From positions 22,351,421-22,415,420 of the forward strand of contig CM066919.1 of assembly GCA_033964015.1 (NCBI GenBank): 64,000 nucleotides of DNA. The letters are read 5' to 3'. The position numbers and the translations under genes were made by a program. The stretch is from Scolanthus callimorphus. Its lineage: Eukaryota > Cnidaria > Anthozoa > Actiniaria > Edwardsiidae. The notes under the pieces are model-generated. The model ran no database searches. It had not been told where the DNA came from and saw nothing but the letters and a program-made list of their open reading frames with translations. Positions 1-64,000 of the stretch are shown here, in pieces; the stretch's first letter is position 1; every line of letters starts with the position of its first letter.

Positions 1-55
1 CAACAATAAAGGCACTCCTCGCCTTGCCCTTCTCTATTTGGTCAGGCATAGCCAT
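1..55 (-). CDS. Tetraspan family gene A, first coding exon (partial)
   Basis: Reading leftwards from an ATG at 55-53, the 18 visible codons encode MAMPDQIEKGKARSAFIV. This matches the N-terminus of the neighbouring first exons (acidic residues, then the K-A-K/R-A stretch that leads into the first membrane segment). The exon runs off the left edge, so the rest of the gene is outside. No second exon is seen between this exon and the copy at 1059-1207. The two may therefore be alternative first exons of one gene, or this may be a separate tandem gene. Function is unknown; the family is recognised only from the copies in this window. Confidence 0.6.
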   Translation of the reverse strand, partial: MAMPDQIEKGKARSAFIV

Positions 56-1058
56 GTTTGGAGAGACTTTTTTGCAAGTTGTCAACGAAGTTTAGCGTAA
101 TCAAGCTTGTGTGCGAATGGCGACCGGGCTTAGTGGATTCAAATATACTCTAATATATTTAGATCTTGCCATGGAACGGGTAAATTGCTTTTGTTCAATA
201 GTCAAAGCAAATTCACACCTTTTGTTTTCTTTTTCCCGCTTTGTTTCCATGGGTGATTGAGCTAATGTGAGTAGCAAGCAAGCCAGAGCCGTCTCTTAAT
301 ATAGAAAATTGTTCTTGATGTCAAAAAATCTGCTGCTTACTTTAATCATTTTTATTTTAGATTTAATTCTATGACTAAGAAAAATATTTCATTTTGTATC
401 GACACGTAAGCTTAATTTATTTCAATTGAAATAATCCAACAAAGTCAAACCTCTCGCTTCGACGCAGATTCTAGTTGTCTTTTGCATTCTCTGCGCTTTC
501 AGCGCTTTGGGCTAGTTTAAAATCAAAAGCTATATCTTTTTTCGCATTCAAAGTACCATTTCGCTAATGTTAAATAAATTGTGTTTGGAATCGTAGTCCC
601 TTTTCCTCTGTGAATCATAATTTATCCAAAAGACCTTACTTTTCGCCAATTCTTTGATTTAGATGCCGCCAAACAACCAGAACAGAAGCAAACTACAATT
701 TCGCGCGTGTTGAAGTCACTGAATAAAATACATACTAAACATCCCTAGCTCTCCTTTGTTATAGAATAGTTCTATGAAATTTTAGTGTAATTTTCAAATC
801 AATTTTCAGGTATTTCATTGAGTGTGGTGGTCTCGGCAAAAACAAAAGGGAAGGAAAAGTGACGTGTTTGCTCCCAAGAGGATGCTCGCCAATCAAGAAA
901 CCATCAGTGAACGAGGCATTGTGATTGACTGATATTCCCACTGGGAAAACGTACACAAAACTTCGTCAAATCATCCAGTTTTGCTTGCCAACAGTTGAAT
1001 AATAGCCTGTCTAAGTTTGTAATAGAGAAATAAGAGTTAACGTAGTGTTTTCACTCAC
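56..1058. other. Spacer between the two left-edge first exons
   Basis: No convincing exon, RNA or repeat was recognised here. It would be an intron if the exons at 1-55 and 1059-1207 are alternative first exons, since the exon at 1059-1207 ends in a good donor pointing into this spacer. Confidence 0.4.
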
Positions 1059-1207
1059 CGGGAATCCGCTCCACATTCCGTTGCCGTCTTTCCCTCCATA
1101 ACCAATCCACATGCAGCCAATAATAATCAAGGAACACCAAGTAGTCCGGCAATGACTCCACAAATCAAAGCAGCTTTGGCTTTCGCTTTTTCGATCTGGC
1201 CTGGCAT
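1059..1207 (-). pseudogene. Frameshifted first-exon copy of the tetraspan family
   Basis: From the ATG at 1207 the frame reads MPGQIEKAKAKAALICGVIA and then stops at a TGA. One base appears to be missing near GTTCCTTG (about 1131-1138). In the shifted frame the expected continuation follows: LIIIGCMWIGYGGKDGNG, then WSGF, then a good donor (CCG|GTGAGT) at 1059/1058. Length, phase-0 donor and the K-D-G-x-G-x-W signature match the intact first exons at 11240-11389 and 14939-15091. It is either a decayed alternative first exon of gene A or a one-base assembly error. No other exons of this copy fit before the exon at 1-55. Confidence 0.6.
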
Positions 1208-2193
1208 AGTTGATTTGTTAAATCTCAGTCAGTTCGCCTCTCGAGTGAGCTTGTCGAAGTTTTTAGCCGGCGGCCAACGAAACTCAGAAACACAGTCACA
1301 GGAATGGCGAAATTCAAAGAAATCTTTTCCTTCACGGGTTTTCACTTCAGCATCAAAGCTTAACGAAAAAAATACTTTCTTTTCTAGTTCAGTCCGTTAA
1401 AAGATGAATATGTTTGTTATTTTGATTCCCAAATGCTATCGACAGTTCACTTCATTCAGACTTCGTTCAGCAAGAGGAAAGTCGGGAGACAAGTCGGGAG
1501 CGTTTTTTCTTCAACGAATATTTGATGGTCTCCCTGTGGACTACAACCACTCCGCCGCCTACTACTTCGTCTGACTGAACAGCCTACGGGAATCTTTTTT
1601 TTCTTACGATTCTGGCTGACTGCGCTAATTTTCAGAAGTTGTCGTTGAGTAACCCTTCTCACGAAAAATGGTTTGTGCATCGAATTGACAGCGAAGTTTT
1701 CAGCCGTTTAGGGAGCGTTCATTATTTTAGGAGTTCATTCAATCTAATAGAACAAAAGGGGGTTGATCCTCGGCCAGGAACTTCAGAAAGGGGAGGTGGA
1801 CATTAAAATTAAATGACACGAAATAAAAAAATATATATATATTAGTCCGAGACTAAAGCCCCATTTTTACACGACATAAATTTCTGGGACTACCTCGGTT
1901 CTGGGACTACCTCGCCACGTAGTCCCGGCACGGATGAAATTTCAGTCGGGCTCTGAAAAAAATTAGTTCGGCAAAGCCATTTACACAGCGCAAATGTACC
2001 CGAGCCGTGCAATTAAATTTGGTACCCATACCACTTTTATCCGAGCCGTGCCAAAAAATCCCTGTCGTGTAAATGAGCCTTAAGTCGAGCCGTATAGGTC
2101 ACTTGGTTCTTTCTTTCTCCCGCCTTTGCAGCGACGCACAATACAAGGCCCATCATGGATGTGACGTCAACATGTCTTTGTTCTCCTTAGCCC

Positions 2194-2486
2194 TAGCCTG
2201 TCCGCAGGCTCTCTTTGTTTCTGGTGGAGTTTGCTTTCTTTATTAGGCGCGCGGCGGACGAGCACCCTCTACACACGTGGCAAAGCGCGCGCACGTTGTT
2301 TTGAGGCTAGTTTTTTGGTGGAAGCTTTTTGAGAGCTTTGTGTACATTCAGAGTCCACAGGAACCCCAACAAAACGAGAGTGTGCAGAAATCCCATACGA
2401 ACGTGCGCGTGCGAGTCACAAGGCAAGCCGATATTTCCGGCGTGCTCTACACCAGAAACAAAGAGAGCCTGCGGGGGAGGCTACCT
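2194..2486. mobile_element. MITE with about 33-bp TIRs
   Basis: The left end carries GCCTGTCCGCAGGCTCTCTT followed by TGTTTCTGGTG. The right end carries the inverse, CACCAGAAACAAAGAGAGCC then TGCGGGGGAGGCTA. The interior is GC-rich and has no credible coding sequence. Confidence 0.6.
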
Positions 2487-2574
2487 TAGCCCTGGTACGC
2501 AAACATGGTTCTCGACCAATCAGCGAGCGGCATTATTGGGTTATTTTATGTTTTATTATTCGCAACAAAAGCAA

Positions 2575-2703
2575 TAGAGTGGATTTCACATGACTGTCGC
2601 GAGTAATTTGCAATTACTTTGTAATTACTCTCATACGTTTTGTTCAGAATTGGTGTAATTACTTTGCGATTGGTTTCACGACAGTCATGTGAAAACCACT
2701 CTA
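2575..2703. mobile_element. MITE family M1 (TAGAGyGG..CATGACTGTCG), copy 1
   Basis: The TIRs are TAGAGTGGATTTCACATGAC and the inverse ending in GAAAACCACTCTA. The same ends recur at 4631-4878, 23468-23735, 50849-51024 and 62504-62761. The interior is non-coding, with repeated GTAATTAC-like motifs. Confidence 0.7.
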
Positions 2704-3005
2704 TACTGTGCAAAAGATTCCTACAACTTCGTGAGTTTCCTACGTACATTTCTCAACTATGACTATGTACATCTAAAAGCCGTAGCTCTTCCCTAGCTAT
2801 TACTATAAATATTCTAAAAGAAGTGCATGCGTCGAATCGTTCAAACACGTTTCAAAATCAATAATGCGCAAAGGATTATGGAGAGGCCGAACTTTTTTCG
2901 CTTTTGTAAGTCCTTTCCGTGATCCTTTGCGCGGCCACTTCCCATGAATCGTAGCGCAATAACAACAACACCTAAAGGACATCCGGGAATAAGACTGCCG
3001 AGGTA

Positions 3006-6000
3006 CTACTTTATGAACGCTTTATGTCGTGGCCTGGTCTGCCTTGGGGGAATCTGACTCATAGGGTAGTGCCCGGCTGGCTGTGGGGGGTACCCTGGTG
3101 GTGGATAGCCCGCTGGTGGTGGATAGCCCGCTGGTGGTGGATAGCCCGCGGCAGGGTACCCGCCCTGAACTACAACTGCTGGCTGCCCTGGCTGTTGAAT
3201 AACAACCACCCCAGGTTGAGCCTGAAAGATAAGTCAGTAACGCTGAATGTGAGAAACAATCTTTACTGCGGTCCTGGATTTGAGAAGGTTTGAATACGAT
3301 AAAGGGGTGTTAACCCACGTTGAAAGTTGGATACAACGATTCCTGGGGCTAATTGGCGCACGTGAAGCTCTTTGGGCCAACTACCCGAGGAGTGGATCAC
3401 ACTTGGCTACAGAAACCGACATTAAGTACATGAGCTTATTAATAAGAAGAATAAGAATACCATAAACTAATTACGATTTTTGAGACGGCAATACCACAAA
3501 ATATTTGACGGCTAGTACCCAGAAAATATTAACCCTACTGGACTCTTGCGCGTTAAAAAATCTCACTCGATCGGGCCAATCAGCGCGCGAATTACATGGT
3601 AAAAACTCAGTTTGACAAAACACCGGTCTGTTGTGCGGGGAAGTTGGGGGTTCAACTCCGGGTCGGACAAACGCTTAGGTGTTGCCTTTATCTAACATTC
3701 GCATAGGACTTCACGTCTTCTCGGATAAACGTGTTATAAGGACGTTAAACCGTGGGTGGTCTCACTTATGCGTGCGCAACAAGGGAATTGACTATTATTA
3801 TTCAAAATGGTGGCTCCACGTGATCGCAACAGCAAAAGCTACCACAAAGTCAATCTCGTACCCAGAGCCTCTCGGTCATGCTGACTCGGAGGCTCTGGAC
3901 GCAGACGAAACCGGATGTCCTAGAATCTAGGACATCCGGTTTTCCATATATGGTGACCGTCTTTGTCGGTTAGGCGAATTTGAAAATGGCGGGCGGGAAT
4001 ATCGGCCAATCAGAATCGGCTACGATTGTCTGCTGCCAGAGCCTACGACAAACAACATCAGCGGAGTAGCCTCTGGGAAGTATGATTCCCTTTGCCGACC
4101 CATAATTCTCGTACCCAGGACTTCCCGGCTCGTCACCTCAACTCGCGTCCACCGCGCGAGAGAAAGATCTTTCTGTGCACGGTCCAACGTTCAAAACCAG
4201 CCAATCAACAAAGGGCCCTAACATGGCTGCCACCAGAGCATCCTCTGCCAGGTGACGAGCTGGGCAGCTCTGAGTACGAGAATGGTCAACGAGGGAATCA
4301 TCCATTGTTACTCAAAATAGTGGTTCTAAGTGACTAACTGCGCATGCAATAAGCCTAGTTGGCGTTTAAGTTTCGTGTTTACTGCGCATGCGATTTTAGT
4401 CCGAATTTCTTGATTTATTATACGACGAACAAAAATGTTTTCTTTTCTTTTCAAGGTTCACTAAAAATGACGTGATTTGACTAGCACACAATCGGGAAAC
4501 CATTTAACTGCGCGCGCAAAACGGTTCTGAGTGTAACACGGCTTTCAACCGTGTAATACGGCTCCATATCTGTACACACGTTTAACCTTATATGGTAAAA
4601 TAACGTCACAGTCGTATAACAACATTACAATAGAGCGGATTTCACATGACTGTCAAGACTTGTTATGTAATTGCGATTGCTTTGCGTTCTCATTGGCTAC
4701 TCGTTTTTCTCAGCCAATCAAATTCTGTAGTAAATACAATTGTGTAATTACTTAGTAATTGGTTCGGCTTGTGATTGGCTAAGAAAAGCCATTTAGGAGC
4801 AAGTGGTGATTTCTCTCGATTCTGATTGGCTAGTGATTGCTCAATTGCTTTCACGACAGTCATGTGAAAACCGCTCTATTACACTTACAGGAGCCTTGGC
4901 GCAGCACGTCGCCATGCAGCCCACGATTGATCCGGCGAAGACGAAGATCGCGCAGAACGCGTTGACGATGAGAAAGCACAAGAACAGGATCTCGATGGTG
5001 TTGATCCAGGAGCAGTCTGCCACTTCGAGTTAGAAAACAACAGGAACAATAATTAACAATTAGACCTTGAGGCCGAATGTGCTATGATGAATAGACCATG
5101 AGGCCGAAGGCCGAATGGTCTATGATATCATAGCACATGAGGACGAGAGGTCTTATTGTTTTAGTATAAACCAACTAGTTGGTCGGTTTTGGCAATGAAT
5201 TCCATTATTTTATGTTGAAATATTCAAGTTTTCTTGCAAAGAAAGGTGGTGGTTTTGCCAGGTACGGTCTATCACTAATAGACCATTAGTAGCTCAGCCA
5301 ATCAGAATGCAGGATTTGTAATAGACCATTAGTTGGTTTATACTAAAATATCATTAGACAGCAATATCACAAGGCAATGTAACTACAGTCGAAGCTTTAC
5401 AAATAGACTAAGAGGGAATTTCTGCAGAAAGCCATCCATGGGAAAAGCTTAATTTCCCAAGGTAGAAGAATTGGAAGTGTTCTGATTTCTCATGGCTATC
5501 CATGAGGGTCTTGGGAAAATTCAGCTTTTCCCAAAGATGGGTTTCTGCAGAAATTCTCTGTAATGAGTGCGGCCACTCTCGTAAGCGACATCGACAACTT
5601 CATTATTACTTCAATAATTGAAGCACAAGAATGCCGGGTGACATGCCCCTGTACCACCCAGAAGGCTAAGGCCTTACGGCCTTCATATGGGATCTCCGAA
5701 CCTAGCCGCCTACCTCCAAAACTTAGCCTGCTACTTCAGAAATTAGTGAAACCCCTGTGGAACAAAGCTACGGCTAAACTAGAACACATGTAGCGTGCAA
5801 CATTTGTGTCCTGCATGTTTCCCAGCTGAGTGGCTAAACTAGGACACATGTAGCGCGCAACATTAGTGTCTTGCATGTTTCCCCGAGTGGCTAAACTAGG
5901 ACACATGTAGCGCGCAACATTAGTGTCTTGCATGTTTCCCGAGTTTTCAGAGCCTGCACGTTTCCCAGCTGAGTGGCTAAACTAGGACACATGTAGCGCG

Positions 6001-9000
6001 CAACATTAATGTCCTGCATGTTTCCCAGCTGAGTGGCTAAACTAGGACACATGTAGCGCGCAACATTTGTGTCCTGCATGTTTCCCAGCTGAGTGGCTAA
6101 ACTAGGAAACATGTCTCGCGCAACATTAGTGTCCTGCATGTTTTCCCTGAGTGGCTAAACTAGGAAACATCGCACGCGTCTCGAAAACACAAGATGTTTC
6201 TTGTCTGGCGAAGTGTCCGGTCAAATCAAAACAGCTGTAAATCACCTATGAGTCTTGTATACTTACAGTGAAGGCCAATGGTTTGGTCCTTACACCTACA
6301 CTGTCCCGCAATCACTGAACATTCATTCTCTACCACAGCTCTGACCACCCTCCAGAACAGGAAACCGATCACCCCTAGAATGGCCTGTACACAGGCGATG
6401 ATCACACCGATAATGCAGCCAATCAGAAAGAAGATCATCTAGAGACAAGCAAACGGTTTTTTGAATGTCAGTTGATTTGTACGAGTTATACCTAAGACGG
6501 TCAAGGGAGTTTTTTTCACTAGTAGGGCCCCCAAATGGTTTTATCAAAAATCTTGTAAACTTCTTTATTAGGAAAACCCCTTATTTGGAAGGTCATATCT
6601 TAGCGAATATAGCAGGGAAATTCACTAAAATTTGCAGATGTTCGAGAAACATCGTTTTCTGGGTCGCCACTTCTTTTCTCGGCTAAAGGGCCTAGAGCGA
6701 GATTTTAAAAAACCACAGGTAACCCGCGCGGATTCCGAAAAACAACGGCACTTTCTTGATATGTTTGTCTAGTCAATGGTCACGAAGGTTTAGCCTCCCC
6801 CTTTCCCTAGGGGTGGCTCTGTAAGGTGCGGTGCGGGCCTTAGGGAAAGAGACGGTAGTTCTTTTTGTCAGCCTACATAAAGAAAGGGGTTTTAGCTATA
6901 GTCAACAGCAAGTTAAGCAGAACCTGAAAGATTTCCTCTTGACATTTACGGGAAGCCCCTTATAGAAGCTTGAAACGAGGATTGGCTTCAAAATATTTTC
7001 TATTCCAGTTGTAAATATGCTAGTAATTTTTAGAACTACTCTCCCGCAGTTAGAACACAGTTGACAATCGGGAAGTGTCACGAAAAGGGCCGATCTGTAG
7101 TACCCCAGTATTTTCACATCCAAAAACAGTTCAAAGCCAGCCGGCGCAAGTAGTTTGTGACGTCAATGTTTCACGGCTTTTTCTTTAATCACAGGATAAT
7201 TTCTTTAATCAAACGATTCTAAAAATAAACTAATTTGTTTACGACCTTGGACGTGATCGGCAATTCGGCAGATGTTAAATATCCTAGATAATGTGCTCCT
7301 GTATTAGGTGATCTATTAACTTGAAAAAAGCCTTCCCTATATCGTGTTATTTTTTAAAGGGTTACCACTGTATGCATTGCTACGCACCTGTTACATTCAA
7401 CGTTGCAATGAGCGATTGGTGATTTTTAGCTTGATTAAGTTCTAGATCAAGAAAATTGACATTACAATTCCCTTGCTGAGAATCGCCAATCGCAACAGCG
7501 AATAGTTTGAGGACGCGTAGCAATACATAATACATACGGTGACGAGTTAACAGGGTGACTTACCGCAAGTTTCACTCGTTTCACCCATGTTATAATACCA
7601 CAAGCCCCGGTGGCAAGAAGCTGTGAGAAAGAGAAATAACAAACATTAGTCTGGGGCGAAACCAGTTCAACATGCACATCCAACATTTCTGTACGGTTCT
7701 TCTAAGCGCAAAATATTAGCGATGCTTAGTGGTTCGATACTCAGTAATTTTCAAATCAGTTGAAGGCGATGGCTAAAAGATAGCATGCAGATTTTAATGG
7801 GGTTCAAAGTACTTTTTGGAAAACCATTCGACAACTTCCCCTGCTGGTATAAGTTGGAACGGTTGAGCTCTACTCACAGTAAGTCAGATAATTCTAAAAA
7901 TTTACAGAACAATTCGACACAACGTAGAGAATATAGTTTTAAGGTTACTGAGAACCTTCGCGCACCTCCTCGGAAAAAAACATCATACAACTCCTTAGTT
8001 TAACCAAAACATGTCAACCTATATACCGTTGGAAAGCTTATAGAATGGACTAGCGGACTATGGCAAAAATAAATCAATTTTTAAACAAATATAATTTTTT
8101 ATAATTTTTTTAATGGTTTTATTAAAAATGTGGGTGTGACACTTTCAAGAGCTACCCCTGCAGAACTGCTTGACCTTGACTCCCAAGAACACATTGTTTT
8201 AATCCTTAAAGGTGTTTCTCAAAAACCGTGTCTGCGTTTTTTAAAATTTTGCGTAGTTAAAAACTGGCAACGCTAATTTTTTTTTTGGCATTTGAGGAAA
8301 CAATTCTAGGAGAGCGGGATGAAGGCCCAGCACGAAATTGCAGTTAATATCGCGGTGAAATGCGCGCGGCTTTCCTTTGATTGATTGGTCAGGCGTTCTT
8401 CAAGCGTTATATTGTCGACTTAAGGTATGAGTATAACTTTGCGCGAGGGATGTCAATTTTTCGCGAAAAAAATCACTGTCGCGTCATTATTTACACTACA
8501 AGGGCCATTTAGATATCGTTTTAAAGCTTATGGAACGGCCTTACTTACTAAGTGGTACATTTCTATGCAACGTTTATTTGATGGATCGTTTTCGTCATTT
8601 TGTGTTTCAAAGGAAAAGTACTAATTTTTGATTTTTAAGAGCTCCTGCCACTTCCAGTTAATGTTAAAAGCTCCAGATTTCCGCAAAATGTATTCCTTAG
8701 AGGGCGATCTGAAAAAACGTGTGCGGGATTATTGATATTTTACGTATTTGGTGAAATATCACGTAAAACAGGTTGAAAATCGATATTTTTGGCAATGCTA
8801 ACACAAAAATTAGCATAAAATATGTTTTGAAAGGAAAATCAAAAATCCCGCACACGTTTTTTTTAGATCGCCTTCTAAAGAATAGATTTTGCTTAAATTT
8901 GGAGCTGTGCAATTTAATTGGAAGAAGCTGGAACTTTTTAAAGAAAGTCGGTACTTTTTTCTTTAGAGCTAAAAAAATATATGTTCATGTACAATATAAT

Positions 9001-11389
9001 GAAAACAAAATTATTCATCGGATAGACCAACCTTTTAGCTTTAAAATGACATATGAACGACGATTGTTGTGTAAATTGTGACGCGATACGAATTTTTTTC
9101 CCGCGACACCCCTCAAAGGTATACTCATACCTTAATAATCGCCTAGACAGCCTATCAAGAAAAACACTTCCAAACAAGGGACAATTTTCTGCACACCTTC
9201 GATCCACATTATGTATTCACCGCACTGCACTGTCATTGGTCCTCTTCGTTAATTAATACCAGTTTAATCAACGCTGGTATAGTGGGAGCTTCCGGCGACT
9301 CAAAATTCATTTCCACAAAAGTCCATAATTATGCATGAGTTTTAAATTGAATATGTTTTTTTCATTTCGTTTCACTATTACTGCGATTTTCATAATTCTG
9401 CGAACTACCACTTAACATATCCAAACGACAAACTGCGTTTTGGCTTCCGTCAATCAAATCTAAGTCATGTCCACGCAATTTTACTGAGTTTGGTTTAAGC
9501 AATAAAAGTACTTTCCGCGTGCTCTCTGCTTTCTTACAAACACGAGGGGGATGTTGGGAGAACTGATTAAAACTTGAAAGACACGAGCCGAAGGCGAGTT
9601 TTATCAGTTCGACCAACATTCCCCGAGTGTTTGTAAGAAACCAGAGAGCACGCAGAAAGTATTTTTATTGCTTTTAGAAAATAACATACACACGCGCGAC
9701 AGCGTTGCGTGACAATCGTGTTTCTCAGGTCTCTTACAAACACGCTTTTTAACCAATCAGAATGCGCACATTCACATTCAACTGATAGCCTCTAGCTATC
9801 AGATCACAAGATCTATTAAAGCCTACGTGAAATCACCCAGAGCTGTTCACTCGTTTGATTGACGGAAGCCAAACCGCGGTTTGCTGGTCGGTGTAGACAT
9901 GAATAGAGTTCGCAGAATTATAAAAATCGCAGTAAAAAAGAAGAAAAAAAGAAAGAAATTGGTGAATTCCCTGCTTACTAAAAGTGCTTCTACCATATTC
10001 AAAAAGGTTAAGCAAATTGAATCCATAATTTCAAAACACTTGACATTAATTAAGAAAATGCAAAAAATCGTAATGATTGATTGAGTCTCGTAAAATCTAT
10101 GACATTGGACACTATTTTTTGGCATCGCTCGTTTTATATGGTGGAAAAAAATGTAATGTAATGTATATGTCCTATTTATAAACCCGCACAATCCATACCG
10201 TCAATTTATGCGTATACCAAAATGAGCTTTTGGTATACACAGTATTGTTGTCTTTTTCCTCCTTTTAAGGCGCAATCAAAAAATTGTAAACCAAGAAAAT
10301 GTACCTCGGCGCGCTAGGGATGGTACCCCGGGTACAGAGGCTCGAGCTTCACTCGTTTACTGACACGCTAAGCCAAGGCGCCGCGATAGCGGCGGCTTGG
10401 CACGAGGAGCGAAGCGACGAGTGAAACGGGTGAAGCTCGAGCCTCTGGTACCCAGGGTATAGGGATGGCGGTGGGCTCAGAAAGTTAACCGTTGGCAACA
10501 TCACCGCTGTTTCTACGCAACCGTGCCGTTGAAAACACGGCAACAGGAACCTGAGTGTTAACCTTGCAGATATTCCGACTTCTGTTGGTCCTAAAACCAA
10601 TAAAACGCCTTATCCATAGCAAACATTAGTAAAAATGTACTATAAACCCGAAAAAATTGAGAACACAAGTCCTTTTGTTATCATTTAAAACCTCGAACAA
10701 AACCGCACACCACAACCTGCAGAAAACGAAAACGCGGCCTTAATTTCACAATAAGGAATTATAACCCGGAAAAGTCATTCCGCTTTACAAAAAAATTCAC
10801 CTAGAATTAGATCCAGCACAACTCTGAAGACTAGCATTCAGTTTTCTATCTCTACAACCACAAAGGAATAATTTAGAAAGGGATTTCTCACACTAGGTTG
10901 AGGAGGACGGGTAACGATTTGAAAAGCTCAACCACAACACGAGTTGTTTACTTCGATACTGAAACCTCTCGCTTCGGTTCAAATAATTTTAATTTATATT
11001 ACTGAAAGAGTGTTCGAGGATATCTAGGGAGCCTTCTTCGTAGCTAATTCGTCTGTTTTCAAGAAAACAGTTTTCTCGATAAAATTATGACTTAAGTCAC
11101 TAAAATCCGTGCCAATTTCAAACCAAGGCACACCTTTCATATGCAAATAAACGCGAAAATTCGTTTCTCTGCATTTCAGTCCGATAAATGTATCCCCTTT
11201 TTCAACCAGGAATAGCTAAAATAGGAAGTATTTTCTTACCAGGAATCCTGACCATAAACCAGCGCCATCTTTTGCGCCGTATCCGATGTACACAAATCCC
11301 AGGATAACATCGATGAATCCGAAAATTAGGATAAAAATACTACATATCCCAGCCGCCTTGGCCTTCCCGATCTCGACTTCGCCTACCAT
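3006..11389 (-). CDS. Tetraspan membrane protein with Gly-Tyr-Pro-rich tail (gene B)
   Basis: Five exons in matching phase: 11389-11240, 7620-7564, 6438-6267, 5022-4889, 3221-3006 (stop), giving about 242 residues. Exon 1 encodes a short acidic N-terminus and TM1 (GICSIFILIFGFIDVILGF), then the loop GYGAKDGAGLW. Exon 2 encodes TM2 (LLATGACGIITWV). Exon 3 encodes TM3 and a Cys-rich loop (NECSVIAGQCRCKD). Exon 4 adds DCSW and TM4. Exon 5 encodes a tail of GYPPPA repeats. The start was chosen by homology to gene D (M-x-x-E/D-E-V-E-x-GKAKA); an in-frame upstream ATG at 11500 is less likely. The topology resembles CD20/MS4A-like four-pass proteins with a cytosolic Pro-rich tail, but I cannot assign a family. 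The gene is divergent from gene D, about 3.5 kb away, pointing to an inverted duplication. No breaks are seen. Confidence 0.82.
3634..3765 (+). mobile_element. SINE-like fragment
   Basis: A B-box-like GGGGGTTCAACTCCGGG is followed by CGTCTTCTCGGATAAACG and AAGGACGTTAAACCGTGGG, the same central block as in the copy at 40531-40830. The head is truncated. It lies in gene B intron 4. Confidence 0.5.
4105..4283. mobile_element. MITE family M2 (ATTCTCGTACCCAGAGC), copy 1
   Basis: Starts ATTCTCGTACCCAGGA and ends with the inverse, GCTCTGAGTACGAGAAT. The interior carries the family hallmarks (CCTCTGCCAGGTGACGAGCTGG, GAGAAAGATCTTTC). It lies in gene B downstream of exon 4. Confidence 0.65.
4631..4878. 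mobile_element. MITE family M1, copy 2, touching a splice donor
   Basis: TIRs are TAGAGCGGATTTCACATGAC and the inverse GTCATGTGAAAACCGCTCTA. The element ends 10 bp from the 5' splice site of gene B exon 4 (exon ends at 4889). Confidence 0.75.
5155..5350. mobile_element. TIR element in gene B intron 3
   Basis: The left end, TTTTAGTATAAACCAACTAG, is mirrored at 5329-5350 by TTAGTTGGTTTATACTAAAA. The interior contains two copies of AATAGACCATTAGT. It is non-coding. Confidence 0.55.
5411..5550. mobile_element. Short inverted-repeat element
   Basis: AGAGGGAATTTCTGCAGAAA at the left is mirrored by TTTCTGCAGAAATTCTCT at the right, with CCATGGGAAAAGCT-like arms inside. A related hairpin lies at 55160-55310. 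Confidence 0.55.
5768..6175. repeat. About 60-bp minisatellite, seven units
   Basis: Units beginning GTGGCTAAACTAGGACACAT and continuing GTAGCGCGCAACATTAGTGT start near 5770, 5831, 5887, 5973, 6033, 6093 and 6151, at spacings of 56-86 bp. Diverged single copies recur at 44825-44920 and around 49960-50020. It lies in intron 3 of gene B. It is too regular and similar between adjacent units, and without spacer diversity, to be a CRISPR array. Confidence 0.75.
8424..9131. mobile_element. TTAA-flanked TIR element
   Basis: The ends are GGTATGAGTATAACTTTGCG and its diverged inverse, ending TATACTCATACC. TTAA lies immediately outside both ends (8420-8423, 9132-9135), the target preference of piggyBac and Kolobok elements. 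A second inverted pair (GATCTGAAAAAACGTGTGCGGG at about 8705 and its inverse at about 8850) lies inside. There is no transposase frame, so it is a non-autonomous derivative in intron 1 of gene B. Confidence 0.65.
9379..9934. mobile_element. TIR element TACTGCGATTTTCATAA, copy 1
   Basis: Ends TACTGCGATTTTCATAATTC and GAATTATAAAAATCGCAGTA. The subterminal CTTCCGTCAATCAAA segment is also mirrored. A second copy with the same ends is at 15741-16015. Confidence 0.6.
10300..10468. mobile_element. GC-rich inverted-repeat element
   Basis: Arms GGGTACAGAGGCTCGAGCTT and AAGCTCGAGCCTCTGGTACC flank a hairpin-prone core (GCCGCGATAGCGGCGGC). It is non-coding and lies in gene B intron 1, about 800 bp from exon 1. 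Confidence 0.5.
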
Positions 11390-12255
11390 CCTGGCGACTG
11401 TTCCTTTGAACTCCCAAAAATGTGCTGTAAACGTCTTATGTAGCCTCCCGTTGATTGACAAGACCCTGCTCTTTTGGCAAGAATCCAGCTCCCGGTCCAA
11501 ATGGGCTGCGCAGTGCTCGTAATGAATTCAGTCTCTAAATCCCCCTGCTGAATTAGCTTATCGAAACAAAACATTAGCAATTTATCCTCAAACGATAATT
11601 AGAAATGCAAAAATATTTTAACCGGTTTTACATTTTCGAGTGAAAAAAGAAAATCTAATAAGCATAAGGGAACGGATTTCATCAGTTTCACGTGTAAGGC
11701 TCCCATTGAAGAAAATAAGTGATAAAAAGGGAGAGATTAATTTCCACCGATTCAATCTCCCTAGTCAATATTGATATTTCATTGAAATATATGTCTTTGT
11801 TTAGAATCATTAATTCGTCTTTAGCTTCAGGTTAAAACACTTGAACTCATGAGTGAACTAGAGTAGAGTCATTAATTTTCAGCGACGCAAAAAAAAAAAA
11901 AAAATACCGCGCGTTATGAAACATTTACAAAGTGCGAGGAGTATTATTACGCAGATTTAGGATCCCATTCAGGCATTCTAATCCAATTTCCGCAGAGTTT
12001 TGAGTCAACTGATAAACATTTTATAGGGAAATGTCCTCAATCTAAACAAGCAAAATCTAACGCACGTTGGATGCACGCGCGTGTATGGGGCTACTTTTCG
12101 AAAACGATGACGTCATGTCTCACGGCTGCGAGGAATTTATGGCTCCAATTTCGTACCCAGAGCCCGTCATCTTTTGGCCAGCGGCAAGATTCGGGGCTCT
12201 GGGGGAATCCGATTTGTGAGCATGCGTGGGTCAAAAACGTAACGAACGTGTGGAC

Positions 12256-12473
12256 ATTCTCGAACCCAGAGCTCCCCGGCTCGTAACCTCGCGGGGGAGG
12301 CTCTGGTGACAGCCACTGACGCATGCGCGAGATTTAATACAGAGCCGCTGAGAGAAAGACCTTTCAGCGCATGCTCCAACACTCAAAATCAACCAATCAG
12401 TGACGGCCCTCAAGCGATGTCCCCAGAGCCTCCCCTGCGAGCAGACGAGCTGGGGAGCTCTGGGAACGAGAAT
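12256..12473. mobile_element. MITE family M2, copy 2
   Basis: Starts ATTCTCGAACCCAGAGCTCC and ends GAGCTCTGGGAACGAGAAT. The interior contains GCATGCGCGAGATTTAATAC and the AACCAATCAG-like segment shared by all copies. Confidence 0.7.
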
Positions 12474-12756
12474 GACGTGTGGACGGAAAACTTTTGCTCC
12501 GTTTTTGGGAATTAAAAATTACCGTTTTCAAATTTAGCCGGAGTAGTGTGGAAGGTACATCATAAGCTTATATTTTTTTTTTAGATCGCCAAATGGCAAA
12601 AAAGTAAGGTTATTTGCTTATTTTGTTGTCAGTTGCTGTCAATTTGGGGGGGGGGGGGGCTGCCCTTTTAAAGGCGCATGTTTCGTTTGCATTTTTATAT
12701 GGTGGAAAATTTTCAAAATTCATAACAGCGGTTTGTTGAACATTGCTGAGTAAACA

Positions 12757-13363
12757 ACCCCATACACACCAAAACCATGTTTCGTTAAACAATGTTTTTG
12801 TTCGCATCACAACATGTGAAGTTTCTTACTGCGATGACTCTTACTAGATCTAATGATCACTTAGGCCTGGGCTAACGCCGCGTACTGCCGTGTCGAATTC
12901 AATTTGGTTCAGTCGGCGATAGCGCGACAGCTGATCTCGAACAAAGAGCTCCCCGGCTCGTAACATCCACCACTGGTGACAGCCACCGACGCATGCTCAA
13001 AACAAAATGGTGGTTTTATGCCTCACAAGTACTTTTAGAGCGTTCAAGTCGAAACAACAAAAACAACCCCATACACACCAAAACCATGTTTCGTTAAACA
13101 ATGTTTTTGTTCGCATCACAACATGTGAAGTTTCTTACTGCGATGACTTTTACTAGATCTAATGATCACTTAGGCCTGGGCTAACGCCGCGTACTGCCGT
13201 GTCGAATTCAATTTGGTTCAGTCGGCGATAGCGCGACAGCTGATCTCGAACAAAGAGCTCCCCGGCTCGTAACATCCACCACTGGTGACAGCCACCGACG
13301 CATGCTCAAAAGAAAATGGTGGTTTTATGCCTCACAAGTACTTTTAGAGCGTTCAAGTCGAAG
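12757..13363. repeat. Tandem duplication, period 309 bp
   Basis: A segment of about 300 bp starting CCATACACACCAAAACCATG occurs at about 12760 and again at about 13069. The copies differ at only a few positions, for example ACTCTTAC versus ACTTTTAC. Each contains a degraded M2-like GAGCTCCCCGGCTCGTAA. The near-identity indicates recent duplication or an assembly duplication. Confidence 0.8.
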
Positions 13364-13490
13364 GCATATGTTGAACAGACGACTAAGAAACGAATGCCAG
13401 TGTTATTCTGACAGATACGTTTTTATAAAGCGAGATTAAGCCACTTTTATGTACGCGTGCGCGCCATTTCAGCCAATCAGCGAAGGCCCC

Positions 13491-13782
13491 ATTTTCTTAC
13501 CCAGAGTTCCCCTGCTCGTCACCTCGCGGGGAGGCTCTAGTGACAGCCACTGACGCATGCGCGAGATTTGATACAGAGCAGTTGAGAGGAAGATTTTTCT
13601 GCGCATGCACCAACGTTCAAAACCAGCCAATCAGCAACGATCCTCAAATGGATGTCACCAGAGCCTCCCCTGCGAGGAGCGAGCCGGGGAGCTCTGGGTA
13701 CGAGAATGCGAAGGCCCTCAAATGGATGTCACCAGAGCCTCCCCTGCGAGGCGACGAGCCGGGGAGCTCTGGGTAAGAGAAT
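13491..13782. mobile_element. MITE family M2, copy 3, with doubled right end
   Basis: The left end, ATTTTCTTACCCAGAGTTCC, is followed by the shared core. The right terminal segment (ATGGATGTCACCAGAGCCTC to GGGGAGCTCTGGGTAxGAGA) is present twice in tandem, ending at about 13707 and at 13782. Confidence 0.65.
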
Positions 13783-14938
13783 GGCAATTTTCTTTCCCCG
13801 AGGCAAAGCGTCGCGCATGCGCTTAGGTTTTCCTAAACAGGTTTGACAAGTTTTGAGTTCGACATGGCAGAAGCGCGGCGTTTAGAACAATAATAATAAT
13901 AATAATATATAAATTTTGATATAGCGCCATTTCTACTAAAAATCCAATAGCGCTACTAATTTCTACTAAAAATCCAATAGAACCAAGTCGCGCTGCTGCC
14001 GGATCGCACAGCAATTAAGTCCAGAGCACGGCAGTGGTTCTAAACGTCGCGCTACTTCCATGCTACAGTCGAACAATATCCTCTAGGAAGAAAAATATTT
14101 AAACCAGTTTAATTTAACTACCTTTAAACAGTTTAAGCGCCGGTGTGAATGGGTTATTAGTCACGTTTCACCATTTTAAGGGCCCATTACATTATATTCA
14201 TCAAAGATATAGCAAACAGCAATGTGTTCCTGGATCCCTTTGGGTTTGGGATGCCTTGGCGCGCGCGCGTTTGTGTATATATACGCGATCTTGTAACGGT
14301 TTTTAGTCGCCCTGAAGGAGGACCGAAACAAAGATCCGAAACGTTGGCATATTTTGCATTTCTGTTTTGGTTTCCCATTCTTATCAGTAAGTATCTTCAG
14401 TCATGTTTCACCATTTCTAAGGGCCCATTACAGTATCTTAAGTCACGTTTCGACACAAAGACGGAAAACTGCGTAGAACTTTTTGTTTTCCACGTTTGTT
14501 ATTTTGAGTGAAACTAATGCAATGACGTTTTCATTCCTTTTTAAAATCATTAATCGCTAATAACCATTGTTCGTGATGTGCGCCTTCAACCAGAGAACTG
14601 TGAAATGAGTTTTGCAAAGTTGTTTCCCTGCTACAAAAGACCAAAACGTGTAGTATTACCAAAGAATGGTTTGGTAAATCGTTTGACTATCACTCTAATA
14701 TCCATACATAAATATATACGGCATCTATGTGCCGTTGTTTGTATCCCGAACAAAATCTAGGTAATTGTTTACTTCTTGTTGCCATGACAAAGAATAGTCG
14801 TAGTTCAATTACGATTATAATTTGCATTTAAAAGAAAAATCTAAATACCCGAAAGATTAAAAATATCCATCTTGTCATATTTAATATTCATCTTCTCCCA
14901 AGGTCTTTATAGACAAGGAGTACCAGATAAGAACAGTC

Positions 14939-16302
14939 ATGGCCGCCGACGAGGTGGAAGTCGGAAAAGCTAAGGCAACTGGAATAATATCAATCTTTAT
15001 TCTGATTTTCGGATTCATCGATGCGGTGACAGGCTTCGTTTATGTTGGCTATGGTGGAAAAGACGGTAATGGCTTATGGCTTGGATGTTTGGTAAGTTTT
15101 ATCAGGGAGTTTTATTAAATGATCTTGATAATTTCTTTCTTGTTTGACAGCTGATGTAGAAATATTAAATTCCCCCCAGAAATAACGAAAGGTTTATCAG
15201 TCTGTCCGTGAGGTCTGCACTGTTTTGTTTTATCTTGTTTCGCAACAGCATGGAGTGGTCCTGCATAATAACTATGAAAATGAGCGCACCAAGAACAGCA
15301 AGCGATTTCCCTATATTACATAATTCAACTATACATATCTTCGGCGTTGTTCGCAATCTCTTTTCTTTACATAGTACCTCTTATTCCTATTTACCGCCAT
15401 TGTTTGGTGTGTCAGTTTGTGTATTCAGTATTTCTTTAATGCGAAAAGTCGCGGTTTATTTACGGACAGGGTATCTCATTCACACCGTCCTCTGTCAGGG
15501 AATGGTTACACCCGTTTGCCAGTATCGCATATTGGATTCTTTAAATGTAAACTGTTTTTATTAGATTAGATGCGCCAAGATAACCCGTCTCGAAGCAATC
15601 GAAATACCGCGCCTATCAAAGAACACACGTAGGTTGTCTTCGAGCATACCGCGGAAATATCAGGAGTTATTACGCATAATACAGTGCATAATAACTCCAT
15701 TAGCATACCTACTTCTTAGTTAAAACAACGCCACGCTTAATACTGCGATTTTCATAAATCTGCGAACTCCGCGGTTCGGCTTCCGTCAATCAAACGAGTG
15801 AACAACGCTGGGTGATTTCATGGAGGCTTTGATAGATCTTGTGATCTGATAGGTGTTAGCTAGGCTTCAAAACACAATTTTTCACTGTAAAATGCAAACG
15901 AAACTCAGAAAATGTGCGTGGACTTGACTTCAAAGGTTTGATTGACGGAAGCCAAAACGCAGTTTGGCGTTCAGAAATGTCAAGTGCGAGTTCGCAGAAT
16001 TATGAAATCACAGTAAGGGAGCATTCATTATTTATGCCAGGGGGTGAGCTGGCAAACAGTAAGGGGGGGCCATGTTAAATTCGGCACATTCAAGTAGGGG
16101 GTCACCAGAAAATATGAAAACAACTGTGAGGGGTCATCTACTTTTTTGGAAGCAGTGACTATAATTTAACATATGGATGCAAGAGGATGCACACCTGTAA
16201 AATTACAACAAACTTTTCATGCATGCAGGAAATTGCAATATCCTAAAAGTACAGGAAATGGTCTTGGTATCTAGATGTCCCCACATTTCGTCCTGATCTA
16301 AA

Positions 16303-16333
<31 letters not shown>

Positions 16334-19300
16334 CTATCATTATTATAAAAATTACCTAAAGGGGTTTTGAGGTTTATATTGATACTTGGAGGGGGGTCAA
16401 TAGGTTTTTTGGGCTGAATGAAAAATCTTGCCAGCCCACCCCCTGGCATAAATAATGAATGCTCCCTAATCGATATATGTACTTTTCATTTCAGCTCTTA
16501 CTTACTGGAATTCTTGGAATAATAACATGGGTGAAAACGCAACAAAATGGTGGTATGTTGAACAATTGAATGCCCTTCTATCAACACACTCCCCACTAAA
16601 GAAGGGGTTTCTGAGGGAATACAAAACTCCTGGGATTTCCAAGGTAGGGCACACGATAAAACAGAATCTGGTTTGAGCGCCCCACATCTCCGGCGCCCCC
16701 GGTTTGAGCGCCCCACATATGCAATTTGTTTCAGAAGAGATTACAATGTGTATCCTATCCTAGGGGAGATCCTTCTTGGTGCTTTTTCATAGGGAGTGCC
16801 ATATTATACTTGGTCTTTCATAGGTCTTTACAATAGGCTGTTGAATAAAGTTAGTTTTATAGGACCTTTTTGGAGGGGATATTTAACGAAAAAATAAATT
16901 GAGGGTGATATGCAAAATCAAATTATTTCCTTACTGGCTGGGGCATTGCAGCTATTTTTTGGGATGAACTTTTTACAGCAATTCTGAGACTAGCAGCTTG
17001 TGACAACGTTATTTTAGGCATTGCAATGGTCCATGATGGTTTGTGAAAGTAGTGGTTTTATCTTTCCCACATTTTAACAACTTTAATAATCAGCGTATGA
17101 TACAACATCAGACAAGGACTACCTGCTAATTGCATAGCTAATTAGGGGTGGGTAGCATGGGACATAAATTTTGTATTTGATTTAAATACAGACAGCAGAG
17201 GTGATAGTCCGTTTTTACATTTCACCACAAAAATGAAACACAATTTACTCAAATTTGAAGAAAATACCACACAAATGATAACAATACTCAAATTTGAGGA
17301 AAATACTTGGAAAAATTTCTAAATAAAGAAGGAGTACTATGGCAAATTAAGAGCAAGACTCGACAGACTGATTACTTATTAAAATGGCCTTGAAAGACCT
17401 TAGGGACTTTGCATTCCTAAGTTCTGGTCTCAGACTATTCCAGAGTTTTGCGCCACTGTACTGCAGACTCCGTTTGAGATAATTAGTCTTAGGAGCTGGC
17501 AATACTAGTTTATCGTTTAGGAGTGTCAGATATCCAAAGAGCTGTTTGCCATCCATAAGGCTGCCTCGCACTAATGGTGGCATATGGCAGTTAACTTTGT
17601 ATGAGTCATTTGCTAACTCTTCTCTCTTAGGGGTAAATTTACTATGGACCACAGTCACCCTGTGCACTATATTATTTCTCCTCATGATCATCCCTGTCTA
17701 GTTTAAGGGGAGTCCCTCCTGGGTGGAACTGTCACATCCAACCTTCAATAAGACACCCCAAGTGGGCATGGGGACCCCTTCACCCCTTCACCCCTTTCCC
17801 ATCCCCCACCCCCATCCCTCTGGAATTTCCAAAGGAAAACACAGTATTTGTATGGAAGAAATCAGGGAAATTTACAGCCCACCCCTCCCCAAACCCTGGA
17901 ATTTCCAATCCCTACTGTAGGGGGGGGGGGGGGGGGATATTTTCTGGAACCACACAATTTTGCAAACATCAAGCTTTTTCAAGAGACCATTCTATACCCG
18001 TCTATACCCCTAGTATTACAGTTTTAACTCAGTGGACCAGGGTACAAGACAACAGTACTTGATCAGTCTCCTCTTTCACCTACCTTATAGATGGTGTTTT
18101 TCATGGTACTTAGCATCATGGACATTATCCTGTGTGTTGTACAAGTTATCTTGGCTATTATCGGCCTCCTTATCTGGGAAGTTCTCAAAGCTGCTGTCCG
18201 TACCAAATGCGAACTTGTAGGAGGGCATTGTGAATGTACTGGAGAAGATATACCTGTGGAGTGTAAGTGTGCTTCATTATGACATAGACACCTGTGTTAT
18301 CCAGTCATACAAATCCTAGTAAAATAAGCAGTTTTGTTTGCTCTCTCTTTTCTCGTATGTATCATAGAGCTGAAACTTTGGCTTTTTACTAAAATCATCA
18401 TGCTCTTTTCATTTCTGAGCATCATTTGGGTGAAGCTGCTCATTTTAAGGGTGACCGTCTCACGTAACCTCTAAGTGCAAAAGGCCTATTTTAATCCATT
18501 TGAACCCAGGTGCAGGCCCAAAGAGACATAACTGTCAAAAATCTGGAGCTTTTGTTAAGGGCCCATCACCAACCAGGAGCCTTTGTGGACTCTTAGCCAA
18601 TCAGAACACCCGGAAAACAATGGATCAATTTGAAAACAAAAGAAAACGGGGCGCAAAGGCTCTCGGTTGGTGTGGCAACAAATATATAAGAAACATCCAA
18701 CAAAGTTGTGCAGGAGAAATACAGGAAATGTATGAGAATGAAGTAAAGTTGACTTACTCCCACCCTGTCAGCTATGAAGAGAAGGATGTACATCTATAAG
18801 TCAAGGCCAAGCCAATGAACTCAACTAACCAAAGTACAGTCCGGAAATCGAACATGGAAGTCAGTAGTGCCCAGTTACTTCAGAGCTCAGCACAACCTGA
18901 TGACTTTGACTGGGCTTTGGCACCAGTCAAAGAAAAGTCTGCCCAAGACTACTACTCCCAGCTGTCTTTATCCAACAGTTCAACCTTCTTCTGAAACATT
19001 TCAAATTTGAAAACGCAGCCTACTAAAGCACGGTTGTCAGGGCCGTATAGTCCAGTCATTCTATGGTTTGACCCGTCACTAATTGCAACAGAAGGTTTTC
19101 TTCACAATATTGGTCAGTTGAACGTACTAAACAACATACTAAAAGTCCTAAAAAATCCTAGCACGGGAAAGCCTCTAAAATGAGCATCATTGATACGGGC
19201 GCTCTCCTGCAACATGAAAACGAGGCTGAAACCGGAAGTAGCGCTATTTTGCCCGTTTTAATAGTATTTTCTGCCTGATTTTCGAGGATTTGTCGTAATT

Positions 19301-21442
19301 CTATGAATGACAAGCTGTTCAATCAATTAATATGGTATTTGCATATCATTTACGCTTAAAAAGAGTGTTTTGCGTTTTCGGTCTTCCCGCTTCCCTATGT
19401 TAATGTTTGCGAAGTTTTTTCAAGCATAAACATTAACAAAAGCGACAAAAAAATATTAAAGAGCTCTAAGGTTATCGTTTTTATGTCCATAGTCAATAAA
19501 AATGTAATTATAAAGGTAAAAGTAAAGTTCAAAATTGAAAAAAAGTGTCCCGAGACCATCATTATAATTGGAGAGTTGCAGAGCCCCCTTTGCAGTGGCA
19601 ACAGGCGGGTGTGATCATTCTGTTATACTTGCAGCAAGGAGTAATGATCGTAGTGTGCTACATCCTGTTGGTGCTACATCCTGTGGTACAGTTGCATCTT
19701 ATAATGCGTAGAAGGTTGTCCGGCGCTCAACCAACAGCTCTTCCCCTGCAGCCGCGACCTCCTCTCGAGTGCTATTTAGCCAGCCTAGCTGGCTCTCAAA
19801 GTTTTTTCGAGGAAGGATCTCCGCCCGAAGCGCGGTCCGGAGCCGAGTGCGACCCATGGAGGCGAGTGCGACCCATGGAATCTGTCTCGTAACCGACTCC
19901 TCTCGAAAACAACAAACGTACAGAGCCGGCTAAGCAGGCTAGTGCTATTAGTCTGCTGGAACGCGTTGGCTTGCTCTCGAAACGATCGAGTGAGATGAAA
20001 TTCTGGAGTGACGCGCCACTGTAGTTTCGCGAAGTCGTGTCCCATCCGAGGAACGTGTGTAACAAAATATTCCGACACACCTCCACTCCTAGCCGTGAGC
20101 TCGAATTTCAGGACGTTTCAAACGCGTCACAGAGTGTTGCCCTTTTGCTAGGGGATGAAATACAAATTCAAGACCGCATGGTGTGGGGGTGCGAAACATT
20201 TTGTCAGTTTTGTGAAATAAACGAACAATTTGAAGTGATATCCCTCTGAAAGTACTATGAATAACGCTCCTTAGAACTGTTAAAAGTTTTCGTGATCCCC
20301 CACAACTCCCTATTTGAACTAGGGCTAGGCAGTTCAAATAGGAAGCATAAATGTAAATGTAAATGTATAAAGGCCGTGGCATGCCTCTTTAGGCGCGCGT
20401 GATTTGATAAGGGCATTTCATCACGCCCTGAAAAAATGTAGGAGAAAATGCCATTTTGTATGTTGACAAACCAGGTAGATTTGTTTCTTCCTCATGCGCC
20501 GCAAATTACTCATAACCTTTCCAAGAGTAGGATAGGTGAATCCTACAACGTGCGTGAAGCGCGGAACAAATGACGCAATGCGCGCTGCAATTTTTATCGT
20601 ATCCAGTTGCGAAAAATGCAAATGAATAAAAGTTGCTGCAATTGGTACTTGCAGCTACCCCTCTTTCGAGAGATCCCCCTTTCGCTCGCCCAAACATAGA
20701 AAAATCATACTACTACTCCTGGCGATAAATGATGGCCAGCCCTTGACGTGCGGCGCCTTACGAAGGAGTTTGGTTTTAGCGGAGGTTATGTACACGATCA
20801 AAATTCTGTTATTTGTGCCCGGGATTACCACAATATCATCACCGCGCTCTTTGCTAGCATTATTTATTCATTTACTCCCTTTTTCCCGTAGGACCATTAC
20901 ATCCGTCCTATTGGTTGCGCATGGCTCACTGTATATCACGGCATATTCGGATTCGGATTTATTTGCTGGCAGTGTACCGGCGGCAAAGAAAAAATGTCAT
21001 TTGAATTCCAAGTTGAGTGTCAAAATAGGGTACACACTGGCCCTTCTCGCTGATTTCAAATGTCGCACCCCGTGTAAGCGTGACCCCGAAACAAACATGT
21101 GCTCTCTACACGAACGAGCAGGGATAGGTTTGGCCCGTGTAACAGCACTATCGTGTGCGTATGCAAACCGCAAACAGAAATTAGTATGTTAGTCGATCTC
21201 TCAACAGAGCGGTCCCAGGGTCGCACTTGGGCAGACTTTTCTGACTTTGCGATATAAACTTTGCCAGCTGATTGACTAAAACACAAAAGCGCCGACGAGC
21301 AGCCTTAGCGCTGTCTTTTTTACCAGACTTTGTAGGAACAATAGAATTCGCTGTCAATGAAATATAAACTCTAAACAGAAGCGGAAATAGGAAAGCAACG
21401 GCAAACGTTTTTTCGCGCTAGTGCTACGCAGGCCAAGGTATA

Positions 21443-21476
<34 letters not shown>

Positions 21477-24400
21477 GGAGTTGCTAATCTAGAAAAGCGG
21501 ACCAAAGTGGTTTGAATTTATTTTTATCGAGAAACCGCTGTCAAAATTCGCTAGGAAAAGCAAGTATAATAACTGGCTGTATGCCAAAGTTATCGCAGTC
21601 TTCTGTTTGGCCCATTTAATCACTAATTAATCATTTTTTAGTATCCATTCTCTTTTGACCCGCCTGAATTCGAAATACGAAGCCCCTTAAATGTGGACCT
21701 TTTTGTCACTTGGGTGTGTCGTGTGTGCGACCACAGTCTTAGAGCAAAACACTTTGCCTAAGTTTCGGCAAATTATTATTATTATTATGTGGCAAACATG
21801 AAAATTTTGCAAGTAACACCTTGCCTTATTCATCTTGAGTTTGCTCCTCTGAAATAATATGATACAAAATTATTGGCTAGAACCACTTCACTCGTTCGTG
21901 TAATCAGTGAAGGCTAGCGTTCAGTACAAGCAAATATAAACTTTGATAAAACTCATGCTCATTGCTCTTCTAAAATTGCTCTTTTAAAAGCGAAGAATTA
22001 GATATTTCTACATAAGATACATTGCCATGAAATGCTCAATGTAAATTTGGAAAAATCACTCACAGTCGTCTTTATTTGTGCGCATAATTAGCAGGGGAAA
22101 CCCTAACTGCTAATCCCGCGTACTCTCGACAAAACTGCTCCTTCAGAGAGTTGAGTTGACAGCTGATTCTTTAGTATGTTTACTTGTAGAAAGATGATTC
22201 TAATCTTCATATAGTAACTGAGGCAATTCTTCTCGAGCGGGTCCTATAGTAAGTGACTCTCTCTATTCAGATGCTTGTTTGGCAGCAAAGAAACGCAACA
22301 CTTTTAGTAGTGACGGGCTTTACTCAATCAGGTAGCTAGAGCTTCGCATTCGTAGCAGATTCAATCAACTTTATTTTATATTCATAATCATGTAAACTCA
22401 GTTTGTTTGAGACAGATTGAGTTAGATTGTGGTGTCAAAACATGCGAGCAAGAAAATTGCGAGTTCATCATGTAAGAAATTTTCATCAAAAAATACTCAG
22501 CAGTTTGAGAGAAAAATATAAAAATAAAATAAAACTTAGTCTACATGATTAATATTAATATTAGGATTGAAATTTTGGATATCATTTGGACATTTCCTTG
22601 CACGAAAGAAATAAATCTTGAATAATATTTAGGAAGTATTATGCACAGCCTCGTTTTCATGCAGAAAAAAATCCTTTCCAAGGCGACCTAAAAAAACGCA
22701 ATTTTTCACCGTGTTCCCGTGATAGGATTTCTTAGGACTTTTAGTATGTTATAAAGGGGGACTTTCGGCACCTGAAACCGTCGAGAAACCTTCTGTTGCA
22801 ATTAGTGACAGGTTGACCCCTTTTTTCCATAGAATGACTGGACTAGTAGCTAGCATAGGGTCACAGAGGGGGCAGTTGCCCCCAGCGAAGTAAAATTTTT
22901 AGTGTCAACAAGTGGGGAAAAACCTGCTTGCCCCCCCCCCCCCCCCCCCCCCCCAGCAAAAACAAAGAATGACCAAGGTCTGCCCCCCAGTCAAAAATTT
23001 CTAGCTATGGCCTTGGTTGTAGGTACTAAAACCTTATGATAAACGGATAAACGGACAAACCAAACGTCCGCCATGTTGGACCAACTGTGCAACCAAGCCT
23101 TTCGTCCTGCGCGCAGCATACTTGTGGATATGCGAATTGTAATAATGATAAAACCCTCAGAATTTTAGCCTTAACAGGCACTAATTTGATAGAAATACAA
23201 GGAAACATGGGATTACTATGGACAATCTTCGTCCAACAAATTCTTAAAATCCAGGTTATTTATACGACTGAATATTTTTAATGGTTTCGAACTACTGGCG
23301 ACAAACGTAAATGATTCCATTTATTGCTTTAGGCGGGTTGTCTAGAAAATATTCAGTTTGAGCGCCCTCTCCCCCACTAGCTACGCCCCTGAAAGGAACT
23401 TATTACTACTGCTCTGAATTAGTCCATAGGAAATTCTAGAGCCTCTGATTGGGTAATGTGTATGTAATAGAGCGGTTTTCACATGACTGTCGTGAAAGCA
23501 ATTCATGAGTAATTCACTATCCAATCAAATGCGATAGTAATTCAATCAACAAGCCAATCAGAGGGCGAGGTGATTTGCAATTAATCTCTCCTTTTCGCAA
23601 GCGAAGTAATCACAAAGTAATTGTTTTCTCTACGCGATCTGATTGGCTGAAGGATCAAAGATCATGCCCTCGACCAATCACAACCCGCAAACCGAGGAAT
23701 TTGTAATTACTCGCGGCAGTCATGTGAAAACCACTGGTGACGGTGTTTATGACCGTGTTTATATATTTTTTTCATTTTCAGTGGAGGACTGCTCGTGGAT
23801 CGAGGCGTTTGAGAGTATGTTCCTTCTGCTCGTCATTGTGAACGCCATTTGCGCGATCTTTGTGTTCTCGGCATCCATCATCGGTTGTATAGCGACGTGC
23901 TGCTCAGACACGCCGGTATGTGATGCCCAACAATACTGGGATGGGGGAGACCATACGACCGATTGGCAGCCATTGGCGCCAGAAAAAATTCGGTCACTGA
24001 GTCCAGTCCCTGAACTCTCCTTTTAACCGCCCTGGTTGTTTATGGCAAAAAAAATCACCATGTAATCGCGGCAAAATTTCAGCCCGGGCTGGAAATCTGC
24101 GCCAATGTTGTTAAATTTCTCTCTAATCGGCCCCCCCATTTGTGTTTTCGAGACACACGTCCTAGTTAAAGAGCCCTAGTCAGCCACTCCTTTGTTATTG
24201 TTTTCAGTCGGTATCAGACAACGAATTACGTGTAGAAATCTTGAAATAGTCTTCCAAAAACAAAGTTTTATTATTCATTTATTGAATTCAATCGAAAATA
24301 TTGCACTACATCCCCTAAATCAGCCGATGGAAATGGATGCTTTCTCTGCCTCGGTATGTTGCTAGGCTGACAAAATGGAGGCTGACAGGCCACTCAGGGA

Positions 24401-27400
24401 AACACGCGGGACGCAAATTTTGCGCGCTTCTGGTGTCCTAGTTACCCGTAGCTGAACCTACGCCAACCCTGCCTGCCTGTGTTAAAATGTTGCAGATAAT
24501 ATTTGCTTTTAGTCCGGTCAATTTAGCGTTTAACCTGGAAAAAATTGCAACATGGGATTTTTATACAGCAAGTTCTCAGGAACATATGTGAGAAATACGT
24601 GTCCAAATTTTGTGAAAGTCCGTTCGGGGGAAGTTGGTTAAATTTGGGGTTTTCCGTCTGCACGAAGGAAAGCCCGTTGTTTTCGGTGGCACTTAGACAA
24701 TGAAAGCGAACAATTCGAATTGAGGGCTATAGACTGTAGGGCCGTAACTCGGTGTGATATTGAACGAGATATCGCGCAATTTATTTCTACTGAATAATGT
24801 GATTGCATAGATGTGAATTGTGTGTTTGTTTATAACCAATTCTGCAAAATAATAACTAAATAATCGTGCGTTTTGACAAATCCCATATGATCCTTGTATT
24901 TCCCGCGTGGTGATACACTAAAGTTCGAATATTATACGCTAAAATAAATAAAATAAATAAACTGTTCAAGCGAACAATTCGAATTGAGGGCTATAGACTG
25001 TAGGGCCGTAACTCGGTGTGATATTGAACGAGATATCGCGCAATTTATTTCTACTGAATAATGTGATTGCATAGATGTGAATTGTGTGTTTGTTTATAAC
25101 CAATTCTGCAAAATAATAACTAAATAATCGTGCGTTTTGACAAATCCCATATGATCCTTGTATTTCCCGCGTGGTGATACACTAAAGTTCGAATATTATA
25201 CGCTAAAATAAATAAAATAAATAAACTGTTCATAGCCGTAACTCATCGCTCAGAAATTATTTGTTTCAACCGAAAAACCTTGTTAAATCTTCCCCGGTTT
25301 CATCTGTACAGTCTATAAACATTCTCCCAGTTTCTGTGTTTTCAGTTTCTAAGTGCCGCCGAAAACAAAAGGCGCCCTTGACGTCGCCGGTAAAACCAAA
25401 AATTTAACCAACTTCCCCCGGCCGGATTTCTACGAAATTTGGATATGTTATTCCTACATATGTTTTAACAATTAGTACCAAAAATTTCCCATGTAGCAAT
25501 TTTTTCCAGGTTCGGGGTTTTTTCGGGCTAATTTGACCGGACTATTTATAATTTCTCTCATCAGCGCCAGCCAGCCAGCAACGTGGTGGTCGTGCAGGGT
25601 GGGCCTATGATCACGTCTGGTGTCGGAGGGCAACATGTAGTGATTAGTAGTAAGTTTTTATATAGAGCATTCTCATTGGTCCCTCATTTCTGTCAACCAA
25701 TCGTAGCGTCTGATAGTGGTTTTACTTGGCCTGACTTTCAAAGAAGCTATTCACGTGCTCACCGCGTGATTGTGTTTTTACTCGGCTTGACTCTTATCAA
25801 ATCATTCACGTGCTACGCGCGTGATAGAGGTCTTGGCTTCTGGTTGGCTGACGAGGAAGGCATTCAGCAGCAAGTTGTAATGTCTCTGGTTCATGATTGG
25901 CTACTAAGTTTAGTCTTACTGCACTGTAAATTGAAAAGGGTCAAAACGACTCTTTCAAAAGGGTCGTTTTGGTGACCCCAGGACGACTCTTTTGAAAGAG
26001 TCAATTTGACCCTTGTCACAAATTGACTCTTTTGAAGAGTCGTTTTGACCCTTGACGATAATCGCTGTTTTGACCCTTTCTAGGGTCATTTTAACCATTG
26101 TTATATAGTCATTTTAGCTATTTGGTGTGCTGTTTTGGAACAGGCAAGGGTTGTTTTGTAAGACATATTCATCGCACAGGCCTACAGCCTTCGCCCCGTC
26201 GTTACGTTTCTCGTATACGGTATATTATGTATTTTAATCCTTGGAGGAGTCATTTCAAACCCTTGGAGGATAATTTTAAACCATTTTGGGAGTCATTTCT
26301 ACAATTCGCTGGCATCAAGTAGCATCACACAATTGTTAATAACATGAATTAATTTATTTAAAACTATTTCAATAATCTCATGACATAATCAAATCATTAT
26401 AATATTAATCGGCCTTCACTCACAAAGTAACTATAAATATATTATTACTTTTAAATTCACTTAACAGGAACAAGAACACTTCCATTTGAAGACTGTAGTT
26501 TAAAATTACACCTAATTCAAAAAAGGTTGTCCTTGGTGTTTGGTCTTTCAATAATTATAGCGCGGAACAAAGGGCTGTGGTCAGTGACCACGAAACAAAG
26601 GTGTCGATGACCAAAGACCAAATGACCAAGACAACCTTTTTTGAATTAGGTGTATACAAACGCCATTACTTTAAGGAGATAGTTTAATCACCATGCAGTG
26701 ATTACTAACAATCTACAATTCTGAAAGTTGTGTAAACAACTCTGCCACACTTATTGGGAGCTTCCCAGTGTAACTCATGGTGGCTGCTTGCAGAAAGATC
26801 ATCACATTGCGTTGCAGCCCGTATTCGCAGTTATAAACAAAATAGCATGAAATCATACAGAGCATCGCATCACAAAGCTTCTGCCCCTTGGAAAATCTGA
26901 AGATCCATTCGCCTTCTGCTGCAATATATGTGGTGTCCTCATCAAAAATACTGTTGCCATTTATAATCATAGCAGGTGCTGAGGATTTTGCTATAATACT
27001 ATCTATATCATCTGTACCCTAAAAAAAAAATTGAAAAAATAAATAAATATTAAAACACGCTTACCATTTGCAGACACTTGGTAATCAGATGTTAAAGTCA
27101 ATGTGTTCTGCCAAACTCCCACTGAGTACCGTGTATACATAATAGTTACATACATGTAGGTATCAGAGGGAAGCCCCCACTCCAGCATACACACACAAAT
27201 TTAACACCCAATGCACAAAGTATAAAAATCCCTATCTATTTAACTTTTATGTGTAAGTCTATTGTAAAACATTAATGATAAATGCCAAACCACATATACT
27301 GTACTGTACTGCATTTATGGCAGTTTGTATGGGCATCATAAATTGGGCAGAGTAAAATTTGGGATTACTTTCTAGTGTACAGACAGCTCAGGCAATTTTG

Positions 27401-30400
27401 AGAAAAATTGAAACAGTTGGTCAAACTAATCCCAAATTTTACAAGGAATCAATGTGATTGCATGCTTATAAACTGAAGGGCAAGAGAAGGGCAAGCTTCA
27501 GTATGCGTTGCATGTTGATTGCAGCTGCACTGAAAAAGTAATTCTAGAAACATACCTTCACAAGACGTAGCAACAATTCGTCTGCACTCCCTTGCCTCCC
27601 TCCACCCCGTTTGAGGAGGCATTGGCAAAGTACCCAAATAGCAGCTCTCCGCTGGCATTCTACAACATGTTAAAAATATATAAGCAAGGTACCGTAATTA
27701 CTTAAGACCGCCTTACTAAGACTTCTTAGGGGGGTTGACAGAGGGGCACTGAGATCCAAATTGAGTAGAGCTTTGAGGCATTGCAACATTGTTTCCTTAA
27801 CCGTAAAGTCCCTCAGTTCACTCAGTATTAAGAACTCTTTTCAAAGTTTTCTAATCTTGAAACATCTTGAAATTTGTAACCTTGACTGGGCCTGAGCCAA
27901 ACAAACCCTACCCTGACCAAACAAACCCTAAATGAACCTAGTGTACCAATCAGAAAAGGGGATGATGCACAACCCTAAAAACTAAAGGGACACTAGGGAA
28001 TCTGTTAAGTGGAGCTTACAAATCCAAAAAATGATCAAAATAAAATGGCACACAAGAGTGTGCAAAAATATTTTGCTATCTATTTTACAAAATTTTAAGA
28101 TGGGCTCCCTCTGGCGATAACTATTAAGCATGATAGGTACACACCTATCTCTCTTAGTTCTCCCTTCTCTACTGCTTCATCCATCTCAGCCAATATCCTT
28201 CTGATTTCAGGCTTGTCTGAGGCCATAGCATAAGAGAACACTTTTGGAATCCAGGTCTTTACAAACCGATCCCGCATAGTGTTGAATATGGCATCATCTT
28301 GCATAATGCGGCAAAATTCCATTCTTAACTGAAAAAGAAAAATCAACTAAGAATAAAAGCCAACCCCTATTTGTGACCCCACAGTGCCCTGTACATTTAA
28401 TGACACATTTCTGTCTGATTTCAAATACTTTTATCGGAAATATAGTACCCTCAAAAATAACCTTGCAGACAATTTTAACCCCTAAAAAATGTGAATACAA
28501 ATTGCCCATTTTAAGTGATGTGATGCACTCAAAGAGAGTTGTTTTTTGTCTTTCGGAAATTTATTTCTTCATTCTGTTTATTACTGCATTTGAAAGATAT
28601 GAGTAACATCTAGGACATGGGAAATGGGACAACAAACAAATGAAGCCCAGGAGGTCTATTGAATTAATCACTTACGTGTGTGGCACTCGTAAGTGGTGGA
28701 TAGTTTCTCTGAACTGTTTTCATGTCAGGGCACTCTTCAATGACCTCCTGTCGTCTTAGTGGGAATGTTTCTTTCATCAGCCGCATTATTTCAGCATTGT
28801 CTGATTTCTTTGTTTTCGACAAGCTCTTCAGCTCTTTGACTTTTTCTTTGAGGGTTTCTGCTTCCTCCTCAGATACCTCAGGGACCTGAGCCCAAACATC
28901 TGCTTCTTTCCTTTTCTTTTTTTTCTTTGGTGCATCCTCTGCCGGTTTGCTCATCTTTTTGCTGAGGCACCGTTTTGACGGGGGGTCCTGGATCCGTTTC
29001 ATCCGATTCAATATTTTGGTTTCCCATGATCCCTTTGATTAAAAACAAAAGTTTAGGGTGCTTGTATGATAATATAGCTTATCAAACCCTCACCCCCACC
29101 CCTCCCCCTTACACGCAAACACAAACAGCTTAAATAAGCAAAAATATGAATTTACCCATTCTGTGGTAGTCTCTCCAATTTTTGCATCTTTCAGGAATGG
29201 ATAGGTCCTCACGATCAGCTTTGCTACCTTCTCTATCTCTGCTCCAGTTGGATATCTCGTATTCAATGATATTAGGGTGCATACATCCCTGTTAAACTCA
29301 CAACGTTGACTCCAATTGAGTTGTTTCAACTCCAGGCCGGTTTGCACACTGACTGAAAACTGAGGGGAGAAATTGTTTTCAGTCACAACAAAATAAAAAT
29401 AGAAGAAAAGTCAAGTTTGCTCCCCTAATGAAATTATTACAGGCAGGTCTCTATCAGTCTTGTCTTTTGCAATTACTCTTTTATAAATATTCACTTTCAT
29501 TGTACATTTATCAACAGTAAATATTTGTAAAACATAGGTAAAACAATATTGTAAGAGCATTGAGAATTTTTAAATGCTCAGGAACATTTTATTATTATTA
29601 TTATTTCAAGATTTACCACCTAACACAAATTTAGTTGTCATTTATCTATTCATTGTCTGTATAGAAAGCTTTAGAAACCTTTACAGCTGATGGGTTATTG
29701 AAGTCAGCAGCTTAATACTGTATACAGAATCTTACTCACCCTTGGAGGCAGCTCAAACGTATCAGCCCAGTTCTCTTTAACTCCTCTTTCACCAGCTCGG
29801 CCTCTTGGAGAAGGCTTTGATGAGGAACTAGGGGGAGACTGAAAATTTGATTTAAAAAATTGAGTACTTAATGCAAGGTTAGTAAACAAGACCACTTTCC
29901 CCTGATAAAACATGTTATTCAGAAGGCACAGTTTGACCATTTTTCATTTAGCAGCTGTCATTATATTGGAAATTGAGTTCTCCCTGTCCTAAACAGGGCT
30001 AGGGTTCCAGAGCTTTCAGAGGATCTCTTCTACCCAATTTGGGTTTCAGTACCCACCCTGAGGAAAAATGAAACTTACCTTATTTAAAGTAGATGAACCA
30101 CCAGTAGATATATTGCAGCCATTAGCATTATTTTCCTTATCTGATGTGGGGGTTTCTGCTCTAACGGTGGTGGAATCTGAATGTGGAGATGAGGTTCGTG
30201 GAGAAGAGGTTTGGTTTGGAGTGGAAGGTGTAGAGTTTGGAGCAGTTGAGACGTCTGTAGCAATGGTATTTAGTGTAGACAGGCGACATTGTTTACCCAT
30301 AGCATCAAAACCCTGAGGAATATGAATAAAGTACAGCTGTTACCAGCTATTTACCACCGATTTTACTGACATCATTTTATGGTTTTCATGTTTTTGAATT

Positions 30401-33400
30401 CCCAGCTGTGGGCCAGTTCCTAGAAAGAGGGATAAAGTTATCCTAGGGATAAGTGGTAGCATTTTCAATACAAAAGTTATCCCTGGGATAAAATTCCTAG
30501 GGATAAAATTTGTATTGAAAATGCTAGCATTTATCCCTAAGATAGCTTATTCCTCTTTCTAGGAACCGGCCCCTGTAAATTGGACACAAAACTCAAGTTG
30601 ATTTTATTAAAATCCTTGCATTGAGTGCCTTGAAGTTTGCTGACAATGAAAAAAAAACACGAAAACGGCAAATAATCACAGATTCTGTATTCTGTGATAA
30701 GAGTTCTACCCGACATGACAACTGGGACAACTTAAAAGGTGCCGCTCGTTCCTTACAGACAAACCACGAGATTTTACTTCCCCCACTTGAATCTTACAAA
30801 ATCATTGCAATCCTTGTGAGACACTAAAGCCCAGATAGAGTATTTACTTGTTGAGAAAAAAACATTTTCATCTTTGATGTTTTATAAAGTTTTTCAATAA
30901 GCTAAACGGTGAAATTTAGACCAACGTTTAGTAAAGTCAACGGGAACGACAATGACATACCATTCCTGTTTCGTTGGACCAGGCATCTCTGAAGCGTTTT
31001 TTCTCCTTCAAAGTCGTGATTAGGCTATCGATCATCCACGCTTCCAAGGTAAAGAAGTCACTGCCGTCGATTTCTTCATCTATAGAGAATTCATAAAATG
31101 AATGAAGCCAGTTTGGATCCATTTTGATAAAGCAGCTTGGAGTGTATTTCGCACGTCGGCGGACTCCAGTACGGTACTCACCCGCAAACTTTTTGATCGA
31201 GAATTCCGATATTTTCTTTTCCCTTAGCCATTCCGCGACTTCAGTGGTTGAACTTTCTCGTGACAAGGCCATCAAACGAGCAGAAGATATTTTCAAAAGA
31301 GTATAAAAGCACCAAGCATAAAAATAACCGATCAGCAAAGGACGTGCTTCCGAAAATCTGAAGATGATCACGGCGGTACGATCACACGAGGAAATTATTA
31401 TTCTTGTCATGACCGCTACGATCCATGGGAGCTTGGCCGTAAAAGGCTTGTCTTTCCTTTTTCGGATATAATTTTTCCCGCCAAAAATCTGTCTGTCAGC
31501 CTGTCGATAGCTTCCGAACCGATTCCGAACCATAAAAGTATCGAACTACCTTATTTGGAAGCACAAAGATTGCTCGAGAAGCTTTCGCGCCATTTATCAA
31601 AATGGCGGCGTTTGATTGCGAGATGTGCTCATTTAGATTACCTTCGTTCGCTTTGATTATAAATCACTATGGACGTTTTCATCGATTCGATCCAAACTTT
31701 TTTGTGTCTTGCAAAGCACGTGGTTGTAGTGCTACATACAAAACGTTCGAAGGCTTCAAAAGCCATCTTCGTCGACAACACAAGAACTACGAGTTCAATT
31801 CGACGAACTCAACAACAATGAATGCGGAGTCAATCGCTGCTGAGAGTGACGAATTGGAAGACGAAGGGATCCTTGAAGACAATTCAGAGATCACCGAGAA
31901 CTTGGATACATTTGGAGATCCCGAAGACCATAACTCTGGCCCTCTTGGAAATCCTGTTGCAGTGTTAGACCCAATGACTGAATACAAAAGACAAAATGCT
32001 CTGTTCCTTTTACAGTCTAAAGAACTGCATAATTTGACGCAGAAAGCAACAGATTCTATTGTTTCTGGCACTACAAGTATAGTGAGGAAAGCATTGGAAC
32101 TGCTACAAAATGATGTGGCTAGTTGTTTATCTGAAGCTGGCATTCAGATTGACTTGAACCCGGGACTTAAAAGCATCTTTAAGAATGATCACTTTGCAGC
32201 TAACCCATTCTCTGGTCTTGAAGGGAAAAGACAACAGATGCTGTTTTGTTTGGAAAACTTTGGACTTGTGGTAAGTAAAAGTTAGGTTATTTTTGTTTCA
32301 CTTGTAGTTTGGCTTAGTCTCCTACGCAGCCCGTGTTTTGTGTCGGTCATCCCTTCCGTTGCGTGACAGACACAAAATACGGGCTGCAAGGAGACTAAGA
32401 CCCCGTTCACACGAGACCAGTACAAAACCGGACCGGTACAATTCTGGTAGCGTACCGCCTGTTCATACGGTACTGGTACAATTCTGGCATGTTTTGCAGC
32501 AGTGTTCACATGGGACCGGGCACGCCTAGCCGTGCCAATATCGGTCCGGTACCGTATGTCCCATGTGAACGTGCGACGGTACCATACCAGAATTTTACTG
32601 GTCCGGTTTTGAACCGGTGCTGTGTGAGCGGGGTCTAAGTTTGGTTTGATAACTTACCATTCAGGGTAAATGCTATAAATAAATAAAATAAATGAATGAA
32701 TAAATAAATAAATACAAAGAAAGAGAGGACTCAGTCATACATCCATACTGGCTTGTTTAGTACAGGCTGAAGGCATGCACTCCTCAGTGGCTCATACAAA
32801 ACTAGCTCATTCGCTTTGCATACAATCATTTTACATTCAATCATTTATTTGATTTATTTATAGCATTTACCTTGAATGGTAAGTTATCAAGCCAAACTTA
32901 GACCCCGCTCACACGGCACCGGTTCAAAACCGGACCGGTACAATTCTGGTATGGTACCGTTGCACGTTCACACGGGACATACGGTACCGGACCGATGAAA
33001 ACATCAAACATTCTTCAAGAGAAATGTGTCCATGTGACAACACTTGCTAAGGAGTTCAGATTTTTTGTTAAGCGTCACTGTCCTGGGTTTACAAATGACA
33101 AAAAATTCCCAGCAGTACACATTGGTAAATGCGGCGCAACTTGGATATTACACAGTGTGCAACTGTATATAGCTGAGGAATTTTTCACAATTAATAAATA
33201 AAATATCTTTAATTTGCCTTTGTATTTGATTAGGATGAGCATACAAATCCCTCCCAATGCCCGAAGGGGCCAGCATTTTGCCATATGGTTCCTGTGTTAC
33301 AATCAATAAATACATGATGTACCCCACAACTGTATGTAATGTATTTCTTGGTTTCTTTCAGGAACCTGTTAAACACACACTTGGTAAGAGTCATGTACAG

Positions 33401-36400
33401 CATAGATCTGGTATACGACAGAGGAGGAAGGCTGTAAATGAGGATATGGTTATTGTTCCATTGCTAAAAAGCCTTGAAGCAATGCTGAATGAGCCCAGTA
33501 TATACCATGAGGTAAGAGAATAATTTAGTCCTTTCTGTAAATGATGTATTGGCATAAGGAAAGCTCAAAGGGTTGTCCTAACATAAAGCAGTATTGCTTG
33601 AAATGGATCCAGTAAGTAAAAAGCCAGTGGGATTAAGCTAGAGGCTGGAATAATTGCCTTGGACAGAATTTTTTGTGATCAGTAGACTGGGCCTCATAAG
33701 ATTTTAGCCTCATTTTTTTTCTTAATATCTTTAAATTTTAGCTTGTACAATTTTTTTAGGGGGGAGGGGGATTGCGACCCCTTCTAATGGTCTGCCACTT
33801 AATAGGAAAATCTCAATGAATTGTCTCTAACAGGTTTCTTATGTATTATGTATTTCACAGATAATGAATCCTCATCAGAACGCGACAACAAATGGCAGAG
33901 TATATGACTATTGTGATGCTGAGGTCTTCAAGAGTCATCCTTTGTTCTCAAGAGAACATTCTGCACTCCAAATTATGCTTTATTATGATGATGTAGAAGT
34001 AGTCAACCCACTTGGAAGTAAAACCAAGAAGCATAAGATAGGTATGGAGGGCTCGATAATTTGACCAAGTCGCAAAAGCCACTATCTTTTTTTTTTCAAC
34101 TAGAAAATTTGAGTAGGTAGGTTGCAAATCCTGACTAGCATGTCAATAACCAGCTACTGATATAAAAAGCATCATTTTTTAAGACTCAGTTTTGTCGAAT
34201 GTTTGTGACTAAAATTTGACACCTACCGGTAGTTGCAAAAATGTGACCTCAGATTTTCTTTATTTCAAGCCCCTGGTATGTGAGATATTGTATATGTACT
34301 GGTAACTCATTTAGATCATCATGTATGCTACTAAGATGTGTGTTACTAAAGAGATAACAAACCTATGTGTAACAGAGTGGAGATAAGGAATTAACCTTGT
34401 GTGAAAGCTGACGTGCTAATGAAATGGTCCCATGTGTGCTTATGAGCGTTAGCCCTAGTAAGCGGAGAAAGAGAAAAAATCTCTGACCCCGAGAGGGTCA
34501 GAGATTTTTTCTCTTTCTCCGCTTACTAGGGCTAACGCTCATAAGCACACATGGGACCATTTCATTAGCACGTCAGCTTTCACACAAGGTTAATTCCTTA
34601 TCTCCACTCTGTTGAACTTAGTGCTACGCGGCCACAGGCTTGCCTGAACATCTATGTGTAACAGGTACAGTATTTGACTTTATTGTTTAGGGGTCTTCTA
34701 CTACACTCTTGGAAATATCCGTCCTGCTCACCGCTCCCAGTTAAAAGCCATTCAACTTCTAGCTGTTGTCAGAAGGCCTCTCATCACCAAATATGGGATA
34801 AATAACATCCTAGAACCTATAAAAAATGGGGGTCATGAATTCTCTATTGCTGGTCAACGTCAGTTATTTACTGGTACAATAGCTTTTGTATCAGGAGATA
34901 ACCTTGCATCCCAAGAACTAGGGGGCTTCAAAGTTGGTTCAGGGGCCAAGTTGAAATGCAGAGAATGCATGGGCCAGGGGAATGATTTGAAATGCAAGGT
35001 AAACAGATACACATCTTGTTATTCTATGATGGAAAGGAAGGGATGTTCATGTTCAGATTGCTTCTTACAGTAACACTGCAGGTGCAAGGATGTTAACCAA
35101 ACTCTACTCTGGCATGAATGCCTTAAATAATGTATCATTTTCATAGTCATGAAGGTATTTGATTTTCTGAATTTCAGTTTCATGAAAGATTTTTCACCCC
35201 AAGAACAAAACAAAGCCATGACAACCATTGTGATGAAATTGAAGATGATCCTGCTCTATCATCAGCCTATGGGATTAACTTCGCCTCAGCACTATCCCAG
35301 TCTAGGTATTTCCATGTTATTGGAGGCCTGCCTGGTGACGCCATGCATGATGTTTTAGAAGGCTGCTTACAATATGAATGCAAGGAACTACTGAAATATC
35401 TGATGTACGAAAGAAAATATTTCAGGCTTGAGGAGTTAAACCTTGTGCTGAAGAACTTCGACTATGGCTATCACAATGATAAGAATAAGCCATCACCCAT
35501 TTCTGAGCAGACACTAAATGCAGACTCCAATACCCTCCATCAGAAAGGTAAGATGAGTCTTATGCAGATTCCCCTTTATCACACTAGGCAAACAATTCCC
35601 ATGGCTCTATCCATTCTTATTCAATAAAGAAACATAATATTTCTGATTGCTATCAGAAAGTGTTTGCACATCTGCGTAAAACCTGACAGACAACATAAAT
35701 CATATTTTCCCTTGTTCAGTCACCGCATGTGACTGCTGACGTCAGGATACCGGCATTACAAAATTATTTAAGTATTTTGACAGTCCAGAAATCCGTGCCC
35801 TGTCAGTCTCATCCCTGTTCCACATCCCTGTCCACATCTTAGCACCATTAGTTGAGCAAAATCATGGTACACTTTTATTTGCAGAGCAAGCCCCTTTTAA
35901 TCAAAGAATAAAATATTGAATTAAGATTTTGCCTTTTGTTTTCCGTTGCATGGGCATAGAATAGCTATTATACAATGGTTCATATGACATGCTGTTCTAT
36001 AGAATCCCCATGGGCCCACATGTATAGCAGAAAATACTAACAAATCAACTAAGTTGAAAATTAATTTATGTTATTCTGTCAATAGCATCTCAGATGTGGT
36101 GTCTTGCAAGATACCTGCCACTGATCATTGGTGCTAAAGTTCCTTTCACTGATGCAAAATGGGCTCTTTATCTGAAGCTGCTAGATATTACGGACATCAT
36201 CTTCAGTCCTGTGACAAGTGCCAATCAGTGTGCACATTTGGCACTTCTTATTGAGGAACATCATGAGGAATTTGTTGATTTGTACCCAAACTGTTCAGTC
36301 ATCCCAAAAATGCACTACATGATCCACTACCCAAGGACAATGATCAGGTAGAAATAACTTTTTGTTACCTTTATCAACCCTTGATTTAAAGGCCCATCAC

Positions 36401-39400
36401 TAACCAAGAGCCTTTGCGGACTCTTAGCCAATTAGAGCACCCCATAAACAATGGATCAATATGAAAACAAAAGAAAACGGGTCGCAAAGGCTCCTGGTTG
36501 GCGATGGGACTTTAAACATGGACTTGACTTGAGATTCTGGGGAAACACAACTGACGGTTTCCCTCAGGAGCAGTCATTAAGTGTATACTATTCCAGTAAT
36601 TGACTTTAAAAGATGCTTCAAAGGGTATTAAGAGCATGCTCGAGGATCCAGCCCCTCCTTGCAGTGCTGTCCAAAGGGCTGGATCCTCGCTCATGTATAG
36701 AGAGGGATACATTGTTGGTACTAATGGAACATCTATTTTCTTTTCATTTCCCTTATCTTTTAAGGTTAGGGCCTATGGTAGTTCATTGGTGCATGAGGTT
36801 TGAAGCAAAACACAGGCACTTCAAACAGCTGGCAACTACACTTGGGAATTTCACCAACCTATCATGGACACTTGCAGAGCGTCATCAGAGCAGGCAGTGT
36901 TATGTCATGCAAAATATTCACAAGCCAATAGAGTGTGGTCCAGGTAACTGAATAAAATAGCTTATTTCCACTTTAAAAATGCCAAAAAATGATTCTCGTT
37001 GCATTATTTTTAAATTTAGTTTCCTGGGAGAAACAACACCTGCAGATTACCACCTCCAAAATATATATATATTATTTACAGTCTGGTAGGTCCTAAGCTG
37101 GTAAATAATATATTTATTTTTTCCTAAGGAAAATGAAACAGGGAGCGAGCAAATCAGAGCATGCAATTTCATGAATACCAGACCACAAAAACAAATTATT
37201 GTTATGAAAGATTGATTTGAAACATCCAAACATTTACCAATTACTTTGATCTAATTGCAGGAAAACAGAAAGAAGCTAACACAACTGAGTACTATAATCT
37301 ACTTCACACTCAAGATCCCCAGATCGATCAACTGTCAGTTGTGCATGAGTAAGTAGAACCATGCTAGTGTGCATATTAAAGACAAACACAGAACACAATG
37401 TTGTCACTGGGCTCTTCCTCTTTTATTGGTGACCCCCACCCCTAATTTTTAGGTTATACCCCTGTGGAAATTAGTAAAAATTGCTCAACCCCTATGGGAA
37501 TTCATGGCAATTTTGTATGCCCTTTGGAAATCCATGGACATTTTATACCCGTGGAAAATACCTCTATCGATTCAAAATCAATGGAAATCCAGTGTCCAAA
37601 TTCAAAGACCCTATGGAAATTCAAGGTCCAACTTCAAAGGCCCTAAGGATATCCGGGGTCAAATTGAGAGACCCTATGGAAACCAGGATCCAAATTCAAA
37701 GTCCCTTTGGAAATCCAGGGTCTTCAAAAGGGGGTTCATATTTCAAATTTAATTTTTTAACTTGCCACCCATTTCTCACAAGACCAGAAAGTGATTTTCA
37801 GTATTCTGATAATGATCCATGACCTTAAGTCAGCAAAGCAGGGCCAAATGTGCACTTGTTAGCCAATGCCAAAATAACAGTTGTTTTTGTTTCTCTTTTC
37901 TTTTCAGGCCATCCTGGGTGTCTTTGTTTGGAACAAAATACAAAACCGGGGCAGTGGTTCACTCTGGTTTTTTTCATCTTCTACCAGAATTTTCAGAAAT
38001 ACACCGCATAGTCATTGTTAATGGTGACCTGAACAGACTGTTTTTTATACTTCATAAGCTAGATACTATGGGGCTTGAGGAACATTACCATTCTTACAAA
38101 GTCAGGAAACCTTATGTTAATGTTACAAGTATCTGCACTCAGAGTGAGCTTCCCTCATTTTTGCCCCTACATATTTCTAGGCCTGTGGGCTCTTATGGCT
38201 CATATGTAAATGTAAAGTATAATGTAGATTTATTTAATTTGCGTTGATATTATATACAATTGGTTTGCACAATGTGCATTGAATCCTCACTCTTGTTGTA
38301 AAACAATTTGAAATGTGTATATATGAAGAGTATATGAATAAGCAAAAAGTTTATGGTAAAGCGTGTCCAGAACAAAACCAAAATGACTCATTTTGTATCA
38401 AAACTACACTTCCCATTAGTTATTTTGACCCCAGGAAGAGTCGAAATGACTCTTGGAGGTGTCAAAAGGACTCTTTGAGGGGTCAAAATGACATTTTATT
38501 GTAGTCGAAATGATTCTTCAAAGGGTCAAAAAAAGTGGCACTGCATTTTTTTATCTGTTTCAGCCTCTTTTTTTCTGTTATCTATAACTGTTATTTAAAA
38601 TTGCCTTATTTAAGGTGCAAGATTTTCCTACAGGGTGAAAGACAAGAAAAGTTTTTTCTGAAGGTTTAACTGAGGAAATACCTTATCAAAACAGGTTCTA
38701 CAGTGGGTTTTCCGAGGGAGAAGGGCAAAAATATCAGAGGCTTGCCTAAAACACTTGTCCAAAGAGAAGGCCGGTAAAAGAGTCAATATGACTCTTTTTG
38801 TATCAACTAGCTATTTGAAGAGTCAAAAGGACTCTTTTCATGTGTCATTTTGACTCTCTTAGGAGGGTCAAATTGGATATTGTAGTCAAAATGACTCTTT
38901 TAAGGGTCAAAACGACTTATTGGGTCAAAGGGTTAAAACGACTCCTTGGGGTCAAAACGACCCTTTTCAATTTACAGTGTGCAGTCATTTGAAATTTGCT
39001 CAGACATTTTGACGAACTACCGTCCAATGCTTCGTCATTCAGTTATGAAGATACACAGGGGCGTAGCCAGGGGGGGGGGGGGGGGGTTCCAGGGGTTCCG
39101 GAACCCCCCCTCTCCCGCAGCGGAACCCCCCTCGCCTCTGTTCTGGACCGACTTATTACTAAAATTCGGTAAATATTTAATAGACAACAAATAAAAGCTC
39201 CAATAAAATGTAGCAAATTTCTTCAAACGCTAGTTTTTTTCCCGAGATCAATATTTTTGGCTGGGTTTCCTGTGGCGAGAACGCAAAAAACGTCCGATTT
39301 ATGTGGAGTTTTTTATTTTTTGAATTTTGGAACCCCCCCTCTCATAAGTGCTGGCTACGCCCCTGATACACTGACCTTCTTACCACTTTCAACACAGCAG

Positions 39401-39687
39401 GCCCAGGCGGTACACCCATGGTTATAGGTGGAGGACAGCAGCCTATAATAATGACCCAGCAAGGCTACCCCGGTCAAGCTATACCCATGCAACAAATGGT
39501 ACCGCAGCAGATGGCACCACAACAGATGGCACCACCAGCTTACACCCCGCAGGCCACAGGCTACGTACCAGGGCAGTACCCCATGGCAGATCAAGCAGCA
39601 GCCCTTCCTCCCAAGGCAGCACCCCCACCTTCTTCAGAAGGAGGGGGTCCCGCACCTGATGGTGGAAACGACAGCTCAAAGCTGTAG
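14939..39687 (+). CDS. Tetraspan membrane protein with Pro/Gln-rich tail (gene D)
   Basis: Six exons: 14939-15091, 16495-16551 or nearby, 18091-18262, 23782-23915, 25565-25649, 39401-39687 (stop), giving about 295 residues. Exon 1 encodes EVEVGKAKATG and TM1, then GYGGKDGNGLW. Exon 2 encodes TM2 (LLLTGILGIITWV). Exon 3 encodes TM3 and the loop TKCELVGGHCECTGED. Exon 4 encodes LEDCSW and TM4. Exons 5-6 encode a cytosolic tail rich in M-x-P-Q-Q with a PPAY (PPxY, WW-domain-binding) motif. Exon 2 does not join in frame: an A4 run at 16534-16537, where gene B has A3, shifts the frame before the GTATGT donor. With three A's it reads VKRNKMV, matching gene B's VKRVKLA. This is a homopolymer error or a real frameshift. 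A 13-kb CACTA transposon occupies the last intron. AATAAA is at 39847-39852. The function is unassigned. Confidence 0.8.
15741..16015. mobile_element. TIR element TACTGCGATTTTCATAA, copy 2
   Basis: Ends TACTGCGATTTTCATAAATC and GAATTATGAAATCACAGTA, with mirrored CTTCCGTCAATCAAA segments. It directly abuts the Harbinger-like MITE that starts at 16017. Confidence 0.6.
16017..16466. mobile_element. Harbinger-like MITE with TAA duplication
   Basis: About 35-bp TIRs (GGGAGCATTCATTATTTATG at the left, its inverse at the right) are flanked by TAA on both sides (16014-16016, 16467-16469). This fits the 3-bp TWA target of PIF/Harbinger elements. It contains a G31 tract at 16303-16333 and ends 28 bp before exon 2 of gene D. 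Confidence 0.72.
17347..17691 (-). pseudogene. LINE reverse-transcriptase 3' fragment
   Basis: The minus-strand frame of 114 codons ends with the typical C-terminal block of non-LTR retrotransposon polyproteins: LPAPKTNYLKRSLQYSGAKL, then WNSLRPELRNAKSLRSFK. Only the tail is present, with no RT catalytic motif, so it is a 5'-truncated dead copy in intron 2 of gene D. Confidence 0.7.
18557..18676. mobile_element. MITE family M3 (AAGGGCCCATCACCAACC), copy 1
   Basis: The left end is AAGGGCCCATCACCAACCAG and the right end AAAGGCTCTCGGTTGGTG. The interior ATGGATCAATTTGAAAACAA segment is shared with the copies at 36385-36516 and 43478-43604. Confidence 0.7.
19048..22845. mobile_element. 3.8-kb TAGTCCAG element with GTA duplication
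   Basis: The left end, TAGTCCAGTCATTCTATGG, is mirrored at the right by CCATAGAATGACTGGACTA. Extended imperfect TIRs of over 100 bp include CACTAATTGCAACAGAAGG and its inverse. GTA flanks both ends (19045-19047, 22846-22848). The longest open frame inside (20743-21192, plus) resembles no known protein, so this looks non-autonomous. It contains a G33 tract at 21443-21475. Terminal bases and 3-bp duplication match the elements at 24510-25544 and 42423-43380. Confidence 0.72.
21443..21475 (+). repeat. G33 mononucleotide tract
   Basis: An uninterrupted run of 33 G. Similar runs: G31 16303-16333, C24 22931-22954, G20 41947-41966, G17 39070-39086, G17 17920-17936, G16 42267-42282, G14 12646-12659. 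Lengths are likely to be imprecise in the assembly. Confidence 0.85.
22846..23400. mobile_element. hAT-like remnant with C24 tract
   Basis: The right side ends ACTAGCTACGCCCCTG, the inverse of the common hAT end CAGGGGCGTAGC. It holds a C24 tract at 22931-22954. No clean partner end was found, so the boundaries are approximate. Confidence 0.4.
23468..23735. mobile_element. MITE family M1, copy 3, next to a splice acceptor
   Basis: The left end, TAGAGCGGTTTTCACATGAC, is mirrored by GGCAGTCATGTGAAAACCACT, where the last bases have decayed. It ends about 46 bp before exon 4 of gene D. Confidence 0.7.
24510..25544. mobile_element. 1.0-kb TAGTCCGG element with TTT duplication
   Basis: Ends TAGTCCGGTCAATTTAGC and GCTAATTTGACCGGACTA, with imperfect inner TIRs of about 190 bp (TTAACCAACTTCCCC arm and its inverse GGGGGAAGTTGGTTAA). 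TTT flanks both ends (24507-24509, 25545-25547). The interior contains a 264-bp tandem duplication. It ends 20 bp before exon 5 of gene D. Confidence 0.75.
24704..25231. repeat. Tandem duplication, period 264 bp
   Basis: The segment starting AAGCGAACAATTCGAATTGA at 24704 repeats at 24968 with no mismatch that I noticed. Both copies end AAATAAATAAACTGTTCA. It lies inside the TAGTCCGG element, so the duplication is younger than the insertion. Confidence 0.85.
25922..25942 (+). repeat. Left terminal inverted repeat of the CACTA element
   Basis: Twenty-one bp, identical in inverse to 38959-38979, beginning CACTG. The preceding TG is the target duplication. Confidence 0.92.
25936..26095. repeat. 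Left subterminal GTC/GAC motif array
   Basis: Repeated short units in both orientations: GGGTCAAAACGACTC, GACTCTTTTGAAAGAGTC, GAGTCAATTTGACCC, GAGTCGTTTTGACCC. In CACTA elements such subterminal repeats are the binding sites for element-encoded protein. Which of the two proteins would bind here is not known. Confidence 0.7.
26713..31272 (-). CDS. SAM-domain accessory protein of the CACTA element
   Basis: Nine exons in matching phase: 31272-31182, 31079-30961, 30312-30079, 29838-29740, 29359-29156, 29032-28676, 28328-28145, 27659-27556, 27018-26713 (stop), giving 565 residues without a break. Residues about 11-65 form a sterile-alpha-motif-like domain (VAEWLREKKI ... EIDGSDFFTLEAW). A Ser/Thr/Pro-rich linker follows (71-180). 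Residues 216-261 carry RYPTGAEIEKVAK and TYPFLKD, typical of the SAMD3-like proteins common in fish and invertebrates. A basic run at 285-291 (KKKKKRK) is a likely nuclear signal. The C-terminal third is helical and conserved-looking but of unknown function. The first ATG with SAM-domain context was taken as start. AATAAA occurs on the minus strand at 26358-26353. It is divergent from the transposase; a role in transposition is inferred from position only. Confidence 0.85.
30409..30574. mobile_element. MITE nested in the SAM-gene intron
   Basis: Arms GGGCCAGTTCCTAGAAAGAG and CTCTTTCTAGGAACCGGCCC, with inner mirrored AGGGATAA motifs. It lies in intron 2 of the SAM-domain gene inside the CACTA element. 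Confidence 0.7.
31273..31601. promoter_or_regulatory. Shared divergent promoter region of the two transposon genes
   Basis: Only 329 bp separate the start codons of the minus-strand SAM gene and the plus-strand transposase gene, so both promoters or their 5' UTRs overlap here. TATAAAAG at 31302-31309 is in the plus orientation and might be a TATA box for the transposase. No comparable motif was found for the other direction. Confidence 0.5.
31602..38247 (+). CDS. CACTA-type transposase with N-terminal C2H2 fingers
   Basis: Nine exons in matching phase: 31602-32270, 33362-33511, 33861-34041, 34691-34998, 35178-35547, 36086-36347, 36765-36943, 37261-37348, 37908-38247 (stop), giving 848 residues without a break. 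Two zinc fingers: C6-C9-H22-H27 and C37-C42-H55-H60. An acidic linker follows (about 75-110). The catalytic core has candidate DDE residues D403 (SGDNLASQELGGF), D494 (GDAMHDVLEG; D490 is the alternative) and E660 (MRFEAKH). A CREC zinc-binding pair (423-426) follows the first Asp, as described for CMC transposases. The protein would bind the element's ends and catalyse cut-and-paste transposition in the nucleus. The start ATG is the first in the exon and precedes finger 1. Residue roles are inferred from family motifs. Confidence 0.88.
32310..32401. mobile_element. Short hairpin element in transposase intron 1
   Basis: CTTAGTCTCCTACGCAGCCC and its inverse GGGCTGCAAGGAGACTAAG enclose a second pair, TTGTGTCGGTCA / GACAGACACAAA. 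It directly abuts the next element. Confidence 0.6.
32400..33000. mobile_element. Composite of inverted MITE family M4 copies
   Basis: ACCCCGTTCACACGAGACCA with repeated CCGGTACAATTCTGG fills 32402-32637. An inverse-oriented partial copy lies at 32899-33000. Between them sits an inverted pair of AACTTACCATTCAGGGTAAA (about 32650) and its inverse (about 32870), with AAATAAATAAAT simple repeats. It lies in transposase intron 1. A single M4 copy occurs at 63590-63769. Confidence 0.65.
34371..34613. repeat. Perfect palindrome, 119-bp arms, 5-nt loop
   Basis: The left arm 34371-34489 (starting AACAGAGTGGAGATAAGG) is, as read, an exact inverse of 34495-34613; the loop is CGAGA. A 13-bp direct repeat, CTATGTGTAACAG, lies at 34363-34375 and again at about 34654-34666, as if the hairpin came with a duplication. 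It lies in intron 3 of the transposase gene. The RNA could fold into a 119-bp perfect duplex. Confidence 0.88.
36385..36516. mobile_element. MITE family M3, copy 2, inside the CACTA element
   Basis: Ends TTTAAAGGCCCATCACTAAC and GTTGGCGATGGGACTTTAAA, with the ATGGATCAATATGAAAACAA core. It lies in transposase intron 6. Confidence 0.75.
37450..37735. repeat. Degenerate CCC(T)ATGGAAATTCA minisatellite
   Basis: Roughly ten units built on CCCTATGGAAATTCA with variable spacers fill intron 8 of the transposase gene. Similar units built on CCCCTGTGGAAATTCCA lie at 61918-62140 and relatives at 47025-47350. Confidence 0.65.
38380..38965. repeat. Right subterminal GTC/GAC motif array
   Basis: Scattered units such as GAGTCGAAATGACTC, GTGTCAAAAGGACTC, GGGTCAAAATGAC and AGAGTCAATATGACTC run from about 38385 to the right TIR. 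The core is shared with the left array, but the array is longer and looser. Confidence 0.7.
38959..38979 (-). repeat. Right terminal inverted repeat of the CACTA element
   Basis: Ends ...CAATTTACAGTG, the exact inverse of 25922-25942 over 21 bp. It is followed by the duplicated TG. Confidence 0.92.
39057..39364. mobile_element. hAT-like MITE with 7-bp GATACAC duplication
   Basis: Ends AGGGGCGTAGCCAG and CTGGCTACGCCCCT. GATACAC lies directly outside both (39050-39056, 39365-39371). It contains a G17 tract and GAACCCCCCCTCTC repeated near both ends. It ends 36 bp before the last exon of gene D, so it lies next to the branch-point/polypyrimidine region. Confidence 0.75.
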
Positions 39688-40530
39688 ATGTATTGTAGGG
39701 CGATTTAGTGCGGCAGAGTGGAAATGAGATTTGGTTTCTTGTTTGATTCGGCTGCAGTTATTTCTAAAAAAATTGAGAAAATATTTGTAACCTTCCTTTG
39801 CATTTACCAAGTTATTACCCAGTGCAAAAAGTTGATAAAAAATATTAATAAAATAATTAATTAAGTATCACCCCTCCTTTAATTTAGGCATATCCTCCAC
39901 ACATTTTACTCACAATTTAAAATTTCGTCTTTAGTTTATGGCTATAAGTATAGCTTATATATTTATAGGTTCCTTGGTGTTACGGAAAGCTTTGTTTTTG
40001 GTGCTCGAGGTCTTTGTACTCTATTCCATTGTCTCGGTCTTTGTTCGTGGTTTTTGTTCTATTGTATTCATGTCTCTGGTGCTCAGTAACGCCAAGAACT
40101 TGCCATATTTACGCAATTAAGAAGTTAGAAACTCGTAGAACCTCATTTCCACTCTGCCTTTTTGCTATGACTCGCAAAAATATTTAATATACTTTTTGAT
40201 ACTTCCATTCCATGATTAGCACCCACGTAGTTTTGCAAACATAAACATCATCGTCATTAACAGCACCAAACGATTGTTTTTTCTTTTGCACAATACTCTC
40301 AAGTAAAGACCGGCGTGGGTTGCAAAAAACTGCAACTCCTCTGGAAAACCTATAAAACAAGCGGCTAGACTATGGACATGATGGAGGCAGCATTTTAGGG
40401 GTAGCGATGGGTAAATCCGAGACTTAAAAAAAATATATATAGATATAGCATTACACCGTAGTTTCAATGCTTTACATTTCAGTGCTTTACATTAACGGAT
40501 AACTCATCCTATAGAACCAGCTTTATAAAC

Positions 40531-40830
40531 ATGAGTGTGTGTTAGTATTGTGAGTTCTGTGACACTGAGGTTGGGCAACTTCCGACGGTCCTCGTGGTTC
40601 TTTAACGTCCCTCTGGTTCCGGTTAGTGTAGTGTATGTGAGAGACGGGGCCTACGGTTTAACGTCCTTATCCGAGAAGACGCGAAGGTCTAACCATTTGC
40701 AGATGTTAGAGCAAAGGCAGCACCTTCTCCTCAATTATTAGAAAAGACCCTGAGTGTTGGCCCGGCCAGGGTTTGAACTCCCAACCTCCCGAACATAAGC
40801 CCGGCGCTCTACCACTGCGCTAACCGGTCG
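40531..40830 (-). mobile_element. SINE-like element with tRNA-like head
   Basis: On the minus strand, 40828-40757 resembles a tRNA 5' region with an A-box-like TTAGCGCAGTGGTAGAGCG and a B-box-like GGGAGTTCAAACCC. The acceptor and anticodon stems do not pair well, so it is not a working tRNA gene. The body contains GTCTTCTCGGATAAGGACGT+TAAACCG, shared with the copy near 3717 and, more diverged, near 56220. Confidence 0.6.
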
Positions 40831-42422
40831 TCAAAATCCGAGTCCGAGCCTTTTCGCTTCGTCTCCCGCGAAAAATTCAAGACGACTGCCATACATTTAC
40901 TGTATTTCTCCCGGGAGAATTGCACGAAATTTCGCCATTTCAAGGCAGTCTCCAATTTTTTTTTAGTCCTGGGGTTACACGTCAGAATAATAAAATAAAA
41001 CTTCGAGACTCCGAGACCGCCGTAGAAAAAATCCGCGAGACTCCGAGACGGCCAAAATTGCGAGAAAAACGAGACTCAGACGTGCGAAAGAAACGCCGAG
41101 ATTCCGAGATTTTGCAATATTTTACCGAGAATTTCGAAATTTTAAGGTACGCATCGCTACCCCTCATTTTGACTGACCTGGCTATTTTTAGAAGCAGTTT
41201 TTTGTTTTCCAAAACCCTTAAAGCGCACAAAAGAATATTTTCATTATGGTCGGATATTGTTGATTCTTTTTGCAACAATGTTGCTCTTTCAATGTTTAGA
41301 GTGGGTTACTTTAAGCAGACTTCTTGCCTTGCCATAACTGACCTAGGTTGAACAATAGAAAACTGTTTCTAAAAATAGCTTGGTCAGTCAAAACGCTGCC
41401 TCAAGAATATATGTAAGATGGCCGGATCTCAGATGGAAACTCAATCTCATGGGCTCATTTGCATCATGCATCAATTACTTCACGAGATATCGGCAGTTTA
41501 AAGTACAGTAAGCAGAAGAGACAGGGAGTTTTTTTTATCATATTTATCTCTTTTTTAGTCTTATGTTTGTAACTGAACATGGAGATAAAATAGATAGGAA
41601 GAGAAAAAGGATAATTAGCGGTTCGGCCTAGACTTTTAACAGTGTGTGAATTATGGATTGTTGTACAGATTCATTTTTTGAAAAATATATTTTCAGAATC
41701 ATGATCATTGTTGCTTGTTGCTTATGAACAAAACTGTTTCCACGGAGCAGAGTCACTTTTGTAGTGTCGCGGCACTGATGCGCACAAGAAAGTTTTTCTG
41801 TTGCTAAATTGTGAGATATCAAGGAAACCCGTCTCAGGCAAGAATGCTGCGAGTAGTCATTCCTCTTATTAAATGACCAGGTGGCTTGACGCATCTCACC
41901 ACTGATAATCATGATAAGACCAGTGGCGGATCCAGGATTTTTTCAAGGGGGGGGGGGGGGGGGGGGTCGCAGCTAGGCTCGAGTCGATTGTGCTAGCATA
42001 ATTTTTGGCATAATTTGTCAAAACGAGCATAATGTTTTGATTTTTTGTCAAAAAGCAATGCTAGCATAATTTGTATTTTGAAGACCGGAAGTGCTAAAAC
42101 CAGGCTCAAATATCCCTTATCGTAATGATAAATTGACTTCAGACATAAAGTAAGCTCTCCAAATAAACGGACGGCGATGTGTAGGGCCTAGTTGGGATAG
42201 TTTTTTGTTTTTTATTTCATTTTTATTTTATTTTATTTTATTTTTTTATTTTTTTATTTTTTTTTTGGGGGGGGGGGGGGGGAACCCCGTCTTGAATGTG
42301 GTTCCCTGTTCTTCTGTGATCACGCGAAAAAAACTTTTTTGAAGGAGAAAGTCTGGTGATAATAAGCCGACTAGTTTCCGACTAGACTTCACATAAGACA
42401 GGTATTTTTTTGACGAGCAACT

Positions 42423-43380
42423 TAGTCCAGTAAATGAATGAGAAAGGTTGGACAAAAATGGTAACAAAGGTTTCTCACCAGGAACATGTTTAGTAGTGTT
42501 CCGTTAGTACACAAGAAAAAGTCCACCCGAATCCTCCAATGGCAACTTCCTTATTTTGAGTTTTGAAAATTCCTCATTGTAGCGCTATTGTTACCGCCAT
42601 TGTTATTCATGAGTTTGCCGGCACTTGAGCCTTCCAAACCAGAAGATATTCTATAGTGTGTATATCAAAATACTTCCATATTCTCTGCCCCAGGGGCCAT
42701 GGTTTGATTCACAGACTTGATTTATAAATCGCTAGCCACGTCAAAAATAAATATCTAGGTTTTGGCATTTAGTTTCGATTTTTTACGCGATTTCACGCTT
42801 TGGCAATATAGACTTCGTACGGGTTTTGAAAATATGAGTTCCGTCAGTTCCGTAAATACCAGAAAATATCTTTTGAAGCAATTTTTATTGCCAAGGAGTT
42901 ACTAAATAAAGTGAAATGATCATTCTTGGAAGTCAGAAACATTCAGAGATTAGCTGGGCGCTACACTTTATAAAATTCATCATTCTCAGAAACAGTGGAA
43001 AAAAGTGCTGCGAGTGAACAACAAAGGTTAAAACAAGCTGCCAAAAAAACTCGGTAATTTTTACTTTTCGCATGATCTCATTTTTGCTGATTTTCTTCCT
43101 GTGATACTAGAGAGTGTCAGGAACAATATTAAGAAGAAAAACAAAAGAAAAACCTTTTGTTTCATTTTGAGCTCTTTTTCGGCCTAAAATGACTGGACTA
43201 TTAGATTTCATGAAAATGAGGAATTTTCAAAACTAAAAAAAAAGAAGTTGCCATGGGAGGATTCGGGTGGACTTTTTTTGTGTGTACTAACGGGCCACTA
43301 GTAAACATGTTCCTGGTGAGAAACCTTTGTTACCATTTTGTCCAACCTTTAGTAAAAATATTTTTTCATTTACTGGACTA
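42423..43380. mobile_element. 1.0-kb TAGTCCAG element with ACT duplication
   Basis: Ends TAGTCCAGTAAATGAATGA and TTCATTTACTGGACTA; imperfect inner TIRs of over 120 bp (AGGTTGGACAAAAATGGTAA and its inverse). ACT lies outside both ends (42420-42422, 43381-43383). There is no coding sequence. Same end type as 19048-22845 and 24510-25544. Confidence 0.75.
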
Positions 43381-43477
43381 ACTCGTCTCAGACGGGAAAG
43401 GCGTCTCTAGTGTGAACTGTTGTGTTGATTCTAAAATTCAAAAGTGTTTGAATTGAATCCCTCCTCTGTTTGACCAC

Positions 43478-43604
43478 AGGACATCACCAACCGGGAGCCT
43501 TTGCGCCCCGTTTTCTTTTGTTTTCAAATTGATCCATTGTTTTTCGGGTGCTCTGATTGGCTAAGCGTCTACAAAGGCTCTCGGTTGGTGATGGGCCTTT
43601 AAAT
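43478..43604. mobile_element. MITE family M3, copy 3
   Basis: CATCACCAACCGGGAGCCTT at the left and CTCGGTTGGTGATGGGCC+TTTAAA at the right, with an inverse-oriented TTTTCAAATTGATCCATTG core. Confidence 0.7.
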
Positions 43605-43879
43605 GGACTGTGTTCACTGTTACCGATAGCTCATTTGCATAGACTTCGTATGAGCTACGAAACTCCATCGCAAACACATGAGCTGCCTCGTCCCTAATAG
43701 GGACCTCGGCCTGGAAAATGTTGACCTCTGCCGGTGAGCAAAAATGATGAATTTGTCGTTACTTATAATTTGTTTTACAACTCTAAAATTGGCTTTTTTG
43801 ATGCCATCTAACATAAAGCGCGCGCAAATGGTTACCGTAAGCTAAGGGCGTCCGAAAAAGGAAAATATTGCCCGCGCTC

Positions 43880-44442
43880 TAAGGCCCCGTCCACACTAAC
43901 GCGGTTTCGTTTGAATCTGTATACTTTTTGATACGGTTAGGCCTTCCGTCAACACTAACACGCTGATCGTTTTCATCGAATCCGTATAAGTTTGGAAACG
44001 CTCTCGAAAGTGTATCAAAACGAATCCGTATACATATCGTTTTGGTGTGGACGGTCGAATCCGGATAAAAATGAAAACGATAACGTCAACTGTGCCATTA
44101 ATTTGAGACTGTCCTTACACACGCCAACATCACATACAAATCGATCGCTTGTTTAGTTTGTTTGGAGCTAAATCTCCCGTCCTTGTGTGACTCGGTCACT
44201 TAAAACATTTCGTTGTTTCCCGGGTACAATATTTGTTCCCGCGGCAATGTTTCCCGCGCGTCTAAACCGGGCTACAATGTTGCGCGCGACACCTAGAAAT
44301 GTTTACCGTTGTTAACTCGACTAGATTTATTGTCCCCTTGGAGATTGTCGGATGTAATCTCCCGTCCACACTAACACGCTGCGAATCCGTATCAGTTTGA
44401 AAACGAATACTTTTGAAAACGCGTTAGTGTGGACAGGGCCTA
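43880..44442. mobile_element. TIR element AAGGCCCCGTCCACACTAACGCG
   Basis: The left end, AAGGCCCCGTCCACACTAAC, is mirrored by GTTAGTGTGGACAGGGCCTA. Internal repeats of GAATCCGTATA and ACACTAACACGCT suggest it grew by internal duplication. Confidence 0.65.
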
Positions 44443-45294
44443 ACAACCTATTCGTCACTACCATGTCCTCTATAGGAAAAAAATCAACAGAAACGTGCTT
44501 TCGGGTTAAGAGATACGACCATAAGTGACCTTTATCTGTTCTTTATTTTGTACTTATGTCAGCTTTTGACAGGGAAGTGTATAGAATTCTTGAGGACTTG
44601 TTTATCCATGAAGCAACAAAATCTTTGGGTTGAGTATTTCCTACTTCCAATCACATTCCAAAGCTGCTCGCTTACAGAAGTGCTGAGGAAATGGGATCTG
44701 AAAAGAGAAATACATATATTCTAGCTAGAGCGGGTTAGGTAATTAGCACGGCGATTTGATGTATGACACATTTAGACACGTCCGTAACAAGCCCAAAACT
44801 GAGGGGGTACACAATTGCAACGGGGGGTGGCTAAAGCTACGGCTAATCTAGGACACATGTAGCGCGCAGCATTTGTGTCCTGCATGTTTCCCCGAGTGGC
44901 TAAACTAGGAAACATCGCATGCACGTGTCTCGGAAACATAAAATCTTTCTTGACTTGCGAAGAAACATTTCTTTGTGTCCGGGCTACATAATATGTCGCC
45001 CGCGACAATGTTTCTCGCGTGGCTAAACAGGGAAACACGAAGTAAACATGTGACCGGCTACAATGTTGCGCACTACATGTGCAAACCGCGTGACTCTCAA
45101 AACAGTAGGTGAAGAATCAAGTATCATGCCACTACCCTGATAAGTAAAACTAAGAAAAGCCAGGACTTTCCTTTAGTGGTCCTCATGTTATTCTTGATCG
45201 TTTTCAAAGCTTATTAGATCTTTTCAGATCCTACGTTCAGCAGTATATCGTCCACGGTCATTGCACTTTATTTCAACTTCGCCAGATCTGACCC

Positions 45295-45474
45295 ATTCTC
45301 GTACCCAGAGCTCCCCGGCTCGTCTGGCTCTGGGGACATCCATTTGATGGCCTTCACTGATTGGCTGAAAGTTCTTTCTCTCAACGGCTCTGTTACAAAT
45401 CTCGCGCATGCGTCAAGCTGTCACCAGAGTCTCCCCCGCGAGTTGACGAGCCGGGTAGCTCTGGGTTCGAGAAT
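45295..45474. mobile_element. MITE family M2, copy 4
   Basis: ATTCTCGTACCCAGAGCTCC at the left and GTAGCTCTGGGTTCGAGAAT at the right, with the shared GCGCATGCG core in inverse orientation. Confidence 0.7.
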
Positions 45475-45780
45475 GGATCTGACCAAGAACTTGTTTTTCT
45501 GTTAGTGCGCATGATCTCCGCTGTCGAGGATTGTTTGTTGGATTTTCGCCAACCTCGTTCCCAGGGTCTTCTCGGTCGTTTTCAAAATGGCGGTTAGCTC
45601 GGGAGAAGACACTGAGTGAGGCTGAGTCACATGACCATCTCGAAACAAAGGACAAACCTCGTTCCCATGTTTTCAAACAACGGTCATGTGACTCAGCCTC
45701 CCCCAGGGTCTTCTCCCGAGGCAACCGCCATTTTAAAAAAACGACCGAGAAGACCCTGGGGACGAGGTTGGGATTTTCGC

Positions 45781-45970
45781 CATTCCTGACCCAGTGCTCC
45801 CCGGCTCGTAAGCTCGCGCTGGAGGCTCTGGTGATAGCCACTGACGCATGCGCAAGATTTAATACAGAGCCGCTGAGAGAAAGAGCTTTCAGCACATACT
45901 CCAACGCTCAAAATCAGCTAATCAGCAACGGCCCTCAAATGGATGTCCCCAGAGACTCCCCTACGAGAAT
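45781..45970. mobile_element. MITE family M2, copy 5
   Basis: ATTCCTGACCCAGTGCTCCC at the left; the right end is short, GAGACTCCCCTACGAGAAT. The interior TTTAATACAGAGCCGCTGAG is as in copy 2. An adjacent inverted pair (GGGTCTTCTCGGTCGTTTT at about 45568 and its inverse at about 45738) forms a separate element. Confidence 0.65.
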
Positions 45971-46209
45971 GGATTTTCGCGGGAACGGCCAATATGGCGT
46001 CCTATCTTTAAAAATGATGATAAAATTCATGATGCCAACAATCAATCTCTGACAGCGGTATTTGAATCATGCGCACTAAAATGGTTTTGCTCAGATCTAG
46101 CGCATGCGCATGCAAAGGCTTCTTGACTCCCTTTTGGTGACCACAGGTAACAATGATGCCTATGTGATGGAGAGTTCAGGGACTGGACTAGGATCCCTAT
46201 TATAAGATT

Positions 46210-46485
46210 TCAGTTTTTCACAAGAATATGTTTCTCCAAAAAATTCCCCGTGAGAGATAATGGAGAGGAATTTCTACCTTTTAGTACCTTTTCTAGAATG
46301 TTCTTCTTCTTGAGACTCTTAAGTCTTGGGTCAATCGGGGCGGGAGGACAAACTTTCATACATTTGTTGCCTTGCGATCGACAGTTATATGTACCGTTAG
46401 GGCAACCCGCTAACACAGTGATCGGAGAAAGGGTTAATTGGAATACACCGATTATGAGCAACAGACGCAGTTCGATGGACTTCAT
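46210..46485 (-). CDS. Putative small secreted four-cysteine peptide precursor
   Basis: An open frame of 91 codons starts MKSIELRLLLIIGVFQLTLS, a typical signal peptide with likely cleavage after VLA (about residue 26). The mature part begins GCPNGTYNC and has four cysteines with spacing C28-x6-C35-x6-C42-x3-C46, then a Lys-rich C-terminal half without cysteine. A splice acceptor (TTTTCAG) lies at 46501, 16 bases before the ATG. About 1.2 kb upstream on the same strand there is a TATA box and a donor (CGAAG|GTAGGT at 47680/47679), so a 5' UTR exon at about 47715-47680 is plausible. I do not recognise the family. It could be a neuropeptide-like, antimicrobial or matrix peptide, and nothing in the sequence decides this. 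Confidence 0.5.
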   Translation of the reverse strand: MKSIELRLLLIIGVFQLTLSPITVLAGCPNGTYNCRSQGNKCMKVCPPAPIDPRLKSLKKKNILEKVLKGRNSSPLSLTGNFLEKHILVKN

Positions 46486-46972
46486 TGTTGCTCGAGGCGT
46501 CTGAAAAGAAACGAGAATAAAAGGTCAAGGGTTAGGAGGCAGAAACCGACCACAGAACCACGTGGCTTGAAACACTGGGCCTATTAGTCTGAAAACAGCT
46601 TACAGAAATTTAGAACTTTGCATTCACAGAAGCAGCAAATGGCGAGCTTGCAAAATATATCTGTTCTCAAAGTGTTTTGCTTTAAAGGCCCGTTTACACT
46701 TGCGATTTTTGCTGCAATTTTTGTCGCGCGAGTTGCAGAGGTTTTTCTCCCACGTACGTGCAACTCAAAATCACTCATGTAAACTAGGTGCTTCTCGGCG
46801 TTATCTGCTGCGATTTATGTCGCGTGATCATGATGTCTAGTATGAGTGCCGAATTTGATGGAATTTCGGGTAAGTGCAAATTAGGTGCTAGTGGCACTTT
46901 ACGAGTTTGTGCCAAGAAGAAAGATGCCTTCTTCACATTTAAAATTACGGTTAATATAATGTGCGCAATATT

Positions 46973-47405
46973 GGCTGATTGCATTTTTATTCCGCACCGG
47001 GGGGGTTGAGGACCTTGCTTTGGGATGTCCCCCTCCCCTGGAATTTCCGTACATCCTCTGTACCCCCCTCCCCTGGAATTTCCGTGCATCCTCGATACCA
47101 CTTCCCCTGGAAGTTCCGTACATTCTCTATACCCCCTCCCCTGGAATTTAAGTACATCCTCAATACCCCCTCACCCAGAATTTCCATGCATCCTCAATAA
47201 CCCCCTCCCCTGGAATTTCCGTGTATCTTCAACACCACCATCCCCTGGAATTTCCAGGCTTGATAATAACCCCCTCCCCTGGAATTTCCAGCCTTGGTAA
47301 TGACCCCCACCCCTGGAATTTCCAGGACTGGGATCGACCCTCTCCCCTGGAAAAATTCCACGGGTCCTCAACCCCCCCGGTGCGGAATAAAAATGCAATC
47401 AGCCA
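46973..47405. mobile_element. TIR element filled with a minisatellite
   Basis: TIRs of about 40 bp (GGCTGATTGCATTTTTATTC+CGCACCGGGGGGGTTGAGGA at the left, its inverse at the right) enclose about nine units of CCCCTCCCCTGGAATTTCC with 15-20-bp variable spacers. The interior consists almost wholly of repeats. Confidence 0.75.
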
Positions 47406-47740
47406 TTATGTTCTGCGTATATCCCGCCGTGCCTAAACTAAGAAACATCGAACTTTGTGACTCGGTCACTTAAAACATTCGTTGTTTCCAACGATTTGTT
47501 CCCGCGGCAATGTTTCCCGCGCGTCTAAACCGGGCTACAATGTTGCGCGCGACACCTAGAAACGTTTACCGTTGTTAACTCGACTAGATTTATCGTCCCC
47601 TTGATGATTGTCGGATGTAACTATTAACACATAAAACTACAGGATCGGAGATAAAGGCTTAAAAAGAAGGACTACCTACCTTCGAAAGTCGTCGATCTAA
47701 TGGACCACGAATAGGACCGCTAACTTGCTTCTGGTTTAGG

Positions 47741-47750
47741 TTTATATATA
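47741..47750 (-). promoter_or_regulatory. Possible TATA box of the small secreted-peptide gene
   Basis: TATATATAAA on the minus strand, about 60 bp upstream of the donor-like CGAAG|GTAGGT at 47680/47679. This leaves room for a 5' UTR exon of about 35 nt starting some 30 bp downstream. Confidence 0.35.
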
Positions 47751-48129
47751 CCAGAATCATTTCAACATAAGGAAAAAAACGTGCCTCGAAATTTGTAAGG
47801 CTGTGACACGAGCGTACAGCTGTGGAATGCACTAATTTCGTTATATGATGCACTTGCCACTCAGAAACGGCCAAAAATAATTGAAAGGGAAAATAGATTT
47901 GCCACTTCGTTGAATAGTTGTGCTGTTAACTGGCGACAAGTAATTCATGTCATACCGTGCCAGAAGGGTGGGTTAGATTCGTCTAAAAAAAAAAAACAAA
48001 GCAGCCTCTTGTATAACTGTTTTCGCGACTCAACGGAATGCAGTAAAAATCCGCTTATAAGAATCTTCGATTTTTCCAACTTAGCCAAAATAGGTACTTA
48101 TATGGACAGAGCGGAAAAATCCTGTAAAA

Positions 48130-49030
48130 TCACTAAATTTCAAACAGTAAGGTCGGGTTAACACAGATAAGCTTGATTTTTGGCATGCAGATTCCTCATT
48201 TGATGAAAAACAAAATATCAAAAAAAACTTTTTTCTAATGGATCCGTCTTTGAGATATTAGGCTTTAAACTTTGGTCTCTGTGCAATTTTATGGGAGAAT
48301 TAGTACTTTGATCAGGAATTATGCAATTGGTCGACCATATCTAAAAGTCATATTCTTCAAATTTCTTTTAAAATTGGAACAGACCTTTTTCCAAAATGGC
48401 CGCCGCAAATTCACATGTCTTAAAATTAAACTGACTGAAACTCAAATACTGGCACTAGAAAGAGTATCCTAACATTAGTAATACTTTTAATTTTCGCTAT
48501 GCCAAATCAGTCATGTCGACTGAGAAAGCAGAGCCTGAAAATTGATTTTACAGAGATTTGTATCACAAATTTTCAACGTTCGTTTTCTCGGAAGATATTG
48601 GATATACCGTTTCCGGGAAACGTTGTCACCCAAAAAGCCTATAAGCTTGAAGCGAAGGATGATGGGGGCATTAAACTGCTACTGTTTGATCTGAATTCAG
48701 ACAGTTATCGCAACCACAGGTGAAATGATTAAATTCCAGGACATTTCCAAGCATGTTTGTTTCTAATATTTTACAGAAATTTAAATAAATCTTTACCCAT
48801 ACTCCCTAGCGCACCAAGCTTATAGGCTTTTCGGGTGACAACGTATCCCGGAAATGGTATATAATGCAGCGAAATTTTGTAGTTTTACTAAAGTGATGAT
48901 GTGTGTTCTAGTGCTGGTGTTCATTTTTAACAAAAATCGATTTGAATTTTCGGCGGCCATTTTGGAAAAAGGTCTATTAAGCTTTTGGTCACAGAAACTC
49001 TTTATATACGGAATCTGGAGCTTATATTTT
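48130..49030. repeat. Large imperfect inverted-repeat element
   Basis: CGGGAAACGTTGTCACCCAA with AAGCCTATAAGCTTG (about 48615-48650) is mirrored at 48815-48860, and CCAAAATGGCCGCCG (about 48390) at about 48950. The left outer part (48150-48330; GATCCGTCTTTGAGATATTAGG, then TACTTTGATCAGGAATTAT) recurs in the opposite orientation at 59205-59390 in a CLIP1 intron. So a dispersed family is involved. Confidence 0.55.
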
Positions 49031-49407
49031 GAAATATGGCGAAGTAAGACATTTTATTTTTGGTAATTACCGCTCTGTCGCTTGTATGGTGTTTAGTGGG
49101 GTATAATTTGATAGGGGCACTGGCGATCAGCGCACAGTATATGTCATGTATTCACAATTATTGCCGTGTAATTAGTAGTAGTACAGGCAAAGACAATGAG
49201 ATGGTTTTCATTTCTTATCTTGAAATATGGCGAAGTAAGACATTTTCTTTTTGGTAATTACCGCTCTGTCGCTTGTATGGTGTTTAGTGGGGTTTAATTT
49301 GATAGGGGCACTGGCGATCAGCGCACGGTATATGTCATGTATTCACAATTATTGCCGTGTAATTAGTAGTAGTACAGGCAAAGACAATGAGATGGTTTTC
49401 ATTTCTG
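49031..49407. repeat. Tandem duplication, period 191 bp
   Basis: The segment starting GAAATATGGCGAAGTAAGAC at 49031 repeats at 49222 with a handful of substitutions. The period is not a multiple of three, so the similar hydrophobic open frames in both copies are not one protein. Confidence 0.8.
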
Positions 49408-50606
49408 ATCTTAGTTCATTGTTTGAATCGCACTAGACAAAATCTCCTAGACTAATTTCATATATGTACTAACGTTTTCAACACTTCAATATACTCGATC
49501 GGGAAAGGCCGTATGCCATGTCGAAAGGAGCAATTTGCATATCACCAGAGGCATTACCTGTATTCTTGGATTGCAATCATTCCTTTGGGAATTAAATAAC
49601 AGAAATAATAGAATTTTTACAGCCCCTTTAATAAACGCCAACATACAACAGCAGTAAGTCTAAGATTTCCAAATTGACTTGCTAAATTACAATTTCCAGT
49701 TGTGGTAGCTTCGACGGCTCGCGGCCCCGCCTACAAACGCAGGGGGCAGTAGAAGGGCTGATCTTTTATAAGGGCCTTGCAGCTGTTATAAAATTAATGA
49801 TCATTTTCTGTCATTACGCACTAGCTAAAGTGCGGCACACTTTTAACTTTTTATCATTTCATAGGAGGTAAAACGCGCTGTTTAAAAGTAGTTCGGTCAA
49901 GAATAACCAACCAATTCTAAAAGGATCGTGATTGATAATTGGTACCCGCGCGTCTAAACAGGGATCGAAACATGTTTGCGGCTACAATATTGCGCGCTAC
50001 ATGTGTTCTTGTTTAGCCAGGCCAATAAAAACTGTTATCAAATTAATTGTTATTTTCTGTCATTGCATACTCTCTAGCCGACAATTAACTTTTTTATAAT
50101 TTAAAACTTGGTTATAATTTAGTTAACTTATAATTTAGTACTTGGGTGAAAACCATATGCGCCGGTTGTTGCCTAATCAATAACATAGGCACTGACTGAG
50201 CCAGAACGCGAATGCTCTGAGAAAAAGAGGAAAACAATTGTTGTTGGCCTCGAGTACTGCCAAGTTTATTTGCCCCATAACTAGCATTCGATGATTCTAC
50301 ATAAAATAAACGAGATGGCATTTTATGCACATTTAATGGTGTTTGCTTTGCTCTGCGCTAAAAGCTGTTTTTAGACATAATATTCGGATAAAGGTGCGTA
50401 CCGAGGACCGACTGCTTGACGCGCACGTACTGAAAGCCTATGTTAGCTTTTTTAGTTGATAAGTAATTAAGTTGGAGGGAACCTCAACAACTGACAAGGT
50501 TAGTATGTCCGAACAAATGCGCCAGGACGTTGAGCTCGGAAGTTAAGCCGGTTCCCTAAGAAAATGGAAATACATTTGCGTCAGGCTGACACCTTAAAGG
50601 GAACCA

Positions 50607-50785
50607 ATCTCGTACCCCCAGCTCGTCTGCTCACAGGGGAGGCTCTGGGAACATCCATTTGAGGGCCGTCGCTGATTGGTTGATTTTGAGCGTTGGAGCA
50701 TGCGCTGAAAGATCTTTCTCTCTGCGGTTCTGTATTAAATCTCGCGCATGTGCAGTGGCTGTTACCAGAGCCTGGGTTCGAGAAT
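50607..50785. mobile_element. MITE family M2, copy 6
   Basis: AATCTCGTACCCCCAGCTCG at the left and CCTGGGTTCGAGAAT at the right, with the inverse-oriented GAAAGATCTTTCTCTC core. Confidence 0.65.
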
Positions 50786-50848
50786 GCGTCCCGTAACGAT
50801 GGCCAGCGAAGGCTAAAAACCTCGAAAACAAATCCTATATAATCTCGA

Positions 50849-51024
50849 TAGAGCAGATTTCGTATGACTGTGAAAAGTACCGCGAAAGAGTTGTACCGCG
50901 CCGCGACCGTGTCCGTATCGCGACTACGCGGTTTCGTTTGGTATTTACAGCAGGCCAGGTTCCGTACCGCGACAGTGCCGCGCCGTGTCAAGGTACTTTT
51001 CACAGTCATACGAAATCTGCTCTA
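50849..51024. mobile_element. MITE family M1-related element, copy 4
   Basis: TIRs of about 36 bp: TAGAGCAGATTTCGTATGAC+TGTGAAAAGTACC and its inverse. The interior is GC-rich (GTACCGCGCCGCGACC), unlike other M1 copies. Confidence 0.7.
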
Positions 51025-51229
51025 TTTCTCGATCCATCGGACAAAGTTTTTTTTTTAGCTTTGCATATTCTTAAATAGTTATCTGATAGGATGGTCTAAT
51101 GAATTTTACTGATGAATCAATGATCGCTCCTGGAGCATGCGCGTTTCGTGACAGGCTCTCTTTAAGTCATGTCGATGCCTGTCTTGCTCAAGCTTAGAGC
51201 AAAATCAGAGTCAGTGGTAGATTCAGGTT

Positions 51230-51298
51230 TAACACTCTACCATTCGGTTATCGCTCTGCGCCAGAAATATTCCAGCGTATTATGGACCTTGAGGGACG
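51230..51298 (+). pseudogene. Ty3/Gypsy-like reverse-transcriptase scrap
   Basis: One frame reads FNTLPFGYRSAPEIFQRIMD, the conserved block preceding the catalytic YxDD region in LTR-retrotransposon RTs. The surrounding sequence gives stops on both sides and no further RT motif, so only a relic remains. Confidence 0.55.
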
Positions 51299-54200
51299 TC
51301 AACGGGCGATAAAATTCCCACATGGCAAACACGTAAACCAGTATTTTTATTACAGCTATTGTGTTTAGTTTCTCGTTCAATTGTAATTGACTGATGTTTC
51401 TCCGTGGTGCGCAAATAAAATTGTATGTATGTGTGTGGCTATTCCCTGCAGAGATGATGAATTTGTTACATGCGTTATTTCCGGGTTAGGAGACTTTTTT
51501 GAGTGTTTTTTCTTCTCAAAACTGCACTCATGTAATACTGCCCGAGGCTTTAGCCGAGTGCAGTAGAAAAAACATCGGAGTTACTATAAATCGGGGCCAA
51601 CACGGAATGTTTTGCTTTTTCACAGATTTTGTCGGGCGAAACCGAATGAAGCTTAGTATCCTATAAATAAGACAAACTCAGCCTAAAACGATAAAAGCCA
51701 TTTAATGCTGCTCTGTATTTCATGCTTGTCTCTGAATGGGCAATGTGTAATATTTATAGCACAATGCAGTGTCTCAAGTTCCTATTTTTTGGCCGCATTC
51801 TATTTTCTCCTATTTTTTGGCCAAAACGTACTATTGACTGCAGGCAGAAACATATAAGTGAGTTGAAACGTGTAACACACATGTTTAGTGCCAAGCTGCG
51901 GAATATTCGCACAATAAACAATTGAACAGATTTTGAAAATAATGTTGTTGCAAGACTTCAAGATGTTAAATGTTAGTATATTATCACTTACCACTGTTGC
52001 TCTACTTTATGTGAGCGAAAAATGAAATATTATGAAGAGAAAACCTACTTGGGTTACAGTCGAGAGTTCATTATTGACCAAATATGGTCATAAATTCATC
52101 TCTAATAATCCACAGCTTGGATCGCCGTTACATGTTTCAACTAAGTTATATGTTTCTGCTGCAGGTTCGCCTGATCCAATCGACCAAAACTTACTTCATT
52201 TCCAGTTTCTTTGAGAGATTTTACCAGGCATGTTTTTTGTTTTTCATTCTGTATATAATGTTCAGTGTTGATATGTAAATAAAGAAATTTGTTGTTTGTT
52301 GTTGGATCAAGTTAGTAAAACGTTTAAAACTTCTTGGCTGCTTTGGTTTCGGTTTGTTCTGGACGAACTGTATGTAAGAATTGACTTGGGTTCATCCCGC
52401 CATGAAATTGAAAGCGTTGAAATTTCAAAGTCTACCACACATGGATTACTATAACAGAAAAATTCCACGTCAAGTCCCTATTTCAGACCTAAAAGAAAGG
52501 AGACTTTACACATAATTATCGTTATTCAGTTGTGCTATGTACTCTGGTGATAAATCCAGTTGGGAGGCGCCAATTGGCGTCGAAAGCATTTCACGAGAGC
52601 GCCAGCGGTTCTCGCACAAAACGTGAATGAGCAGGTCCATTTATTCGTGGAATTGAAAAAAGTCAATTGGCTGTGTGGTATTTAGAAAGAGTAAATATAA
52701 CTCATCTTGTTAACAGCTGCATAACTGCCATATTATACAGGGCGGGTGTCAAGCGGTAGGGTGGTTTAGAAAAATAGGAATTTCAGGGTATAAAAATAGG
52801 AAAACGTTTGAGGCTTAAATTAATGTGTTTAGCATATTTATCGGATCGTTTTATAGCAAAACATGGTATCAAGTGGCAAATTAGAGTTGTAATTGGTTAT
52901 TTTCATAGGGGGATCTGGGGGCAAGAAATTGTGAAATTTCAGGCTCTTAGGATTACATCTTAAAGTTAAAATCCAAATTAAAATATTTTTTTTCCTAGTA
53001 AAGAGTAACGATATCGGCATTGTGATTGGTTCTCACGGTCGCGGTACCCGTATGCGCGCGCTTGTTTCCATCATATAACTAACAGAAAATCATTTCAGAG
53101 TTGAATAAAAAGTTATACACCGGCTCTAGTTCGGTCCATATAGTTATTAACTGTGACCGAGTGCTGGAAAATGTTGACGGAGGCCGAGGTCAACATTTTC
53201 CAGCACTCGGTCACCGTTTTTCACTAGGGACCGGTTTCCACCCGGTAATAAATAACATATATAATATATTTACCTGAAGATCTTCCTGTCGACATCACGA
53301 TCCATAGCGATAGAAATTAAAGAGCTACAATCAGCAGTTACCAACTTCTTTATTTATATATATTTAGTATCAGTATTTTTACAAGTAAAACTGTTTGGTA
53401 GGTTATACTTTGTTTCTTTATTTTTGATAAATCGATAACAAGTTCAGCTTAATACTTTAAATCTTAGAACAGATGAACGACAAATAATGTACCTTTATAA
53501 AATATATTCCCAATTTATGCTTGTAACCATCTGTTCTAGTGTAATAAAGTAAATTTAAACAGCCTAGCAGAATATACATTTGACGTTAACATAACGGCGC
53601 CTAACCTTGCAGCTGAATTTCATCCGCTACGGTAGAGTTCGTTGACACTTCCTACCTCCACGTCTGATCAACGTCAAGTGCTCTGTCAGGCCGACTTCCC
53701 GAGGAATCAACTGTCTTTCATCAGTTCAAAACGCGGAAAATTTACATTTTCTTTGTTCATACGACAAGGTGAAGATATCCCATCGATATTCTAACATTTT
53801 GCTAAGATATTTCTTTCCAAAAACTATAAACACAGAGTTAAATGGCCTCTAGTATGACTCTTGTAGCTGATATATGTAAGCTTAATTCTGATTGGCCGAT
53901 GGCAGTTGGAGGTTTGTTTTGATTGGCCCGTGGATCATTTCTTCCAACCACGTGACGTTGATCAGACGCCAACAAAATAACATGTCAGAAAGCACTTCCA
54001 TCGGCTGATTTAGCGAATGCAGTGCAATATTTGCGATGGAATTAAAAAATCAAGCTTACATGGGGTAAATTGACTCATTTTAAAGCACTAAATTTGCCAG
54101 CTTAATTCGCTCAAATCTAAGCACTCTTTCATCGGAAGCCCCTGAAATTTTTCATACTGCTTTCTCTTAACTAGTTCTGCAATAGAACACATTCGATATA

Positions 54201-54734
54201 TTAAAAATCTAAGTTGGATACGAGGCTCAGGGGAATAAACAAAAGAAATAAATATTCATTTTCGATGCTGATGCGATTTCTTTATTGTTTTCCCCTGAGC
54301 CTCAGACTCGAGTAAGAATTTTAATATCGAAATTGGTTCATGTCAGAGAATATGTTTGTATTTTGTGACAATAATAATATTCTAGGTGACCGTGTCCCTT
54401 AATAACTGGTGGCGCACATAAGAAAACGTGGGGCTAAATACACGAGATGTGGGAGCCCTGTGTCTAAGGCTCTCGTCAGGTAAAATAGATCCGAGTTAAA
54501 ATGCGAAGGTAGTCTTAACGCAACCCATAGAGAGAGAAGAGGAACACAAAGTGACGTTGTATCTTCCTATTTCGTGCTTTCGTCTTTGCGGTCCCGTAAG
54601 TTATCTCCTTCTAGTGCCTGTTCCCCTTGTTTAAATTTTAATCTTCTCTCTATGTTACCTACAATAAAGACTTTGTAGTGCTTAAACGCTTTTTCCCGAA
54701 AGTGCTCTGGCTATCCCATATAATAGACCAAATC

Positions 54735-54937
54735 GCCTAACGGCGTTTACATCTTGTTGCAATTCAGATCATGTGACGATTCCTTTTGGTGGTCAAATTG
54801 TCCAATTTTTCTCACTAGACCGAGTGCACGAGTGTATGTGCAGAACTTACAAACGTAACCACTCAAAGGAATCATCACATGATCTGAATTGGGTGGCAAC
54901 AGGATGTAAAAACCCTTAGCCGATTTGGGCTATTGGT
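54735..54937. mobile_element. Inverted-repeat MITE
   Basis: TTCAGATCATGTGACGATTC and GAATCATCACATGATCTGAA, with outer TTTACATCTTGTTGC / GCAACAGGATGTAAA. A similar inner arm (CAGATCACGTGGTATTCAT) occurs at 60873-61060. Confidence 0.6.
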
Positions 54938-55565
54938 TGATTGCTCTTCTTTTCTAAAGTAATTTCAAGTATCAGTTCTGATCGTAGCTTTTCACAGCTT
55001 TGTTTCAGGCTATTTCTTGATCGCAGCATTTATCCTATTTTAAATGTTCTATTTTGGACTTCCATTTCAATTCAGCCAGAGCTCCTTAACCAATTGGTGG
55101 TATCCCTTTCCTCCTCAATTTTACTTCTGTGTAATTTCCAAGCTTGCTAAAAGTGTTAGGGGATTTCTTCAAACCCATTCATAGTGGGAAAAACTGAATT
55201 TCCCATGGCGCAAGAATGGAAGTGTTCGGAATTCACATGGATAGCCATGGGAAAGCAGAACACTTCCCATGCTTGTGCCATGAGAAATTAAGCTTTTTCC
55301 TATGAATGAGTTGCTTCAGGGATTCCCCGTGTAATAGTCCAACTTTGCCTCAACTTGGCGTTTATATTAGAGCCCTGACTCCGCATAAGATTAACATCTT
55401 ACGAGCTTCTGATGGCTCGATATATTTACAAGTCGTTGTTCATTTATCCATACAGCTTGCTCATGGCGATTTAACAAAGGGCATTTCGCTGTTTGTGACA
55501 TACTTGCCGACCTTACACATCTATAACTGGACTCACCCACCGTTGATCGCGGAATATACCGTCAG

Positions 55566-58500
55566 TTAAAACGTCTGTAAAAAGACGGACAAAATGTAAG
55601 CAACTGAACCTTTCACGATATTGTGAGAACAAAACCCTTGGGCCGTTACGACTCGTTCCGACTCGCAGCTTTTGCTGCTCAAAACAGACACGCATTGTTC
55701 TCATCCCATTTATGTTGCGTGCGAGACATCGTGAAAACTGCCAATTGAGAACGAAGCTGATGGGAAAATGTTTGGCATAATATCACGGACATACCTCCTC
55801 GTCATCACATTCTTGAGTCCAGTGTCCAAACACTAACACAGATAAATAACAGGAAAGTACATTAGTGGGACGTCAGAAGGATGGAAACAAAAGTCCTTTA
55901 CTGAGAATAAGATTCTTGTATTGGTATTATTCCTATCAGCGTTAGAAAAATGCCTAGCATATTAACATATTCTATCATGTTGATGTTGTAACATATTTTA
56001 TATGTGTTTATATAGCGCTTAATTCCATAGGCTCTAAGCACTTTGCGAGATGTCTGATCTCTAAGATGCGGACTGCAGTTTTACAGTGCAGTTTACAATC
56101 ATGAGTGGGGTTATATATCATATTGTAGTGAGTTCTGTCACTGAGCAAGCCTAGCGGTTCTTTAACGTCCCTCATGATCAGCTTTGGTGTAGTGTATTGA
56201 GAGGCGGGATCTCGGTTTATTGTCTCATCCGAAAGACGACCGTGTTTGGAGTCCGTGTTTGTTTGCTTGGTTAATGTTCCGCTAGCCGAAGGCATTGTTG
56301 TATGTATCACGTAAAGCAGTGTCCTCAAAGTTGGAAGTCCCTGTTCAATTCGATGGGGAAAATGTAAAATACCTATTAGGGAGATCCTTACTCCTAGTAA
56401 TGGGCTCTTGATGTAAAGTAATAAACCCTTAACGTTGCTGTACTGTATGTTGCCGTATATTCAGTCTACATGGAAGTCGATAGAGTGACTACATATATGC
56501 TGAGTCTGGGCTCAAAATGAACTTGGTCGTAAACTGGCTGACTTTTGTGACAAATATCGATGTTCTTCCCAGCGGGGGTAAGGGGAGGGGGGGGACCTCT
56601 GGTGTATCCATCCATCTATATTTGGGCTTACACCTGAGCATTATAGGGAACTTCAAACTAGCCAAGCAAGAAATAAAAAAAGTGGCGCTCAAAGCATTAT
56701 ATAAATTAAGAAAAGAAATGGGCGAGCATTTCCGAGACGATGTAAGGGTAACCATGAAACTTTTTGACGCCTTAATAGCCCCTATCTTGTTATACGGTAG
56801 TGAAGTCTGGGGGGTAGATTGTCAGGAGAAATTAGAAAGGGACCCCATCGAAATTGTGCACACAAAATTTATCAGATGGTTACTGGGGGTTAATAAATAC
56901 TGCAGCTCAAGTGCATGCCGATCTGAAGTAGGGAGATTCCCACTCCGTGTCCAGGCAAAATGCAGAGCTATCAAATACTGGCAAAAACTAAGTAGTGACG
57001 AAGACAATAAGTTAGCGCGAAAGGTCTTAAACGACATAACACGACCTGAAGAAAATAAAGAATATTGGCCATGCAAATTACATAGCATTTTAAATCGTTT
57101 AGGACTGGGCGAAATATGGCTGATTCCAAATCCATCAGCCATCATTCTTTATTTTATCAGACAACGAATGCAAGACATAGAACAGCAATCATGGATCAGT
57201 AACATACACGATGATAAAAGAAAAGACCCTAGACAAAGAAACAAATTAAGAACCCTTAGAAAATTCAAGCTAACGTTTGACCTGGAAAGCTATCTTAACA
57301 ACGTCAAAAACATAAATCAGCATGACAAAACTAAGATTAAGCAACCATGACCTAATCATCGAAACCGGGAGACATAGTAGGCCATATAAAGAATTAGAAG
57401 AAAGAATATGTCCTCTTTGCAAAAATGATGTTGAAGACGAAGAGCATTTCATTCTCAAGTGTCCAAACTACAAAAACCTTCGAAATGAACTTTTCCATGC
57501 CATAGAAATAGAAACCAAAATCAACCTACGCGAAATGGCCCCATTTACCAGAATAATGTCTCTAAAATTTAAAGAAAATATCCAAAAAACTATAGCAAAA
57601 TTTGTCTGGGAGGCCAAAACGGAACGACAACGACTACTTTGTAAAAGCACCCCATCATGATGAAGCCTTTGGACCCTCGTGGTCAAATAAAAGTGAAATT
57701 GAAAATTAAATTTAGATAAAATATTAATGTATTTTTCTTTTTTAAAATTTATTGGAGTTATACTTAGGTAAATATTTTTACACGGTTCCAATAAATCTAT
57801 GCTATGCTATGCTATGCTATATATATACATATATCTTTATTTAAGCACGCTGGCCACAACAACTGTCTATTTACAACTTGAAAAGGCTCAATACAGACGC
57901 TGATTTCCATGTGGGGCGTGTGTCTGAACATGGGTATATGGTATGCAAAAGGATAACCACTAGCATAGCCCAGCAGCGACACCCCTCTTTATCAGGCGCT
58001 TAAAAGCGGATAGCGATTTGGCCATTTTGGCCTCTTTTGAAAGAGAATTCCATAGCATGGCGCCATGATGTGACATCCGGGGGCACGGGTATGGGTTGTG
58101 GGGGATTAGGTGGTTGGATCTCGGAAACCCAAAGGGGGATCGGTTTTTTTCTCCCTACCTTCGCATATCGTACAATAAGGCCGCTCCTCATGCCGTGTCC
58201 CGTGATGCTTCACGCCCTCCTCCTCTGGTGGCGGTCCGGAGCACTGGGTCGGGCAATCATCCGTGTCATGGAGGTCAAACTCGTCACAGATGTCACAAAA
58301 TAAACGCTGCTTGAACCGGGGCAAGACAGGCTCGTCAAGATCAGGCCTGGAATTTGACAGACGACCCGGTATGTTCATAAAACACACACATAACAACAGC
58401 AACTACAAATAGCGTAAAAAATCAAGACCTTGTGTTCAAGGTCTTCGGGGATAAGTAATCACGAGAGGCCGTACACTCGAGATTGAAAAAAAATCCAGGA

Positions 58501-61500
58501 GTTTTGAGGATGTTTTTCAATTTTTTCCAGGACAATTTTAAATTTGCTTAACAATTTTTTTTTTTGGATCAAGTTTTTTCGAATGATTCTTGGTTTTGTA
58601 AATGATGGAGTTCATTCCTCTTCCATGAGTTTCATTCGGGAGTTTTCCAAGACTTTAAAGGACTTTACAGGTATTCGAGAGGCACGCAACCCCTGAATCA
58701 TAGTCTGGCAGAACTAAAGGGAAACAAACGAATGCGAGAAGAACAAGAAACAAAAACTCTGAATGCTGGGTGAACACATGGATCCTTACGAATGGAAAAA
58801 TTCTACCACAGGGATCCTTACGAATGGAAATATTCTACCACAGGGATCCTTACGAATGGAAAGATTCTACTTACGATTCAATCCCGTTTCTCTCATTAAT
58901 TCCACCCATCATAAGAACCTCAATTTGATGCTGATTCGCTTCATTCTTTTTCTGTTAATAGAAACGCTTGAGGTTAAAGAGGCGAACTTTAAAAGGCATA
59001 AACAAAGAATCACTGGAATTTACTAGATCATAGCGAATTAAGAGGATAGGGCGAGAGAGCGGAAACGACCAATTCAATATATAAGCTTTAGAGTCCGTAT
59101 GCGAGACGTTTCTATGACCAACTTAACGTTTCTATGACCAACTTAATTCCAAATTTGAAAGAAATTTGAAGAATATGAATTTGAGATATGATTGAGCAAT
59201 GTTGGTATAATTCCTGATCAAAGTACTAATTCTCCCATAAAATGGCAAAGAAATCAAAGTTTAAAGCCTAATATCTCAAAGACTGATCCATTAGAAATAA
59301 GTCATGTTTGATATTGGTTTTTGATCACATAAGGAGTCTCTATGCAAAAAAACATGAAGCTTATCTGAGTTAACCTGACCGAAATTTAGTGATTCTTGCA
59401 GGTCATTTTCGCTCTTTCGGGTAGGGCAGTACACACCTGAAGGTCAACTATAACGGAGTTCAGGAAGTCCACCTGTGAGATATACAGAAGAACAAAATTC
59501 ACTCTTTTCTGTCAAGGTCGACATTTCTGGGTAAACAAACATCATTGATGTTTGTTTACCCAGGATGTAGAAATGTTTGAGAGGGGTAAGGTCCTAAATA
59601 AGAAACTTACGACGTTCTGGAGACAAAAGAGCGATCTATATAGGGCCCCCTATATACTGGGCAGAGACAGTCGGACAGACAGAAAGATCAAGGACAGATC
59701 AAGCACATTTTGTAGTGCATGTCTGCTGTATTCAAAATGATAGACTCCAAAGCTCAGTTGACAGAAACGAGACAGCAATGATTTCCATTTTCAATTGTCA
59801 CTCTAAAGACACGGAAAACTCGAGTGTATTGCGGTGTAAATTACTAAAAAACAAGACAATAAAGGCGTTGCATACGAGTCTTCAAAATACGCTCAACCGG
59901 AGCAATTAGAGAGAGCGTATTCGACCGCAGAATTCAGCGGTAAAATGAAGTGGAATGTTAAAATGTTGTTCCTTCATTCCCAAGGAGAACATGAGTAAAA
60001 CCGCCATTTTAAATATACCTGGGCCTCCGCACTCTCCTTCTCGGCTTGAATGGCATCCATCAGGTCTTGCATTTCGTTTATCTTGGTTCGTAATTCATCA
60101 TCTGGAATCAACATAATATTGTTACTCGCCGATTCTGCATCAAAGAGCACATCGAAGAGCTGTGTGACGGTTATTTGAATAAATTTGTAAATACAGCTCT
60201 CAATTTGTATGTACTCATCCCCAAATCACTTGTTATAACCCTAATAAACAATGCAGGTAAGTTTATCGGCAAGACTGCCGATTTTCAAACAAATTTTAAT
60301 GTAACTTCAATCTTTGAAAACTGTGCATCCTAAAAAAGTTCAAAAACTCATTGTGGCAATCCATTTTCATAAGCTCTGTAATGGGTCCATTAAGCCTACA
60401 ATCAAGCTCAATCATGATCGCTTTGTAGCTAAAGGGCTATTTAGGGGCCGACCATTAAACTCTTGAGGGAGGGGGCTTTTTTTGGGGGAAAAAAAAAATT
60501 CTCACCGCATAACAGAAGTATAAAAAAAATCTTGCACTGACAAAAAAGCCACCCCCCCGCCTCAAAAGTTAAATGGTCGGCCCTTTAACAAACCTAGACT
60601 AGTATTAGGCTATCCATCTGTTTTTTGGTATGTTTTTTTACATCACCAAAAGTGTGCTAAAATCGTGATACCGCTCGTTTAATCGTGGGATGACAAAGGG
60701 TTGTCAATACGTTTTAAAGAAGCTGAAACAGGAAACTATTTATTGTATCACAAAAATAGCACCCGAAACAGAAAAAAGGCAACCAAACGAAAGCTATATC
60801 ACAAAAGAAATTACGGGGTATGCATTTACCTCGTTTTTTAAAAATACTGTGAACTCTGCTCAAACTAATTAATAGACCTCTCTTGGGCGTAATGTTGTCC
60901 CATTTCAGATCACGTGGTATTCATTTGAATATTCTTTCTTTGTTTGGGTTGCTTCAATATTCATATATCCTTCCGCGCGTAGCAGAAAAACAAAGAAAGA
61001 ATACTCATGGGAATGCCATGTGATCTGAGGGGCAACATTACGCCCAAGGTAAATAGGCCGTCAACTGTGTTTTCAAAGCGTCCAAAAAGAGAGAGAGACA
61101 TACTAACCGTGTATACCCGAATCTATAGATATTGGTCTGGGAGGTTTATTAGAAGTTTGTTTCTTCAAACCCTCTACCTGCAAATAAACAAAAACAGCTT
61201 ATCAGTGCTTCCGATATATAAGCTCCCCGCGAGTTGTACTGTTTCATTATCGGCACCTTTTTGAGGTTTCACTTTTGGTCATGGATTGGTTTACGATTGG
61301 CAACGTGGATAGTTTAGGTTTTAATACCATGTCTCATTCTCACCTCCCCGACCATTCTACGAGCTTTGGACGTTATTCCTGGAATAGACCTTTCCCGCTC
61401 GAACGGGGGTCCTGTGGTGTGTTGACCTAACTGGCATTCAAGCGAGCAAAATCTTTTGCAAGGACAAGGTCTTTAAAGAGCCCGTGTCAACCGCCATTTT

Positions 61501-63944
61501 GACAGCATAGCAACATACCAAGTCAGAAAAAGCATCCATTTCCATCGGCTGATTTAGAGAATATAGTGCAATGTTCCCAATTGAATTTGGTAAATCAAAT
61601 CTGAAACTTTGTTTTTAGATGTTTATTAAGAAATTTCTACATGTAATTCGTCAATATCAAACGAAAACAAAGGAGTGGCTGACACGGGCTCTTTAATATT
61701 GATGAAACCAAACAAAGAAACGGTTTTTCATGTGTGCCAGGTAGGGAAATAAACTACAGCCCTTGCATTCAAAACTCGCAGTCTTATAGTGAATTCACAC
61801 TCGTCGAGTAAACATGTTTCATTAAACTTAGTAAATTTAAACCTAAATTTGGTACAAATGTCCCGACAGTATATATCATTAGAGGCAAACAACACATTGG
61901 CAGTTCAAAAAAATAGCCGTACTCCCCTATGGAGGAACTCCAAATTTTCCAAAATTGCTCTACCCCTGTGGAAATTCCAAAATCTCCTGCACAATCCCTG
62001 TAGAAATTTGAAGCAGCCCCTGTGAAAATTCCACAATCATGTGACCCCTGCGGAAATGCAAATGGATGCGGTGCAAAAGTAATGGCGCTGTGGAAATTCC
62101 AGGGTCAAAAACAACGACCCCTGTGGAAATTCCAGGTTCCTCGATAGGGGGGTAACGGATATAAAATGGAACAGCCCATTGGCAGTTGTGATGTTTCACA
62201 AGATTTTCACAAAATTTTGAAACATGTTTAGTCTGAACATGTTTCATCCCTAGTTTGCACGCAATATCACTCTATCAACTATAACTTCATTAAACATGTC
62301 CATTCGTACCTCTAGTTTTAATTTCGCTACTTCTACATCCTTATTCTTCAGCGTCATCTTTACTGATTCAAGTTGTGATTTGAGATCTACCGTACCAGTA
62401 GTTTCTCTGTAGGAAAATATAAAGGAAACACGTAATTAAAGCTGTTATGTCTTAGTCGCCATGTCATTGAATTGAGGTTGTCAAACCGGTTCAACATTCC
62501 CGATAGAGCAGATTTCAGATGAATGTCAAAAATTAAATGCAAATACAAAACTACTAGCCAATCAGGAGTAGAAGCCATTCAACAACAAACCAATCAGGAG
62601 GCGAAGTAAGTCAGACTTGCGTTTAGTCATGACGTGAGCAATGGCGCGTTTTGATTTAGTTCACAATTTGATTGGCTGAAAGACAAAAGACATTGCTCTC
62701 GACCAATAGAAACTAAACACAAGTCTGACTTCCTTTCGACCGTCATCTGAAACCCGCTCTATCACTTGACGCGAAATTTTCAGCTACGCTTTGCAGATGC
62801 TTTGATCATGTTTTAACATCCATGATATAGCTGAACAAGCACTGAAACATTCTGATCACGTTGGAAATAACCAGGGTTCGTACGCCCTGAAACTTTCAGA
62901 AATCCAGGGGTTTTCCAGGAGGTTTATCACAATTTTTCCAGGAGTTTTCAAGACGTTTTTCTGCCAACCCACTTTAAGAGACAGTTTTTCCAGGAGCCGC
63001 ACGAACCCTGAATAATGTTAATCGATATTGAATAAATGTGTTAAACTGGTTGCCTAAAAGAACAGAACTGGATCAAACAGGGTCAAGAACTGGATCAAAC
63101 AGGATCAAGAACGGGATCGAACAGTATCCAGAACGGGATCAAACCGGATCAGAGACTAGACTAGGCTAGACTAGCGTCGCCAGAAGGAAAAAAAACAGAT
63201 CTACAAGGAGACGTACCTCATTCTTGTTTCACTTAGTTCCGCTGTTAACGTTGCGATTTCGCTACGAGCTCGAGCTAATTCTTCATTTACCTTAAATGAT
63301 TAATGACAGAGATAAGGCTTAAGAATAACGAAATTAGCGGGTATAAGTATGTTAAAGGACAAATAATGTAAGACAAAAAAATGGACGGTTTTTTATTGCG
63401 CGCGCAACACAACAAAGAAAGCTGTCAAACACTGGAGGACATTGCTCCATCTCACCAAATGGATGAGTATTAACTGACTACGTTTGTTGCATCGCAAAGC
63501 GTTCCAAACAGATTCTAAAACATATTGCAATTGAACATAAAATATTTTCCATATTTTGACAAACAATCCGATCATATAGTTCAGACTGAGATCCCGTTCA
63601 CACGAGACCGGTACAAAACCAGACCGGTACAATTCTGCTACGGTACCGCCTGTTTTTACGGTACCTGTATAATTCTGACACGTTTGGCAGCAGTCTTCAC
63701 ATGGCTTAGCCGTGCCAAAATCGGTTCGGTGCCGCCAGTTTTGTACCGGTCTAGTGTGAACGGGGTCTGATTCTCACGCACCTTGTCATTATTTGCGGCT
63801 GATGACTTGTAACGTTCTAATTCAGAAACAGCAGATGTTCTAGAATGCTCCAGCTCAGACACTTGCTCTTCTAGCAGATCCCGCTGCTGTTCTATCACCG
63901 AGTATTTTCTTTGGAAACTTTCTCTATCTGTATTGGCATCTGAC
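55566..63944 (-). CDS. CLIP1: CLIP-170 homologue, C-terminal part (partial; 5' end outside window)
   Basis: Ten exons in matching phase: 63944-63782, 63290-63217, 62406-62310, 61177-61117, 60101-60019, 59472-59437, 58951-58875, 58346-58159, 55832-55795, 55574-55566 (stop). The first five encode heptad-rich coiled coil (LLEEQVSELEHSRT, ARARSEIATLTAEL, MDAIQAEKESAEAQ). The 36-nt exon encodes VDFLNSVIVDLQ, the conserved block near the end of CLIP-170. Zinc knuckle 1 is FCDICDEFDLHDTDDCPTQ. Knuckle 2 is split by an intron (RPYCTICE + FGHWTQECDDEE). The last exon adds only Thr-Phe, giving a terminal EETF, the CAP-Gly-binding motif of CLIPs. CLIP-170 tracks growing microtubule plus ends and recruits dynactin through this tail. 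The N-terminal CAP-Gly domains would be encoded beyond 64000. No frame break is seen. Confidence 0.92.
56005..56340 (-). mobile_element. Diverged SINE-like element
   Basis: On the minus strand it contains GTCTTTCGGATGAGACAATA+AACCGAGATCCCGCC, then ACACTACACCAAAGC and AGGGACGTTAAAGAACC, in the same order as the body of the element at 40531-40830. The tail, TTAAGCGCTATATAAACAC, is typical of repeat-derived 3' ends. It lies in a CLIP1 intron. Confidence 0.5.
56560..57823 (+). pseudogene. 5'-truncated LINE (CR1/L2-like RT tail), frameshifted
   Basis: An open frame from about 56600 to 57347 carries LFDALIAPILLYGSEVWGVD, a signature of the region C-terminal to the reverse transcriptase in CR1/L2-type LINEs. 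It is overlapped by a second frame (57322-57657) with the C-terminal zinc-finger-like ICPLCKNDVEDEEHFILKCP. The two belong together, so a frameshift at about 57320-57345 has broken the reading. The copy ends in (CTATG)n at 57797-57820, as LINEs of this type end in short repeats. It sits antisense in the CLIP1 intron between exons ending 58159 and starting 55832. Confidence 0.78.
58770..58872. repeat. 32-bp minisatellite, three units
   Basis: GGATCCTTACGAATGGAAA+xATTCTACCACAG occurs three times; the last unit runs into the donor of the CLIP1 exon 58951-58875, whose GTAAGT (complement TTACGATTC) resembles the repeat's own CTTACGAAT. Confidence 0.75.
59200..59395. repeat. Inverse copy of the 48150-48330 dispersed repeat
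   Basis: TAATTCCTGATCAAAGTACT and AGCCTAATATCTCAAAGACT are inverses of segments at 48290-48330 and 48240-48270. It lies in the CLIP1 intron just downstream of the 36-nt exon. Confidence 0.6.
60873..61060. mobile_element. Inverted-repeat MITE in a CLIP1 intron
   Basis: GGGCGTAATGTTGTCCC and its inverse GGGGCAACATTACGCCC, with inner CAGATCACGTGGTATTC / GAATGCCATGTGATCTG. It ends about 60 bp from the donor of the exon 61177-61117. Confidence 0.6.
61918..62150. repeat. CCCCTGTGGAAATTCCA minisatellite
   Basis: About six units with variable spacers. Built on the same core as 37450-37735. Confidence 0.6.
62504..62761. mobile_element. MITE family M1-related element, copy 5
   Basis: TAGAGCAGATTTCAGATGAA at the left and TCATCTGAAACCCGCTCTA at the right. 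The interior has mirrored AACAAACCAATCAGGAG-type segments. It lies in the CLIP1 intron between the exons ending at 63217 and starting at 62406. Confidence 0.65.
62872..63012. mobile_element. hAT-like MITE CAGGGTTCGTACG
   Basis: CAGGGTTCGTACGCCCTGAA at the left, GCCGCACGAACCCTG at the right; AATAA-like flanks on both sides. The interior repeats TTTTCCAGGAG. A related TTTTCCAGGA sequence without ends lies at about 58490-58660. Confidence 0.6.
63069..63152. repeat. 21-23-bp minisatellite
   Basis: Four units of GAACTGGATCAAACAGGATCA with substitutions, in a CLIP1 intron. Confidence 0.7.
63590..63769. mobile_element. MITE family M4, single copy
   Basis: GATCCCGTTCACACGAGACC at the left and GTCTAGTGTGAACGGGGTC at the right, with internal CCGGTACAATTCTG repeats. 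Ends 12 bp from the CLIP1 exon donor at 63782. The same family occurs inside the CACTA element at 32400-33000. Confidence 0.75.
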
Positions 63945-64000
63945 CTAGAGTATATGAATCAAAGCATTAGTTAGAAATGTCGACGGGGTTGTTTACACAT

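Follow-up and report, generated by a model that had tools for sequence, protein, structure and literature searches.

An apparently young, low-copy CACTA-type transposon family of Scolanthus callimorphus, with a divergent pair of transposase and SAM-like genes

A 64,000-nucleotide stretch of the Scolanthus callimorphus genome (contig CM066919.1; hereafter the window) carries what the original prediction, made from the sequence alone, took to be an apparently intact CACTA-type transposon that still looks capable of moving. The question is whether it does, and how its two genes might serve the movement. Our reading, held at a probability of roughly 0.8, is that it belongs to a young, low-copy, two-gene, cut-and-paste family of the CACTA/EnSpm (CMCT) type, in which recent spread, the roles of a transposase (T) and its partner (S), and docking through a BAH-like domain form one account. 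The RAG1-like fold, the BAH-like end and the SAM-like partner had all been missed by the original prediction.

The element spans positions 25922–38979 (13,058 bp). Its terminal pentamer is CACTG, not CACTA, and its 21-bp terminal inverted repeats (TIRs) at 25922–25942 (plus strand) and 38959–38979 (minus strand) match at 21/21 bp; at three or fewer mismatches these two ends are the only TIR sites in the window, against 0.01 expected from 100 shuffles. TG at 25920–25921 and 38980–38981 marks the 2-bp target-site duplication. The subterminal array on the left (25938–26300) has motifs in either orientation, while that on the right (38380–38966) has several units spaced 21 bp apart. The core AAANGAC/GTCNTTT occurs seven times in the left 600 bp and ten times in the right 600 bp (means of 500 shuffles, 0.55 and 0.83; maxima, 3 and 5), and stays at background level in the element interior and the remaining window. 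Likewise, 13 places in the window fit the 18-bp array consensus at up to four mismatches, every one of them within the two element ends, compared with 0–1 in five shuffles. The predicted CACTA type, boundaries, perfect TIRs, TG duplication and subterminal arrays thus all stand.

Two genes lie divergently between these ends, head to head, with their start codons 329 bp apart; the stretch that they share (31273–31601) is presumed to act as a two-way promoter. Gene S (26713–31272, minus strand) encodes 565 aa in nine exons at 31272–31182, 31079–30961, 30312–30079, 29838–29740, 29359–29156, 29032–28676, 28328–28145, 27659–27556 and 27018–26713. Gene T (31602–38247, plus strand) encodes 848 aa, also in nine exons, at 31602–32270, 33362–33511, 33861–34041, 34691–34998, 35178–35547, 36086–36347, 36765–36943, 37261–37348 and 37908–38247. 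Every intron is GT-AG and there are no internal stops, in agreement with the two nine-exon genes free of stop or phase error that had been predicted. As the exon chains were picked to remain open, openness by itself is weak support; the models are supported independently by 87 homologs of T, by splice dinucleotides of both genes that are preserved in all six genomic copies, and by purifying selection. The further claim that both genes are complete fails for T, which is eight codons short relative to the five sister copies, an in-frame loss to which phase and stop checks are blind. The introns of the element also contain MITE-like palindromes, among them a 289-bp insertion in T intron 3 (34363–34652) with a direct repeat of about 13 bp at its edges.

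Exon 1 of T (31602–32270) encodes an N-terminal pair of C2H2-like zinc fingers, recognized from conserved C/H columns and from matches of the T-homolog profile A2 to PDB chains with C2H2 zinc fingers (best E 1.4e-5). The catalytic signature comprises D316, then D403 and C(2)C (C423, C426) in exon 4 (34691–34998), and H(3)H (H636, H640) and E660 in exons 6–7 (36086–36943); the two histidines are each conserved in 47/49 alignment rows and the glutamate in 46/49. The missing codons correspond to a 24-bp deletion after 34820 in exon 4, private to the window copy, which removes part of an RNase H helix in the catalytic domain. Across 59 strongly conserved columns, window T departs at just one place, inside this deleted stretch. 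The window copy's transposase is therefore probably weakened, and the copy may move only with T supplied by a sister copy. In a tree built from homologs of T only, the nearest relatives are cnidarian. A viral origin was rejected, as the model of a T homolog has no match in BFVD at E ≤ 0.001 and the seven-sequence alignment A3 led to no confirmed relative in viral_contigs (nor in genome_contigs). The motif [YF]P..KD, in 3/87 proteins against 0.9 expected, is uninformative alone.

Both the ends and the catalytic signature agree with the CACTA/EnSpm (CMCT) class. The ends have the 5′-CAC...GTG-3′ form of CACTA/EnSpm elements, with the TIR exact and the 2-bp duplication perfect in 6/6 copies (2–3 bp is the range for the class), and with subterminal arrays. 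PMC12730594 defines CMCT transposases by a DDE triad whose second D and E enclose C(2)C and H(3-4)H, which is what T has, and gives duplications of 7 bp for Kyakuja and 8 bp for Zisupton; a 2-bp duplication thus removes the element from the Kyakuja/Dileera/Zisupton group. Of the Pfam families, Transposase_21 (tnp2) is matched by 8/49 A2 members at E ≤ 0.01 (best E 8e-5), with window T lacking a match. Plavaka, also of the CMCT clade, is matched by 1/49 and weakly by one further homolog, P0047, whereas window T and most scanned members have no such match; nor was a TET/JBP gene recognized in the element. No earlier report of this family was noticed in the literature listings searched, and a name for it may already exist in Repbase Reports.

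The predicted fold raises the possibility that the element belongs instead to the Transib/RAG lineage. The model of a T homolog, rather than of the whole window T, has a core of RAG1/Transib type, and its closest solved structures are RAG1, BbRAGL and HzTransib. Transib elements, however, duplicate 5 bp of target, while all six copies here have 2 bp, and some A2 members match tnp2. No CACTA transposase is among the 50 structure matches listed, and a CMCT member could itself give RAG1 as best match; EnSpm, Transib, Plavaka and RAG1 form one group in PMC12730594. We consider membership in the Transib/RAG lineage quite improbable. Measured against Transib, ProtoRAG and RAG1, the element shares the predicted RAG1-type core of the T homolog and differs in its short duplication, in having a BAH-like domain on T itself and in its SAM-like partner; no RAG2-like partner was recognized in the element.

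With CACTA (En/Spm) elements and animal TRC-type elements such as SmTRC1, the element shares inverted ends, duplications of 2–3 bp, introns, a DDE transposase bearing the CMCT signature and a further, accessory product. Subterminal repeats are also carried by plant CACTA elements. The element differs from these relatives in its CACTG ends (CACTA elsewhere, or CCC as proposed for the TRC elements of animals), in the BAH-like end of T, and in an accessory protein that comes from a separate divergent SAM-like gene rather than from alternative splicing. PMC1636069 reports 2-bp repeats next to 7/14 SmTRC1 copies and next to two other animal elements, and describes the SmTRC1 accessory product as fast-evolving, presumed analogous to TNPA and not relatable to any other animal element.

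The C-terminus of T, encoded within the single exon 9 (37908–38247), is predicted to fold like a BAH domain. Judged by title or by the known identity of the protein, 49 of the 50 structure matches listed for it are BAH-domain proteins, among them DNMT1, MET1, SHL, EBS, BAHCC1, ORC1, Sir3, TNRC18, PBRM1, Rsc2 and MTA1, several of them solved with methyl-lysine histone peptides, and the domain recurs in 37 of the 40 homologs (from 87) placed in alignment A4. An SH3-like barrel serving structure or DNA contact, with no histone-reading role, would account for other features: searched alone with Foldseek, the domain gives E values of at least 0.16 with ribosomal proteins intermixed, Pfam scans of T and the A2 members return no BAH match, and the fiftieth match is a chromo-barrel. 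We give this simpler barrel a little under even odds. Set beside the readers DNMT1, ORC1, BAHCC1 and EBS/SHL, exon 9 is alike in predicted fold and unlike in sequence (4–14% identity among the matches listed), and histone reading is putative. No report of a BAH domain within a transposase was noticed among the literature matches listed.

The partner, S, begins with a SAM-like domain in exons 1–2 (30961–31272, minus strand). Its Pfam SAM_3 match (E 7e-4, 19.9 bits) lies under the curated cut-off of 22.6, hence 'SAM-like', and its best PDB sequence matches, presumably the SAM domains of SHANK2 (E 0.23) and L3MBTL3 (E 0.3), are not significant alone. SAM domains are frequent in host proteins, and sequence searches found no significant database relative of S, as might be expected of a captured host gene that rides along and plays no part in movement. 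Against such a passenger, S differs between the window copy and sister copy C14a by two nonsynonymous and five synonymous changes (P 0.007), a pattern that shows constraint of its own. Moreover, T gene models from a fish, a fly and an echinoderm carry fused S-like segments, which suggests that S and T genes are neighbors in those genomes too. We regard capture as unlikely. No link of SAM domains or SAMD3 to transposons was noticed among the literature matches listed.

In the account that we favor, T would cut at CACTG and join the ends to a TG/CA step, while the T zinc fingers and S would recognize the subterminal arrays and draw the element ends together. S would then be the functional counterpart of plant TNPA, a specific candidate for a TNPA-like factor in animals, with related segments on the transposase models of three other animals. 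The BAH-like C-terminus would dock the complex on nucleosomes and bias target choice, thereby connecting cut-and-paste transposition to histone reading. RAG1 works with the PHD reader of RAG2, and a BAH-like end on a CACTA transposase would offer a comparison for the origin of chromatin reading by the RAG recombinase. A broader extension is tentative, and we think it less likely than not: that T and S represent a widespread animal CACTA lineage, still jumping here, in which a RAG1-fold transposase with its own BAH histone reader and a polymer-forming SAM-domain partner steers targeting by chromatin. Such steering would be an independent parallel to RAG1 with its RAG2 reader.

Whether the family has moved lately can be read from its copies. 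The genome search with both termini that the original prediction proposed returned 12 exact TIR sites, all pairing into six full-length copies (the window copy, C1, C12, C14a, C14b and C204), and one empty site; no short non-autonomous derivatives sharing the 21-bp TIR were seen, and these counts are lower bounds. Each copy has exact TIRs, a 2-bp TG/CA duplication and a separate site. When the 300-bp flanks are joined, one frame stays open at 5/6 sites, the window's intron site included, and such openness is uninformative on coding context. The six copies are 0–0.59% diverged, and four of them differ pairwise by 0–14 substitutions across 13 kb. The matching stretch of contig C14 lacks the C204 insertion, and the empty site there, at 19.348 Mb, holds a single TG; the insertion thus looks polymorphic. 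The near-identity of the four copies and this empty site together point to recent movement of the family.

On a rival reading, the element is dead, a relic of an old family that was merely spared visible decay. This would explain the private deletion in window T, the MITE-like palindromes in the introns and the lack, among the six, of any copy with both genes undamaged. The breaks of 1 bp sit in runs of 3–5 equal bases, and open frames of both genes occur among the copies. Low divergence and the C14 empty site weaken this fossil reading, as do coding differences between subfamilies (T and S together) that indicate purifying selection. The intron 3 palindrome also bears on it: present in four copies, each at its own site, and missing from C14a and C14b, it places movement of the unit after its gain. 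We therefore judge a dead fossil very improbable. What had been claimed as a capacity to move is upheld for the family and doubtful for the window copy, and the refuting case of copies that are all fixed and diverged fails on divergence, fixation having been considered for C204 only. With near-identical copies, an empty site and open frames, a large CACTA element of an animal can be tested directly for movement.

The empty-site comparison covers the C204 insertion among the six. Some 19 kb of the 20 kb flanking it can be aligned, without change of order, to a single place on C14, and the flanks are 96.6–99.4% alike. The contigs bear no haplotype labels and such likeness would also be expected from a young duplication, in which case C14 would carry a segmental duplicate instead of the alternative allele, and the insertion would not be polymorphic. 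C204 is a contig of 122 kb, however, and its flanks are collinear with that one place; we consider duplication unlikely. Either way, the C204 insertion is younger than the split of the C204 and C14 stretches.

The element at 25922–38979 of the window (13,058 bp) is a genuine animal CACTA-clade transposon that has been moving recently, ordinary in its ends and catalysis and unusual in the BAH-like end of its transposase and in its SAM-like partner. Perfect 21-bp terminal inverted repeats (TIRs) starting CACTG close the element, TG adjoins it on either side, and no other TIR site occurs in the window at up to 3 mismatches (0.01 expected). The terminal 600 bp hold 7 short-motif cores on the left and 10 on the right (0.55 and 0.83 in shuffles), with several array units spaced 21 bp apart and the interior at background level. 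The repeat scan and shuffle counts bear out the original prediction of these TIRs, the TG duplication and subterminal arrays. Exon chains reconstructed from splice sites give two genes arranged head to head with start codons 329 bp apart, namely the transposase gene T (+ strand, 9 exons, 848 codons) and its partner S (− strand, 9 exons, 565 codons). All introns are GT-AG, there are no internal stops, and the splice dinucleotides are preserved in all six genomic copies, in agreement with the two nine-exon genes without stop or phase error first proposed. A C2H2-like finger pair opens T, whose last exon comprises 112 codons and the stop, and the N-terminus of S is a SAM-like domain (Pfam SAM_3, E 7e-4, under the curated cut-off).

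The 597-Mb genome of the species (302 contigs) contains 12 exact TIR sites, and these account for both ends of six complete copies, namely C1 (13,077 bp), the window copy on C9 (13,058 bp), C12 (13,010 bp), C14a (G000:C14:2335021-2352212, 17,192 bp), C14b (12,664 bp) and C204 (13,009 bp). Insertion duplicates 2 bp of target, TG or CA; the duplication is perfect in all six copies, at six different sites, with a chance probability of about 5e-6 at the window's dinucleotide frequency. The element has moved recently and as a 13-kb unit. Pairwise, the window, C1, C12 and C204 copies differ by 0–14 substitutions over about 13,000 bp, with none in 13,004 between C12 and C204, and C14a and C14b are 0.33% apart and 0.46–0.59% from the remaining copies. 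In the four young copies, T intron 3 contains a 289-bp palindrome (34363–34652 in the window; arms 98% matching, a direct repeat of about 13 bp at its edges) and an S intron contains a 109-bp stretch; C14a and C14b have neither, which places the movement of the four after the split. C12 and C204 are missing part of the palindrome. C14a contains an additional 4.5-kb insert whose long frames look LINE-like by eye, and itself lies in an apparent C2H2 zinc-finger coding array. One 2-mismatch TIR version recurs at G000:C10:29170284-29170304 and G000:C108:86038-86058 (a control pattern gave 1 site), and may mark a sister family, or a single locus present on two haplotype contigs.

An empty site was compared for one of the six insertions, that on C204. 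Its joined 300-bp flanks match C14:19347772-19348071 at 100%, and the alignment to C14 covers some 19 kb of the surrounding 20 kb at 96.6–99.4%; the matching stretch has a single TG and no element. Since C204 is a contig of 122 kb, the simplest reading is that the two are haplotypes differing in the insertion, and a young duplication is a less simple account of the match. The window copy sits in an intron (25650–39397) of a presumed host gene, whose exons 23782–23915, 25565–25649 and 39398–39687 join in frame around it to encode a membrane segment and then a Gly/Pro/Gln-rich tail. The intron minus the element and one duplication measures 688 bp, and a Pfam scan of two pieces of the gene returned no named family for either. 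By eye, the C12, C14a and C14b flanks (three of six) translate to apparent leucine-rich repeats, C2H2 fingers and a membrane receptor. By themselves, open flank frames prove nothing, because five of six flanks are open, the intron site included, and six insertion sites are too few for a claim of targeting.

T has 87 relatives, from cnidarians, sponges, a mollusc, echinoderms, fish, arthropods and unnamed sources. A tree combining T with 35 of these places a sequence from the octocoral Dendronephthya closest to T (59% over 531 columns, support 100/96), followed by Nematostella. T bears the clade signature: D316, D403, C423, C426, H636, H640 and E660 are each conserved in 46–49 of 49 rows (T plus 48 of the 87 homologs). 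The model of a homolog has a RAG1/Transib-type core. Pfam Transposase_21 matches 8 of these 49 members and Plavaka 1, and window T matches neither. In the database the thrips homolog P0070 carries the name V(D)J recombination-activating protein 1; among the sequences compared here, it is most closely related to CACTA-clade transposases.

The element had been described as apparently intact with complete genes, which holds for its clean frames and stops and fails for 8 catalytic-domain codons of window T. These are lost in frame after 34820, privately, the five sister copies retaining them. The loss maps to an RNase H-fold helix (residues 341–356 of homolog P0004). From there to the second catalytic D, window T has 36 residues, 46 of 48 homologs have 39 or more, and homologs P0032 and P0078 have fewer still. 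Window T matches 58 of 59 strongly conserved columns, the sole exception falling in the gap. Judged from sequence, a conserved catalytic-domain segment is gone and activity is likely reduced. Of the six copies, only C1 has an undamaged T: beside the window deletion, T ends 5 codons early in C204 and has a shifted frame in C12, C14a and C14b. The S frame is open in the window copy, C14a and C204, and shifted in the other three (C1, C12 and C14b). Runs of 3–5 identical bases contain or adjoin the 1-bp coding losses, which may be assembly errors. With 78% nonsynonymous differences expected, T and S together give nonsynonymous:synonymous counts of 3:6 (window–C14b, P 0.0045), 8:9 (window–C14a, P 0.0044) and 5:7 (C14a–C14b, P 0.0060), in pairs that share history and so are not independent. 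By gene, window–C14a gives 2:5 for S (P 0.007) and 6:4 for T (P 0.15).

Database relatives of S were not found at E ≤ 0.001. Among the 87 T homologs, three gene models run on into an S-like segment, whose score is reached by 1/1000 shuffles in Holothuria P0067 (SAM_1 E 0.0014, under cut-off), 2/1000 in hake P0034 and 2/1000 in horn fly P0085 (a lysine-rich stretch); Apostichopus P0045 is insignificant (85/1000). The P0067 tail scores 58 versus at most 48 in 83 control segments. The segment lies 3′ of T in P0067 and P0034 and ahead of it in P0085, on the same strand in all three, whereas T and S of the window element are divergent. For the animal element SmTRC1, the authors presumed the accessory product to be an analogue of plant TNPA and were unable to connect it with other animals (PMC1636069). 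We propose S as a candidate TNPA-type accessory factor. T would cleave at CACTG, the ends being recognised through its fingers, the subterminal arrays and S, and its BAH-like end may dock the complex on chromatin. The window copy may rely on T supplied by a sister copy.

Other repeats accompany the element. An exact 264-bp tandem duplication (24704–25231) lies directly to its left, and similar young duplications occur at 12752–13362 (309 bp, 99%) and 49025–49412 (191 bp, 97%). A MITE-like family has three window copies at 89–93% identity (36384–36515, inside T intron 6; 18555–18670; 43482–43604), and a palindromic family (81–88%) occurs at 32391–32996 in T intron 1 and at 63582–63775 near the window end. 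Open frames at 56484–57660, with a weak zf-RVT match in 57316–57660 (E 6e-4, under cut-off), are perhaps a LINE remnant.
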